Shown in pieces: positions 1 to 50,204 of a stretch of 50,204 nt of DNA (positions are counted from its first letter, which is position 1; each line of letters starts with the position of its first letter). The notes under the pieces were generated by a model that worked only from the letters and a program-made list of their open reading frames with translations, did no database searches and had not been told where the DNA came from. This stretch comes from Actinomycetota bacterium. Lineage in GTDB: Bacteria > Actinomycetota > JAUVYG01. A program made the translations under genes and the position numbers. The stretch covers positions 1 through 50,204 of the forward strand of contig JAUVYG010000003.1 of the NCBI GenBank assembly GCA_030603185.1, written 5' to 3'.

Positions 1-8
1 AGTGGAGG

Positions 9-31
9 CTTCGAAGGGGAGTTCTTCGAAG
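9..31. repeat. Short perfect hairpin after the DUF2752-like gene
   Basis: Two copies of the self-complementary octamer cttcgaag (9-16 and 24-31) are separated by 7 nt and can form an 8-bp stem just past the stop codon of the minus-strand gene that ends at 36. There is no T-run on either side, so an intrinsic terminator is not well supported. It may be an mRNA 3' end structure. The window edge hides what lies beyond. Confidence 0.3.
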
Positions 32-35
32 ACTT

Positions 36-473
36 CTAATACCAGCCCAATAGCAGCTTGGCGGCCCAAGCCGCAGCAAAGAGCAGGCCTATAGGCAAAA
101 GAGATTTTCGCAGCCAGTCGGGTTTTTCCGGCTGGCTGCTCTCGTTATCAACCACGATCGGGTCGGCTCTGAGCACCTTCACCGCTTTGCGTATCAAGAC
201 CGCATACAGGAAAAGCATCGATGCGTAACTCAGTGGTCCGAGCAGATGCGATCGAAACGCGTCGGTGAACCTGAAGTGTGCGGTATTGACGAAGCTGCGC
301 GTAAGTCCACTCGTGGGCCCCGGAATTCCGGTTAGAGAGACGAACGGAGACATCTGGGGCATGACTCCCACTCCGGGTAGCTCCATCTTGTACGGCCCCT
401 GTGGGGATAGAAACAAAGAGGCCGCGATCACAAAAGTAATCGCGGCTATCCAGATCAAATCGAAACGAATCAC
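36..473 (-). CDS. DUF2752-like small membrane protein lacking the family cysteines
   Basis: This is a predicted inner-membrane protein of about 145 residues with three hydrophobic segments: one at the N terminus, one mid-protein and one at the C terminus. Between the first two lies a TGIPGPTSGLTRS stretch that matches the DUF2752 signature, which usually reads TGIPCPGCGLTR. Here both cysteines are replaced (Gly and Ser), so a metal or redox role inferred from them would not apply. The function of the family is not known to me. The reading frame stays open back to 611, but starts that far upstream would overlap the preceding zinc-ribbon gene by over 100 nt. I therefore prefer the GTG at 473, or the TTG at 479, just before the first membrane segment; the exact start is uncertain. 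It is last in a minus-strand run with the zinc-ribbon gene and amrS. Confidence 0.6.
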   Translation of the reverse strand: MIRFDLIWIAAITFVIAASLFLSPQGPYKMELPGVGVMPQMSPFVSLTGIPGPTSGLTRSFVNTAHFRFTDAFRSHLLGPLSYASMLFLYAVLIRKAVKVLRADPIVVDNESSQPEKPDWLRKSLLPIGLLFAAAWAAKLLLGWY

Positions 474-498
474 GAACAACTTGCTTGGGGGCCTTAGG

Positions 499-831
499 TC
501 AGGCGGCCTCAGTGCAGCTTGCGAGGTCTTGAACCCATTCTGCTCCGTCGAGGAGGAAGTGGAGGTCGAGAATGTCATCGTATGTGAAATCCGGGCCATC
601 ATGTACCTCAAGAATCTCGGGAGCGAACCTCTCGCACTCCGGGATTATACCCTGCGCCACCAGGAATCCAGCGAACTTCGGATCTGCCTCATCGCCCCTG
701 ACGCCTTCACAATGGGGGCAATGGTAAGTATAGTACCGCGCCCCTGAGCCGGTATTGTCGTGCAGATGCATCTCTGATATTGGTATGGCGATCTCGCCAC
801 ATTTCGGACATTCAGTTCTGATGATTATCAT
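499..831 (-). CDS. Small zinc-ribbon protein of unknown function
   Basis: A protein of about 110 residues beginning MIIIRTECPKCG. A CPKCG pair near the N terminus and a CPHCEG pair about 35 residues later form a likely zinc ribbon. The C terminus carries an acidic, aromatic helix region (FTYDDILDLHFLLDG) that I associate with small actinobacterial zinc-ribbon proteins of unknown role, possibly for protein or nucleic-acid contact. The ATG at 831 is chosen over the upstream start at 873 because an AAGGAAGGGGG ribosome-binding sequence lies just before it. The gene is downstream of amrS (91-nt gap) and upstream of the DUF2752-like gene on the same strand. Confidence 0.7.
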   Translation of the reverse strand: MIIIRTECPKCGEIAIPISEMHLHDNTGSGARYYTYHCPHCEGVRGDEADPKFAGFLVAQGIIPECERFAPEILEVHDGPDFTYDDILDLHFLLDGAEWVQDLASCTEAA

Positions 832-922
832 TTCCGAGGCCCCCTTCCTTGAGCACCTTTTTGTAATCGGCATTCCTTGCCGGTCTCTGTACTCTATTCA
901 TCGTCATGATGGGGGATTCGGT

Positions 923-1942
923 TTAGTCGAAAACCATGTTGAGGGACTTACCGCATCTACTACAGCCCCCATCAGCTATGCCTGTAACCTTGGTAGTGTA
1001 GCCTTTTCTAGCAACAGCAAGATTGTCGCATGAGGGACAGAAAGTATCCTCTCCATCCATGCCGGAAACATTTCCGACATATACAAAACTGAGGCCTGCC
1101 TCAAGCCCTATCTCTCTTGCACGGGCAATGGTGTCTAGCGGGGTAGGGGACAAGTGCGCCAGTTTTAGGTGTGGCTGAAAGCGGGTCACATGCCATGGAG
1201 TCTCGGTTCCCAGATTGTTTCGGATCCACTCTGCAATAGCTCGAAGCTCATCCTCACTATCGTTCATCCCCGGAATCACATTGGTGACGATCTCAACGTG
1301 CATATCCCATTTCTCTTTGGCTCGAATAGCCGCCCTGAATATCGGGGTCGGGTCCTTGATGTGGGCCAACTCCTTGTAGAGTTCAGGTCGAAACCCCTTG
1401 ATATCCACCCGGTATGCATCCAAATATGGCCCTATGAGATCAAGGCCGGCCTCGGTGATGTACCCATTGGTGACGAACGCTGTGTATAGACCAGCCTCTT
1501 TTGCTGACTTCGCAGAGTCGAGCGCGTACTCCATCCATATAGTCGGCTCATTGTAAGTCCAGGCAACACCGCGACATCCTGAGTCGGTGGCCATTCGCAC
1601 CAGGTCTTTGGGGGGAAGAAATCTCGCGCCGGGAAGGTCTTCCGGTTTTGACAAGGATATCTCCCAGTTCTGGCAGTGGATGCATCTCATGTTGCATCCC
1701 ACTGTTCCAAGAGAGAGCACTTTTGATCCGGGATAGAAATGAAACAACGGTTTCTTCTCAATAGGGTCCGCAGCAATGCTTGAGACCAGTCCGTAGATCA
1801 GGGTCTGAAGTCTACCCTCGCTGTTCTCTCGAACTCCGCAGATCCCCCTGCTACCCTTTTTGATGCGGCACAAGTAGGGGCACAGCTCACAGCTGACCGA
1901 TCCGTCAGGAGAGCTACTCCATAGAACTGCTTCCTGCATCAT
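923..1942 (-). CDS. amrS: AmmeMemoRadiSam-type radical SAM enzyme AmrS
   Basis: A 339-residue radical SAM protein. The 4Fe-4S-binding CxxxCxxC is CNMRCIHC at residues 83-90, followed by QNW, which is characteristic of the AmrS/PflA-like branch. Extra cysteines at 18, 21, 25 and 35 and two CxxC pairs near the C terminus (CPSC and CSRC) probably bind metal or a second cluster, as is usual in this family. Other visible landmarks are TYNEPTIW, FVTNGY and HVTRFQPH. In many anaerobes and archaea the enzyme occurs with Memo and AMMECR1 proteins; neither is in this window. The substrate is unknown. The gene overlaps the 3' end of the CwlM-like gene by 29 nt (ATG at 1942 or 1939), so the two are probably co-transcribed. 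Confidence 0.88.
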   Translation of the reverse strand: MMQEAVLWSSSPDGSVSCELCPYLCRIKKGSRGICGVRENSEGRLQTLIYGLVSSIAADPIEKKPLFHFYPGSKVLSLGTVGCNMRCIHCQNWEISLSKPEDLPGARFLPPKDLVRMATDSGCRGVAWTYNEPTIWMEYALDSAKSAKEAGLYTAFVTNGYITEAGLDLIGPYLDAYRVDIKGFRPELYKELAHIKDPTPIFRAAIRAKEKWDMHVEIVTNVIPGMNDSEDELRAIAEWIRNNLGTETPWHVTRFQPHLKLAHLSPTPLDTIARAREIGLEAGLSFVYVGNVSGMDGEDTFCPSCDNLAVARKGYTTKVTGIADGGCSRCGKSLNMVFD

Positions 1943-2933
1943 GGGACTGAGCTTCCCCGCTTTCGAAGTAGCGTCGCTCGAGACTGTCGACGATGGCCAC
2001 CGCCATTCGCTGACGTACTAGCTCATCGACTAGCATCTCGCCCTCTTCAGCCTCTGGAAGACTCAGGAACACTCCGGTGGCAGGAAGGCTCCCATTCCGA
2101 GGAGCTAACTTGGCGGACCTGCCATATATCGCCTTGATCGAGGACTGTATGTATCCGGCCAGAACGGATAGGTCCTTGTCGCCGTCGGGAAAATTGACCA
2201 TTATCTCGGTGGCTGGCGAATCTATCTCAAAACCTATTCCGAGGACGACTCCGGTGGGATCGGTCTCTGCGATCCCCTCAGGGCCAACCCCTTTCACATT
2301 GATATGAGCTCCCGCGACTTTGAGCAATGCCGCAATCTGTGCGGCCAATCGCTTCCTGCCACGGGTGAGGTTCTTGTCCGCTGCTTTCAGGTATCTGATA
2401 GAGACCGGACGCGATGATGGCCAGCCGGAGCGTTCTTGGGGCTGAGTGAGTGACCAAGACATGACCGTCCTGGGGTGTAGCTTCAAAATACTTTGTAGGT
2501 TCTCGAGCGACGACAAAGTGCCTTGGCCGACGATCCCATCCAGTGGAAGAATCAGGTTTCGCTGAAATTCCCTGACAGCCTTGTCGGTCCCGGGGCCAAA
2601 TATCCCGTCTATCGGTCCCACTCTGAAACCCAAGAAGGCCAGAAGTTGCTGAAGTTCAAGGATGTCGGCTCCACGGAGGAACGGCCAGCGAAGATAGAGT
2701 AGGCGCTCGCCAAGAGCATACGACCTTTCGACTATCGCCCACCAGGTACGCTGGTCTACCACACCCGTCTCGGGCAGTTTTGCATCTCGCTGAAAAATAT
2801 TGACCGCTTCTTTAGTGGCATTACCGTACCAGCCGTCTATCCCTCTCGCCCCCATCGAATAGCCGAGGTTGGAAAGGCGCATCTGTACATCGACCACCGC
2901 TGCGCCGGTGACTCCGTAACCTATTGGATCCAT
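1914..2933 (-). CDS. cwlM: CwlM-like cytoplasmic pseudo-amidase with two peptidoglycan-binding domains
   Basis: A 339-residue protein with two N-terminal PG_binding_1 repeats (about residues 5-67 and 78-147). The repeats carry the usual DGWYGNAT / DGIFGPGT and LPLDGIVG motifs and are joined by an SYALGERLLYLR linker. From memory this layout and linker resemble mycobacterial CwlM (SYRLGARTLYH), an essential cytoplasmic regulator of MurA rather than a cell-wall hydrolase. There is no signal peptide, which fits. The C-terminal half sits where Amidase_3 would be, but I see neither a DPGHGG nor an IHAN motif, so it should not bind catalytic zinc. The end (FLSLPEAEEGEMLVDE...) resembles the final helix of that fold. 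The symbol is an inference from architecture; the alternative is an unassigned PG-binding protein. Confidence 0.6.
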   Translation of the reverse strand: MDPIGYGVTGAAVVDVQMRLSNLGYSMGARGIDGWYGNATKEAVNIFQRDAKLPETGVVDQRTWWAIVERSYALGERLLYLRWPFLRGADILELQQLLAFLGFRVGPIDGIFGPGTDKAVREFQRNLILPLDGIVGQGTLSSLENLQSILKLHPRTVMSWSLTQPQERSGWPSSRPVSIRYLKAADKNLTRGRKRLAAQIAALLKVAGAHINVKGVGPEGIAETDPTGVVLGIGFEIDSPATEIMVNFPDGDKDLSVLAGYIQSSIKAIYGRSAKLAPRNGSLPATGVFLSLPEAEEGEMLVDELVRQRMAVAIVDSLERRYFESGEAQSHDAGSSSME

Positions 2934-3000
2934 GGCAACATATTCTACCCGTCAAGCAGTAAGGTCTATCAGGACATGACAAGAACAACGAAAAACGATC

Positions 3001-3076
3001 TGGAGCGGGCAACGGGACTCGAACCCGCGAGCTTCGGCTTGGGAAGCCGACGTTCTACCAACTGAACTATACCCGC
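3001..3076 (-). tRNA. tRNA-Gly (anticodon CCC)
   Basis: On the minus strand, acceptor GCGGGTA (3076 downward) pairs with TGCCCGC. The anticodon arm is TCGGC-TTCCCAA-GCCGA, giving anticodon CCC, and the T arm contains GGTTCGAGTCCC. The 3' CCA is genomically encoded at 3001-3003. The sequence closely resembles E. coli glyU. It reads glycine GGG codons. It lies upstream of the CwlM-like gene, with a good promoter just ahead of it. Confidence 0.95.
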
Positions 3077-3089
3077 ACTTGAAACCCTG

Positions 3090-3118
3090 ATTATAATACT
3101 AGAGCGTGCAGCAATGAA
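3090..3118 (-). promoter_or_regulatory. Promoter of tRNA-Gly
   Basis: On the minus strand the -35 is TTCATT (3118-3113) and the -10 is a perfect TATAAT (3095-3090), 17 nt apart. Transcription would start about 7 nt before the tRNA 5' end. The same AT-rich core also reads TATAAT on the plus strand (3092-3097), 38 nt ahead of the divergent HD-GYP gene, so it may fire both ways. Confidence 0.65.
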
Positions 3119-3134
3119 ATCAAGGTAGGTCCCG

Positions 3135-3761
3135 TTGGACGACCACCAAAACAGTATTGGGAAGTTTCCCCTCAACAAAGAAGCCATGGCCAAAATATCC
3201 GAGGCCGTGGACAGGTTAGAGCATGACAGCGCTGGTCATGCGAGCCGACTGAGCGCGTATTCAGTCGCCACCGCCAAGGCCATAGGCCTCAGCGAATCAG
3301 ATATCGATGCTCTTAGATCGGCGGCGAAACTGCATGACGTGGGTAAAATAGCGATCCCTGACGACATACTTCATAAGACCGACCCCCTCACAACCGAGGA
3401 ATCTGCCATGATCCAAACCCATGCATCCCGAGGCGCACAGTACCTTGATTCCTTCGACATCCCGAACGACGCGAAGCGGGCAGTGAGGCATCACCACGAG
3501 CGATATGACGGATCAGGGTACCCCGAGGGCCTCAGCGACCGATCAATTCCAATCCTCGCTCGAATCCTAAGTATTGCGGACGCTTTCGACGCAATGACCA
3601 ACGATCAACCGTATCGCCAGGCAATGACCATAGGTGAGTCAGCTCAGCGGCTCATTCAGGGAGCCGGGGCGCAGTTCGACCCGGAAATCGTTCGCGTATT
3701 CGTGGCCCTATTGCGAGGCGAGCTGGAAGAGAGTGAGATCGATGCTAGTTACTCGACCTGA
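3135..3761 (+). CDS. Stand-alone HD-GYP cyclic-di-GMP phosphodiesterase-type protein
   Basis: A 208-residue protein made almost only of an HD-GYP domain. Visible landmarks are His35, the HD pair at 67-68 within KLHDVGKI, His96, the HH at 119-121 followed by ERYDGSGYPEGL (the GYP motif, 128-130), and Asp149 in SIADAFDAMTND. These are the expected metal ligands and GYP-specific residues, so hydrolysis of cyclic-di-GMP (or another cyclic dinucleotide) is likely. No receiver, PAS or membrane domain is attached, so input must come from a partner. The start is a TTG at 3135, preceded by aaggtaggt. The gene is on the plus strand against its surroundings and its 3' end overlaps the convergent FlgM-like gene by 13 nt. 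Confidence 0.85.
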   Translation: MDDHQNSIGKFPLNKEAMAKISEAVDRLEHDSAGHASRLSAYSVATAKAIGLSESDIDALRSAAKLHDVGKIAIPDDILHKTDPLTTEESAMIQTHASRGAQYLDSFDIPNDAKRAVRHHHERYDGSGYPEGLSDRSIPILARILSIADAFDAMTNDQPYRQAMTIGESAQRLIQGAGAQFDPEIVRVFVALLRGELEESEIDASYST

Positions 3762-4012
3762 TCACTGAGCGCACGGTAGAGAAGCTTCTCAGCTACCTGA
3801 TCTGAGTCGATCGGGTAGCTGTCAGCATCTAGGCGCGCCCGTAATACATCTATCTCGTCCTGTCGGATGTCAGGGGTGTTCAAGACGACTAGCCTAGCCT
3901 GAGCGAAGATGGATGAATCCACCGCCCCTTGCACGTGCCCCCCGAAGGTACCGGTCTTGCCCACGTTACCGTCGTTGACTATCCGACGAATCTCGTCGGA
4001 GGAAATCTTCAT
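3749..4012 (-). CDS. FlgM-like anti-sigma factor (orphan)
   Basis: An 87-residue protein. It begins MKISSDEIRRIV, like FlgM, and its C-terminal half reads TPDIRQDEIDVLRARLDAD followed by YPIDSDQVAEKLLYRAL. This is the conserved anti-sigma-28 pattern: SPDVR...V..LK..I..G.Y.vd...iA..ll. FlgM binds and inhibits the flagellar sigma factor FliA. No flagellar gene is in the window, so the partner is unknown; it could control another sigma factor of that group. The ribosome-binding site is weak. It is the last gene after the Trk operon (44-nt gap) and converges with the HD-GYP gene, with overlapping 3' ends. Confidence 0.65.
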   Translation of the reverse strand: MKISSDEIRRIVNDGNVGKTGTFGGHVQGAVDSSIFAQARLVVLNTPDIRQDEIDVLRARLDADSYPIDSDQVAEKLLYRALSDQVE

Positions 4013-4056
4013 GATTGTTTAATCGACGGGTGAAGAGGATTCCTTAAGGGCCGAAC

Positions 4057-4716
4057 TTACGTTCTGCGTCTCCTTTTAATGATTTTCTTTGATGATTTCT
4101 GACTGTATCTTCTATTCAACATCACAGCTCCACCGAGGAATACCAGCGTGACAGCGGCAAGTACCCCCTTAGAGGGCGAGACCGAGTACGATCGTTCTTC
4201 CCCGACTCGTAAAATCTCGATACTCGACACATGAATGTCCAACTCACCGCCATGTTCCGAACATGACCGCCGGAACACGCCAGTCGCCCTGACTATGTCC
4301 CCGTCGTTTCGATAGTCTCCATAGCGTGTGATCTTGCCTGCCTCACTTGCAGACAACCAAAGACCCATAGCATTGCGCCCATCACTCACATTGACCCACG
4401 CGTTATCGCCCCGCTCCAGAGCCTCCCCGATCGTCTCGCCCTCATAGACAAGAGTCCTTCCATCCAGCTCATCGCTTCGATCTAGGATTTCGGAACTGGA
4501 ATACAGCTCAACGTTCGTCACCGTCCGAGTGATCTCATCTTCATGTTCTGAGGCCTCGGCGATGTACGGAGTGAAGTAAAAAGCTACGATCGTGACGACT
4601 AGAATCAGCAAGATCACCGCAACAGCGTACCCTATCGCGTAGCCGATCCCCTTTAGCATCTCTTTGGTCTCTAGGTTCTCGCGGGTTAACTCCCACCACT
4701 TCTGCTTCTTACTCAT
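4057..4716 (-). CDS. Membrane protein with an OB-like periplasmic/extracytoplasmic domain, in the trk operon
   Basis: A 219-residue protein of unknown function. A transmembrane helix spans about residues 24-48 and a second one about 182-200. The C-terminal tail is strongly basic (KKIIKRRRRT). The loop between them contains DGRTLVYEGETIGEA..., WVNVSDG, GDIVRATGVFRR and LDIHVSSIEIL. This strand order and spacing recall an OB-fold like those in nucleic-acid or stress-response proteins. The two helices place the domain outside the cytoplasm if the tail is cytoplasmic. Its ATG overlaps the trkH stop codon (ATGA, 4716-4713), so it is translationally coupled to trkH and may modify or stabilise the channel. 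That role is inference. Confidence 0.65.
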   Translation of the reverse strand: MSKKQKWWELTRENLETKEMLKGIGYAIGYAVAVILLILVVTIVAFYFTPYIAEASEHEDEITRTVTNVELYSSSEILDRSDELDGRTLVYEGETIGEALERGDNAWVNVSDGRNAMGLWLSASEAGKITRYGDYRNDGDIVRATGVFRRSCSEHGGELDIHVSSIEILRVGEERSYSVSPSKGVLAAVTLVFLGGAVMLNRRYSQKSSKKIIKRRRRT

Positions 4717-6221
4717 CTACCCCTCCAAGCCGCGATCACAAGAGCGAAGAACGCCATGACAGTGAGGAACTCAAGGCGGCCGAACCACATCTGCACGATG
4801 TAGGTGAGCTTCAGCAAGGTCGGCATGTCAGCTGAGGTGACACCAATGGTGAGACCGTTGTTAGCCGCAGCGGATGTCGACTCGAAAAGAGCTTCGGTGA
4901 ACGGGATACCAAACAGCATACCCATTGCGGCGCCGCCGAAAAATGTAAGAAGGAACACAGTGAATATCAGCAAAGCGTTGCGAAGAACGGCATCGTTGAT
5001 CACCCGAGTCCCGAAGTGATGAAACTTCTGCTTCACTACGGCCGATTCAGGAAGGATCAACCGCTTGATCTCAAGCACAAACGCCTTGAACGCGATCGCC
5101 ACTCTTAGCAGCTTGATACCGCCGGCCGTCGAGGATGCGATACCTCCGATACCCATCGCGATCATCAAAGATAACAAGGCTAGAGGAGCCCATTGAGTGG
5201 CAAGTTCGGAGGGATAGATAGTCATGTATCCCGTGGTTGTATGCGCCGAGAGAACCTGGTAGAGACCTCGCCGAAATAGTTCGCCTAGCCCAAGATAAGT
5301 GCCAGCGGCGACCAATCCGGCCATTACGCCAGTGGATAACAGGGCCACGGAGATGACGAAGCCGACAGACTCAACATTCCTGGTGATCTCACGTCTTCGC
5401 TTGTGCCATAGGGCGTAATGTATTCCGAAGCTCAACGTTCCACCGAGCATCAATACCAGCGTCACCAGTTCGACCGGGAACGAGTGGTAGAACATTATCG
5501 ATTGCGATTGCGGAGCATGCCCAGCGGTGTCCCACGAGCCCATAAACACCCAGATGCTATGCATAATTCCCTTCACCGGCTCCATGCCTTGCCATAACAG
5601 CACGGCAAACAATACGGTGACTCCTATCACCATATAGGTAAAAGTCACAGTCCAGATGAACCGTGCGGTGCGGGCAACGTTCGGAAGAACCCTTTCCTCA
5701 CGGGCTTCACCCGAGTACACCTCGAACGCTCCGCCTGCACCACTGACCCTTATCAAAACTGAAAGTGCGAGAACAGCGATACCCTGACCACCGATGAAAG
5801 TCATCAGGTGTCTCCACATGTTCAGAGCATTGGGCGCGTGATCAATATCTTGCACCAGCACCAGACCTGTTGTGGTGAAGCCACTCATAGCGTCGAATGA
5901 GGCGTCCAATACCGACAGGTAGTGACCGGATAGATACAGGGGGATCGTGCTGAAGATCATTGCGAGGAGCCAGGCAATTGCCACGACGGCCAGTCCCTGC
6001 ATGGTTGTCAAATCCGAGGTCTGGGGGAACACCGTGGTCATCACCAGACCGAATCCGACGGTGACCGAGGCGCCGATGGCAAAATCCAGAACCGAGTTCC
6101 ACTCGCCGAAGATAATCCCTGTGATGAGGGGCACTAGCATCAGGATACCGACAGCGACTATCAAACGCCCGGCGTAGTGGGCTATGATCCGCCAGTCGTG
6201 TGTGGTGGGCTTAAGAAGCAA
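4713..6221 (-). CDS. trkH: Trk potassium uptake system, ion-translocating subunit TrkH
   Basis: A 502-residue polytopic membrane protein of the TrkH/KtrB superfamily, of normal length. It shows the four-fold M1-P-M2 arrangement with selectivity-filter segments: MSGFTTTGL in the first repeat, GSWDTAGHAP in the second, SAHTTTGYMT in the third and TSAAANNGLT in the fourth. The sequence SSTAGGIKLLR follows the third filter. It conducts K+ (with H+ or Na+) into the cell and is gated by cytoplasmic TrkA rings. The start is a TTG at 6221, two nt after the trkA stop, with TAGGT upstream. It lies in the order trkA-trkA-trkH-OB protein. Confidence 0.93.
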   Translation of the reverse strand: MLLKPTTHDWRIIAHYAGRLIVAVGILMLVPLITGIIFGEWNSVLDFAIGASVTVGFGLVMTTVFPQTSDLTTMQGLAVVAIAWLLAMIFSTIPLYLSGHYLSVLDASFDAMSGFTTTGLVLVQDIDHAPNALNMWRHLMTFIGGQGIAVLALSVLIRVSGAGGAFEVYSGEAREERVLPNVARTARFIWTVTFTYMVIGVTVLFAVLLWQGMEPVKGIMHSIWVFMGSWDTAGHAPQSQSIMFYHSFPVELVTLVLMLGGTLSFGIHYALWHKRRREITRNVESVGFVISVALLSTGVMAGLVAAGTYLGLGELFRRGLYQVLSAHTTTGYMTIYPSELATQWAPLALLSLMIAMGIGGIASSTAGGIKLLRVAIAFKAFVLEIKRLILPESAVVKQKFHHFGTRVINDAVLRNALLIFTVFLLTFFGGAAMGMLFGIPFTEALFESTSAAANNGLTIGVTSADMPTLLKLTYIVQMWFGRLEFLTVMAFFALVIAAWRGR

Positions 6222-6223
6222 AG

Positions 6224-6886
6224 TTAAGACCTACCGGTTAGCGCCGTCTGAAGCTCGGCCTCCTGCGCGACAGCGGTCAGGCAGATCACAAGATCCCCCT
6301 CCTGCATCTCTGTGTCTCCCTTGGGAACAATCGCTTCGTCCCCTCGAATGATCGTTACAATACTGCTCTTCTCTGGCAGATTGAGTTCGCTGATGGTCCG
6401 TCTAACGCAGGCAGCGCCGACGGGGATCAACATCTCAACCACCGCAAACTCACCCTGTCGAATAGTGCGAAGGGTGAGGATGTCGCCAACGGTGGCTTCC
6501 TCTTGGATGAGTTGGGCGATGACCGTAGTCGAGGAGATCCCCTCAATGCCAAGCTCATGAAAGATATGCTCATTTTTCGGATTATTGATTCGGGCGACGG
6601 TCCTTGGAACATCAAACGAAACCTTTGCAAGCTGGCATGCGACCAGATTATCATCATCGTCACCCGTCACCGCCGCAAAAACATCCGCACGAGCAATCCC
6701 CGCGTCTTCCAGGTAGCGAACGTCTGCACCATCACCGTGAATGACAAGAATGTCGTCAATCTGCTCGGTTAATTCTTCGCAAACAGTAAGTCTTTTCTCA
6801 ATCACAGCAACGGTCGCACGGGACGCCGCCAGGATCTCTGCCAGCTGGAAGCCTACTTTGCCTGCCCCATTTATCACAACGTACAT
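6224..6886 (-). CDS. trkA: Trk potassium uptake regulatory subunit TrkA (second copy)
   Basis: A 220-residue RCK protein. An N-terminal Rossmann fold starts MYVVINGAGKVGFQ (GxGxxG at 7-12) and ends in an acidic strand; an RCK_C domain covers roughly residues 135-215. It should bind NAD(H) and/or adenine nucleotides and gate TrkH as part of a ring. An open frame extends 4 codons further, but the ATG at 6886 overlaps the stop of the preceding trkA (TGATG), the usual sign of translational coupling. Together with the first copy it replaces the single double-length TrkA of E. coli. Confidence 0.92.
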   Translation of the reverse strand: MYVVINGAGKVGFQLAEILAASRATVAVIEKRLTVCEELTEQIDDILVIHGDGADVRYLEDAGIARADVFAAVTGDDDDNLVACQLAKVSFDVPRTVARINNPKNEHIFHELGIEGISSTTVIAQLIQEEATVGDILTLRTIRQGEFAVVEMLIPVGAACVRRTISELNLPEKSSIVTIIRGDEAIVPKGDTEMQEGDLVICLTAVAQEAELQTALTGRS

Positions 6887-7530
6887 CAGCCACGCCACTC
6901 TTCCATCAGATCATCCACCTGATCGCGTTTACAGATGATCAGGATGCCGTCGCCATCACTCAGAGGTGTCAATTCGTCAGCAATAAGCACCTCATCATGG
7001 CGACGAAGGCCGATAACCCGGGCCACTCCTTCCACGCTCAATTCTCCGGCTCTTTTACCGTTCACTTGTGGGCCGGCTGGAAGCTCGATCACCTGAGTGT
7101 CGTCACCCAAGGCGGCTTGTACAGATACGCCCGGCTGAGTGAGCCTCTCGTAGAATTTCTGTGCCACCAATGTAGTACCCAAAATGTAGTTAACACCGAG
7201 CTTCTGGTACGTGAGCTCTCTATCCGGGTGGTAGAGCCTCGAGATCACACGCGGAATCTCGAAGATGGTGGATGCCACCTCTGCGGCCATAAGGTTAGTG
7301 TTATCCAATTCTGTCACAGCCACATATGCGTCTGCAGTCTTGGCGCCGGCCTTTCGCAAAGTGCGCTCGTCGAAGGCAAGGCCGGACATTGTGATCCCAT
7401 TAAAAACGGCCCCAAGACGACGAAAAGCGTCCGGGTCTTTATCAATAACAACGACATCATGACCGTCGCTGGATAACATCACCGCCAACTGCGATCCAAC
7501 CCGTCCACAACCAGCCACTATCGCGTGCAT
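6886..7530 (-). CDS. trkA: Trk potassium uptake regulatory subunit TrkA (first copy)
   Basis: A 214-residue RCK protein: MHAIVAGCGRVGSQ opens the nucleotide-binding fold (GxGxxG, residues 7-12), with DKD at the end of the second strand as the ribose-binding acidic position, and an RCK_C domain from about residue 130. It is only moderately similar to the adjacent copy, suggesting an old duplication with division of labour, perhaps a hetero-ring on TrkH. It is first in the trk operon. A 27-nt near-palindrome overlaps a TATGAT -10-like element just upstream. Confidence 0.92.
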   Translation of the reverse strand: MHAIVAGCGRVGSQLAVMLSSDGHDVVVIDKDPDAFRRLGAVFNGITMSGLAFDERTLRKAGAKTADAYVAVTELDNTNLMAAEVASTIFEIPRVISRLYHPDRELTYQKLGVNYILGTTLVAQKFYERLTQPGVSVQAALGDDTQVIELPAGPQVNGKRAGELSVEGVARVIGLRRHDEVLIADELTPLSDGDGILIICKRDQVDDLMEEWRG

Positions 7531-7547
7531 TCTCTGCTCATCCTCTT

Positions 7548-7574
7548 CCAGGAAATAATCATATGATTACCTGG
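7548..7574. promoter_or_regulatory. Operator-like palindrome upstream of the trk operon
   Basis: Outer arms CCAGG and CCTGG flank a perfect 14-nt palindrome TAATCATATGATTA, 18 nt before the first trkA start codon. A -10-like TATGAT lies inside it on the minus strand. The symmetry and position suggest a dimeric repressor site covering the trk promoter. I do not recognise the regulator. Confidence 0.45.
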
Positions 7575-7597
7575 GAATTTTTGACTCTCATTAATAT

Positions 7598-7621
7598 TGC
7601 TCCAATGTTAGTCCTGGAGCA
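7598..7621. repeat. Hairpin between truA and trkA
   Basis: Arms tgctcca (7598-7604) and tggagca (7615-7621) form a perfect 7-bp stem with a 10-nt loop, 4 nt past the truA stop codon. The following sequence on the minus strand is AT-rich (atattaatg) but has no T-run, so it is at best a weak terminator that separates the ecf-truA transcript from trk. Confidence 0.35.
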
Positions 7622-7625
7622 TTCC

Positions 7626-8477
7626 TCAGTCAACAAAAGGGCGCTGCCCAATGGGCTCAGCACCTTCGAACAGCATGGTTCGGAAGTCGTTGGTCTCCGG
7701 GTGGATCTCTGTCAGACAATCCTTCGGCGGAAACTCGATCCCCGTGAGAGTAAGTCCGAGAGCAGCTGCCGTCCGGCCTGCAGCTCCACGATCCTTGGCA
7801 GCGAGAATGTCGGCAACGCTGCTAGCGGCTCGTTTTCCCTCTCCCACCTCCAGCAATGTGCCCACCATGATCCTGATCATGTTATGCAAAAATGCGTTTG
7901 CCCGCACTCGAAGAATGATGACGGCGCCCCGTTGGAACAGTTGGATGGACTCGACTCTTCTGCGCATCGAGCCTTGCCCCTTACTCTCGGTCGCACAAAA
8001 AGATGTGAAGTCATGGGCTCCAAGGATGTGTTGGGTCGCCTCGGCCATGGAGTCAACATCCAGCGACTGTGACTGCCATAGCATCCGGTCCCTCATGAAG
8101 CTGGCAGGAATACCGCTGTTCCAGATCAGATAACAGTACTCTCGGACGGTAGCGGATTTTCGGGGGTTGAAGTCCGGGGCCACCTCACAGACAGCTCTGA
8201 TCTGAGCATCCGGTCTCAAGACCGCGCACAGAGAATGCACCAGTCGCGAAGGAATCTCATCATGCTCTATGTCAAATGCAATAACCTGAGCGACCGCGTG
8301 CACGCCGGTATCAGTGCGGGCGGAGCCAAGAATGGGTACGCGCTCATTGGAGCGCAGGACCGTCGTGAGCGCAGATTCTACACAGGCCTGAACGGTTCGA
8401 TCCGTACGGCCACTCTGTATCTGGTAACCAGCGAAACCCGAGCCATCGTACTCTAGGACTGCGGCGACTCGAGGCAA
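7626..8477 (-). CDS. truA: tRNA pseudouridine(38-40) synthase TruA
   Basis: A 283-residue TruA. It isomerises U38, U39 and U40 in the anticodon arm of tRNAs. The catalytic aspartate is Asp56 in GSARTDTGVHA; other conserved stretches are LEYDGSGFAGYQ at the N terminus, PRKSATVREYCYLI mid-protein and NAFLHNMIRIMVGTLLEVG near residue 200. The length is normal. In many Firmicutes and Actinobacteria truA follows rplQ-ecfA-ecfA-ecfT and precedes rplM-rpsI. Here an extra gene lies between ecfT and truA, and rplM-rpsI is not downstream; the trk operon occupies that place. Confidence 0.94.
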   Translation of the reverse strand: MPRVAAVLEYDGSGFAGYQIQSGRTDRTVQACVESALTTVLRSNERVPILGSARTDTGVHAVAQVIAFDIEHDEIPSRLVHSLCAVLRPDAQIRAVCEVAPDFNPRKSATVREYCYLIWNSGIPASFMRDRMLWQSQSLDVDSMAEATQHILGAHDFTSFCATESKGQGSMRRRVESIQLFQRGAVIILRVRANAFLHNMIRIMVGTLLEVGEGKRAASSVADILAAKDRGAAGRTAAALGLTLTGIEFPPKDCLTEIHPETNDFRTMLFEGAEPIGQRPFVD

Positions 8478-8480
8478 GAG

Positions 8481-9080
8481 CTAGGATTCTTTGGAAGAAT
8501 CTGAGTCCTTGTCGGAATCTTTTCCATCATCGAGAAGAGCGCCTAGTCTATCGGACCCTGACTCGTGATCGTCAATCGCGTCGGCACCATGGGCCTTGAA
8601 GTTGGGTCGAGTGATCACATAGAAAGCTATCACCGAGAAGACAACTACAACAATTGCCAAGGTACCGAACATCATCATGAAGAATTGGGCTCTGGTAGGG
8701 CCGGTGTCCAACTCGATGCTGTCACTAAATGCCACTGAGACATCACCGCTGGCGTCCTGAAGCTGAACCCACACTGCTTTAGTGCCCTCATCCTCTGATA
8801 GTGTCCAAAGCCTGTCGGCTTCGAAGGGCTCCCAACCCGCGTCTTCATCGTCGCCATCATTCCAGATTCGCATTTGGGAAATTTCATCCTCGCCGGTAAC
8901 TTTTTCAACCAACAGAGATACTTCTGTGGACTCGGCCTCTTCGTCTCCGTGGTTAATAGAGAGGGTTGCTTCGTTGATCTCGGCGCTGGCCGCTGTCCCT
9001 CCGATGATCACCAGCGCGAAGAGGCTAACGATCATGGTGACTACAATAATGGTTACCTTGGGAAGTGCATGTTGGTTCAC
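8481..9080 (-). CDS. Membrane-anchored extracytoplasmic Ig-like domain protein
   Basis: A 199-residue protein. An N-terminal hydrophobic segment (about 8-30) ending TAASAE looks like a cleavable signal peptide. Residues 35-130 form one bacterial Ig-like repeat: QMRIWNDGD, WEPFEADRLWTLSEDEGTK and VWVQLQDASGDVS match the repeated 'V.QMRFSNDG...WEPF...WTL..GDGTK.VYVQFKDAAGN' motif of large secreted proteins. A transmembrane helix follows (about 135-160) and then an acidic, Ser/Asp-rich cytoplasmic tail. The start is GTG at 9080 with GAGGA upstream. It lies between ecfT (51 nt) and truA (3 nt), so it is expressed with them. The role is unknown; docking on an ECF complex or an extracellular partner is conceivable. 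Confidence 0.72.
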   Translation of the reverse strand: MNQHALPKVTIIVVTMIVSLFALVIIGGTAASAEINEATLSINHGDEEAESTEVSLLVEKVTGEDEISQMRIWNDGDDEDAGWEPFEADRLWTLSEDEGTKAVWVQLQDASGDVSVAFSDSIELDTGPTRAQFFMMMFGTLAIVVVVFSVIAFYVITRPNFKAHGADAIDDHESGSDRLGALLDDGKDSDKDSDSSKES

Positions 9081-9131
9081 AGCTGGATCCTCATTCCGAC
9101 GCTTATTCGATCAATACCTGATACCAGGCTA

Positions 9132-9950
9132 TCAGATAAGAATCAGGGCATGCAAAGCGGCCGACCCGAACACAGGGATGAAAACGGACAGTAGTAGTGT
9201 GTCACTGGGCCTCCAAACCATCGGAACCATCCGTGTTCTAGGTGATCCCTGACCGTAACCTTTTGCCTCTAGCGCCAGCGCAAGGCCTCGGGCGCGCCTC
9301 AAGGAACCAACGAAGAGGGGAACGACAATGGAGGTCACAGCCTTAGCCCTTTTCCCGATCCCGCCACGGCCCACATCGGATCCTCGCGCCATTTGAGCCC
9401 TGGATATCCTGTCTCCTTCTCCTACAACAGTCGGGACGAAACGAAGAGCGAGTCCCAGAGTCATCGCAAATCCGTCTACGTTCAAGTTCAAGCGCCTGAG
9501 CGGAGACAACAATGCGGACAAGCCATCCACGATATCCATTGAAGCGGTCGTCATGCCCAGCAAGCTGGTACCCACGATGATCACCAGAAGTCTGCCGGCG
9601 AAGAATGCTCCCGCGGTCAAACCATCCATTGATACGAAAACCGAGCCCAGCTGCCAGTAGGCGCCTGATACCGGCTGGGATATCTGGATGCCATGGATCA
9701 ACAGTGTGATTATCAATATGCTCAATAGGGGGCGAGCCCGACCCAGTAGCGAGCCCACACTGACCCCTGCAACGCTACCGACTACGAAGGCCGTGACCAG
9801 CAGCAGCAGCAGCCAGACAGACAGGGGAGTCGTCAAGGCGCTCACCGCAAACATCACTGTCAGAACGATCTTTACCCGGGGGTCTATTCTGTGCACGATC
9901 GTTGAGCCTGGGACATAGCCTCCGCCGGACATAGCCTTAAGGGATCTCAC
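9132..9950 (-). CDS. ecfT: ECF transporter transmembrane component EcfT
   Basis: A 272-residue protein with about five to six hydrophobic segments. The start region YVPGSTIVHRIDPRVKI is typical of EcfT. The two coupling-helix motifs are present: AQMARGSD (the first ARG-type motif) and ALALEAKGYG near residue 235 (the second). EcfT links the ATPase pair to substrate-specific S components for vitamin or metal uptake; none is encoded here, so this is probably a shared group II energizing module. The GTG start at 9950 overlaps the upstream ATPase stop (GTGA) and is preceded by GAGGT; an ATG at 9932 is possible. Confidence 0.92.
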   Translation of the reverse strand: MRSLKAMSGGGYVPGSTIVHRIDPRVKIVLTVMFAVSALTTPLSVWLLLLLVTAFVVGSVAGVSVGSLLGRARPLLSILIITLLIHGIQISQPVSGAYWQLGSVFVSMDGLTAGAFFAGRLLVIIVGTSLLGMTTASMDIVDGLSALLSPLRRLNLNVDGFAMTLGLALRFVPTVVGEGDRISRAQMARGSDVGRGGIGKRAKAVTSIVVPLFVGSLRRARGLALALEAKGYGQGSPRTRMVPMVWRPSDTLLLSVFIPVFGSAALHALILI

Positions 9951-10717
9951 CTAATGACCTCAAGAACTTGAGCAGGAGTAACCTGCATGCCTGAACCTCT
10001 GATCACTTCGGCCAATTCGACGCAGCGCGGAGCAGCGATTCGAGCCGCTGCCAACACTTCCTGGTCCGCAAGAACATCTAGGGGAGGCCCCTCGGCAACG
10101 ATTCTTCCATCTCGAAGAATGATCACACGGTCACAGGTCACTGCCATCTCGTCAAGATCATGCGAGGCCACAACGACCGAGAGTTCCCGGTCTTGAGCCA
10201 ACTCGGTCAGATTCTGCCAAAGGAGGTCTCGACTCCTACCGTCAAGCCCAACAGTCGGCTCATCCAGGATTAAGCAGTCAGGCTCGATAGCCAGTACCCC
10301 AGCGATGGCTGCTCTGCGCGCCTCATCTCCTGTGAGGGAGAATGGAGACATGCCCCCAACTCGATCTGGATCCAGATCCATTTTCATCAAAGACTGTGTG
10401 GCTCGCGAGCGCGCGTCCATACGATTCAGACCGCACACTCGCGGCCCGAACTCAACATCTGACAGCACAGTATCCTCAAAGAACTGCTCCTCAGGAAACT
10501 GCATAGCCATTCCCACTGTGCATCCCGCCCCAACATTCAGCTGTCCCGCTGTGGGTTGGAGCACCCCGGCCAACAATTGAAGAAGGGTAGATTTTCCGGA
10601 ACCTGAGGACCCTATGATTCCGAGCATCTCTCCCGGAGCAACCGAAAAGGAAACATCATCGATGCTCGGTCGACTGGCTTCAGGATAGACATGTCCCAGG
10701 TGAGATACCGCTATCAT
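9947..10717 (-). CDS. ecfA2: ECF transporter ATPase with intact Walker motifs but altered signature
   Basis: A 256-residue ABC ATPase. Walker A is GSSGSGKST (36-44), the Q-loop Gln is at 73 (AMQFPEEQ), Walker B is LILDEP with Glu153, and the switch His is His186 (ASHDLDE). The ABC signature, expected as LSGGQ/E, reads LTGDE (128-132). In the head-to-tail dimer this protein therefore supplies a complete Walker A/B/H set to one ATP site but a weak signature to the other. The ATG overlaps the stop of the preceding ATPase gene (ATGA). The A1/A2 naming follows gene order only. Confidence 0.9.
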   Translation of the reverse strand: MIAVSHLGHVYPEASRPSIDDVSFSVAPGEMLGIIGSSGSGKSTLLQLLAGVLQPTAGQLNVGAGCTVGMAMQFPEEQFFEDTVLSDVEFGPRVCGLNRMDARSRATQSLMKMDLDPDRVGGMSPFSLTGDEARRAAIAGVLAIEPDCLILDEPTVGLDGRSRDLLWQNLTELAQDRELSVVVASHDLDEMAVTCDRVIILRDGRIVAEGPPLDVLADQEVLAAARIAAPRCVELAEVIRGSGMQVTPAQVLEVIR

Positions 10718-11508
10718 GAAGCCACCCCCACAGAGCTGAGTGCTGATCTCAATTCCGATATGGTCACGGGAATATCCCGACCACTACGCTGGGGGATCAA
10801 TCCTGACATCCAGAGTTTTGTGGCGGAGGTTGGATCCATATCAGCACGGTCCAGGGCCTCAAGGTCACTTAGAACCTGATTAGGGGTACCGTGAGCTAAG
10901 ATTTTCCCCTGTGGCCCCAGGAGAACCACGCTATCTGCAAGAGTGGCTCTCTCGGCGTCCGAGGTCAGCTCTACCACACCCAGACCATCATCCTGAAGCC
11001 GCGACACCACTTCATCAAAGTGCTTGCGGTAACTTTGGTCGATCATGCTTGTTGCCTCATCCAATATGAGATAGTCCGGTGTTCCCGCAATTGCTCCGGC
11101 AAGAGCAACCATCTGCTTCTGGCCACCGGACAATTGATGAGGCGCTTTTGTAGCCAGCTCCATGATCCCCAGCTTCGCCAAAGTGTCTTGCACTCTTTCT
11201 CGGATGTAAGAGGGTTCGAGACCTTTACACTCAAGGGAAAAGGCAACATCGGCATCAACAGAGTGGCAGATGAACTGATCATCCGGATTGCAAGAGATGT
11301 ACGATACTTGTTCACCTGAACGGTGAACCGCTCCACTGTCGGGAGAGATCAAGCCAGCGACTACAGGACCGAGAACAGCCCTTCCGGACGCATGTGCGCC
11401 AAGTATTGCGGTGCGAGTTCCCGCATCAAGCCGCAGGCTAAGACCGACTATTGCATTGTTGGCCCCATCCTTCGAGGCGCAAACGGTGACTTCGCACAAT
11501 TCGATCAT
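10714..11508 (-). CDS. ecfA1: ECF transporter ATPase with degenerate Walker A and switch motif
   Basis: A 264-residue ABC ATPase homologue from the ATG at 11508. The frame is open to a TTG at 11556, but that lies in the terminator T-run, so the later start is preferred. The signature LSGGQ (126-130) and Walker B LILDEA (Glu151) are canonical. The P-loop, however, reads GAHASGRAV (37-45): the third glycine is Ala, the catalytic Lys is Arg43 and the Ser/Thr is Ala44. The switch His is Ser183 (LTSDAE). It probably cannot hydrolyse ATP in its own site but completes the partner's site through LSGGQ. It is the first gene after the rplQ terminator; no clear promoter is visible, so read-through is possible. 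Confidence 0.88.
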   Translation of the reverse strand: MIELCEVTVCASKDGANNAIVGLSLRLDAGTRTAILGAHASGRAVLGPVVAGLISPDSGAVHRSGEQVSYISCNPDDQFICHSVDADVAFSLECKGLEPSYIRERVQDTLAKLGIMELATKAPHQLSGGQKQMVALAGAIAGTPDYLILDEATSMIDQSYRKHFDEVVSRLQDDGLGVVELTSDAERATLADSVVLLGPQGKILAHGTPNQVLSDLEALDRADMDPTSATKLWMSGLIPQRSGRDIPVTISELRSALSSVGVAS

Positions 11509-11550
11509 GGAACACCGACCCGAATCGTCTGTGGTTGAAGGACTTTCGGA

Positions 11551-11580
11551 AAACAAAAAAGGCGCCCCAAGGGGCGCCTT
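11551..11580 (-). terminator. Intrinsic terminator of the S10-spc-alpha ribosomal operon
   Basis: On the minus strand, AAGGCGCCCC pairs with GGGGCGCCTT (10-bp stem with a very short loop) and is followed by TTTTTTGTTT. It lies 15 nt past the rplQ stop codon. Confidence 0.9.
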
Positions 11581-11594
11581 AAGTTGTACTGAGT

Positions 11595-11945
11595 TTAGAC
11601 CAGCTCGATGAAAGCCATGCGAGCGGCGTCGCCCTTGCGTGGCTCGAGCTTGATGATCCGAGTGTATCCGCCTGGCCGATCAGCGTACCTCGGTGCAACA
11701 TCAGACATCAGCTTGTGCGCGATGTCCCTGTGCTCGATGTCCTTCAGCACCTCACGCCTGGATGCAACATCACCAGCCTTGGCTTTGGTGATAATCTTTT
11801 CGGCAAAGGGCCTAAGCTCCTTGGCTTTTCTCTCGGTCGTAGTAATACGTTCGTGAACGATGAGCTGAGCAGCAAGGCCACGCAGAATGGCTTTGTTGTG
11901 AGACTCATCGGTCCCTAGTCGCTTACCCTTCTTTCTGTGCCTCAC
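11595..11945 (-). CDS. rplQ: 50S ribosomal protein L17
   Basis: A 116-residue L17, full length, a large-subunit protein near the peptide exit tunnel. The N terminus [24 protein letters not shown] and the LLD-type helix [22 protein letters not shown] are family hallmarks. The start is a GTG at 11945 with GAGGAG upstream. It is the last ribosomal gene of the alpha operon, after rpoA, with a strong terminator downstream. Confidence 0.97.
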
Positions 11946-11965
11946 GTCAATCTCCTCGTGTGTTC

Positions 11966-12898
11966 TTATGCGCTCTTCAGGGCCAAGCTTCGAGAGGCCA
12001 AGACCTGCTTGATCTCTTCGATAGACTTGTCGCCGAAGTTGCGAATGTTCATTAGATCCTGCTCCGTATACTCGACCAGCTGATCGAGAGAATTGATAGC
12101 CTGCCTCTTAAGGCAGTTGTAAGACCGAACCGACAGCTCTAGCTGCTCGATTGGAATATTGAGCTCTGCCTCTTCTTCCTCTGGCTCCTCGCCAAAGATT
12201 GAGACCTCCTCTGCGTCTTCGTCTTGATGGACGAAGAGTGCCATGTGCTGGCTCATGATCGTGGCCGCTGTCTCCATGGCCTCGTCGGGATCGATCGCAC
12301 CATTCGTCTCAACGTGAAGGATGAGCTTGTCATAATCGGTACGCTGACCGACCCGAGTGTTCTCTACCTCATAATTTACGTTCACCGTCGGGGTGAATAC
12401 TGAATCGATCGGAATGACTCCGATCGGCTGATCGTCCTCTTTGTTCTTATCTGCTGAGACGTAGCCTCGGCCAGTCCTTACCTCGAACTCAGCCTCTACC
12501 TTGCCTTTTGTGTTAACGCTCATCACGTGATGGTCTTTGTTGACGATCTCAATGCCAGCTGGGACCTCTAGGTCTCCTGCTGTGACTTCCTGGGCGCCTT
12601 TGACGCTTAACTTCAGAGTTGCCGGCTCATCAGTATCACCGCTGATAACGACCTGTTTGAGGTTAAGAATTATGTCTACGACATCTTCCTTAACACCAGT
12701 CAATGCGCTGAACTCATGAGGTACACCATCGATCCTGATGGTAGTGATGGCTGAGCCGGGAAGCGATGAGAGCAGCAGTCTGCGCATCGAGTTGCCCAAG
12801 CTGTACCCAAACCCGCGCTCGAGAGGCTCTACAACATATGTACCCCGAGTCTCATTGACCTCTTGGCTCTTTATCTCCGGCTTGATTAACTCCAGCAA
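11966..12898 (-). CDS. rpoA: DNA-directed RNA polymerase subunit alpha
   Basis: A 310-residue alpha subunit. The N-terminal domain (to about residue 230) dimerises and assembles beta and beta'; [18 protein letters not shown] and [15 protein letters not shown] are its conserved contact segments. An acidic linker ([10 protein letters not shown]) leads to the C-terminal domain (about 245-310), with [16 protein letters not shown] and [12 protein letters not shown], the helix-hairpin-helix that binds UP-element DNA and activators. The start is a TTG at 12898 with AGGAGG upstream. It lies between rpsD and rplQ. Confidence 0.97.
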
Positions 12899-12941
12899 AG
12901 AATCTCCCTCCTAAAACTTTCTTGTTTACCTAAAATGCTAA

Positions 12942-13568
12942 CTACTTGGAATACAACTCGACGATGAGTCTCTCTTCGATGGAGAGATCAATCTCGTCGC
13001 GTCGTGGAAGGTGCGCAACCGTTACGGCTAGCCTCTTCTGGTCTACGCTCAACCATTCTGGAATCTCAACGTTCAAATGATCAGACGCCACACTCTGGAA
13101 GATTGGGACGTCCTTGCCCTTGGGCGCCACGGAGATCTTATCGCCCTCGCTGACTCGCATCGAAGGCACATTCGCCTTCGAATCGTTGATCTTGTAGTAG
13201 CCATGAAGCACGAGCTGACGCGCTTGTGCTCTCGAAGCGGCTAGACCGGCACGATAAACAACATTATCAAGCCTTGTCTCTAGAATCCTCAGCAGGTTCT
13301 CACCTGTGATGCCCGTCTGGTGTGAAGCTAGCTTGTAGTAATTACGAAATTGCTTCTCGAGAACGCCGTACACCCGCTTTGCCTTCTGCTTCTCACGAAG
13401 CTGAATCAGGTATTCTGTCTCTTTGATCCGACGACGTCCGTGCTCGCCTGGAGGATAATTCCTCTTCTCGATCCCGCATTTGTCGGTATAGCATCGCTGT
13501 CCCTTTAGGAACAACTTCATGCCCTCTCTGCGGCATAGCTTGCATACCGGTCCTGTGTATCTCGCCAT
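12942..13568 (-). CDS. rpsD: 30S ribosomal protein S4 (zinc-binding form)
   Basis: A 208-residue S4, a primary 16S rRNA binder and assembly initiator. Cysteines in VCKLCRREG and RCYTDKCG near the N terminus (9, 12, 26, 31) make this the zinc-containing C+ type. An S4 RNA-binding domain follows ([14 protein letters not shown], about residue 95-160). In other bacteria S4 also represses the alpha operon and acts in antitermination. It lies between rpsK and rpoA. Confidence 0.97.
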
Positions 13569-13584
13569 CTGCTGGTTTCTCCTC

Positions 13585-13977
13585 CTAGACCCTTCTTCGC
13601 TTGCGGGCTCGGCATCCGTTGTGCGCGATAGGCGTCACGTCCTGGATGGATCCGACCTCAAGCCCTGTTGCCTGTAGTGATCGAATGGCTGTTTCGCGAC
13701 CGGAGCCTGAACCCCTGACGAGAACATCAACCTTTCGAACACCATGCTCTTGAGCCTTCTTACCAGCGGCCTCTGCGGCCATCTGAGCTGCGAACGGTGT
13801 ACTTTTCCTCGAACCTTTGAACCCAACAACCCCAGAGCTACCCCATGCGATAGTGTTTCCCGCGGTGTCAGTAATCGTGATTATCGTGTTGTTGAATGAC
13901 GAGCGAATATGAACAACCCCGTGGGATATGTTCTTCTTCTCTTTGCGACGTGATTTCCCTTTGCTGGGCTTAGCCAT
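13585..13977 (-). CDS. rpsK: 30S ribosomal protein S11
   Basis: A 130-residue S11 of the 30S platform. A basic N terminus ([10 protein letters not shown]) is followed by [15 protein letters not shown] and the C-terminal [16 protein letters not shown] signature. Length and spacing (11 nt after rpsM) are standard for the alpha operon. Confidence 0.97.
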
Positions 13978-13988
13978 GAGTTATCTAC

Positions 13989-14357
13989 CTACTTCTTTTT
14001 CCCAGCAATGGCCTTGCGTGGCCCCTTGCGTGTACGTGCATTAGTATGGGTTCGCTGACCCCTTACAGGAAGACCCTTGCGGTGACGAAGACCACGGTAG
14101 CTTCCTATTTCCATTAGTCGTTTGATGTTCTGAGAAGTCTCGCGACGAAGATCGCCTTCGACACGGTAGTTCTCGTCGATCTCGTCACGCAGCTTGACCA
14201 GCTCTTCTTCGGTCAGGTCGCGGACTTTAGTGTCAACGGCAATCCCAACCGCTTCGCAGATCTCAAGCGCTGTTGGGCGCCCGATACCGAATATGTAAGA
14301 AAGAGCAATTCCTACCTGCTTCTCGCGGGGTAGGTCGACTCCCATTAGACGTGCCAT
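13989..14357 (-). CDS. rpsM: 30S ribosomal protein S13
   Basis: A 122-residue S13 in the 30S head, contacting P-site tRNA and L5. [22 protein letters not shown] at the N terminus and [19 protein letters not shown] near the C terminus are diagnostic. It follows rpmJ in the usual infA-rpmJ-rpsM-rpsK-rpsD-rpoA-rplQ order. Confidence 0.97.
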
Positions 14358-14378
14358 ACTAAATCCTCCTTGGACCGA

Positions 14379-14492
14379 TCAACCCTGCCGCTGCTTATGG
14401 CGGGGGTTCTCACAAATCACCATTACGCGACCATGGCGCTTGATGATTCTACATTTTTCACAAATCTTCTTAACTGAGGGCTGAACTTTCAT
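14379..14492 (-). CDS. rpmJ: 50S ribosomal protein L36 (zinc-binding form)
   Basis: A 37-residue protein, [19 protein letters not shown] at the start and NPRHKQRQG at the end. The Cys-x2-Cys pair (C11, C14), a later Cys (27) and His (32) form the zinc site of the C+ type. It lies between infA (20 nt) and rpsM (21 nt), exactly where L36 is expected, and is too short for common ORF thresholds. Confidence 0.96.
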
Positions 14493-14512
14493 CTTCTATT
14501 CCTAAGCTCTGG

Positions 14513-14734
14513 CTACTTGTGTCTGTACACAATGCGGCCTCGGGTCAAATCATATGGTGACAGCTGCACCACAACCTTGTCGCCGGGTAGTATGCGGATG
14601 TAGTGCATCCTCATTTTCCCCGAAATATGAGCTAGGACCTTGTGTCCGTTGTCGAGTTCAACGCGAAACATGGCGTTAGGCAACGGTTCGACAACCGTTC
14701 CTTCTAGCTCTATCGCATCGTCCTTCTTGCCCAA
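14513..14734 (-). CDS. infA: Translation initiation factor IF-1
   Basis: A 73-residue OB-fold protein that occupies the 30S A site during initiation. Diagnostic segments are [33 protein letters not shown] and [18 protein letters not shown]. The start is a TTG at 14734 with TTGGAGAG upstream. It begins the infA-rpmJ-rpsM part of the cluster; an 89-nt gap with a possible promoter separates it from map. Confidence 0.97.
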
Positions 14735-14772
14735 TTAATCTCTCCAATTACGAGTACAGGCCGCAAAGAACA

Positions 14773-14801
14773 ATACTAGCCAATACCTCCCCGTACGTCC
14801 A
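14773..14801 (-). promoter_or_regulatory. Possible internal promoter ahead of infA
   Basis: On the minus strand, TGGACG (14801-14796) and TAGTAT (14778-14773) are 17 nt apart, 39 nt before the infA start. The -35 matches four of six consensus bases. It would let the alpha-operon genes be expressed apart from the upstream S10-spc genes. Confidence 0.4.
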
Positions 14802-14823
14802 GGGAATTTATATATATTACAGT

Positions 14824-15567
14824 CTATCTTGTCAATACCAGAGGACCATCCGCCGTTATGGCGACCGTGTCCTCAAAATGGGCGGACAAAGTACCGTCCA
14901 TCGTCACGTATCCCCACTCATCCGCCAAAAGTTTCAGCTGGTAGCCGCCCACGTTGACCATTGGCTCAATCGCCAGCACATACCCTTCTTTGAGAACGGG
15001 CCCGTCACCGGCTGTCCCAAAGTTCGGAACAACCGGCTCCTCGTGCAATGAGGAGCCAATGCCGTGACCTACCAGATCCCTGACCACTGAGTAGCCAGCC
15101 CCTTCGACCTCTTTTTGTATGGCTGAGCACATATCTCCCATGGGAGCGCCGACCACACACCTTTCAATTCCGAGGTCCAAGGACCGCTTGGTCACATCGA
15201 TCAGTCTTTGCTTTTCGGAAGAGATCTGACCTACTCCGTAGGTCCGCGCCGCGTCCGCGAAGAAGCCATGAATCTTCACACCTATATCAAGGCTGATGAT
15301 GTCGCCGTCCTGCAGCTTGGTGTTACCCGGTATCCCGTGGACTACCCCATTGTTGGGAGAAAAACAGACGGTCGCAGGAAAGCCCCTGTAGCCTTTAAAG
15401 GCCGGCTCTCCGCCATGCGCTCGGATAAAGGTCTCGGCAACGGAATCGATATCGCTGCCACTCACTCCATGGTCGAGATGCTTTTCTACCTCAGCAAATG
15501 TACTTGCAAGCAGCTTTCCAGCCGCTTGCATCAGTTGGATTTCCTTTGCGCTTTTCTTCTCTATCAA
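14824..15567 (-). CDS. map: Methionine aminopeptidase type I
   Basis: A 247-residue metallopeptidase that removes the initiator Met. The metal-ligand pattern of the family is visible: DIGVKIHGFFADAART (two Asp), HGIGSSLHEEP (His), AIEPMV (Glu) and the final Glu in HFEDTVAIT. There is no N-terminal SH3 or zinc extension. The start is a TTG at 15567, three nt after the adk stop. Its place after secY-adk is standard. Confidence 0.96.
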   Translation of the reverse strand: MIEKKSAKEIQLMQAAGKLLASTFAEVEKHLDHGVSGSDIDSVAETFIRAHGGEPAFKGYRGFPATVCFSPNNGVVHGIPGNTKLQDGDIISLDIGVKIHGFFADAARTYGVGQISSEKQRLIDVTKRSLDLGIERCVVGAPMGDMCSAIQKEVEGAGYSVVRDLVGHGIGSSLHEEPVVPNFGTAGDGPVLKEGYVLAIEPMVNVGGYQLKLLADEWGYVTMDGTLSAHFEDTVAITADGPLVLTR

Positions 15568-15570
15568 GCC

Positions 15571-16218
15571 CTAGACCTTCAGTAAATCCATGAGGTCCGC
15601 GGCCACTTTATTGATATCCTGTTCACCGTCAACGGGACGAAGAATCGCTTTTCTTCCGTAGAACTCAAGTACTGGGGCAGTCTGCTTGTCATATACCTCA
15701 AGCCGGCGATGGGCGACAGACTCACTGTCATCTTCACGCTGATACAGCTCACCACCGCACTTATCACAGACACCATCGCTAGCCGGAGGATTAAACTTGT
15801 CGTGGAAGGTGGTGCTGCACGTCCGGCAGATTCGCCTGCCCGTAAGTCTTTTAATCAACTCGCCATCGGTGACCTCAAGGCTAATGACCCCTGTGATCGC
15901 TTTGCCGGCGGCACGCAGTTTCTCATCCAGAGACTCCGCCTGATGAATCGTTCTAGGAAAACCATCCAAGAGAAAACCGGCGCCGGCATCCGGCTGTTCC
16001 AGTCGCTCCACAACCATCGCAATAACCAGGTCGTCAGGAACAAGTTCCCCTCGATCCATGTAGCTCTTGGCTTCTTTCCCGAGCTCTGTCTCGTCATTAA
16101 CAGCAGCCCTGAGGATATCGCCGGTGGCTATATGTGGGATCTGATATTCGACTGCGAGCTTCTGGGCTTGAGTTCCCTTGCCCGCTCCCGGGGGTCCAAA
16201 AAGTACGAAATTCTTCAT
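15571..16218 (-). CDS. adk: Adenylate kinase (zinc-LID type)
   Basis: A 215-residue enzyme converting ATP + AMP to two ADP. The P-loop is GPPGAGKGTQ (8-17), the AMP-binding segment is HIATGDILRAAV, and the LID contains CRTC and CDKC pairs that bind structural zinc, typical of Gram-positive long-form enzymes. LLDGFPRT is the second nucleotide motif. It lies 22 nt after secY, the classical secY-adk-map order. Confidence 0.97.
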   Translation of the reverse strand: MKNFVLFGPPGAGKGTQAQKLAVEYQIPHIATGDILRAAVNDETELGKEAKSYMDRGELVPDDLVIAMVVERLEQPDAGAGFLLDGFPRTIHQAESLDEKLRAAGKAITGVISLEVTDGELIKRLTGRRICRTCSTTFHDKFNPPASDGVCDKCGGELYQREDDSESVAHRRLEVYDKQTAPVLEFYGRKAILRPVDGEQDINKVAADLMDLLKV

Positions 16219-16240
16219 CGTGTGCTCCTTTGCGTCCTTC

Positions 16241-17485
16241 CTATTTAAGGAATCCCTCGTACTGCCTCATCAGCAGTCTGGCCTCGATCTGTCGCATCAG
16301 TTCGAGTGCGACACCAACCATGATCAGCATGGAAGTGCCTCCGAACTCAGCGAAGAATTGAACTCTGGTAGCGGTGAACAACAGGCTAGGAACGACCGCC
16401 ACCGCGGCAAGGAACAATGCGCCGACAAATAGGAGACGGGTCAGAACCGTGTTCAAGTATTGAGCGGTCGGCTTACCCGGCCTGATCCCTGGGACGAATC
16501 CACCATACTTCCTGATCTGATCTGCCTGTTTGATCGGATTGAAAACGATCGCTGTGTAGAAGTACGTAAAGAAGATGACCATAGCGGCGAAGATTATCAG
16601 GTAATAGATCGAACCGGGGGCTAGCAGCGAGGCGATACCCTGGCTAGCGGGAAAGAACTGGGCGATCGTTGCCGGGAACAAGAGTAGTGATGCGGCAAAG
16701 ATGATCGGAATAACGCCGGAAGGATTGAGCTTAAAGGGCAGGTAGCTCTCGGACCCTCCATAGACCTTTCTTCCAACCATTCGCTTGGCATACTGAACCG
16801 GAATACGTCGCTGCGCACTTTCGATAAACACTATTGCCGTCGCGATTCCAACAAGAATCAGTATGGAGAGAACCACCAGGAACGGAGTGGTTGTTGCGAG
16901 TGACTGCTGCATGGCAAGCGGGAACGCCGCAATAATGCTGGAGAACATCATTAGGGACATGCCATTTCCGATTCCATAGTGCGTGATCAGCTCACCGAAC
17001 CACATCACAACGATTGCGCCGGTCACAAGGGTGATTCCGATCACGAGCCCTGAGGCAAAATTCAAATCCGCTATGGCCCCTTGAGTAAGAAGGAACACAA
17101 CGAAGGCAGTAGCCTGCATTATCGCCAAAACCAAAGTGAAGTATCGAGTGTACTGCGTTATCTGCTTCTGTCCCGTCTCACCCTCTTTTTGGAGCTCTTC
17201 CAGCTTGGGGATGACGTGCGTGAGAAGCTGCATGATAATCGCAGCCGTGATATAGGGCATGATCCCCAAGGCGAATACTGCGACGCTTGAAAGAGCACCA
17301 CCAGAGAACAGGTCTAGCAGCCCAAGAACACCTGAATCAAAGATGTCCTCGAGGCTATTGGAGTTAACTCCGGGCACAGGAATATGCGCACCGAAACGGA
17401 ACAGAGCGATCATCCCCAGCGTGAAGAGGATCCTCTTTCTTAGGTCAGGTAATTGCCCAGCGGCTCGACCAACATCACCGATCAT
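16241..17485 (-). CDS. secY: Preprotein translocase subunit SecY
   Basis: A 414-residue, ten-helix central channel of the Sec translocon. Signatures include FRFGAHIPVPGVN near TM1, ALGIMPYITAAIIMQLL in TM2-3, and GTSMLIMVGVALELMRQIEARLLMRQYEG at the C terminus. It works with SecE (encoded at 41897-42274) and SecA. It lies 10 nt after rplO. Its length is slightly below the 420-440 common in the family but complete. Confidence 0.97.
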   Translation of the reverse strand: MIGDVGRAAGQLPDLRKRILFTLGMIALFRFGAHIPVPGVNSNSLEDIFDSGVLGLLDLFSGGALSSVAVFALGIMPYITAAIIMQLLTHVIPKLEELQKEGETGQKQITQYTRYFTLVLAIMQATAFVVFLLTQGAIADLNFASGLVIGITLVTGAIVVMWFGELITHYGIGNGMSLMMFSSIIAAFPLAMQQSLATTTPFLVVLSILILVGIATAIVFIESAQRRIPVQYAKRMVGRKVYGGSESYLPFKLNPSGVIPIIFAASLLLFPATIAQFFPASQGIASLLAPGSIYYLIIFAAMVIFFTYFYTAIVFNPIKQADQIRKYGGFVPGIRPGKPTAQYLNTVLTRLLFVGALFLAAVAVVPSLLFTATRVQFFAEFGGTSMLIMVGVALELMRQIEARLLMRQYEGFLK

Positions 17486-17495
17486 GTTAGGCGAA

Positions 17496-17945
17496 CTACC
17501 TCGCTACCTTGTCGGCTTTACCGCCGGCTTTTTCAATCTTGTCCACAGCCGACTTGCTGTAGGCGTCGACTTTTACGTTGATTGATTTAGTCAGTTCGCC
17601 GTCCCCGAGGACCTTTATCGGGCGAGAATCCTTGCGAATAAGACCCTTTTCGATCAACTGATTTCTGCCAACCTCGCTGCTGGCGTCAAAAGCCTCCAGA
17701 TCGCCCACGTTGATCGGCTGATAATCTGTGCGGAAATGGTTAGTGAAGCCCTTGAGCTTTGGAAGCCTTCTCTGCAATGGCATCTGTCCACCCTCGAAAC
17801 CTGGACCCTTACCACCACCAGATCTCGACAGCTGCCCGTCTTGGCCGCGCCCTGCAGTCTTTCCGGATCCGCTGGCTGCTCCTCGCCCTACTCTTTTTCG
17901 TTTTTTTGTCGCGCCCGCCGCGGGACGCAGATCATGAAGTTCCAT
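17496..17945 (-). CDS. rplO: 50S ribosomal protein L15
   Basis: A 149-residue L15. The N terminus MELHDLRPAAGATKKRKRVG, the Gly-rich GSGKTAGRGQDGQLSRSGG loop and FEGGQMPLQRRLPKLKGF are the family signature. It is a late 50S assembly protein near the exit tunnel. It lies between rpmD and secY. Confidence 0.97.
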   Translation of the reverse strand: MELHDLRPAAGATKKRKRVGRGAASGSGKTAGRGQDGQLSRSGGGKGPGFEGGQMPLQRRLPKLKGFTNHFRTDYQPINVGDLEAFDASSEVGRNQLIEKGLIRKDSRPIKVLGDGELTKSINVKVDAYSKSAVDKIEKAGGKADKVAR

Positions 17946-17958
17946 TAACTCCTCCGAG

Positions 17959-18141
17959 CTACTTTACGTCTTCTACCTTGACCAGGTGGGAGACCTTGTC
18001 GGCCATCCCTCTGATGCTGGGTGTATCTTCCTTTACAACTTCTTTTCCGATTCGACCTAGACCAAGAGCTTTGAGAGTCGCACCCTGGTCTACTTTCCGG
18101 CCGATCGAACTTCTGGTTTGAGTGATTTTAAACTTTGCCAT
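17959..18141 (-). CDS. rpmD: 50S ribosomal protein L30
   Basis: A 60-residue L30: [22 protein letters not shown] followed by a [13 protein letters not shown] segment and [15 protein letters not shown]. Standard length and position between rpsE and rplO. Confidence 0.96.
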
Positions 18142-18152
18142 GTTTTCCTCTC

Positions 18153-18656
18153 CTACGGAGCGAGAAGCTCCTTAACCGTCTTGCCTCGGGTCTCAGCAAC
18201 CTGGGCGGCAGTTCGAAGACTCTGTAGTCCTTGAACAGCACCTTTCAAAAGATTGATGGTGTTCGTTGTGCCCAGCGACTTGGCGAAGATGTCACCAATC
18301 CCGGCAAGCTCAAGTACTGCTCTTACCGGCCCACAGGCGATTATACCTGTACCAGGTGCAGCGGGTTTCAGCATCACTTTCGCCGCATCTGAGCGTCCAA
18401 TGATGGCATGAGGAATGGTCGATCCCACGCGTGGCACCTCAAAGAGGTTCTTCTTGGCCTCTTCTATGCCCTTCTGAATGGCAGTAGGAACTTCGTTGGC
18501 CTTTCCATAGCCAATTCCGACGCGACCGTTCTCGTCCCCAACTACGACAAGAGCGGTCAGCTTAAAGCGACGACCGCCCTTGACCACCTTGGAAACACGA
18601 TTGATCGCTACTACCTTCTCTTTTAATCCTTGATCGTCCGATTTACCAAATGCCAA
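18153..18656 (-). CDS. rpsE: 30S ribosomal protein S5
   Basis: A 167-residue S5, involved in decoding accuracy and mRNA unwinding. The double-stranded RNA-binding-like domain starts [21 protein letters not shown] and continues [17 protein letters not shown]; the C-terminal domain holds [22 protein letters not shown]. The start is a TTG at 18656 with TAGGAGG upstream. It follows rplR. Confidence 0.97.
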
Positions 18657-18667
18657 GCCATATCCTC

Positions 18668-19036
18668 CTAAAAAGTGAGACCCTTGTCTCTAGCACCATC
18701 TGCAAGTGCCTTTATCTGGCCGTGAAACTGGAATCCACCGCGGTCAAAAACCACAGTCTTGATACCCTTTTCACCAGCTCGCGCTGCGACCAGTTCTCCT
18801 ACCTTCTGCGCCGACTCGATGTTCCCACCGGCAGGGAACTCCTTGCGAAGCTCAGCTTCAACAGTTGAAGCTGACGCTATCGTCACTGAACTAATATCAT
18901 CGATCAGCTGTGCGTACACATGATCGTTGCTCCGGAAAACGGCCAAACGAGGCTTTTCAGCCGTTCCTGAAACCTTCTTCCTGACTCGTATATGACGTTT
19001 TTTTCTTGCTTGCGCTTTACTAAGTTTTGAAGCCAA
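18668..19036 (-). CDS. rplR: 50S ribosomal protein L18
   Basis: A 122-residue L18, which binds 5S rRNA. Visible signatures are [29 protein letters not shown] and [21 protein letters not shown]. The start is a TTG at 19036 with AGGAGA upstream. Position between rplF and rpsE is standard. Confidence 0.97.
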
Positions 19037-19057
19037 CTCTGTCTCCTAGGCTCAATG

Positions 19058-19594
19058 TCACTTGGCGGCTTTGCCGGCCTTGCGACGTACGTGTTCATCA
19101 ACATATCGGATACCTTTGCCCTTGTAGGGCTCAGGAGGCCGGATTTTCCTGATGTCAGCTGCTACCTGACCAACCAGTTGCTTGTCAGCACCCTTGATCA
19201 CAATTCGAGTCGGCTGCGGGACCTCGATATCGATACCGGATGGAGCCTCAACATGAACTGGGTGAGAGTAGCCTGCGGCCACCTCGAGCGTCTTGCCCTT
19301 CATCTGCGCCTTGTATCCAACGCCGACCATATCAAGAGACTTATCGAAGCCCTGTGTAACACCCTCGACCATGTTCGCAATAAGTGTGCGAATCAAACCA
19401 TGAAGGCTTCGAAAAAACCTCTCATTGTTCGGTGGCTCTACGGTTGCCACTCCATCCGCAACGGTGATCTTCATTTCAGGATTGACCTGCTGAGTCAGTT
19501 CCCCCTTGGGCCCCTTGACTGTAACAGTCCCATTTTCAACTTTTACCTCTACTCCGCTAGGAATAGTTACTGGTTGCTTACCGATTCGTGACAT
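19058..19594 (-). CDS. rplF: 50S ribosomal protein L6
   Basis: A 178-residue L6 near the sarcin-ricin loop. [20 protein letters not shown] at the N terminus and [21 protein letters not shown] at the C terminus (the classical L6 signature) are both intact. It follows rpsH by 12 nt. Confidence 0.97.
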
Positions 19595-19606
19595 AGATAC
19601 TCCTTA

Positions 19607-20005
19607 TCACCACACGAAGCAGACTACTTCGCCGCCAAGCCCGTGCCTGACCGCCTGCTTACCTGTGAGTATCCCTTTTGATGTAGAAATAATTGCCACA
19701 CCAAGACCACCGAGAACTCTCGGGACTTCATCCTTCTTTGCATAAACCCTTAGTCCAGGCTTACTGATGCGCTTGATTCCCATGAGGGCGCGGTCACGCT
19801 TCTGACTGTACTTGAGGTCTACGCGCAATGTCTTATGGACACCGTCCTCGAGCACCTCAAAGTCATTCACATAACCCTCTTCTTTAAGGATTCGAACGAT
19901 CTCGTTCTTCATATTCGAGGCCGGGATATCCACGGTCTCTTTCTGAGCCCTACTTGCATTTCGAATGCGAGTAAGAAGATCAGCTATCGGATCTGTCATT
20001 ACCAT
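19607..20005 (-). CDS. rpsH: 30S ribosomal protein S8
   Basis: A 132-residue S8, an early 16S central-domain binder and, in other bacteria, the spc-operon repressor. [31 protein letters not shown] and [24 protein letters not shown] are diagnostic. The first of two nearby ATGs (20005, second at 19999) is kept because AAGGGG lies 8 nt before it. Confidence 0.97.
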
Positions 20006-20017
20006 TTATCTATCCCC

Positions 20018-20203
20018 TTACCAGCTGGCCTTGGCTACACCCGGGACCTCGCCACGATGGACGAGCTCACGAAGGCAGATCCTGCATAGGCCGAACTTGC
20101 GGTAGTATCCATGAGCCCGGCCACAACGCTTACAGCGGTTGTAGCCTCTTACCGCGAACTTTGGTTCCTTCTTCTGTTTGTTTAGTAAGGCTTTTTTAGC
20201 CAA
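20018..20203 (-). CDS. rpsZ: 30S ribosomal protein S14, zinc type (S14 type Z)
   Basis: A 61-residue short S14 of the 30S head. Two zinc-ligand pairs, CKRC and CRIC, are present ([21 protein letters not shown]), the form common in Gram-positive bacteria. It lies between rplE and rpsH as usual. Often also named rpsN. Confidence 0.96.
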
Positions 20204-20221
20204 CTGACCCTCCTTGAGTCT

Positions 20222-20788
20222 CTAGACTGCCGCTCGGGCTGTCTTACGTTCCTTGAGCGGCATGCCTAGCTTCTTAAGTAGCGTGTAGCATGCGTCATCA
20301 TTCTCTGCCGTAGTCACAATCGTAATATCAAAACCGATGGTCTTGTAAAGGTTGTCGTAGTCAATCTCAGGGAAGACCAACTGCTCGGTGATACCGAGTG
20401 AGTAGTTACCCCTTCCATCAAAGGACGTCGAACGCAGTCCTCGAAAGTCTCGAATCCTTGGTAGTGCAGTCGACACTAGTCTGTCGAAGAACTCCCACAT
20501 CATGTCCCCGCGCAGCGTCACTCTGACACCGATGGGCATATCTTCTCGCAATTTGAATCCGGCTACAGATTTCTTTGCTCTGGTTATTACAGGCATTTGA
20601 CCGGTAATGCTCGCCATGTCCTGCACTGCGGCGTCAAGGAGCTTTGCGTCCTTCGCCCCCTCACCAAGGCCCGAATTCATCACGATCTTAGTGAGTCTTG
20701 GGACCTGCATCGGATTTGCTAGACCGAGTTCCTTTTGGATCTCGACGAGTAATTCCTTGTTGAACTTTTCTTTCTTCCTGGGCATCAT
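20222..20788 (-). CDS. rplE: 50S ribosomal protein L5
   Basis: A 188-residue L5, which carries 5S rRNA into the 50S central protuberance. PRLTKIVMNSGLGEGA, ITGQMPVITRAKKSVAGFKLR and RGNYSLGITEQLVFPEIDYD are diagnostic. Two ATGs are adjacent; GGAGG lies 8 nt before the first. Confidence 0.97.
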   Translation of the reverse strand: MMPRKKEKFNKELLVEIQKELGLANPMQVPRLTKIVMNSGLGEGAKDAKLLDAAVQDMASITGQMPVITRAKKSVAGFKLREDMPIGVRVTLRGDMMWEFFDRLVSTALPRIRDFRGLRSTSFDGRGNYSLGITEQLVFPEIDYDNLYKTIGFDITIVTTAENDDACYTLLKKLGMPLKERKTARAAV

Positions 20789-20804
20789 GTTCGTCTCCTC
20801 CGCC

Positions 20805-21140
20805 CTAGACCGTATCCATGTCTTCGCTGCAATTGCGACAGACCCGGATCTTCTTACCTTCGTCGTCTACCCGAGCTCCCACTCGTGATGGTTCACCACA
20901 ACTAGGACACACTGGCATCACATTTGAAGCGTCTATGGCCATTTCCTTCTCGACGATGCCACCCTGTGGGGTCTTCTGACTAGGCTTAACAGCCCTCTTA
21001 ACCCGAGCGACACCTTCAACGGTCACTTTCCCCGTGTCAGGGAATACCGCGAGGATCTTGCCTCGTTTGCCTCGTTCTTTTCCGGTGATCACTTCGACTC
21101 TGTCACCAGTTTTGAGCCTGAATTTAAGCTTACTCGCCAT
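20805..21140 (-). CDS. rplX: 50S ribosomal protein L24 with C-terminal zinc ribbon
   Basis: A 111-residue L24. The KOW motif region is TGDRVEVITGKERGKRGKIL. An extended C terminus holds VCPSCGEPSRVG and RVCRNCSEDMD, a four-cysteine ribbon that I associate with actinobacterial L24 and that is missing in E. coli. The ATG at 21140 is chosen over the in-frame GTG at 21146 because TAGGAG lies 6 nt before it and the GTG is part of that site. Confidence 0.95.
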   Translation of the reverse strand: MASKLKFRLKTGDRVEVITGKERGKRGKILAVFPDTGKVTVEGVARVKRAVKPSQKTPQGGIVEKEMAIDASNVMPVCPSCGEPSRVGARVDDEGKKIRVCRNCSEDMDTV

Positions 21141-21148
21141 TTTCACTC

Positions 21149-21517
21149 CTAAAGGACTTCCGGCGCGAGCGAGATGATCTTCATGTAGTTCTTCTCTCTT
21201 AGCTCTCTCGCAACTGGTCCGAATATTCTTGTTCCGAGCGGGCTACCCTGCTCGTTCACCAGAACTACCGCATTCTCATCGAAGCGTATGTACGTGCCAT
21301 CCGACCTGCGTGTATTCCTCTTGCTACGTACAAGAACACCGCGAACGACCTCACCGCGCTTAACCGCGCCACCAGGCGTGGCCTCTTTCACGGTACATAC
21401 CACGAGGTCTCCGATTCGCGCATAACGCCTACCGGATCCACCTAGCACCCTGATAACCAATATTTTTTTCGCCCCGGTGTTGTCTGCGACTTTACACCTG
21501 GATTCTTGCTGAATCAC
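21149..21517 (-). CDS. rplN: 50S ribosomal protein L14
   Basis: A 122-residue L14 at the subunit interface. [35 protein letters not shown] and [28 protein letters not shown]-type end are diagnostic. The start is a GTG at 21517. It follows rpsQ by 31 nt. Confidence 0.97.
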
Positions 21518-21548
21518 TGTTTCCTCACAATTCCTTTAGCGCAACAGG

Positions 21549-21815
21549 CTATTTAGCCTGCTCAACAATGTCTGTAACTCTCCACCGCTTCTGTTTGCTC
21601 AGCGGTCGAGTTTCGATGATCTTCACTAGATCGCCTTCATGCGACTGATTCGCTTCATCATGTGCGTACATCTTCGATGTTCTGCGAATAATCTTCTTGT
21701 AACGCTTGTGCTTGAACGTGTGCTCGACTGCGATGACTCTGGTCTTGTCCATCTTGTCGCTGACCACACGCCCAATGCGCGTCTTCCTGCTGGTGCGTTC
21801 TTCCATATCTGGCAT
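21549..21815 (-). CDS. rpsQ: 30S ribosomal protein S17
   Basis: An 88-residue S17, an OB-fold primary binder of 16S r[38 protein letters not shown] and [13 protein letters not shown] are the family signature. It lies between rpmC and rplN. Confidence 0.96.
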
Positions 21816-21824
21816 ATACCTTTC

Positions 21825-22028
21825 CTACTCCGACCTAATGCCCAGCTCGAACTCGCGCTGTGCGGTGAGGAGCCTTGCGAGCTGCCTCTTGATATCGCGG
21901 AGTTTCATTGGATTGTCCAGCTGTCCGGTGGCGTGCTGGAACCTTAGGTTGAACAACTCCTCTTTGGTCTCTTTCATCTTCTCTTCAAGCTCGACCTTGT
22001 TGAGCTCCTGAATCTCACTACTCCTCAC
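21825..22028 (-). CDS. rpmC: 50S ribosomal protein L29
   Basis: A 67-residue helical hairpin protein at the exit tunnel, a docking point for trigger factor and SRP. From the GTG at 22028 the sequence is [17 protein letters not shown]..., matching the L29 start; the upstream GTG at 22043 would add residues not seen in the family. GAGGAGG lies 6 nt before the chosen start. It overlaps the rplP stop by 11 nt. Confidence 0.93.
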
Positions 22029-22443
22029 GGCCAGCCTCCTCACGCTTGACGAAACGGCACTTGACCGGAAGCTTGTGCATTGCCAGCCTCATAGCCTCAC
22101 GAGCAGTCGCCTCATCAACACCAGCGAGTTCAAACATCACACGGCCTGGCTTTACCACGGCGACCCAATGCTCCGGATTACCTTTACCTGAACCCATTCG
22201 GGTCTCAGCGGGCTTCTCCGTCACAGGCTTGTCTGGGAAGATATTGATCCATACCTTACCTCCACGCTTGATGTACCTGGTCATCGCGATACGAGCAGCC
22301 TCAATCTGGCGGTTGGTGATCCAGCCGCAGTCGTAAGACTGAAGTCCGTACTCACCAAAGTTCACGCTGGTCTGGCCTGCGGACATACCGCGCCTACGAC
22401 CACGATGAACCTTGCGGTGCTTGACCCTCTTAGGAAGAAGCAT
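22018..22443 (-). CDS. rplP: 50S ribosomal protein L16
   Basis: A 141-residue L16 near the peptidyl transferase centre. The ATG at 22443 ([19 protein letters not shown]) is the family's start; the frame is open further upstream but only within rps[41 protein letters not shown] and [16 protein letters not shown] are diagnostic. It overlaps rpsC by 14 nt. Confidence 0.96.
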
Positions 22444-23182
22444 CCGAAGCCCCCTTGCGAGGCGCGTTGTTCCTGTTCGGTCCGCCTGGGCGGCCACCAG
22501 GCTTCGGACCACGGCCGCCAGGTGCTTTTACGTCAGCTGACCTGTCGCGACGATTACCGATGACCTCGCCCTTATATATCCAGACCTTGACGCCGATGCG
22601 ACCAAAGGTCGTGCGAGCCTCGTACAATCCATAGTCGATATCCGCGCGAACAGTGTGCAATGGTACGCGACCCTCGCGATACCACTCACGGCGAGACATC
22701 TCCGCTCCACCCAATCGGCCAGAGCACTGAATCTTAACGCCTTCAGCACCAGCTCGAAGAGCCGACCATACGGCCTTCTTCATAGCTCGACGGAAGCTTG
22801 CGCGCGCCGATAGTTGATCGGCAACACCCTTAGCTACTAGAACAGCGTCGAGTTCAGGGCGAGATACTTCCAATACGTTCAGCTGAACGTGCTTGTTGTT
22901 GGTGAGCTTCTCGAGGGAACCTCTGAGTTTGTCTACCTCGGAGCCTCTTTTGCCGATAACGACACCCGGCCTTGCGGTGTGTACATCGACACTAAGGCGA
23001 TTCGCGGCCCGCTCGATCTCGATCTTTGAGACCGCAGCATGCGGTAGAGCATCATCGAGCATCTTGCGAATCTCAATGTCCTGCTGGAGGAACTTACTGT
23101 AATCCTTTGTTGCGAACCAGCGCGACTTCCAGTCGTTTATTATCTTAAGTCTAAATCCGGTCGGGTTGACCTTCTGTCCCAT
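22430..23182 (-). CDS. rpsC: 30S ribosomal protein S3
   Basis: A 250-residue S3, which shapes the mRNA entry tunnel. [20 protein letters not shown], a KH domain with [15 protein letters not shown], and the C-terminal domain [21 protein letters not shown] are present. A Gly/Pro/Arg-rich tail ([17 protein letters not shown]) is typical of high-GC Gram-positives. The ATG shares one base with the rplV stop (TGATG). Confidence 0.97.
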
Positions 23183-23526
23183 CAGGCCTCCTCTTGGCCG
23201 TCGTCAACGACCACAGTGACGTGGCTCGTACGTTTTCTAATAATGTCTCTGGACCCACGAGCTCGTGGCTTGATCCTCTTGGCATCAGGACCCTGGTCGA
23301 CGATCAGGTTACGAACGAACAATTCGCTCGACCGTGACTCTCCGTCTTGATACGCATTTGCCTGTGCAGCTGTTACCAGCTTGAACAGGACCTTCGCTCC
23401 GCCTGTGGGGGAGAAACGAAGAATTGAGAGCGCCTCGTTTACCTCGCGTCCCTTCACCATGTTTGCAACACGACGAATCTTCAGCGGGGCAATACGCACG
23501 TATCGCTCCTTAGCAGTCGCTTTCAC
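23182..23526 (-). CDS. rplV: 50S ribosomal protein L22
   Basis: A 114-residue L22 lining the exit tunnel. [19 protein letters not shown] and the beta-hairpin region [26 protein letters not shown] are diagnostic. The start is a GTG at 23526. It lies between rpsS and rpsC. Confidence 0.97.
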
Positions 23527-23543
23527 TACCTAATTCCCTTCCT

Positions 23544-23825
23544 TTACCGGACCCTAGAGGATTTATCTTGCCCGGCATGACCCTTGAAGGTCCTGGTCGA
23601 AGCAAACTCTCCGAGCTTGTGGCCGACCATGCTCTCGCTGATGTAGACCGGAACGTGCTTACGTCCGTCATGCACAGCAATCGTATGACCCACCATCTCA
23701 GGTGTTATGTCAGACCTTCTCGCCCAGGTCTTGAGCAGTCTCTTCTCGTTCTTCTTGTTCATCGCCTCAACGCGTGCGAAAAGCTTTTCGTCAACGTAAG
23801 GTCCCTTTTTTAGTGATCTAGTCAT
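23544..23825 (-). CDS. rpsS: 30S ribosomal protein S19
   Basis: A 93-residue S19 of the 30S head. [36 protein letters not shown] and [21 protein letters not shown] are the family signature. It follows rplB by 12 nt. Confidence 0.97.
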
Positions 23826-23837
23826 AATGCTCCCTTC

Positions 23838-24659
23838 TTACTTCTTACGACGCCGGACGATCAGACGATCAGACGGCTTGGCTTTCCTGGTGCGGTAGCC
23901 GATGGTAGGTATTCCCCAAGGAGTCGTCGGAAGATGCCCCTTGGATTTACCCTCACCACCACCATGTGGATGGTCTACCGGATTCATTACAGTTCCACGC
24001 ACGGTCGGACGACGGCCCATGTGGCGCTTACGTCCGGCCTTACCTACAGAAATAACGTCGTGTTCACCGTTGCTAAGCGGACCGATAGAGGCGCGACACT
24101 CGATTCGCACGAGCCTCATCTCGCCCGACGGAAGCCTAAGCTGAGCGTAGTCGCCCTCTTTAGCCATCAATTGAATCGCGGTACCAGCCGAACGACCGAG
24201 CTTTCCACCTTGACCCACTTGAAGCTCAACATTATGAATGATGGTACCTAGTGGAATGTTCTTAATCGGAAGGCAGTTACCCGGGCGAATGTCCGCCTCC
24301 GGACCATTCTCGACTGTGTCGCCCTCTTTAAGAGCGGCAGCAGCCAGGATGTAACGCTTCTCACCGTCTGCGTAAACAAGAAGGGCGATGCGCGCCGACC
24401 GGTTCGGGTCGTACTCGATGCTAGACACCCTTGCAGGTATTGCATCCTTCGTCCTCTTGAAATCAATAATGCGATATCGGCGCTTATGTCCACCACCGAT
24501 ATGGCGAGTGGTAATGCGCCCGTTCACATTTCGTCCGCCGGTCTTCGAGAGGGGGGCTATCAGAGACTTTTCCGGAGACTTTTTGCTGAGGTCGCTCATG
24601 TCTACGTTTGTCTGGAATCTTCTTCCCGGAGATGTAGGCTTATATCTTTTTATTGCCAT
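23838..24659 (-). CDS. rplB: 50S ribosomal protein L2
   Basis: A 273-residue L2, needed for subunit joining and peptidyl transfer. [17 protein letters not shown] opens the protein; [18 protein letters not shown] and the C-terminal [20 protein letters not shown] with the essential His are intact. It is separated from rplW by 66 nt that hold a perfect palindrome. Confidence 0.98.
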
Positions 24660-24696
24660 CGTACTGTCTTACCCTTCATGTCATGACCACGGTTCC

Positions 24697-24714
24697 GGGC
24701 GTATCTATACGCCC
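24697..24714. repeat. Palindromic hairpin in the rplW-rplB spacer
   Basis: Arms gggcgtat and atacgccc flank a ct dinucleotide: an 8-bp stem in a spacer that is unusually long (66 nt) for this operon. No T-run follows, so it is more likely a processing or stability element than a terminator. Confidence 0.4.
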
Positions 24715-24725
24715 TTGCCGAGTCT

Positions 24726-25016
24726 CTAGGCCTGTCCGCCTTCGAATACTTCGATTCTGTCGCCCTCGATCAGAGTGACGATTGCCTTCTTCCAACTGCG
24801 CGTGGTTCCTTCGATGCGGCCACGACGCTTCTTCTTGCCATGAACTGGAAGAGTGTTGACCTTTTTAACTTTGACTTCGAAGACCTCTTCGACCGCCTTC
24901 GCGATCTGCTGCTTGTTGGCCCTCTTGTCCACTTCGAAAGTGTACTTGTTCAACTCGATCAACTGGTAACTCTTCTCAGTAATGATCGGACGAACGATTA
25001 TCTCGCGAGCTTCCAT
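24726..25016 (-). CDS. rplW: 50S ribosomal protein L23
   Basis: A 96-residue L23 at the tunnel exit, the docking site for trigger factor. [20 protein letters not shown] and [19 protein letters not shown] are diagnostic, followed by [19 protein letters not shown]. Its ATG directly follows the rplD stop (no spacer). Confidence 0.97.
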
Positions 25017-25637
25017 TTAGCTCATCACCTCTCCGACACGATCCCATGCAGACTCTTGGATGACCACACGGTCTGCCCAGAGAACGTCATAAACATTCAG
25101 TTCAGCGGGCTCAGCAATTCTTACGTCAGGCAGATTCCGAAAAGCACGGCTCGTCAGATCATCGTGACCTTCAACAACCAAAAGTACTTTGCCTTCTTCT
25201 TTGATGCCGGACAGAAAGTTGCGTCCTTCTTTTACTCGTCCTTCTTTAACTCCGAATCCCTGAGCGACTGTTACACGCTCGCCTACGATTCGGTCGGCCA
25301 TGACCTGTCGCATGGCGAGACGTCTCATCTTTTTAGGGAATGCCATCTCGTAATTGCGTGGCTGCGGTCCGAAAACGGTACCACCACCGGTCCAGTTCGG
25401 CTGGCGAATACTACCAGTACGGGCACGTCCGGTACCCTTCTGGCGCCATGGCTTGCGGCCACCGCCTCGCACCATGCCTTTGGTCTTTGTTGCATGTGTG
25501 CCTGCCCTACCGGCAGCCATGAAAGTGCGCACAGCTTGATGAACCGTGGCATCTCCCTTTTTAACTTCATTCAACGCTGCAGGGATATCGGCTTGGCCGA
25601 CTTTCTTCCCCTTAGCATCAACAATTGGTACTGACAT
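25017..25637 (-). CDS. rplD: 50S ribosomal protein L4
   Basis: A 206-residue L4 lining the exit tunnel; in enterobacteria it also represses the S10 operon. The tunnel loop region [20 protein letters not shown] with [15 protein letters not shown] is intact. It lies between rplC and rplW. Confidence 0.97.
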
Positions 25638-25646
25638 CAGTGACTC

Positions 25647-26279
25647 CTACTCCGCTGCCTTGATGAAAACTACTCCGCCGCTCGAACCAGGGACGGCGCC
25701 CTTGATGGCGAGAACGTTGCGCTCAGCGTCGACTCTTACGACCTGGAGTCCGACGGTCGTTGACCGCTCGTTGCCGTACTGCCCTGCCATCTTCTTTCCA
25801 GGAAAGACACGGGATGGAGTGGCGCTTGCGCCTATAGAACCAGGCTTACGGTGAGCACGATGGGTACCATGCGATGCACCAAGACCATGGAAATTGTGTC
25901 TCTTCATTACTCCGGAAAATCCGCGGCCCTTGGACGTACCCGTTACGGATACAGTCTCGCCGGCCTGGAATGCCTCTACCGTTATCTCACTTCCAAGCTC
26001 GAATGAGGCTGTAGCCTCATCATCCTGGAGACGTAGTTCAACGAGGTGACGCCGGGGGGTAACCCCAGACTTCTCAAAATGCCCCTTCATGGGCTTGTTG
26101 ATTTTTCGCTCAGGTAGCTCGTCATAACCGATCTGAACCGCTGAGTAGCCATCCGTTACGTCGGTCTTGACCTGAGTAACAACACATGGTCCAGCCTCTA
26201 TGAGGGTCACCGGTATCATCTGTTCGTTCACATATATCTGGGACATGCCCAGTTTCTTTCCGATAATGCCTTTTGCCAT
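25647..26279 (-). CDS. rplC: 50S ribosomal protein L3
   Basis: A 210-residue L3, an early assembly protein near the peptidyl transferase centre. [37 protein letters not shown] and [21 protein letters not shown] are diagnostic. The ATG at 26279 (AGGTG six nt before) is chosen over an in-frame GTG at 26288 that abuts the rpsJ stop. Confidence 0.96.
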
Positions 26280-26288
26280 CTTGTTCAC

Positions 26289-26597
26289 CTAGAGCTTTAT
26301 CTCGATATCGACACCAGCAGGTAGGTCGAGCCTCATTAGAGAGTCAACCGTTTTTGGGCTGGGGTCCATTATGTCTATAAGTCGCTTATGCGTGCGCATC
26401 TCAAAGTGCTCACGTGAATCCTTGTCAACGAATGGTCCCCGGATCACACAGTACAAGCTTCGATCGGTAGGCAAAGGAACTGGACCGGAGATCTTTGCCC
26501 CTGTCCTCTTCACCGTCTCTACGATCTTCTTTGCAGACTGATCGATGATCTCGTGATCATATGCTTTTAGTCGGATTCGTATTTTCTCTTTTGCCAC
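26289..26597 (-). CDS. rpsJ: 30S ribosomal protein S10
   Basis: A 102-residue S10, also NusE in antitermination. From the GTG at 26597 the protein reads [19 protein letters not shown], the family start, with AAAGGAAG just before; an open frame upstream to 26636 adds residues foreign to S10. [18 protein letters not shown] and [19 protein letters not shown] are conserved. First gene of the S10 operon, 168 nt after tuf. Confidence 0.96.
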
Positions 26598-26725
26598 TTT
26601 CTTCCTTTGTCTCTCTGTCCTTCGCCCGCCCTCCAAAGGAACGGACTTTCTCGGCGAGAATTTCCCACAACCCCTGAGAGAGCGGGTGCGCAGCTACCTC
26701 TCGCGTCATAGACGCTTACAGTGAA

Positions 26726-26751
26726 GGGCCCCAGCACCAGTGCCGGGACCC
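26726..26751 (-). terminator. Hairpin after tuf, weak terminator candidate
   Basis: On the minus strand GGGTCCCGGCAC can pair with GTGCTGGGGCCC (12 positions including two G-U pairs) 14 nt after the tuf stop. Only TTC, not a T-run, follows, so it may partly separate the str and S10 transcripts or protect the tuf mRNA end. No clear promoter lies between it and rpsJ. Confidence 0.4.
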
Positions 26752-26764
26752 GTATCACATATTT

Positions 26765-27955
26765 CTACTCGATAATTGTGGTTACTGAACCAGCACCCAC
26801 GGTACGGCCACCCTCGCGGATAGCAAACCTCAGGCCTTCTTCCATCGCTATGGAGGAAATGAGATCGACTTCCATCTCAGTATTGTCACCAGGCATAACC
26901 ATTTCCTGGCCACCAGGAAGAGTAACAATACCAGTCACGTCAGTAGTTCTGAAATAGAACTGAGGACGATAGTTGTTGAAGAACGGGGTGTGACGACCGC
27001 CCTCTTCCTTGGAAAGCACGTACACCTGAGCCTTGAACTTGGTATGAGGAGTGATGGTGCCTGGCTTACAGAGAACCTGGCCACGCTCGACATCTTCCTT
27101 GCCAATACCACGAAGGAGTGCACCGATATTATCGCCAGCCTGACCGGAATCAAGCAGCTTGCGGAACATCTCTACGCCAGTACAAACCGACTTCTGAGTC
27201 TCGCGAATACCGACGATCTCGATCTCGTCGTTGACATTGACGACGCCTCGATCTACACGGCCAGTTACAACTGTGCCTCGACCAGTAATTGAGAATACAT
27301 CCTCGATCGCCATCATGAATGGCTTGTCCACGTCACGCACAGGAGTTGGGATGAAGCTATCCACCGCTGCCATAAGATCCATGATCTTATCCTCAAACCC
27401 AGCGTCGCCCTCAAGCGCCTTGGTTGCTGAGCCGTGGATGATCGGGGTGTCATCGCCGGGAAACTCATACTCATTTAGAAGCTCGCGGACTTCCATCTCA
27501 ACAAGCTCAAGAAGTTCCTCGTCATCGACCATGTCTGCCTTGTTAAGGAAAACAACCATGTGCGGCACACCAACCTGGCGGGCAAGCAGAACGTGCTCAC
27601 GAGTCTGTGGCATAGGACCATCAGCAGCGGAGACCACCAAAATGGCACCGTCCATCTGTGCCGCGCCAGTGATCATGTTCTTAACATAGTCAGCGTGACC
27701 CGGGCAGTCGACGTGAGCGTAGTGACGATTCTCAGTCTCATACTCGACATGGGCGGTCGCGATTGTGATACCGCGCTCGCGCTCTTCTGGAGCGTTGTCG
27801 ATGTTCTCAAACGCCTGAGCGCTGTTAACATCCGGAAGACGACGCGATAGAACCGTAGTGATTGCTGCGGTCAGTGTCGTCTTTCCGTGGTCGATGTGAC
27901 CAATGGTTCCCACATTCACGTGGGGCTTATTCCGCTCGAACTTTTGCTTCGCCAT
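26765..27955 (-). CDS. tuf: Translation elongation factor Tu
   Basis: A 396-residue EF-Tu, which brings aminoacyl-tRNA to the ribosome. The GTPase motifs are [10 protein letters not shown] (G1), DCPGHADYV (G3), NKADM (G4) and GSATKAL (G5). Domain 2 and 3 landmarks ([37 protein letters not shown]) are intact. It follows fusA (52-nt gap) as in a standard str operon. Confidence 0.98.
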
Positions 27956-28007
27956 CCTGTTATCCTCCTGTGGCCTTTCTTCTTACTCGAACATTAACCG
28001 CGGTTTA

Positions 28008-30122
28008 CTATTCACCGCGTGCTTTGGAAATAATTTCAGTCGCAACCGAGGCCGGAACCTCTTCGTAGCGATCGAACTGCATAGTGTAATTCGCACGCCC
28101 CTGCGACAGAGAGCGTAGCTCAGTAGCGTACCCGAACATCTCCGACAAAGGAACCTTGGCGTCTACAACCTGAGCTCCATGTCTCGGATTCATACCTTCA
28201 ACTCGTCCACGACGGGAGTTCAGGTTACCGATAACGTCACCTAGATAATCTTCTGGAGTAACAACCTCGACGCTCATGACCGGCTCGAGGATTACTGCCT
28301 TTCCGCGCTGAGCGCCATCCTTGAGAGCCATGGATCCTGCGATCTTGAAGGCCATCTCGTTAGAGTCGACATCATGGAATGAACCATCGTAGAGCTGGGC
28401 CTTGATATCTACCAGAGGATATCCAGCAATAACGCCGGCTTCCATCGCGTCTCCGATGCCTTTCCTAACAGCAGGGATATACTCGCGAGGAATAGACCCG
28501 CCGACGATCTTGTCTTCGAACACGTAGCCTGTTCCAGGCTCACCTGGCTCGAATCGAACCTTGGCGTGACCGTACTGACCACGACCACCGGACTGCTTGA
28601 CGTACTTACCCTCGGCGTCAACCGCCTTACGTATTGTCTCTTTGTATGCGACCTGTGGCTTACCGATGTTCGCCTGTACTTTAAACTCTCGGAGCAGTCT
28701 ATCTACGATGACCTCCAGATGAAGCTCGCCCATTCCGAGAATGATGGTTTGACCGGTGTCCACATCTGTCTGGACTCGGAAGGTGGGGTCCTCTTCCGCT
28801 AGCTTAGCCAGGGAGTTGGACAGCTTCTCTTGGTCCACCTTGGTCTTGGGCTCGATGGCCACGGAGATGACAGGCTCAGGGAAGACCATGGATTCAAGCA
28901 AGACCTGAGCGTCAGCGTCACATAGTGTGTCGCCAGTAGTCGTATTCTTTAGTCCAACAAAAGCAATGATGTCGCCAGCGGACGCCTCGTCAATGTCCTC
29001 ACGATGGTTTGCGTGCATAAGCAGGATACGTCCCACTCGCTCACGATTCTCTTTTGTGCTGTTCTCAATATAGGAGCCGGACTTGACTGTCCCAGAGTAG
29101 ATGCGGGCGAACCCAAGCTTACCTACGTAGGGGTCAGTCATTATCTTGAATGCAAGTGCTGAAAATGGAGCGTCGGCCGAAGGCTGGCGCTCTAGCGGAG
29201 TCTCTTTGTCCAACTCGGTACCCTGAATCGCACCAATATCCACGGGGGAGGGTAGGTACTTGATAATGTCATCAAGTAGGGGCTGTACGCCCTTGTTCTT
29301 GAAACTCGAGCCGCAAATCGTTGGAGTAATACTCACATTGAGAGTTGCAGCTCGCACAGCGGCCATAACCTCATCAGCAGTGATCTCTTCGCCCTCAAGG
29401 TACTTCTCCATCAGGGACTCGTCCTGGTCCGCGACCGCTTCTAGGAGGTTTGTCCGCCACTCGTCGGCGAGCTCCTTGAATTCCTCGGGAATCTCACCGA
29501 TCTCGAAGTCAACACCATCATCACTGGTATATAGGATCGCGTTCATCTGGACCAGGTCGATAATGCCACGGAAGTTCTCTTCAGCGCCGATGGGAATCTG
29601 GATCGGGACCGGGTTGGCATTCAACCGCTCTTTAATGGTGGAGACACCCCGAAAGAAATCAGCGCCCGTGCGGTCCATCTTATTAATGTAGGCAATCCTT
29701 GGTACACCGTATTTATCGGCCTGGCGCCAAACAGTCTCTGACTGCGGCTCAACACCAGCAACGGAGCAAAATACCGCTACGGCCCCGTCCAGCACTCTTA
29801 GCGATCTTTCGACCTCGACAGTGAAGTCCACGTGGCCGGGTGTATCTATAATATTTATTCGATGATCATCCCAGAAGCAGGTGGTCGCTGCGGAGGTGAT
29901 GGTGATCCCACGTTCTTGCTCTTGGACCATCCAATCCATCGACGCTGAACCGTCGTGAACCTCACCCATCTTGTGAACTCGACCAGTGTAGAAAAGTATT
30001 CTCTCGGTGGTCGTGGTCTTACCTGCATCAATGTGGGCAATGATGCCGATGTTACGATACTTGTCCAGATCCGTCTGGCCAGTATTGCTCTGTGCTTTAT
30101 CTTTTACAACTGCATCTGACAT
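28008..30122 (-). CDS. fusA: Translation elongation factor G
   Basis: A 704-residue EF-G, the translocase. GTPase motifs are [31 protein letters not shown] and [11 protein letters not shown]; domain IV holds [16 protein letters not shown] and domain [22 protein letters not shown]. The length and domain set are those of ordinary EF-G rather than the recycling factor EF-G2. It lies 8 nt after rpsG. Confidence 0.98.
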
Positions 30123-30130
30123 CTATCAAA

Positions 30131-30601
30131 TCACCATTTGTAGTGGGCAAAGGCCCTGTTGGCCTCGGCCATCTTGTGAGTATCTTCCTTGCGCTTGATA
30201 GCTGACCCTGTGCCAGACGCGGCATCCATGATCTCAGACGCAAGTCTTTCAGCCATGCTCTTGCCCTTGCGCTTCTGAGCAAACTCGGTCAACCAGCGAA
30301 TCGCTAGGGTAGTTCCCAGCTTCGCTGGTACCTCGACTGGAACCTGATAGGTAGCGCCACCGACACGACGGGGCTTCACCCTGATCGCCGGCTTAACATT
30401 CTCTACTGCCTTGCGAACCACAGATAGCGGCTCAGAGCCGGTCTTCTCGGCCACAATATCGAATGACTTATAAATAATGGTCTCGGCAAGATTCTTCTTA
30501 CCACTCTTGAGCACCTGGTTAGTGAACTGAGTGACCAGTCGGCTGTTGTAAACCGGATCTGCGATTAATTCTCTTTTCGGAGCGGCACCTCTTCTAGGCA
30601 A
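30131..30601 (-). CDS. rpsG: 30S ribosomal protein S7
   Basis: A 156-residue S7, assembly initiator of the 30S head and, in E. coli, the str-operon repressor. PRRGAAPKRELIADPVYNS, VKPRRVGGATYQVPVEV and RMAERLA-like SMAERLASEIMDAASGTGSA are diagnostic. The start is a TTG at 30601 with GAGAGGA upstream. It follows rpsL by 22 nt. Confidence 0.97.
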   Translation of the reverse strand: MPRRGAAPKRELIADPVYNSRLVTQFTNQVLKSGKKNLAETIIYKSFDIVAEKTGSEPLSVVRKAVENVKPAIRVKPRRVGGATYQVPVEVPAKLGTTLAIRWLTEFAQKRKGKSMAERLASEIMDAASGTGSAIKRKEDTHKMAEANRAFAHYKW

Positions 30602-30623
30602 CTCTATGTCCTCTCAATCTCTA

Positions 30624-30995
30624 CTATTTAGGAGCTCGGGTGCCGTACTTGGAACGCCCCTGCTTGCGGTCTGCAACACCAGCGGTGTCAAGAGCCGCTC
30701 TGACTATCTTGTAACGAACACCCGGAAGATCCTTCACTCGACCCCCGCGGATAAGCACAATTGAGTGCTCTTGCAGGTTGTGACCGATACCGGGGATATA
30801 TGCGGTGACTTCCATTCCGTTGGTCAAACGAACACGAGCCACCTTGCGCAACGCCGAGTTCGGCTTCTTCGGTGTTGTCGTATAGACACGTACGCAAACG
30901 CCACGCTTCTGAGGCGCTCCGCGAAGACCAGGCGTAGTGGCCTTGGCCTTCTTGCTCTGTCGTCTCTTTTTGACCAGTTGGTTGATGGTCGGCAT
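30624..30995 (-). CDS. rpsL: 30S ribosomal protein S12
   Basis: A 123-residue S12 at the decoding centre. [36 protein letters not shown] and [17 protein letters not shown] are conserved. The positions where streptomycin resistance mutations occur (the Lys of PKKPNS and the Lys of RVKDLPG) are wild type. It is the first gene of the str operon behind a strong promoter. Confidence 0.97.
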
Positions 30996-31097
30996 ATGAA
31001 CCTTTCGTATTCCTCTAGCTTATTCTTTACCGGCCGGTTTACCCGTTAAAAACGGTCACCAGGCCATGGTCCCCTCTGTCTAAGGGCACAGCGCCAT

Positions 31098-31126
31098 ACA
31101 TTACCAGCGCATACATCCAGTGTCAA
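31098..31126 (-). promoter_or_regulatory. Strong promoter of the str operon (rpsL-rpsG-fusA-tuf)
   Basis: On the minus strand a perfect TTGACA (31126-31121) and TAATGT (31103-31098) are exactly 17 nt apart. It lies between the rpoC terminator and rpsL, leaving a leader of about 95 nt. It is the clearest vegetative promoter in the window. Confidence 0.88.
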
Positions 31127-31142
31127 GGTTATCCAGAACAAC

Positions 31143-31181
31143 TGAAAAGAAAGAGGCGGGGCCGCGTAGCGCCCCCGCCTC
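31143..31181 (-). terminator. Intrinsic terminator after rpoC
   Basis: On the minus strand GAGGCGGGG (31181-31173) pairs with CCCCGCCTC (31161-31153), and TTTCTTTTC follows. It lies 22 nt past the rpoC stop and just before the str promoter. Confidence 0.9.
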
Positions 31182-31202
31182 AATAAACTCTGCGGTAGGA
31201 GT

Positions 31203-34200
31203 CTAGCCCTTATCTCCCCGACCGACGGCCACCTCGGTGGCGCTCCCAGATCCCTCTGCAGTCTCACCTGACATACCCGCTTCTAGATCGCCTTCGGTGG
31301 CGCCCAGTAGCTGAGCAAGAGCCTCTCTTTGTGCCTGAAGCACTGACTCCGGCAGTTCAACCTCAACATCACGATAACGCGGCATTCCGGTTGCCGCCGG
31401 AATGAGCTTACCTATGATGACGTTCTCCTTCAGCCCGAGCAATGGATCACTCTTGCCGTCGATAGCTGCATCAGTCAGTACTCTCGTGGTCTCCTGGAAG
31501 GAGGCGGCTGAGAGATAACTGTCAGTTGCCAATGAAGCTTTGGTGATTCCAAGAATCACATTGGCTGCCGTTGCAGGCTCTCCGCCTTCAGCTCTAGCAC
31601 GGTCGTTCTCTTCGTCAAAGTGGAACTTCCCGACAACCTGAAGAGGAAGCATCAAAGTATCACCTGATTCAGCGACCTGAACTCTCTTCATCATCTGGCG
31701 AATGATCACCTCGATATGCTTATCGTTGATCTCAACGCCTTGCAGTCGATACACCTCTTGTACCTCTTGTACCAGGTATATCTGTGTTGCTTGAATTCCC
31801 TTGATGGCGAGAATGTCGTGCGGACTCAGATGACCCGGTGTCAGCTGCATCCCAGCCTTCACGTCATCACCCTCTGAAACCAGTAGTCGGTAACGCTTCG
31901 GAACCTTGTAGTCCTTGGTTACGACATCATCTCCGGAGCCACCAGTCAGCGTCAACGTCCTGGTTTTGTCCGCCTCAATGATTGAAATCTTTCCATCGAT
32001 CTCAGCAAGTACCGCCTGTCCCTTGGGCTTGCGGGCCTCAAAGAGCTCAACAATTCGTGGAAGACCATGCGTGATGTCGGCACCTACGACACCACCGGTG
32101 TGGAATGTACGCATTGTCAGCTGTGTTCCTGGCTCACCGATTGACTGAGCGGCAATGATACCAACGGCCTCACCAATGTCAGCCATCCGCTTATTGGCCA
32201 AACTGAATCCGTAGCATCGAGAGCAAATACCCTGTCGTGCTTCGCAAGTCATCACTGAGCGAACCATGACAGTTTCAAGCTTTGATGCTGCAAGCGCGTC
32301 GAGAATCTTTTCAGTGATTCCCCCGTTTCGGTCCACGATGACCTCACCGGTGTCCGGATCGACGACCTTTTCCACGGCCGCGCGGCCATACAAGCTGTGA
32401 TTCACGTCACCGTGCATGTCGTGTATCTGCTGCGGAATTCCGTCCTCAGTCCCGCAATCATCCTCGCGAATGATCACATCCTGAGACACATCGACCAAAC
32501 GACGGGTCAGGTAACCCGAATCAGCAGTTCTAAGCGCTGTATCGGCAAGCCCCTTTCGGGCACCGTGAGTAGATACGAAATACTCGAGAACGGTAAGGCC
32601 CTCGCGGAAGTTGGCTTTGATGGGCTGGTCGATCGTCTCACCCTTCGGGTTAGAAACCAGACCTCGCATGCCTGCCAGCTGGCGAATCTGCTTGATATTA
32701 CCTCGCGCACCAGAGGTCGCCATCAAGTAGATGGGATTGAATCGATCGAAGTTCTTCTCCATCGCGTCGGTCACGTCGTCCGTAGCCTGCGTCCATAGGT
32801 CCACGACCTGTTGGTGGCGCTCCTCATTCGTGACCAGACCCTTTCGGAACTGCTTCTCTATTTTCTCTACAGCTTCCTCGGGGGCCTTGAGGATATCCTT
32901 CTTGGTAGGAGGAATGGTTACATCCTTAAGTCCGATGGTGATACCCCCTCTAGTGGCGGCATGGAATCCCATTGACTTAATGCCATCAAGGATCTCAGCG
33001 ACATGAGCCGCATCATAGCGCTCTGCACAATCAGAGATTATCTGGCCGAGACGCTTCTTGGCCACGTCCTCGTTGACGTACGGATAGTCCTCCGGCAAAA
33101 CCGAGTTGAACTTGATCCGGCCCGGTGTGGTCTTTACCTTGTCACCATTGAAGCGCCTGACAATGACCAGCTGGCCCCTTTGAATGTCGCCAACGTCCCA
33201 AGCAGCGAGTACCTCGATCTCAGAAGCGAACCTAGCAAGACCCTTCTTGGTCTTTTTGCCAAGAATGTCTTCCTCGTGGATCTCGCCATCATCCACTGGC
33301 TTGTATCCCTTGTAGTCACCCCTGTGGGCGGTAAGGCTGAACACACCGAGAACGATGTCCTGGGTAGGAGTGGTGATAGGCCTTCCGTGAGCAGGAGACA
33401 GAATGTTATGTGAGGACAGCATCAGCAATCTCGCCTCAGCCTGCGCTTCAGCGGACAGAGGAAGGTGGACTGCCATCTGATCTCCGTCGAAGTCGGCGTT
33501 GAATGCCGTGCAGACGAGCGGGTGGATCTGAATAGCTTTTCCTTCGACGAGGATCGGCTCGAACGCCTGGATTCCAAGTCTATGCAGGGTTGGAGCTCTG
33601 TTGAGAAGAACCGGGTGTTCCCTGATTACTTCCTCAAGAACATCCCAGACCATATGCTTTCCACGCTCAACCAGTCGCTTTGCGGTCTTGATGTTCTGAG
33701 CGTGGCCCAGATCAACCAATCGCTTCATCACAAATGGCTTGAACAACTCGAGCGCCATGATCTTCGGGAGCCCGCACTGATGTAGCTTCAGGTTAGGTCC
33801 AACCACGATGACTGAACGACCAGAGTAATCTACTCGTTTTCCAAGCAGGTTCTGACGGAATCTTCCCTGCTTACCCTTAAGCATATCGGAAAGAGACTTC
33901 AGGGGCCTGTTGCCGGGGCCTGTGACCGGACGACCGCGTCTACCGTTGTCAAACAACGCGTCAACAGCCTCTTGCAGCATGCGCTTCTCGTTGTTGACAA
34001 TGATTTCCGGTGCACCAAGATCCAGCAGCCTGCGAAGCCTGTTGTTTCGGTTGATCACTCTTCTATATAGGTCATTGAGGTCGGATGTAGCGAATCGGCC
34101 ACCGTCAAGCTGCACCATCGGACGCAGATCCGGCGGAATAACAGGAACTACATCCAGGATCATCCACTCCGGCTTGTTGCCAGATGTACGAAAAGCGCCA

Positions 34201-35168
34201 ACGACCTTGAGTCTCTTAACTGCGCGCTGTCGCTTCTGTCCCGTAGCGGTACCGATCTCTTCTTTGAGCTTCTCGGCCTCAGCCTCAAGATCCATATGCT
34301 TAAGAAGATCCTTTACTGCCTCGGCACCCATGCCACCGCGGAAGTACTCGGAGTAGTTCTCACGCAGCTCGCGGAAGATATCTTCGTTGCTGATCATCTG
34401 CTTGACTTCAAGGGTCTTGAGAACCTCGAACGCCTCGCGAATAACTTCCTTACTGTGCTCGGTACGGTCGTCAACAGACTTGAGCTCCTTCTTGACGTCC
34501 TCTTCGAGCTTCTTCAGCTCACGTGGCTTTAGTGGTCTAAGCTCGATTACCTCAGGCTCGTCGGACTCCTCTTCTGGAGTCTCTTCCTCGCCCTCGACGA
34601 TCTCTTTCTCGACCGGAACACCCAGAAGGCGCTCTTCGCGTCCCTCGTCGACCAGTCTGATCTCGTCTTCGCGCCTAACATCGACCTGAGCGATCGAGTC
34701 CTCGAGCTCTTCGGCTAGGTCGGACATGTCCGCCTCGATCTTGTCTTTGTCGACATGAGTGATCATGTAGCTGGCAAAGTACAGGATCTTCTCGAGATCC
34801 TTTGGAGCTAGATCAAGAAGATACCCAAGGCGAGATGGTACCCCTTTGAAAAACCATATATGAGAGACAGGGGCCGCGAGCTCTATGTGAGCCATGCGAT
34901 CCCGTCGAACCTTGGCTCGAGTTACCTCAACGCCACAACGCTCGCATATGATTCCCTTGAAACGAATACGCTTGTACTTTCCGCAATAGCACTCCCAGTC
35001 CTTGGTTGGACCGAAGATCTTCTCGCAGAAAAGCCCATCTTTCTCTGGTTTTAGGGTTCTGTAGTTAATGGTCTCTGGCTTCTTGACCTCGCCGCTTGAT
35101 CTACCCCTAATCTGCTCGGGGGAAGCGAGCCCTATCTTTAGGGCACTGAAATGATTCACATCACGCAA
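31203..35168 (-). CDS. rpoC: DNA-directed RNA polymerase subunit beta'
   Basis: A 1321-residue beta' subunit. Zinc finger 1 is CYCGKYKR...CERCG near residues 60-80; the catalytic Mg-binding loop NADFDGDQ lies near 560; the trigger-loop and bridge-helix regions ([18 protein letters not shown]) and zinc site 2 ([13 protein letters not shown]) follow. An acidic coiled-coil insertion near residues 135-310 (including [11 protein letters not shown]) fits the actinobacterial lineage insertion. The start is placed at the TTG at 35168, with GGAGG 8 nt before, overlapping the rpoB stop by 8 nt; the frame stays open to 35225. A short Ser/Gly/Glu-rich tail ends the protein. Confidence 0.96.
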
Positions 35169-38100
35169 GGGCCTGGCCTCCAGACTTATCACTATCTTCT
35201 GTCGTTCCATCTCCGGTGTCCGCACTCATCGCTTGCTCTTCCGGCGAGCCAGGATCGGCTGGACTATCATTCTTGTCTGCCGGCTTCTTGGGCTTGTCCG
35301 AAGCTGGGCCGGTCAACCCTAGTGTGCCTCGAAGGTCGACACCAAGCTCTTCTGCAGTAGTGAAGATGTCATCCTCGGACTCTCTGAGCTCGATCTCTTG
35401 TCCTTCTGACCCAAGAACCTCGACGTTCAGGCTCAGGCTCTGCATCTCTTTGACTAGAACCTTGAATGACTCCGGGATTCCAGCTTCGGGGATGTTCTCG
35501 CCCTTGACTATCGCCTCGTATGTCCGCACTCGTCCGACAACATCGTCGGATTTTACGGTAAGCATCTCTTGTAGGGTGTGGGCGGCACCGTATGCCTCGA
35601 GAGCCCATACCTCCATCTCTCCGAATCTCTGTCCACCGAACTGCGCCTTACCACCCAGCGGCTGCTGAGTAACCAAGGAGTACGGTCCGGTCGAACGAGC
35701 ATGAATCTTATCGTCGACCAGGTGGTGCAGTTTAAGCACATAAATCTGACCAACAGTGATCGGGTGGTCGAACTTTTCTCCGGTGCGACCATGGAACAGC
35801 GTCGCCTTACCATCCTCGGGAAGGCCGGCCTTCTTGAGGGCTTCCCCGATCTCATCCTCGGTTGCGCCGTGGAAGACCGGAGTGGCAGTAAATGTCCGTG
35901 GATCGGCCTCGCCGTTGCGACGCCTAGACCCACCGGTGGGCCCGTCGAAACCTGCGGCAGCAGCCCACCCCAAGGTAGTCTCAAAAATCTGTCCGAGATT
36001 CATTCGTGAGGGAACACCTAGAGGGTTCAGAATAATATCAAGTGGCGTACCGTCCTCAAGGAACGGCATGTCCTCGACCGGCAGGATCTTCGAAATAACA
36101 CCCTTATTTCCGTGGCGACCAGCGAGCTTGTCACCTTCGGATATTTTCCTCTTCTGAGCAACGAACACTCTAACAAGCTTGTTCACACCTGGTGATAGCT
36201 CATCGCCGTTCTCCCTCGAGAAGGTATGCACATCGATAACCGTGCCGGTTTCACCGTGAGGAACCTTAAGGGAGGTGTCTCTGACCTCGCGGACCTTCTC
36301 GCCGAAGATCGCGCGAAGTAGTCTTTCCTCCGCCGTTAGCTCGGTCTCTCCCTTTGGAGTGACTTTGCCGCACAGAAGATCGCCGGGTCGTACCTCCGCA
36401 CCAACGCGGATAATACCTTCCTCGTCCATATCAGCCAGTGACTCTTCACCGATATTCGGAATGTCCCTTGTGATCTCTTCTGGTCCGAGCTTCGTGTCTC
36501 TGGCTTCGACCTCGTGCTCTTCTATGTGGATAGAGGTAAGCACGTCCTCTTTGACCAGACGCTCACTGATAATGATAGCGTCCTCGTAGTTGTAGCCCTC
36601 CCATGGCATGAAGGCCACAAGTAGGTTGCGTCCGAGTGCCAGCTCACCCTCATCGGTAGCTGCACCATCAGCGAGTACCTGTCCAGCTGTTACCTTGTCG
36701 CCCACGCTGACGAGAGGCCTCTCGTTGATACAAGTACCTTGGTTGGACCTGCGGAACTTCTGGACACTATAGGTGTCGCGCTCTTTATTGCTTCTCTCGA
36801 CGGTGATGCTCTGAGCATCTACCTCGACAATCTTTCCGGGATTCTGAGCTGTAATGACCTCGCCAGTATCCTTAACGGCTCGGTGCTCTACTCCGGTTCC
36901 CACAAGGGGTGCCTCGGTGTTGAGCAGTGGAACGGCCTGACGCTGCATGTTCGAACCCATGAGCGCTCGGTTCGCATCGTCGTGCTCAAGGAACGGGATA
37001 AGTGCCGTCGCCACAGACACGATCTGGGCGGGAGCAACATCCATGTAGTCCACTTCAGTAGGAGCAACTCGCGTAACTTCCTCTTCTTTCTCGCGAACGA
37101 GAACAGATGGACCGGCGAGTTTGCCTTTGCTATCAACCTCGGCATTCGCCTGAGCGATAACATAGACGTCCTCTTCGTCCGCCGTCAGGTACTGAATCTC
37201 ATCAGTTACAACCCCCTTGACCACCTTGAGGTAAGGAGTCTCGATGAATCCGAAGTCGTTGAGTGTTCCGTATGTCGCAAGAGATCCGATGAGTCCGATG
37301 TTCGGACCTTCCGGCGTCTCAATAGGACACATACGTCCATAGTGGGACGGATGAACATCTCGAACCTCGAAGCCGGCTCTCTCTCGGGAAAGACCGCCAG
37401 GTCCAAGCGCAGAAAGTCGACGCTTGTGTGTTAGTCCGGATAGTGGGTTGGTTTGATCCATGAACTGTGACAACTGTGAAGATCCGAAGAACTCCTTGAT
37501 GGCAGCCACAACTGGACGGATATTAACCAACGCCTGTGGGGTGATGGTTTCAGTGTCTACAGTGTTCATTCGCTCACGAATGACACGCTCCATTCTCTGG
37601 AGACCAACTCTGAACTGTCCCTTGATAAGCTCACCGACGGATCGAACGCGACGATTGCCGAAGTGATCGATATCGTCAACGTGGTAGCCGGGTTCACCCT
37701 GATGCAGTTTTACCAAGTATATGATGGCATCACGCAGGTCAGCGATGGTCAGAACAGTGGTATCGATAGGTACATCGACGCCAAGCTTCTTATTGAGCTT
37801 GTAGCGACCAACCTTCGCCAGGTCATACCTGTTCGGGTTGAAGAACAACGTGTTCACAAGGTTCTTTGCGGAATCGATTGTTGGAGGCTCACCTGGGCGA
37901 AGACGCCTGTAGAGCTCAAACAAAGCCTCTTCCTGAGTCTCTGTCGCATCCTTCTCGATCGTGTTCTGCATCGAAGGAGCGTTGTCGAAGGTCTCGAGTA
38001 ACGCCTGGTTGGTGTCTAATCCGGGCTCACCGAGGGCCTTGAGAAGAACACTAATAGGCAGACGGCGCTTGCGATCGATTCGCACGCCGACGATGTCCTT

Positions 38101-38622
38101 CTTGTCTACATCGAACTCGAGCCAAGCACCCCGGCTCGGGATCATCTTGGCGCTGAACAACTCTTTGTCAGATGTTTTATCCATCTCGGTGTCGAAGTAG
38201 ACACCCGGTGAACGGACTAGCTGTGAGACCACAACTCGCTCGGTCCCGTTAATAACGAAGGTTCCCCGCGATGTCATCAGTGGGAAATCACCCATGAAGA
38301 CGTTCTGCTCTTTTATCTCGCCCGTGTCTTTATTGATAAAGCGGACAAGAACATTGAGCGGAGCCGCGTAAGTGTGATCCTTCTCGCGACACTCGAATTC
38401 AGAGAATTTAATTTCCCCGAATTCATGCGCACCAAATTCGAGGACTAGGTTTCCCGTAAAGTCCTCGATGGGTGATATCTCTTGAAATGCCTGTTTTAGT
38501 CCCTCTATTTTGAACTTCTCGAAGGATCTGGTCTGAATCTGGATCAGGTCTGGAAGCTGGAGTTTCTCTTCGATCTTGCCGAAAGAGCGCCGAGTACGAA
38601 CGCCCGAAGGGGCTGATGTCAA
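35161..38622 (-). CDS. rpoB: DNA-directed RNA polymerase subunit beta
   Basis: A 1153-residue beta subunit. The rifampicin pocket [30 protein letters not shown] is summarised by [20 protein letters not shown] (about residue 395), with the usual resistance positions (Asp of FMDQ, His of THKRR, Ser of RLSALG) wild type. [23 protein letters not shown] and the C-terminal [20 protein letters not shown] are conserved. A low-complexity tail of about 45 residues (Asp, Pro, Lys, Ser rich) extends past the usual end. The start is a TTG at 38622 with AAGGGGG before it. It has its own promoter and overlaps rpoC. Confidence 0.96.
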
Positions 38623-38680
38623 AGCTTTCCCCCTTTAGTGGTTATTGGAACACAACAAAGCCGACACACGGCAAACAGAG

Positions 38681-38709
38681 AACATACCATTGCAATCTGC
38701 TGCCGTCAA
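38681..38709 (-). promoter_or_regulatory. Promoter of rpoBC in the rplL-rpoB spacer
   Basis: On the minus strand TTGACG (38709-38704) and TATGTT (38686-38681) are 17 nt apart, giving a leader of about 50 nt before rpoB. It lies directly behind the long hairpin after rplL, so rpoBC can be transcribed apart from rplJL. Confidence 0.7.
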
Positions 38710-38717
38710 CTGATACA

Positions 38718-38770
38718 GCCCGCCCGGATTAGTAGCTACGATGTCGGATTACGCAGCTCCCCGGGCGGGC
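38718..38770 (-). promoter_or_regulatory. Long hairpin between rplL and rpoB (attenuator or RNase III site)
   Basis: Outer arms gcccgcccgg (38718-38727) and ccgggcgggc (38761-38770) are perfectly complementary over 10 bp. A second 7-bp stem (agctgcg with cgtagct on the minus strand, one G-U pair) forms inside. No T-run follows, so this is more like the partial attenuator/processing site found at the same junction in E. coli than a full terminator. It starts 17 nt after rplL. Confidence 0.6.
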
Positions 38771-38787
38771 CTCAGTTAAAAGCGTAT

Positions 38788-39168
38788 TTACTTAAGCTCT
38801 ACAGTAGCGCCAGCTGCTTCGAGCTGCTCCTTGAACTTGTCGGCCTCGTCCTTTGTAACGCCTTCCTTGACGGGAGTTGGAGCACTCTCGACAAGATCCT
38901 TCGCTTCTTTTAGGCCAAGGCTGGTGATTGCGCGAACTTCCTTGATTACCTGAATCTTCTTGTCGCCAGCAGCAGTGAGGACCACGTCGAACTCGGTCTT
39001 CTCTTCTGAGCCACCGGCGTCTCCGCCTGCAGCTGGACCAGCAGCCATAGCCATTGGCATTGCAGCGCTAACGCCGAATACCTCTTCGAGCTCAGATACT
39101 AGCTCTGAGAGCTCGATAGCGCTCATCTCTTTGATAGCGTTTATCATTTCGTCTTTCGTAAGTGCCAT
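38788..39168 (-). CDS. rplL: 50S ribosomal protein L7/L12
   Basis: A 126-residue stalk protein. The N-terminal dimerisation domain ([20 protein letters not shown]) is joined by an Ala/Gly/Pro hinge ([12 protein letters not shown]) to the factor-binding C-terminal domain ([40 protein letters not shown]). It recruits EF-G and EF-Tu. It lies after rplJ. Confidence 0.97.
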
Positions 39169-39195
39169 TTATCCTCCTAGGGATATTCAGTGCGG

Positions 39196-39720
39196 CTACG
39201 CCGCCTCTTCCTTTTGTTTCACGATCTGACCTAGCACAGTCGCAAGTGACTGTGGTGGTCGGTTGAGTACACGAACCAGTCCCGACAATGGGGAGTTGAG
39301 TGAGCCAACGAGCTTTGCAAGCAGTTCGTCGCGGGACGGTAGGTTGGCAAGTACCACTACCTGACTAGCGTCGATTACTTTGCCGTCAAGCAGTCCTGCT
39401 CGGATCTCGAGCTTTTCTGAATCCTTACCGAAGTCATTCAGAGCCTTCGCGGCTGCGGTAATATCGCCACCGCAAAACGCAATAGCGATAGGTCCCTGAA
39501 GATGTTCATCTAGGCCCTCAATGCCAGCTTCGCTGGCCGCTCTTTTTACAAGGGTATTCTTGAGAACTCGAAATGTGGTCTGGTCGCTCGAAAGCTTCCG
39601 GCGCAGTTCAGTGATGTCTGCAACAGTTAGTCCACGGTAGTCCGAGAGAATAAGGTCCGAGTGCCCTCTAAGGAGCTCGGCTATCTCTTGTACTTTTTGA
39701 ACCTTTTCAGCTGTAGGCAT
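39196..39720 (-). CDS. rplJ: 50S ribosomal protein L10
   Basis: A 174-residue L10, the stalk base that binds L12 dimers through its C-terminal helix. Starting at the ATG at 39720, MPTAEKVQKVQEIAELLRGH, DYRGLTVADITELRRKL and FRVLKNTLVKRAA are conserved. A near-perfect AAAGGAGGTGA lies just before the start; the frame continues upstream into the leader but that part is not coding. An L10-type leader with a terminator precedes it. Confidence 0.96.
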   Translation of the reverse strand: MPTAEKVQKVQEIAELLRGHSDLILSDYRGLTVADITELRRKLSSDQTTFRVLKNTLVKRAASEAGIEGLDEHLQGPIAIAFCGGDITAAAKALNDFGKDSEKLEIRAGLLDGKVIDASQVVVLANLPSRDELLAKLVGSLNSPLSGLVRVLNRPPQSLATVLGQIVKQKEEAA

Positions 39721-39767
39721 ACACTTCACCTCCTTTCGCCGGAAATTTAATTGGTCTGGGGGCCAAT

Positions 39768-39798
39768 AAAAAAAGCCCCTCCTTAAGACGGAGGGGCT
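39768..39798 (-). terminator. Leader terminator (attenuator) before rplJ
   Basis: On the minus strand AGCCCCTCC (39782-39774 complement side) pairs with GGAGGGGCT to give a 9-bp stem with a 7-nt loop, followed by seven T. It lies inside the rplJ leader, 48 nt before the start codon and about 90 nt after the promoter, and not behind any gene on this strand. Confidence 0.82.
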
Positions 39799-39886
39799 AA
39801 AAATCACTCGCGCGAAGTTACCCATTCCGACCTCGGCAGGAAATTAAGTCCAACAAGTTGGACGCCTACTGTCTTAAGTCCGGCAA
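39799..39886 (-). promoter_or_regulatory. L10 leader (autoregulatory rplJL leader RNA)
   Basis: The minus-strand leader contains GGACTTAATTTCCTGCCGAG, matching the conserved core of the L10(L12)4-binding leader found ahead of rplJ in many bacteria (Rfam L10_leader). A preceding GTCCAACTTGTTGGAC hairpin and the downstream terminator complete the element. In B. subtilis L10-L12 binding controls a terminator in this leader; the same mechanism is likely here. Confidence 0.75.
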
Positions 39887-39892
39887 GTGAGA

Positions 39893-39921
39893 AGGATATC
39901 ATTTAGCCCTCTCCCAGTCAA
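39893..39921 (-). promoter_or_regulatory. Promoter of rplJL
   Basis: On the minus strand TTGACT (39921-39916) and TATCCT (39898-39893) are 17 nt apart. The expected transcription start is just ahead of the L10 leader. Confidence 0.75.
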
Positions 39922-39966
39922 TAGTCTGAGTTTTGTCGTAGAATAAAGGTTACCCGAAGGAGGAGT

Positions 39967-40101
39967 ATGGACATCAACTGGTTGCCCGTCGTCGTCATAC
40001 TAATCGTGGTTGCTGTATTCGGCTTTCGAAGCTATTTGGAAAAAAAGAGGCGCGACCACAAGACCGACACTTCCCAGTCCAAGTGGAGCGACCGCCGCTA
40101 G
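39967..40101 (+). CDS. Small single-span membrane protein, opposite strand within the ribosomal cluster
   Basis: A 44-residue ORF starting MDINWLPVVVILIVVAV. One transmembrane helix (about residues 5-20) is followed by a short basic, polar tail (YLEKKRRDHKTD...WSDRR), so the C terminus is probably cytoplasmic. A strong ribosome-binding site (aaggagga) ends 5 nt before the ATG, and a TAGAAT -10-like element lies about 20 nt further up. It is the only plus-strand coding sequence in the cluster. It sits between the rplJ promoter and the 3' end of rplA (2-nt gap, convergent). I do not recognise it; function unknown. Confidence 0.62.
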   Translation: MDINWLPVVVILIVVAVFGFRSYLEKKRRDHKTDTSQSKWSDRR

Positions 40102-40103
40102 GG

Positions 40104-40817
40104 CTACTCGCTGTCTTCCAGGATGTCCTTTGTGGCTATTGAGTCTACCCTCGCCGAAGGACCCATGGTCGAGGTCATGAAAATACTCTTAACGTATTTG
40201 CCCTTTGAACCAGATGGTTTAGCTCGCATGATCTCATCTACCACTGAAGCATAGTTCTCGAGAAGAGCCTGCTCATCGAAGGAAGCCTTGCCGATAGGAA
40301 CGTGACAGATGCCGAACTTATCGTTGCGGTACTCTACCTTGCCGGCCTTGATGTCTTTTACTGCTTTTGCCACATCAAAGGTGACGGTTCCAACCTTTGG
40401 GTTCGGCATCAAGCCCCGTGGCCCAAGAGCCCTACCGAGCTTTCCAACTGTTCCCATAACATCCGGAGTGGCAATACAAGCATCGAAGTCCATCTTGCCC
40501 TTCTCGATGTCTGCTGCAAGTTCAGCAAGTCCAACAAGCTCGGCTCCGGCATCAGTGGCCTCTTTAGCCTTCTCGCCTTCAGCAAACACGGCAACCCGGA
40601 TGTTCTTTCCTGTTCCGTTTGGAAGACTGATTGTACCTCGTAGCGATTGATCAGCTTGGCGGGGGTCGATACCCAAACGAAAGTGGGCCTCGATAGTTTC
40701 GTCGAATTTTGCCTTTGCGCCGACTTTGACGACTGCGACTGCATCCTTGGGACTGTAGGTCTTGTCCACGTCAACCGCGTCGGCGGCAGACTTGTACCTT
40801 TTGCCTTTTTGGGCCAT
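40104..40817 (-). CDS. rplA: 50S ribosomal protein L1
   Basis: A 237-residue L1 at the E-site stalk; in E. coli it represses rpl[57 protein letters not shown] and [10 protein letters not shown] are conserved. The ATG at 40817, with AGGAGG upstream, is preferred over the start at 40838. It follows rplK by 93 nt that include a hairpin. Confidence 0.96.
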
Positions 40818-40875
40818 GCGTTTTCCTCCTGTGGTCAAACAGCGGGGTGTTCCCGCCTCCCACCTAGGGGTTTAA

Positions 40876-40894
40876 GGAGCGCCGCTGGCGCTCC
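40876..40894 (-). repeat. Hairpin in the rplK-rplA spacer
   Basis: Arms ggagcgcc (40876-40883) and ggcgctcc (40887-40894) form an 8-bp stem with a 3-nt loop, 17 nt after the rplK stop. On the minus strand TTAAACC follows, so termination is at most partial. It could bind L1 or be a processing site. Confidence 0.45.
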
Positions 40895-40910
40895 ATTTTT
40901 CACGAACTAT

Positions 40911-41336
40911 CTAGTCGATGACCTCAAGGCCCATGGACCTTGCGGTGCCGGCGATTATCTTGGCGCCTGCGTCGACATCATTTGCACTGATGTCATCCAT
41001 CTTCGTCTGTGCGATCTCTTTGCACTGATCCAGGGTCACAGTTCCAACCTTATCGCGGTTAGGTTCGCCCGATCCTGACTTAATGCCGGCAGCGGCCTTA
41101 AGCAGAACCGCAGCAGGGGGAGATTTCGTTATGAACGAAAAGGTGCGGTCCTCATACACGGTGATCTCAACAGGAATGATCGTGCCTGACTGCTCTTTAG
41201 TCTTATCATTATAGGCCTTGCAGAAGTCCATGATGTTTACACCATGCTGACCCAGTGCGGGACCTACGGGTGGAGCGGGATTCGCACCGCCGGCAGGTAT
41301 CTGAAGTTTGATTAGTGACAGGACTTTCTTGGCCAT
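40911..41336 (-). CDS. rplK: 50S ribosomal protein L11
   Basis: A 141-residue L11 of the GTPase-associated centre, target of thiopeptides and needed for the stringent response. [20 protein letters not shown] (proline-rich N-terminal domain), [17 protein letters not shown] and [12 protein letters not shown] at the C terminus are conserved. It follows nusG by 9 nt. Confidence 0.97.
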
Positions 41337-41345
41337 GGGTTCTCC

Positions 41346-41885
41346 CTACAGTTTTGCTACCTGGTCAAACGCCAGTTCAACAGGTGTATCTCTTCCGAAA
41401 ATATTTACTAGTACCTTTAGCTTGCTCTGATCGACGTTGATCTCACTAATAGTTCCTTCGAACTCTGCGAGAGGTCCGTCGTTGACCTTGACGCTCTCAC
41501 CGACTGTGAACTCAGTCTTAGGCTTCGGCTTCGAGAACGTCTTACGCTTGAGTATTCGTTCTACCTCGAGCTCGGACAGCGGTGTCGGTTTGCCGCCCTG
41601 CCCAACGAATCCGGTGACTCCCGGTGTGTTGCGAACAACGTACCAAGAGTCGTCGTCCAGCTGCATGCTAACCAGGATGTATCCCGGAAAGACCTTGCGC
41701 TGCACAACATTTTTCTTGCGACCCTTGACCTCGATTACATCCTCGGTCGGGATCTCGATGTCAAAGATCTTGTCAAGAACCTCCATTGAGCGCACTCGGT
41801 GCTCAAGGTTGGTCTTAACTTTATTCTCGTATCCTGAATAGGTATGTACGACATACCATCTACGATTTCCGGTGGCGAGAGCCAC
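41346..41885 (-). CDS. nusG: Transcription termination/antitermination protein NusG
   Basis: A 179-residue NusG. The NGN domain ([41 protein letters not shown]) binds RNA polymerase; the KOW domain ([18 protein letters not shown]) contacts Rho or S10. It lacks the large N-terminal extension of many Actinobacteria. The start is a GTG at 41885 with AGGAG upstream. It follows secE by 11 nt. Confidence 0.97.
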
Positions 41886-41896
41886 AGATCACACTC

Positions 41897-42274
41897 CTAT
41901 ATGTTCAAAGCTCCAGCGATGCTTCTAAATCCCCAGTCCAACAGCCCAATATAAAGACCCAGAACCACTATTGCAACAAGAACAGCCGAGGTAGAAGCGA
42001 GTAGCTGCTTGCGCCCAGGCCATGTAACCCGCTTCATCTCACCGCGTACGTCCCTAAGAAATGAAGGGATTCTCTTTATCCGCTCACCTATCCCGACGGA
42101 TTGGGAGGTTTTTGCCTTGTCCTTCTTGTTGTCCTTGCCCTTGGGCTTTACGTCGCTCGCCACTGAAAGCTTTGCGCCGCTGTCAGCTGCTGCCTTTGGG
42201 GTCGCTCCGGACTCACGCTTAGCCTTGGGCTTCGGCGCGGGCTTCTTTTTCTTTGTCTTCTTGTTTTTTGCCAT
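41897..42274 (-). CDS. secE: Preprotein translocase subunit SecE
   Basis: A 125-residue SecE. The amphipathic helix FLRDVRGEMKRVTWPGRKQLL and one transmembrane helix (STSAVLVAIVVLGLYIGLLD) form the functional core at the C terminus. The first 65 residues are a Lys/Ala/Pro-rich low-complexity extension, as in other Actinobacteria. It clamps SecY. It lies between tRNA-Trp and nusG. Confidence 0.95.
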   Translation of the reverse strand: MAKNKKTKKKKPAPKPKAKRESGATPKAAADSGAKLSVASDVKPKGKDNKKDKAKTSQSVGIGERIKRIPSFLRDVRGEMKRVTWPGRKQLLASTSAVLVAIVVLGLYIGLLDWGFRSIAGALNI

Positions 42275-42353
42275 ATATTTCTCTCACGTAGCGACTACGC
42301 CCAACGGCTACAGCGGACGCCAAATTAACCTGTACTACTTTGTTGGACTCGGC

Positions 42354-42426
42354 AGGGCAGGAGGGATTCGAACCCCCAACATCCGGTTTTGGAGACCGGC
42401 GCTCTACCAGTTGGAGCTACTGCCCT
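42354..42426 (-). tRNA. tRNA-Trp (anticodon CCA)
   Basis: On the minus strand acceptor AGGGCAG pairs with CTGCCCT, the anticodon arm is CCGGT-CTCCAAA-ACCGG giving anticodon CCA, and the T arm contains GGGGGTTCGAATCCC. The 3' CCA is not encoded (GCCG follows), unlike the tRNA-Gly in this window. Its place just upstream of secE-nusG is common in bacteria. Confidence 0.95.
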
Positions 42427-42443
42427 ATCTGGCGAACCCGTCA

Positions 42444-42472
42444 ACTTTAGCACATACCTACCCATGTCCCAA
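42444..42472 (-). promoter_or_regulatory. Promoter of tRNA-Trp-secE-nusG
   Basis: On the minus strand TTGGGA (42472-42467) and TAAAGT (42449-42444) are 17 nt apart, with TG-C just before the -10 (extended -10). The expected start is about 10 nt before the tRNA 5' end. Confidence 0.7.
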
Positions 42473-42501
42473 CCATTTTCCTGGGGCCATAAAACCCCCC
42501 G

Positions 42502-43158
42502 TCAGTGGTCTCTTTTGACCCTGATCGTTTGAGCCAAATCTAAACCGATGGCTTGGAGCCGCCCCTCGATGTTGATGTGAATGGGGCCCTCGAAAGGAGA
42601 CCTCTCTTCAATCGAGGTTCTAGCGCCGGGTCTCAGCCCCAATGAATCCAGGTACTGAAGAAGTTTTGAATCATCCTCTGGGACGATAGCAACAGTGCAC
42701 TGCTCTCCGATCGCACAATCAGCCAATCGATCATTTGGCTCATCGGCAATAGAACCATCCGGCCCCGGAATCGGATAACCATGAGGGCAAGTATCAGGCT
42801 CTCCCAGCATCCGGGCTATTCCCGCTTCAACCTCTGGGGAAAGAATGTGTTCGAACCTACACGCCTCGTCATGGACCTTGTCCCACGAAAGTCCGACCAT
42901 ATCTGTGAGAAATCTCTCTGACAGGCGGTGTTTGCGCACCAAATGTAGGGCCTTGGCCCTGCCTTCCTGGGTGAGCCTGATGATCATGTCAGGATTCCGG
43001 GTGATCAAACCTTGGTCGACGAGCTTTTTCATCATCTCAGCCACCGAGGCTGGCGAAACGTCAAGCTGCTCGGCTAGTCGAACAGCTCGGAGTCCTGACG
43101 TCTCAGAACTCAGCTTATATATTGATTCCAGATATTCTTCCACAGTCGCTGAAGGCAA
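42502..43158 (-). CDS. DtxR/IdeR-family metal-dependent repressor with FeoA domain
   Basis: A 218-residue regulator. The winged-helix DNA-binding domain is at 1-60 (VEEYLESIYKLSSE, VRLAEQLDVSPASVAEMM), the metal-binding/dimerisation domain at about 65-140 (HRLSERFLTDMVGLSWDKVHDEACRFEHILS, PDTCPHGYPIPG), and a C-terminal SH3/FeoA-like domain at about 150-215. The Cys-Pro-His-Gly and His residues are the usual Fe(II)/Mn(II) ligands. The start is a TTG at 43158 with AGGGGG upstream. A palindrome overlapping its own transcription start suggests autoregulation. It is the first gene left of oriC. Confidence 0.9.
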   Translation of the reverse strand: MPSATVEEYLESIYKLSSETSGLRAVRLAEQLDVSPASVAEMMKKLVDQGLITRNPDMIIRLTQEGRAKALHLVRKHRLSERFLTDMVGLSWDKVHDEACRFEHILSPEVEAGIARMLGEPDTCPHGYPIPGPDGSIADEPNDRLADCAIGEQCTVAIVPEDDSKLLQYLDSLGLRPGARTSIEERSPFEGPIHINIEGRLQAIGLDLAQTIRVKRDH

Positions 43159-43180
43159 GTTATTACCCCCTAATGGGATT

Positions 43181-43198
43181 TGTTAGGTCTGCTTAACA
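43181..43198. promoter_or_regulatory. Candidate metal-repressor operator ahead of the DtxR-family gene
   Basis: Arms tgttagg and cttaaca are separated by 4 nt, six of seven positions being symmetric. The site covers the predicted transcription start. It resembles half of the TTAGGTTAGGCTAACCTAA-type DtxR box but is not a full match. Confidence 0.45.
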
Positions 43199-43199
43199 C

Positions 43200-43228
43200 A
43201 TTTTATTAACACCCAGCTCATTGGTCAA
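43200..43228 (-). promoter_or_regulatory. Promoter of the DtxR-family gene
   Basis: On the minus strand TTGACC (43228-43223) and TAAAAT (43205-43200) are 17 nt apart. The -35 end touches a long imperfect inverted repeat that begins oriC. Confidence 0.7.
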
Positions 43229-43229
43229 C

Positions 43230-43264
43230 GTCTGGGGGTTGACCGGGCGATGTCACCCCCAGAC
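43230..43264. repeat. Long inverted repeat at the left edge of oriC
   Basis: gtctggggg-t-tgac and gtca-cccccagac pair over 13 bp with a single bulged t and an 8-nt loop. It lies between the DtxR-family promoter and the first DnaA box. It may be a replication-control site, a protein-binding site or a cruciform; there is no adjacent gene end that needs a terminator. Confidence 0.55.
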
Positions 43265-43530
43265 AGTCAACCGGTTATCCACACCTGTGGAAACGCCTGT
43301 GTATAACTACACACGGCCAGGTTAATGGCATAATATGCTCAGTAAGGCATTGGATGAGTTTTGGCCCAAGCACAGCTAGATATGGTTTGAAGCAAAACTC
43401 CCACATTGTCCACAGGAGCCTGTGGATAACTTTGGGATAGAACAGGTATTTCGGGGTTACGGGCCGCACTAGGACGGTGCTAGTATGAACTCTCGTTGTT
43501 CATGAAAAGTTATTCACAAGGGGTCGGGTA

Positions 43531-44952
43531 TTGGAAAGACAGCTGCTTGAGACCGAGCTTGAATCGGTTTGGGAACAGAGCCTGGGTTTGGTCAAGAACC
43601 AGCTCAGCACTCAGACCTTCAAGACCTGGTTCGACCGTACAAGGCCGGTTTCGGTCAGTGGTGAGGTCGTGACCATCGCAACCCCCAACTTATTCACCAA
43701 GGAATGGCTTGAGGATAGATACATCCCGATCATCCAAAAGGCCATCTCGGAGATTACCGGGAGCACTGCGACAGTGCGCCTGGTTGTTGAGGCTACACCG
43801 GCTGCCGAGGCGGACCGACCGCTGCAGAATGAATCCCGACCGGAACCCGCTGAGAGAAACGAAGTCGATGATGAATACATTCGCGAACTTGCAGTTTCAT
43901 CAGTAAAAAATCTTAACCCCAAATACCACTTTGAGTCCTTCGTCATCGGGGCGAGTAATCGATTCGCGCACGCAGCTGCCCTGGCAGTGGCCGAGAAGCC
44001 GGCTCATGCTTACAATCCGCTCTTCATCTATGGAGGAGTCGGACTGGGCAAGACACACCTGTTGCATGCGATTGGTCACTATGTAAGCGAACACACGCCC
44101 CACTTGCAGGTGAAGTACGTTTCTTCTGAGAAGTTCACCAACGATTTTATCAATTCGATTCGAGATAAAGACAAGATTGCTGGTTTCCAGCGTAAGTACC
44201 GCAATGTTGACGTTCTATTGATCGACGATATTCAGTTCCTAGAGAATAAGGAGGCTACCCAGGAGGAGTTCTTCCATACTTTCAACACTCTTCATGGAGC
44301 CAACAAACAGATAGTGATCAGTTCAGATCGTCCACCCAAGGAGATCGCCACTCTTGAGGACAGGCTCAGGTCCAGGTTCGAGTGGGGTTTGATCACCGAC
44401 GTCCAACCTCCCGATCTTGAGACTCGCATAGCCATTCTTCGGAAAAAAGCGCAGTCAGAGCAATTATCTATTTCGAATGATGTACTAGAGTTCATAGCCT
44501 CGAATATCCAGTCGAATATCAGAGAGCTCGAGGGTGCGCTCATTCGAGTCTTGGCATTCTCTTCTCTGACAAACCAGCCTATAGACCTATCACTGGCCGA
44601 GGATGTTCTGAGAAGTCTCCTTCCAGATCAGGCAATGAGACCGATCGATATCGCCCTCATCCAACAAGAGGCGTGTCAGTTCTATGGGGTCAAACACCCA
44701 GACCTGCTTGGACCCAAGAGATCTCAGAATATTGTCTATCCACGTCAAATAGCCATGTATCTCACACGTGAGATGACGGATTGCTCATTGCCGGCCATTG
44801 GTCGTCAGTTCGGAAACCGCGATCACACGACGGTCATGCACGCCTGTAAAAGAATTGAGAAGCTCATCTCTGAACGAAGAGAGACCTACAACGAGATTCA
44901 GACCTTAACCGGGTCCATTAAGCGTATGGCGACCATGAGCCCAGGGGCTTGA
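43531..44952 (+). CDS. dnaA: Chromosomal replication initiator protein DnaA
   Basis: A 473-residue DnaA. Domain I (about 1-85) contains [13 protein letters not shown]; a short acidic linker follows; the AAA+ domain starts near 130 with Walker [11 protein letters not shown] (168-177) and Walker B LLIDDIQF (229-236); the C-terminal DNA-binding domain holds [20 protein letters not shown]. It melts oriC and loads helicase. The start is a TTG at 43531 with AAGGGG upstream. DnaA boxes on both sides imply autoregulation. Confidence 0.97.
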
Positions 44953-45197
44953 TATGCCCGATTATGACCTCTGTCTCTACTGTGGATAATGTGTGGAGTA
45001 CTCGTGTATAAGTTGATAAGTTATCCAGAGCTTGGGACGGAATACGCATTAATGTGGATAAGCTGCGATTCTTACACACAAGATCAACGTTTGTATCCAC
45101 AACCTAATAAGGCTCACAACCTGCGTGAAGGTGCGTTATTCACATTATCAACACCCCCTATTATGACTACGTATTTTGTATAGAAAGGAAATGAATA
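44953..45197. other. oriC: oriC, right DnaA-box cluster (dnaA-dnaN spacer)
   Basis: A 245-nt spacer with three perfect boxes: tgtggataa at 44981-44989 and 45053-45061 (both minus) and ttattcaca at 45136-45144 (plus). One-mismatch boxes are cgtgtataa 45003-45011, ttatccaga 45021-45029 and gtatccaca 45093-45101; ttatcaaca follows at 45145. The 40 nt before dnaN are AT-rich and are the likeliest unwinding element, giving the bipartite layout known from B. subtilis. Confidence 0.82.
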
Positions 45198-46298
45198 ATG
45201 AATACGGTGTGTGGAAAGTCTGAGATCTCATTTGGGATCCAGACCGTATCAAGAGCGACTGCAACACGGATTGCCATCCCTGCATTGGGAGGAATTCTTC
45301 TAACGGCCGACAAAGATGATCAGACTCTCAGTTTTAGAGCGACAGATCTTGAGTTGACGATCAAATGTACGGTCAAGGCAACAGTAAATGAGTCTGGTTC
45401 AGTCGTACTACCAGGTAGATTTATGACTGAGATGGTAAGAAACCTTGATGATGCTACTGTCTCGCTTATTACCGATGGAACAAATGTCACCCTGAAGTCT
45501 GGATCCAGCAAATATCACCTAAGAACCCTCCCGGTTGAAGAGTTTCCTTTGTTCGAGAAATTAGAGGGAAGCAAGGTGACTATGGGACTCGAATCCCTTT
45601 TGAAGGGTGTGAAGAAGGTCGCCCGAGCGGCAGCTAAGGATGAATCACGACCCACCATATCGGGCGTTCTGGTTCAAATAGATGGAACGAAGACGGAACT
45701 CGCAGCCACCGATAGCTATCGATTAGCCCTGTTCTCCTCCGAAAATTCAGAGGGGACCTCAGAGGAGGAGTTCAAGTTCCTACTCCCTGTACGATCCCTG
45801 GATGAACTGGTTCGAGTCTTCGGGTCGGTAAGTGTAGAAGACTTCCAGGTTGTTGCCGGTGATGGAGAGGTAGCCTTCATCTCGGAAGATATTGAGATAA
45901 GAACTCGAACCATTGAGGGAAGTTTTCCACAGTATCAACAGCTTTTCCCCCAGGAGTTCGAGATAAAGGCCTCCACAAAGCGTGAGCAGTTACTTAAAGC
46001 AGTACAGAGAGCGGCTATCGTAGCTAGCTCATCACCACTGAGACTCAAATGGACCAATGGGTCAGTTGAAATAACTGCAGGAGCACAGGAAGTAGGAGAG
46101 GCTCAGGAATCACTGGAAGCCTCTTTTGATAAAGAGCCATTCGAAATAGCCTTTAACCCCCTCTTCCTAAAAGATGGACTCCAGTTAATAGAGGGAGATA
46201 CGGTCGAGTTCAATTTTGTATCGTCCGTGAAACCGGGGCTCCTGACCTCTCCTGATGACAAAGGTTATTCATATCTGATCATGCCTGTTCGCACATAA
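45198..46298 (+). CDS. dnaN: DNA polymerase III beta subunit (sliding clamp)
   Basis: A 366-residue clamp with the three repeated DnaN domains. Landmarks include the start FGIQTVSRATATRIAIPALGG-type helix, LRTLPVEEFP at the end of domain 1, DSYRLALF in domain 2 and the C-terminal YLIMPVRT, where the family ends in LMPMR-like residues. It tethers polymerases to DNA. AAAGGAAATG precedes the ATG. Slightly diverged in sequence but complete. Confidence 0.95.
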   Translation: MNTVCGKSEISFGIQTVSRATATRIAIPALGGILLTADKDDQTLSFRATDLELTIKCTVKATVNESGSVVLPGRFMTEMVRNLDDATVSLITDGTNVTLKSGSSKYHLRTLPVEEFPLFEKLEGSKVTMGLESLLKGVKKVARAAAKDESRPTISGVLVQIDGTKTELAATDSYRLALFSSENSEGTSEEEFKFLLPVRSLDELVRVFGSVSVEDFQVVAGDGEVAFISEDIEIRTRTIEGSFPQYQQLFPQEFEIKASTKREQLLKAVQRAAIVASSSPLRLKWTNGSVEITAGAQEVGEAQESLEASFDKEPFEIAFNPLFLKDGLQLIEGDTVEFNFVSSVKPGLLTSPDDKGYSYLIMPVRT

Positions 46299-46303
46299 AT
46301 GGC

Positions 46304-46756
46304 ATGGATGGCCTAGGAGATATATATAGGTCGTCCTACCATGGCAAGTTGTCCGAGATCGGCAATCTATCTATGCCGTGGGAAGATGTTGTGGGTCAGA
46401 ACATTGCGCGAAACTGTCATCCCAGAAGGATTCGCAATGGGATACTTTTTCTCAGTGCTTCAAATCCAGCTTGGGCTCAACAAATAGGTTTCTTTAAAGA
46501 AGACATCAAGCAGAAGGTCAACTCCTACTTAGCGAAGAATGTCGTCCGAGATATTCGCGTAGAAGCGACCGGGCACCAGATCTTCGAAAGGGAAGAGAAG
46601 GGTCCGGAAGCTCATCTAACAGCTGAGGATGAATCGTCGATCGAATCCATCTCATCTCAGGTTGAGGATGAAGAGCTGCGCAAAAGAATCGAAGGCCTAA
46701 TGTCTGCAGGTAAAAGGCTCAATATGGCCAGGCAAGACGAACACGAGAATCAGTAA
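46304..46756 (+). CDS. dciA: DciA-like protein (DUF721), putative helicase-loading factor
   Basis: A 150-residue protein. The DUF721 core is visible: MPWEDVVGQNIARNCHPRRI, GILFLSASNPAWAQQIGFFK and KQKVNSYL (about residues 24-80), the fold of DciA, a proposed loader/interactor of replicative DnaB helicase in bacteria without DnaC or DnaI. The C-terminal 60 residues are acidic and low complexity, ending in a short helix (EELRKRIEGLMSAGKRLNM). It begins 5 nt after dnaN, the place normally held by recF, and precedes gyrB. Confidence 0.85.
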   Translation: MDGLGDIYRSSYHGKLSEIGNLSMPWEDVVGQNIARNCHPRRIRNGILFLSASNPAWAQQIGFFKEDIKQKVNSYLAKNVVRDIRVEATGHQIFEREEKGPEAHLTAEDESSIESISSQVEDEELRKRIEGLMSAGKRLNMARQDEHENQ

Positions 46757-46786
46757 ATCAATTCCCGAACCACCCCACTGTTCTGA

Positions 46787-46792
46787 TATACT
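46787..46792 (+). promoter_or_regulatory. Possible -10 element of a gyrB promoter
   Basis: The 101-nt dciA-gyrB spacer has TATACT at 46787-46792 but no good -35 at the right distance. A promoter here would give a leader of about 60 nt; supercoiling-sensitive gyr promoters are often weak, so this is only a candidate. Confidence 0.3.
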
Positions 46793-46857
46793 GACTCGGG
46801 CTTGAAAACCCTCAGACAGTACCCACTTCTAGGCAGCTATGCCCACTGGGAGAGTGA

Positions 46858-48765
<1,908 letters not shown>

Positions 48766-48776
48766 GAGTATCTGAA

Positions 48777-50204
48777 TTGCTTGAAGGCCTAGCCGGAAAA
48801 ATTGAACCCATAGAGATAGAAGAGGAGCTGAGTCGCAGCTTCCTCGACTACTCGATGAGCGTCATAGTCTCTCGAGCGCTCCCCGATGTCAGGGATGGTC
48901 TAAAGCCAGTTCACAGACGCATTCTGTTCGGAATGCATGAGCTTGGACTACTGCCGAACAGGGCGTACAAGAAATCCGCGCGCACCGTCGGTGATGTCAT
49001 GGCCAAGTATCACCCTCATGGGGACTCTTCTATCTACGACACAATGGTCAGGATGGCCCAGGACTTTTCGCTCAGGTATCCGCTGGTAGACGGGCAGGGC
49101 AACTTTGGCTCGGTCGACGGTGACTCAGCTGCTGCCATGCGCTACACAGAGTCCCGGCTGGACAAATTGGCAATGGAGCTAGTCCGGGACATAGACAAGA
49201 ACACCGTTGATTTCATTCCTAACTACGATGGGGCCAACCAGGAGCCCAGCGTTCTCCCCTCTCGCTTTCCCCACCTACTAGCGAATGGTTCCGGTGGAAT
49301 AGCCGTTGGAATGGCGACCAACATACCTCCTCACAATCTTTGCGAGATCATAGATGGCGCAATTCATATCATCGATAACCCTGACTGCAGCACCGAGGAC
49401 CTTTTGGGCATCGTAAAAGCCCCAGACTTTCCTACTCGCGGAATCATCATGGGCACTCAGGGGATCAGGGACGCCTACCTGACCGGTCGTGGCTCAATTA
49501 AGATCCGTGGCCGCGCTGTATTCGAAGAGTCAAAGTCGGGAAAATTCCAAATCGTTATTACCGAGATTCCATACCAGGTAAACAAAGCGAGACTTCTTGA
49601 GAAGATTGTCGAGATGGTCAAGGAAAAGAAGATTCCTGAGATATCCAACATGGTTGATCTTACGTCTCGAAGTGGGATGAGAGTCGTTCTGGACCTAAAG
49701 AGGGATGTAGTTCCTCAGGTCGTGCTCAACAAACTGTATAAGCACACACCTCTTGAAACCACCTTTGGTGTGAACACTGTAGCGCTGGTCGACGGGGCTC
49801 CGAGGACGCTGTCTCTGCGCGAGATGCTGCACTATTACGTCCAGCACCAGCGCGAGATCGTTACCAGGCGCACCCAATTCGATCTTGATAAGGCGCAAGC
49901 ACGAGACCATATAGTCCTTGGTCTTCTAATCGCCCTCGACAATATTGACGAGGTGATTAAGGTGATCAGGGGATCTCAGACAGTCGACGAGGCCCATGAG
50001 GGTCTAATGACCAGGTTCAAGCTCTCTGATCTGCAAGCAAAGGCGATTCGCGAGATGCGCCTACAGAGCCTTGTGGGACTTGAGCGCGACAAGCTTGAGA
50101 ATGAGCACAAGGAACTCCTGGAGACCATCGGTTACCTCGAAGGACTGCTGGCAGATAGCATCAAGCTATTCAGCGTCATCAAAGAAGAACTACTTGAGAT
50201 CAAG
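48777..50204 (+). CDS. gyrA: DNA gyrase subunit A (5' part, cut by the window end)
   Basis: An open frame from the TTG at 48777 (AGGAG 8 nt before) to the window end, 476 codons of about 800 expected. The catalytic tyrosine is Tyr123 in AAMRYTESR; the quinolone-resistance region [11 protein letters not shown] has Ser84 and Asp88, the sensitive wild-type residues. GNFGSVDGD and [11 protein letters not shown] follow. GyrA and GyrB introduce negative supercoils. No stop codon is present, so it is missing from ORF lists that require one. Confidence 0.96.

Follow-up and report, generated by a model that had tools for sequence, protein, structure and literature searches.

The genes ecfA1, ecfA2, and ecfT in the stretch of DNA analyzed here (the window; 50,204 nucleotides of contig JAUVYG010000003.1 from an Actinomycetota bacterium) probably encode an ECF (type III) importer motor in which one ATP site is canonical and the other degenerate. 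As read from the motifs of the encoded proteins, the two ATPases are clearly asymmetric, and the losses are confined to one composite site, while single-chain AlphaFold models show both ATPases with intact predicted folds (pLDDT of 91.5 for EcfA1 and 96.5 for EcfA2). If this interpretation is true, one ATP site is sufficient to power the importer, though its best-studied relative needs both.

All three genes lie on the minus strand. The gene for the upstream ATPase, ecfA1 (10714..11508), begins with the ATG at 11508, which is the position that the initial annotation had given as the end of the ATPase pair. It is followed by the gene for the downstream ATPase, ecfA2 (9947..10717), and by ecfT (9132..9950), with 4-base overlaps at both junctions (ecfA1/ecfA2 and ecfA2/ecfT) and all three frames open. 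The ecfT product was identified by PF02361 (E 1.4e-33, single match), and a search of the genome with the same family found one EcfT copy, namely that encoded directly 3' of the ATPase genes. The best NCBIfam models were TIGR04520 (ECF_ATPase_1) for EcfA1 and TIGR04521 (ECF_ATPase_2) for EcfA2, each with a score below the curated cut-off. Foldseek returned ECF ATPases as the best PDB matches of the EcfA1 model, and the best PDB sequence match of EcfA2 was the EcfA2 chain 4huq_A (E 5e-45).

The 5' neighbors of ecfA1 on the minus strand are rpsM-rpsK-rpsD-rpoA-rplQ, and ecfT is followed by a gene for a small membrane-anchored protein and then by truA. Canonical pairs adjoin rpoA in relatives, and the locus here has the order rplQ-ecfA1-ecfA2-ecfT-truA. 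A terminator-like hairpin (11559..11580, minus strand) was identified between rplQ and ecfA1. A longer ecfA1 reading frame opens at a TTG at 11556, which is an unlikely start because it falls within the U tail of this preceding terminator. Additionally, the interval between ecfT and truA (window 8481-9080) encodes a protein of 199 aa for which membrane spans are predicted; it has an acidic C-terminus and no Pfam match.

The Walker side of EcfA1 was found to be degenerate at several motifs (all coordinates on the minus strand). The A-loop position carries Ala instead of Tyr (residue 11, 11476..11478), the Tyr being present in 98% of the other EcfA1 sequences surveyed. Walker A reads GAHASGRAV (residues 37-45, 11374..11400), with Lys replaced by Arg43 and Ser by Ala44, the Q-loop Gln is replaced by Cys73 (11290..11292) with the following Q-helix PDDQ kept, and the switch His is lost in the motif TSD (Ser183, 10957..10965). 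The Walker B motif LILDE (residues 147-151, 11056..11070) keeps the catalytic Glu, and the signature LSGGQ (residues 126-130, 11119..11133) is intact and would complete the canonical site. The initial annotation had described the broken P-loop (Arg43, Ala44), the replacement of the switch His by Ser183, and the perfect LSGGQ exactly as they stand, and the losses of the A-loop Tyr and the Q-loop Gln are additional to its account.

The opposite pattern was found in EcfA2. Walker A (GSSGSGKST, residues 36-44, 10586..10612), Walker B (LILDE, residues 149-153, 10259..10273), the Q-loop Gln, and the switch His186 (SHD, 10157..10165) are intact, and the signature is the degenerate LTGDE (residues 128-132, 10322..10336), with Ser replaced by Thr and the second Gly by Asp; all of these also lie on the minus strand, and the earlier reading of the perfect Walker A, Walker B Glu, and His186 beside LTGDE was correct in every residue. 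The signature Ser and second Gly are each kept in 99.6% of the other EcfA2 sequences. The step from Gly to Asp occupies the position of G551D in CFTR, a change by which ATP-dependent gating is severely lowered (PMC10202470).

These proteins were compared with a survey of 239 distinct EcfA1/EcfA2 pairs, encoded by adjacent or fused genes, from the same phylum and from named genomes, nearly all Firmicutes. The named-genome pairs, among the matches listed, were of Firmicutes type plus one Atribacteria record and served as outgroup pairs. The survey is not a random sample, with search patterns and E-value ranking favoring canonical sequences, and the nearest relatives compared stand at the level of the phylum. 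RpoB identity to the nearest genomes is approximately 73% and nearly flat across many families; therefore, the source organism is a deep lone lineage, whose affiliation with Actinomycetota is suggested by its gene order and neighboring genes. The Walker-side and signature motifs were without departure in 153 of the 239 pairs, and the Walker A Lys, kept in every other surveyed EcfA1, was lost in the window's pair only. These counts agree with the earlier view that such an asymmetry is not a standard ECF feature. The initial annotation had also proposed to look for co-occurrence of the four changes in Walker A, the switch His, and the signature; the exact set was absent elsewhere in the 239 pairs, a comparison made with relatives at phylum level or farther. 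Judged on these alignments, the window's pair is an extreme and lineage-specific state among the 239 pairs, with relatives at phylum level at the nearest. Because the Walker A Lys is present in the relatives surveyed, its absence here is, within the limits of the sampling, a derived loss of this lineage, and the one-site state would have arisen by such loss from a two-site ancestor.

The occurrence of this state in one genome only, and in an assembly of 147 contigs, might be explained by sequencing or assembly errors or by a chimera of two genes. Sequencing error had been named earlier as one possible meaning of intact motifs in relatives. However, the pair carries more than 10 independent in-frame amino-acid changes as well as whole-codon deletions, the open frames, 4-base gene overlaps, and neighbors are intact, and the composition is near that of other genes in the window. 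We therefore consider an artifact highly implausible.

Each ATP site in this type of dimer is made of Walker A and B and the A-, Q-, and H-loops of one NBD together with the signature of the other (PMC7756269). The canonical site would thus combine the Walker A, Walker B, Q-loop, and H-loop motifs of EcfA2 with the LSGGQ of EcfA1, and the degenerate site would combine the Walker side of EcfA1 with the LTGDE of EcfA2. Among columns conserved in at least 93% of the other 238 pairs, seven of 12 were changed on the Walker side of EcfA1 and two of five in the signature and D-loop of EcfA2. The Walker side of EcfA2 had no change in 10 conserved columns, and the signature and D-loop of EcfA1 had one in five, a conservative replacement of Leu by Ile. 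Therefore, 9/17 conserved columns were changed in the site formed by the EcfA1 Walker side and EcfA2 signature vs 1/15 in the canonical site (Fisher p = 0.007; the test assumes independent columns, which is not fully true, as neighboring residues of a motif may change in concert). The EcfA1 switch His falls outside this set owing to its lower conservation among the surveyed pairs, and its loss adds to those of the degenerate site. These results support the pairing logic proposed in the initial annotation, in which intact halves pair with each other and damaged halves with each other. Losses lying within one composite site, with the other site canonical, match the pattern of ABC transporters that have a single degenerate nucleotide site. 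In group II ECF transporters, both ATPases usually carry the full set of ATP-site motifs, a feature that is not family-defining and is absent here.

Features of the ATPases for docking to EcfT were also found to be intact by motif reading. The Q-helix X-P-D/E-X-Q is kept as NPDDQ in EcfA1 and FPEEQ in EcfA2, and the acidic groove Asp is present in both; the Q-helix and groove Asp dock on EcfT (PMC6828968). On the side of EcfT, two X-Arg-X coupling motifs make contact with the ATPases (PMC3246461). The first coupling motif is the intact ARG (9381..9389, minus strand), and the second is AKG (9258..9266, minus strand), with Lys in place of an Arg that is present in nearly all relatives with the region. 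Among those relatives, Lys in the second motif was found elsewhere in one locus only (L309). No S component was found in the genome with PF12822, PF02632 (BioY), or PF07155. A weak PF07155 match (L359 1417-1917, G000:C147) was rejected as no more than a remote similarity; it reads as MreD and lies directly after an MreC-like gene.

The absence of an S component with these three families and the changed second coupling Arg of EcfT would both fit a decaying module, in which no cognate S component is left, the motor is under relaxed selection, and missense changes accumulate before any stops. Decay is also consistent with the divergence of the pair, whose terminal branch is longer than that of any other among the 239, with EcfA1 showing the lowest median identity. 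Additionally, approximately 13 residues after the third strand are missing in both EcfA1 (11305-11334) and EcfA2 (10517-10546), a double deletion that is unique to the window's pair among the 239; some EcfA2 alone lack the stretch. Nevertheless, the changes at conserved positions are clustered, with 9/17 in the degenerate site vs 3/44 in the remaining conserved columns taken together (p = 0.0002, under the same assumption of independent columns). This clustering is the strongest finding of the analysis and the chief reason to doubt decay. Outside the ATP sites, only two of 29 conserved columns were changed (2/17 in EcfA1 and 0/12 in EcfA2), and in EcfA2 none of the 10 conserved Walker-side positions or the 12 conserved positions elsewhere is altered. 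The three frames remain open and overlapping, and the three S families are a non-exhaustive set. On these conserved columns, one site is dismantled, and general decay is disfavored because the Walker side of EcfA2 and the rest of both proteins are spared, so that we regard a decaying module as unlikely. If the module is nonetheless decaying, it serves as a warning against calling such genes functional vitamin importers by homology alone.

We infer that ecfA1, ecfA2, and ecfT are expressed and functional, and the preferred interpretation is a motor driven by a single canonical site. The heterodimer would most likely close on one ATP at the site of the EcfA2 Walker side and EcfA1 LSGGQ, and ATP hydrolysis would occur at this canonical site only. 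The degenerate site would bind nucleotide weakly or not at all and may act as a hinge, and each closure of the NBDs at the single live site would drive EcfT and expel the S component. Only the heterodimer would form a full site, because a homodimer of EcfA2 would have two LTGDE signatures and a homodimer of EcfA1 would have no Walker A Lys. Counting against this one-site motor are the retained Walker B Glu of EcfA1, the lack of an S component with the three families, the longest terminal branch, the change of the second EcfT coupling Arg to Lys, and the fact that the state is known from one draft genome.

The retained Walker B Glu in the intact LILDE of EcfA1 would also suit a degenerate site that still binds and slowly hydrolyzes ATP, so that the two sites differ in rate and not in kind. 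ABC exporters have been reported to hold non-hydrolyzed ATP at degenerate sites (PMC7756269), and many ECF pairs vary at position 3 of LSGGQ; thus, drift of the signature does not necessarily disable a site on its own. However, EcfA1 has lost its Walker A Lys and Ser, A-loop Tyr, Q-loop Gln, and switch His, and its partner has lost the signature Ser and Gly, so that both binding and catalysis should suffer, which makes slow hydrolysis rather improbable in our view. The initial annotation had proposed one live and one dead site; the damage to one site stands, but the term dead goes too far, as EcfA1 retains its Walker B Glu.

The module with a single canonical site resembles group II ECF transporters (ECF-FolT2, PanT, and CbrT of L. 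delbrueckii, those of L. brevis, and EcfAA' of T. maritima) in the A1-A2-T gene order, fold, heterodimer, Q-helix, and EcfT docking residues, and these provide its closest structural and sequence matches. It differs from the group II transporters of L. delbrueckii, whose subunits have been described with all motifs (PMC5997447), in that one composite site is dismantled. In the L. delbrueckii transporter, either single mutation of a catalytic Glu to Gln abolishes ATPase activity and transport (PMC10368641); this need for both Glu counts against the one-site reading, and an ECF motor with one site would have to operate by another scheme. In the wild type of L. delbrueckii, one site contained ADP and the other ATP (PMC10368641), indicating that the two sites are non-equivalent even in a canonical module. 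Those structures show hydrolysis at one site with ATP retained at the other, and the authors did not settle the order (PMC10368641). For the number and order of ATP molecules per ECF transport cycle, a natural ECF motor dismantled on both sides of one site would be a ready-made single-site system.

ABC exporters with a degenerate site, such as ABCG5/G8, Pdr5, TAP, TM287/288, and BmrCD, provide a further likeness. ABCG5/G8, with Walker A Lys replaced by Arg and a changed signature, and Pdr5 have one degenerate site and still transport (PMC7756269). These exporters transport with one hydrolyzing site, suggesting that a one-site cycle is feasible. However, they work in the opposite direction with unrelated membrane domains, and many of them lack the Walker B Glu that EcfA1 keeps here. 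The initial annotation had cited exporters as the precedent, which is correct, but importers are known as well: in RbsA and NupO of B. subtilis, one degenerate site with loss of the Walker A Lys and a changed signature has been predicted from sequence (PMC11466899). RbsA and NupO differ in being type II importers with fused NBDs and a binding protein, and are not ECF transporters. No description of a degenerate site in ECF transporters was found in the open-access literature, which is a weak indication given that subscription papers are mostly absent from it.

Although the asymmetry is non-standard for ECF transporters, milder one-sided weakening that is consistent in its site recurs in other lineages and affects either site. 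These pairs mostly show changes of the switch His, Q-loop, or Walker B Glu, with the Walker A Lys always intact. In family f11, the switch His of EcfA2 is lost and EcfA1 has LS[PSAL]G with the D-loop Asp changed to Pro, affecting the site opposite to that of the window's pair (the clade comprises loci L020, L024, L165, L168, L169, L171, L172, L175, and L181). The opposite site is also affected in family f24 (L025, L031, and L152), with EcfA2 Walker B Glu changed to Asp, its switch His lost, and LS[EI]GL in EcfA1. The same site as in the window's pair is affected in families f21 and f27, in which the EcfA1 switch His is mostly Gln and EcfA2 has LSxGE. Family f76, of the same class, has the change of the EcfA1 switch His to Gln with an intact EcfA2 signature (LSGGE), and Gln (TQ) is the usual residue at the EcfA1 switch position throughout the loci of this class (L310-L338). 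Families f63 and f46 have the EcfA1 Q-loop Gln changed to Glu together with LS[DN]GE in EcfA2. Departures in both subunits were observed in L282 of family f53, with a Q-loop Glu and LSDGE in EcfA1, and a Q-loop Ser, LSKGE, and a switch His changed to Gln in EcfA2.

Walker-side damage in one subunit was found in 42 pairs, representing at most approximately 12 changes on the tree. The signature had departed in the partner only in 27 of them, in both subunits in one, in neither in 14, and in the same subunit only in none. After phylogenetic correction, same-site co-occurrence gave independent contrasts that pointed as expected (2.9 vs 0.2 and 1.8 vs 0) but are too few for significance. These results are suggestive of a pairing of Walker-side damage with damage to the partner's signature, non-significant after correction for relatedness. 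A change at position 3 of LSGGQ was rejected as an inactivating change; approximately 20% of EcfA1 sequences vary there, and some families have it changed in both of their subunits. Gln for the switch His and changes at this position are mild and need not inactivate a site. It is possible, although we propose it tentatively and with some doubt, that motors with a single ATP site have arisen several times independently among ECF importers by loss of either composite site as a unit, with this genome as the most complete case, and that the need for both sites observed in L. delbrueckii is then not universal for ECF transporters. The milder, site-consistent cases would allow the steps of loss to be studied for either site.

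Elsewhere in the window (31203-46298), only a few kilobases separate dnaA and dnaN from nusG, rplA, rplJ, and the rpoBC genes, so that the window seems to span the origin region.
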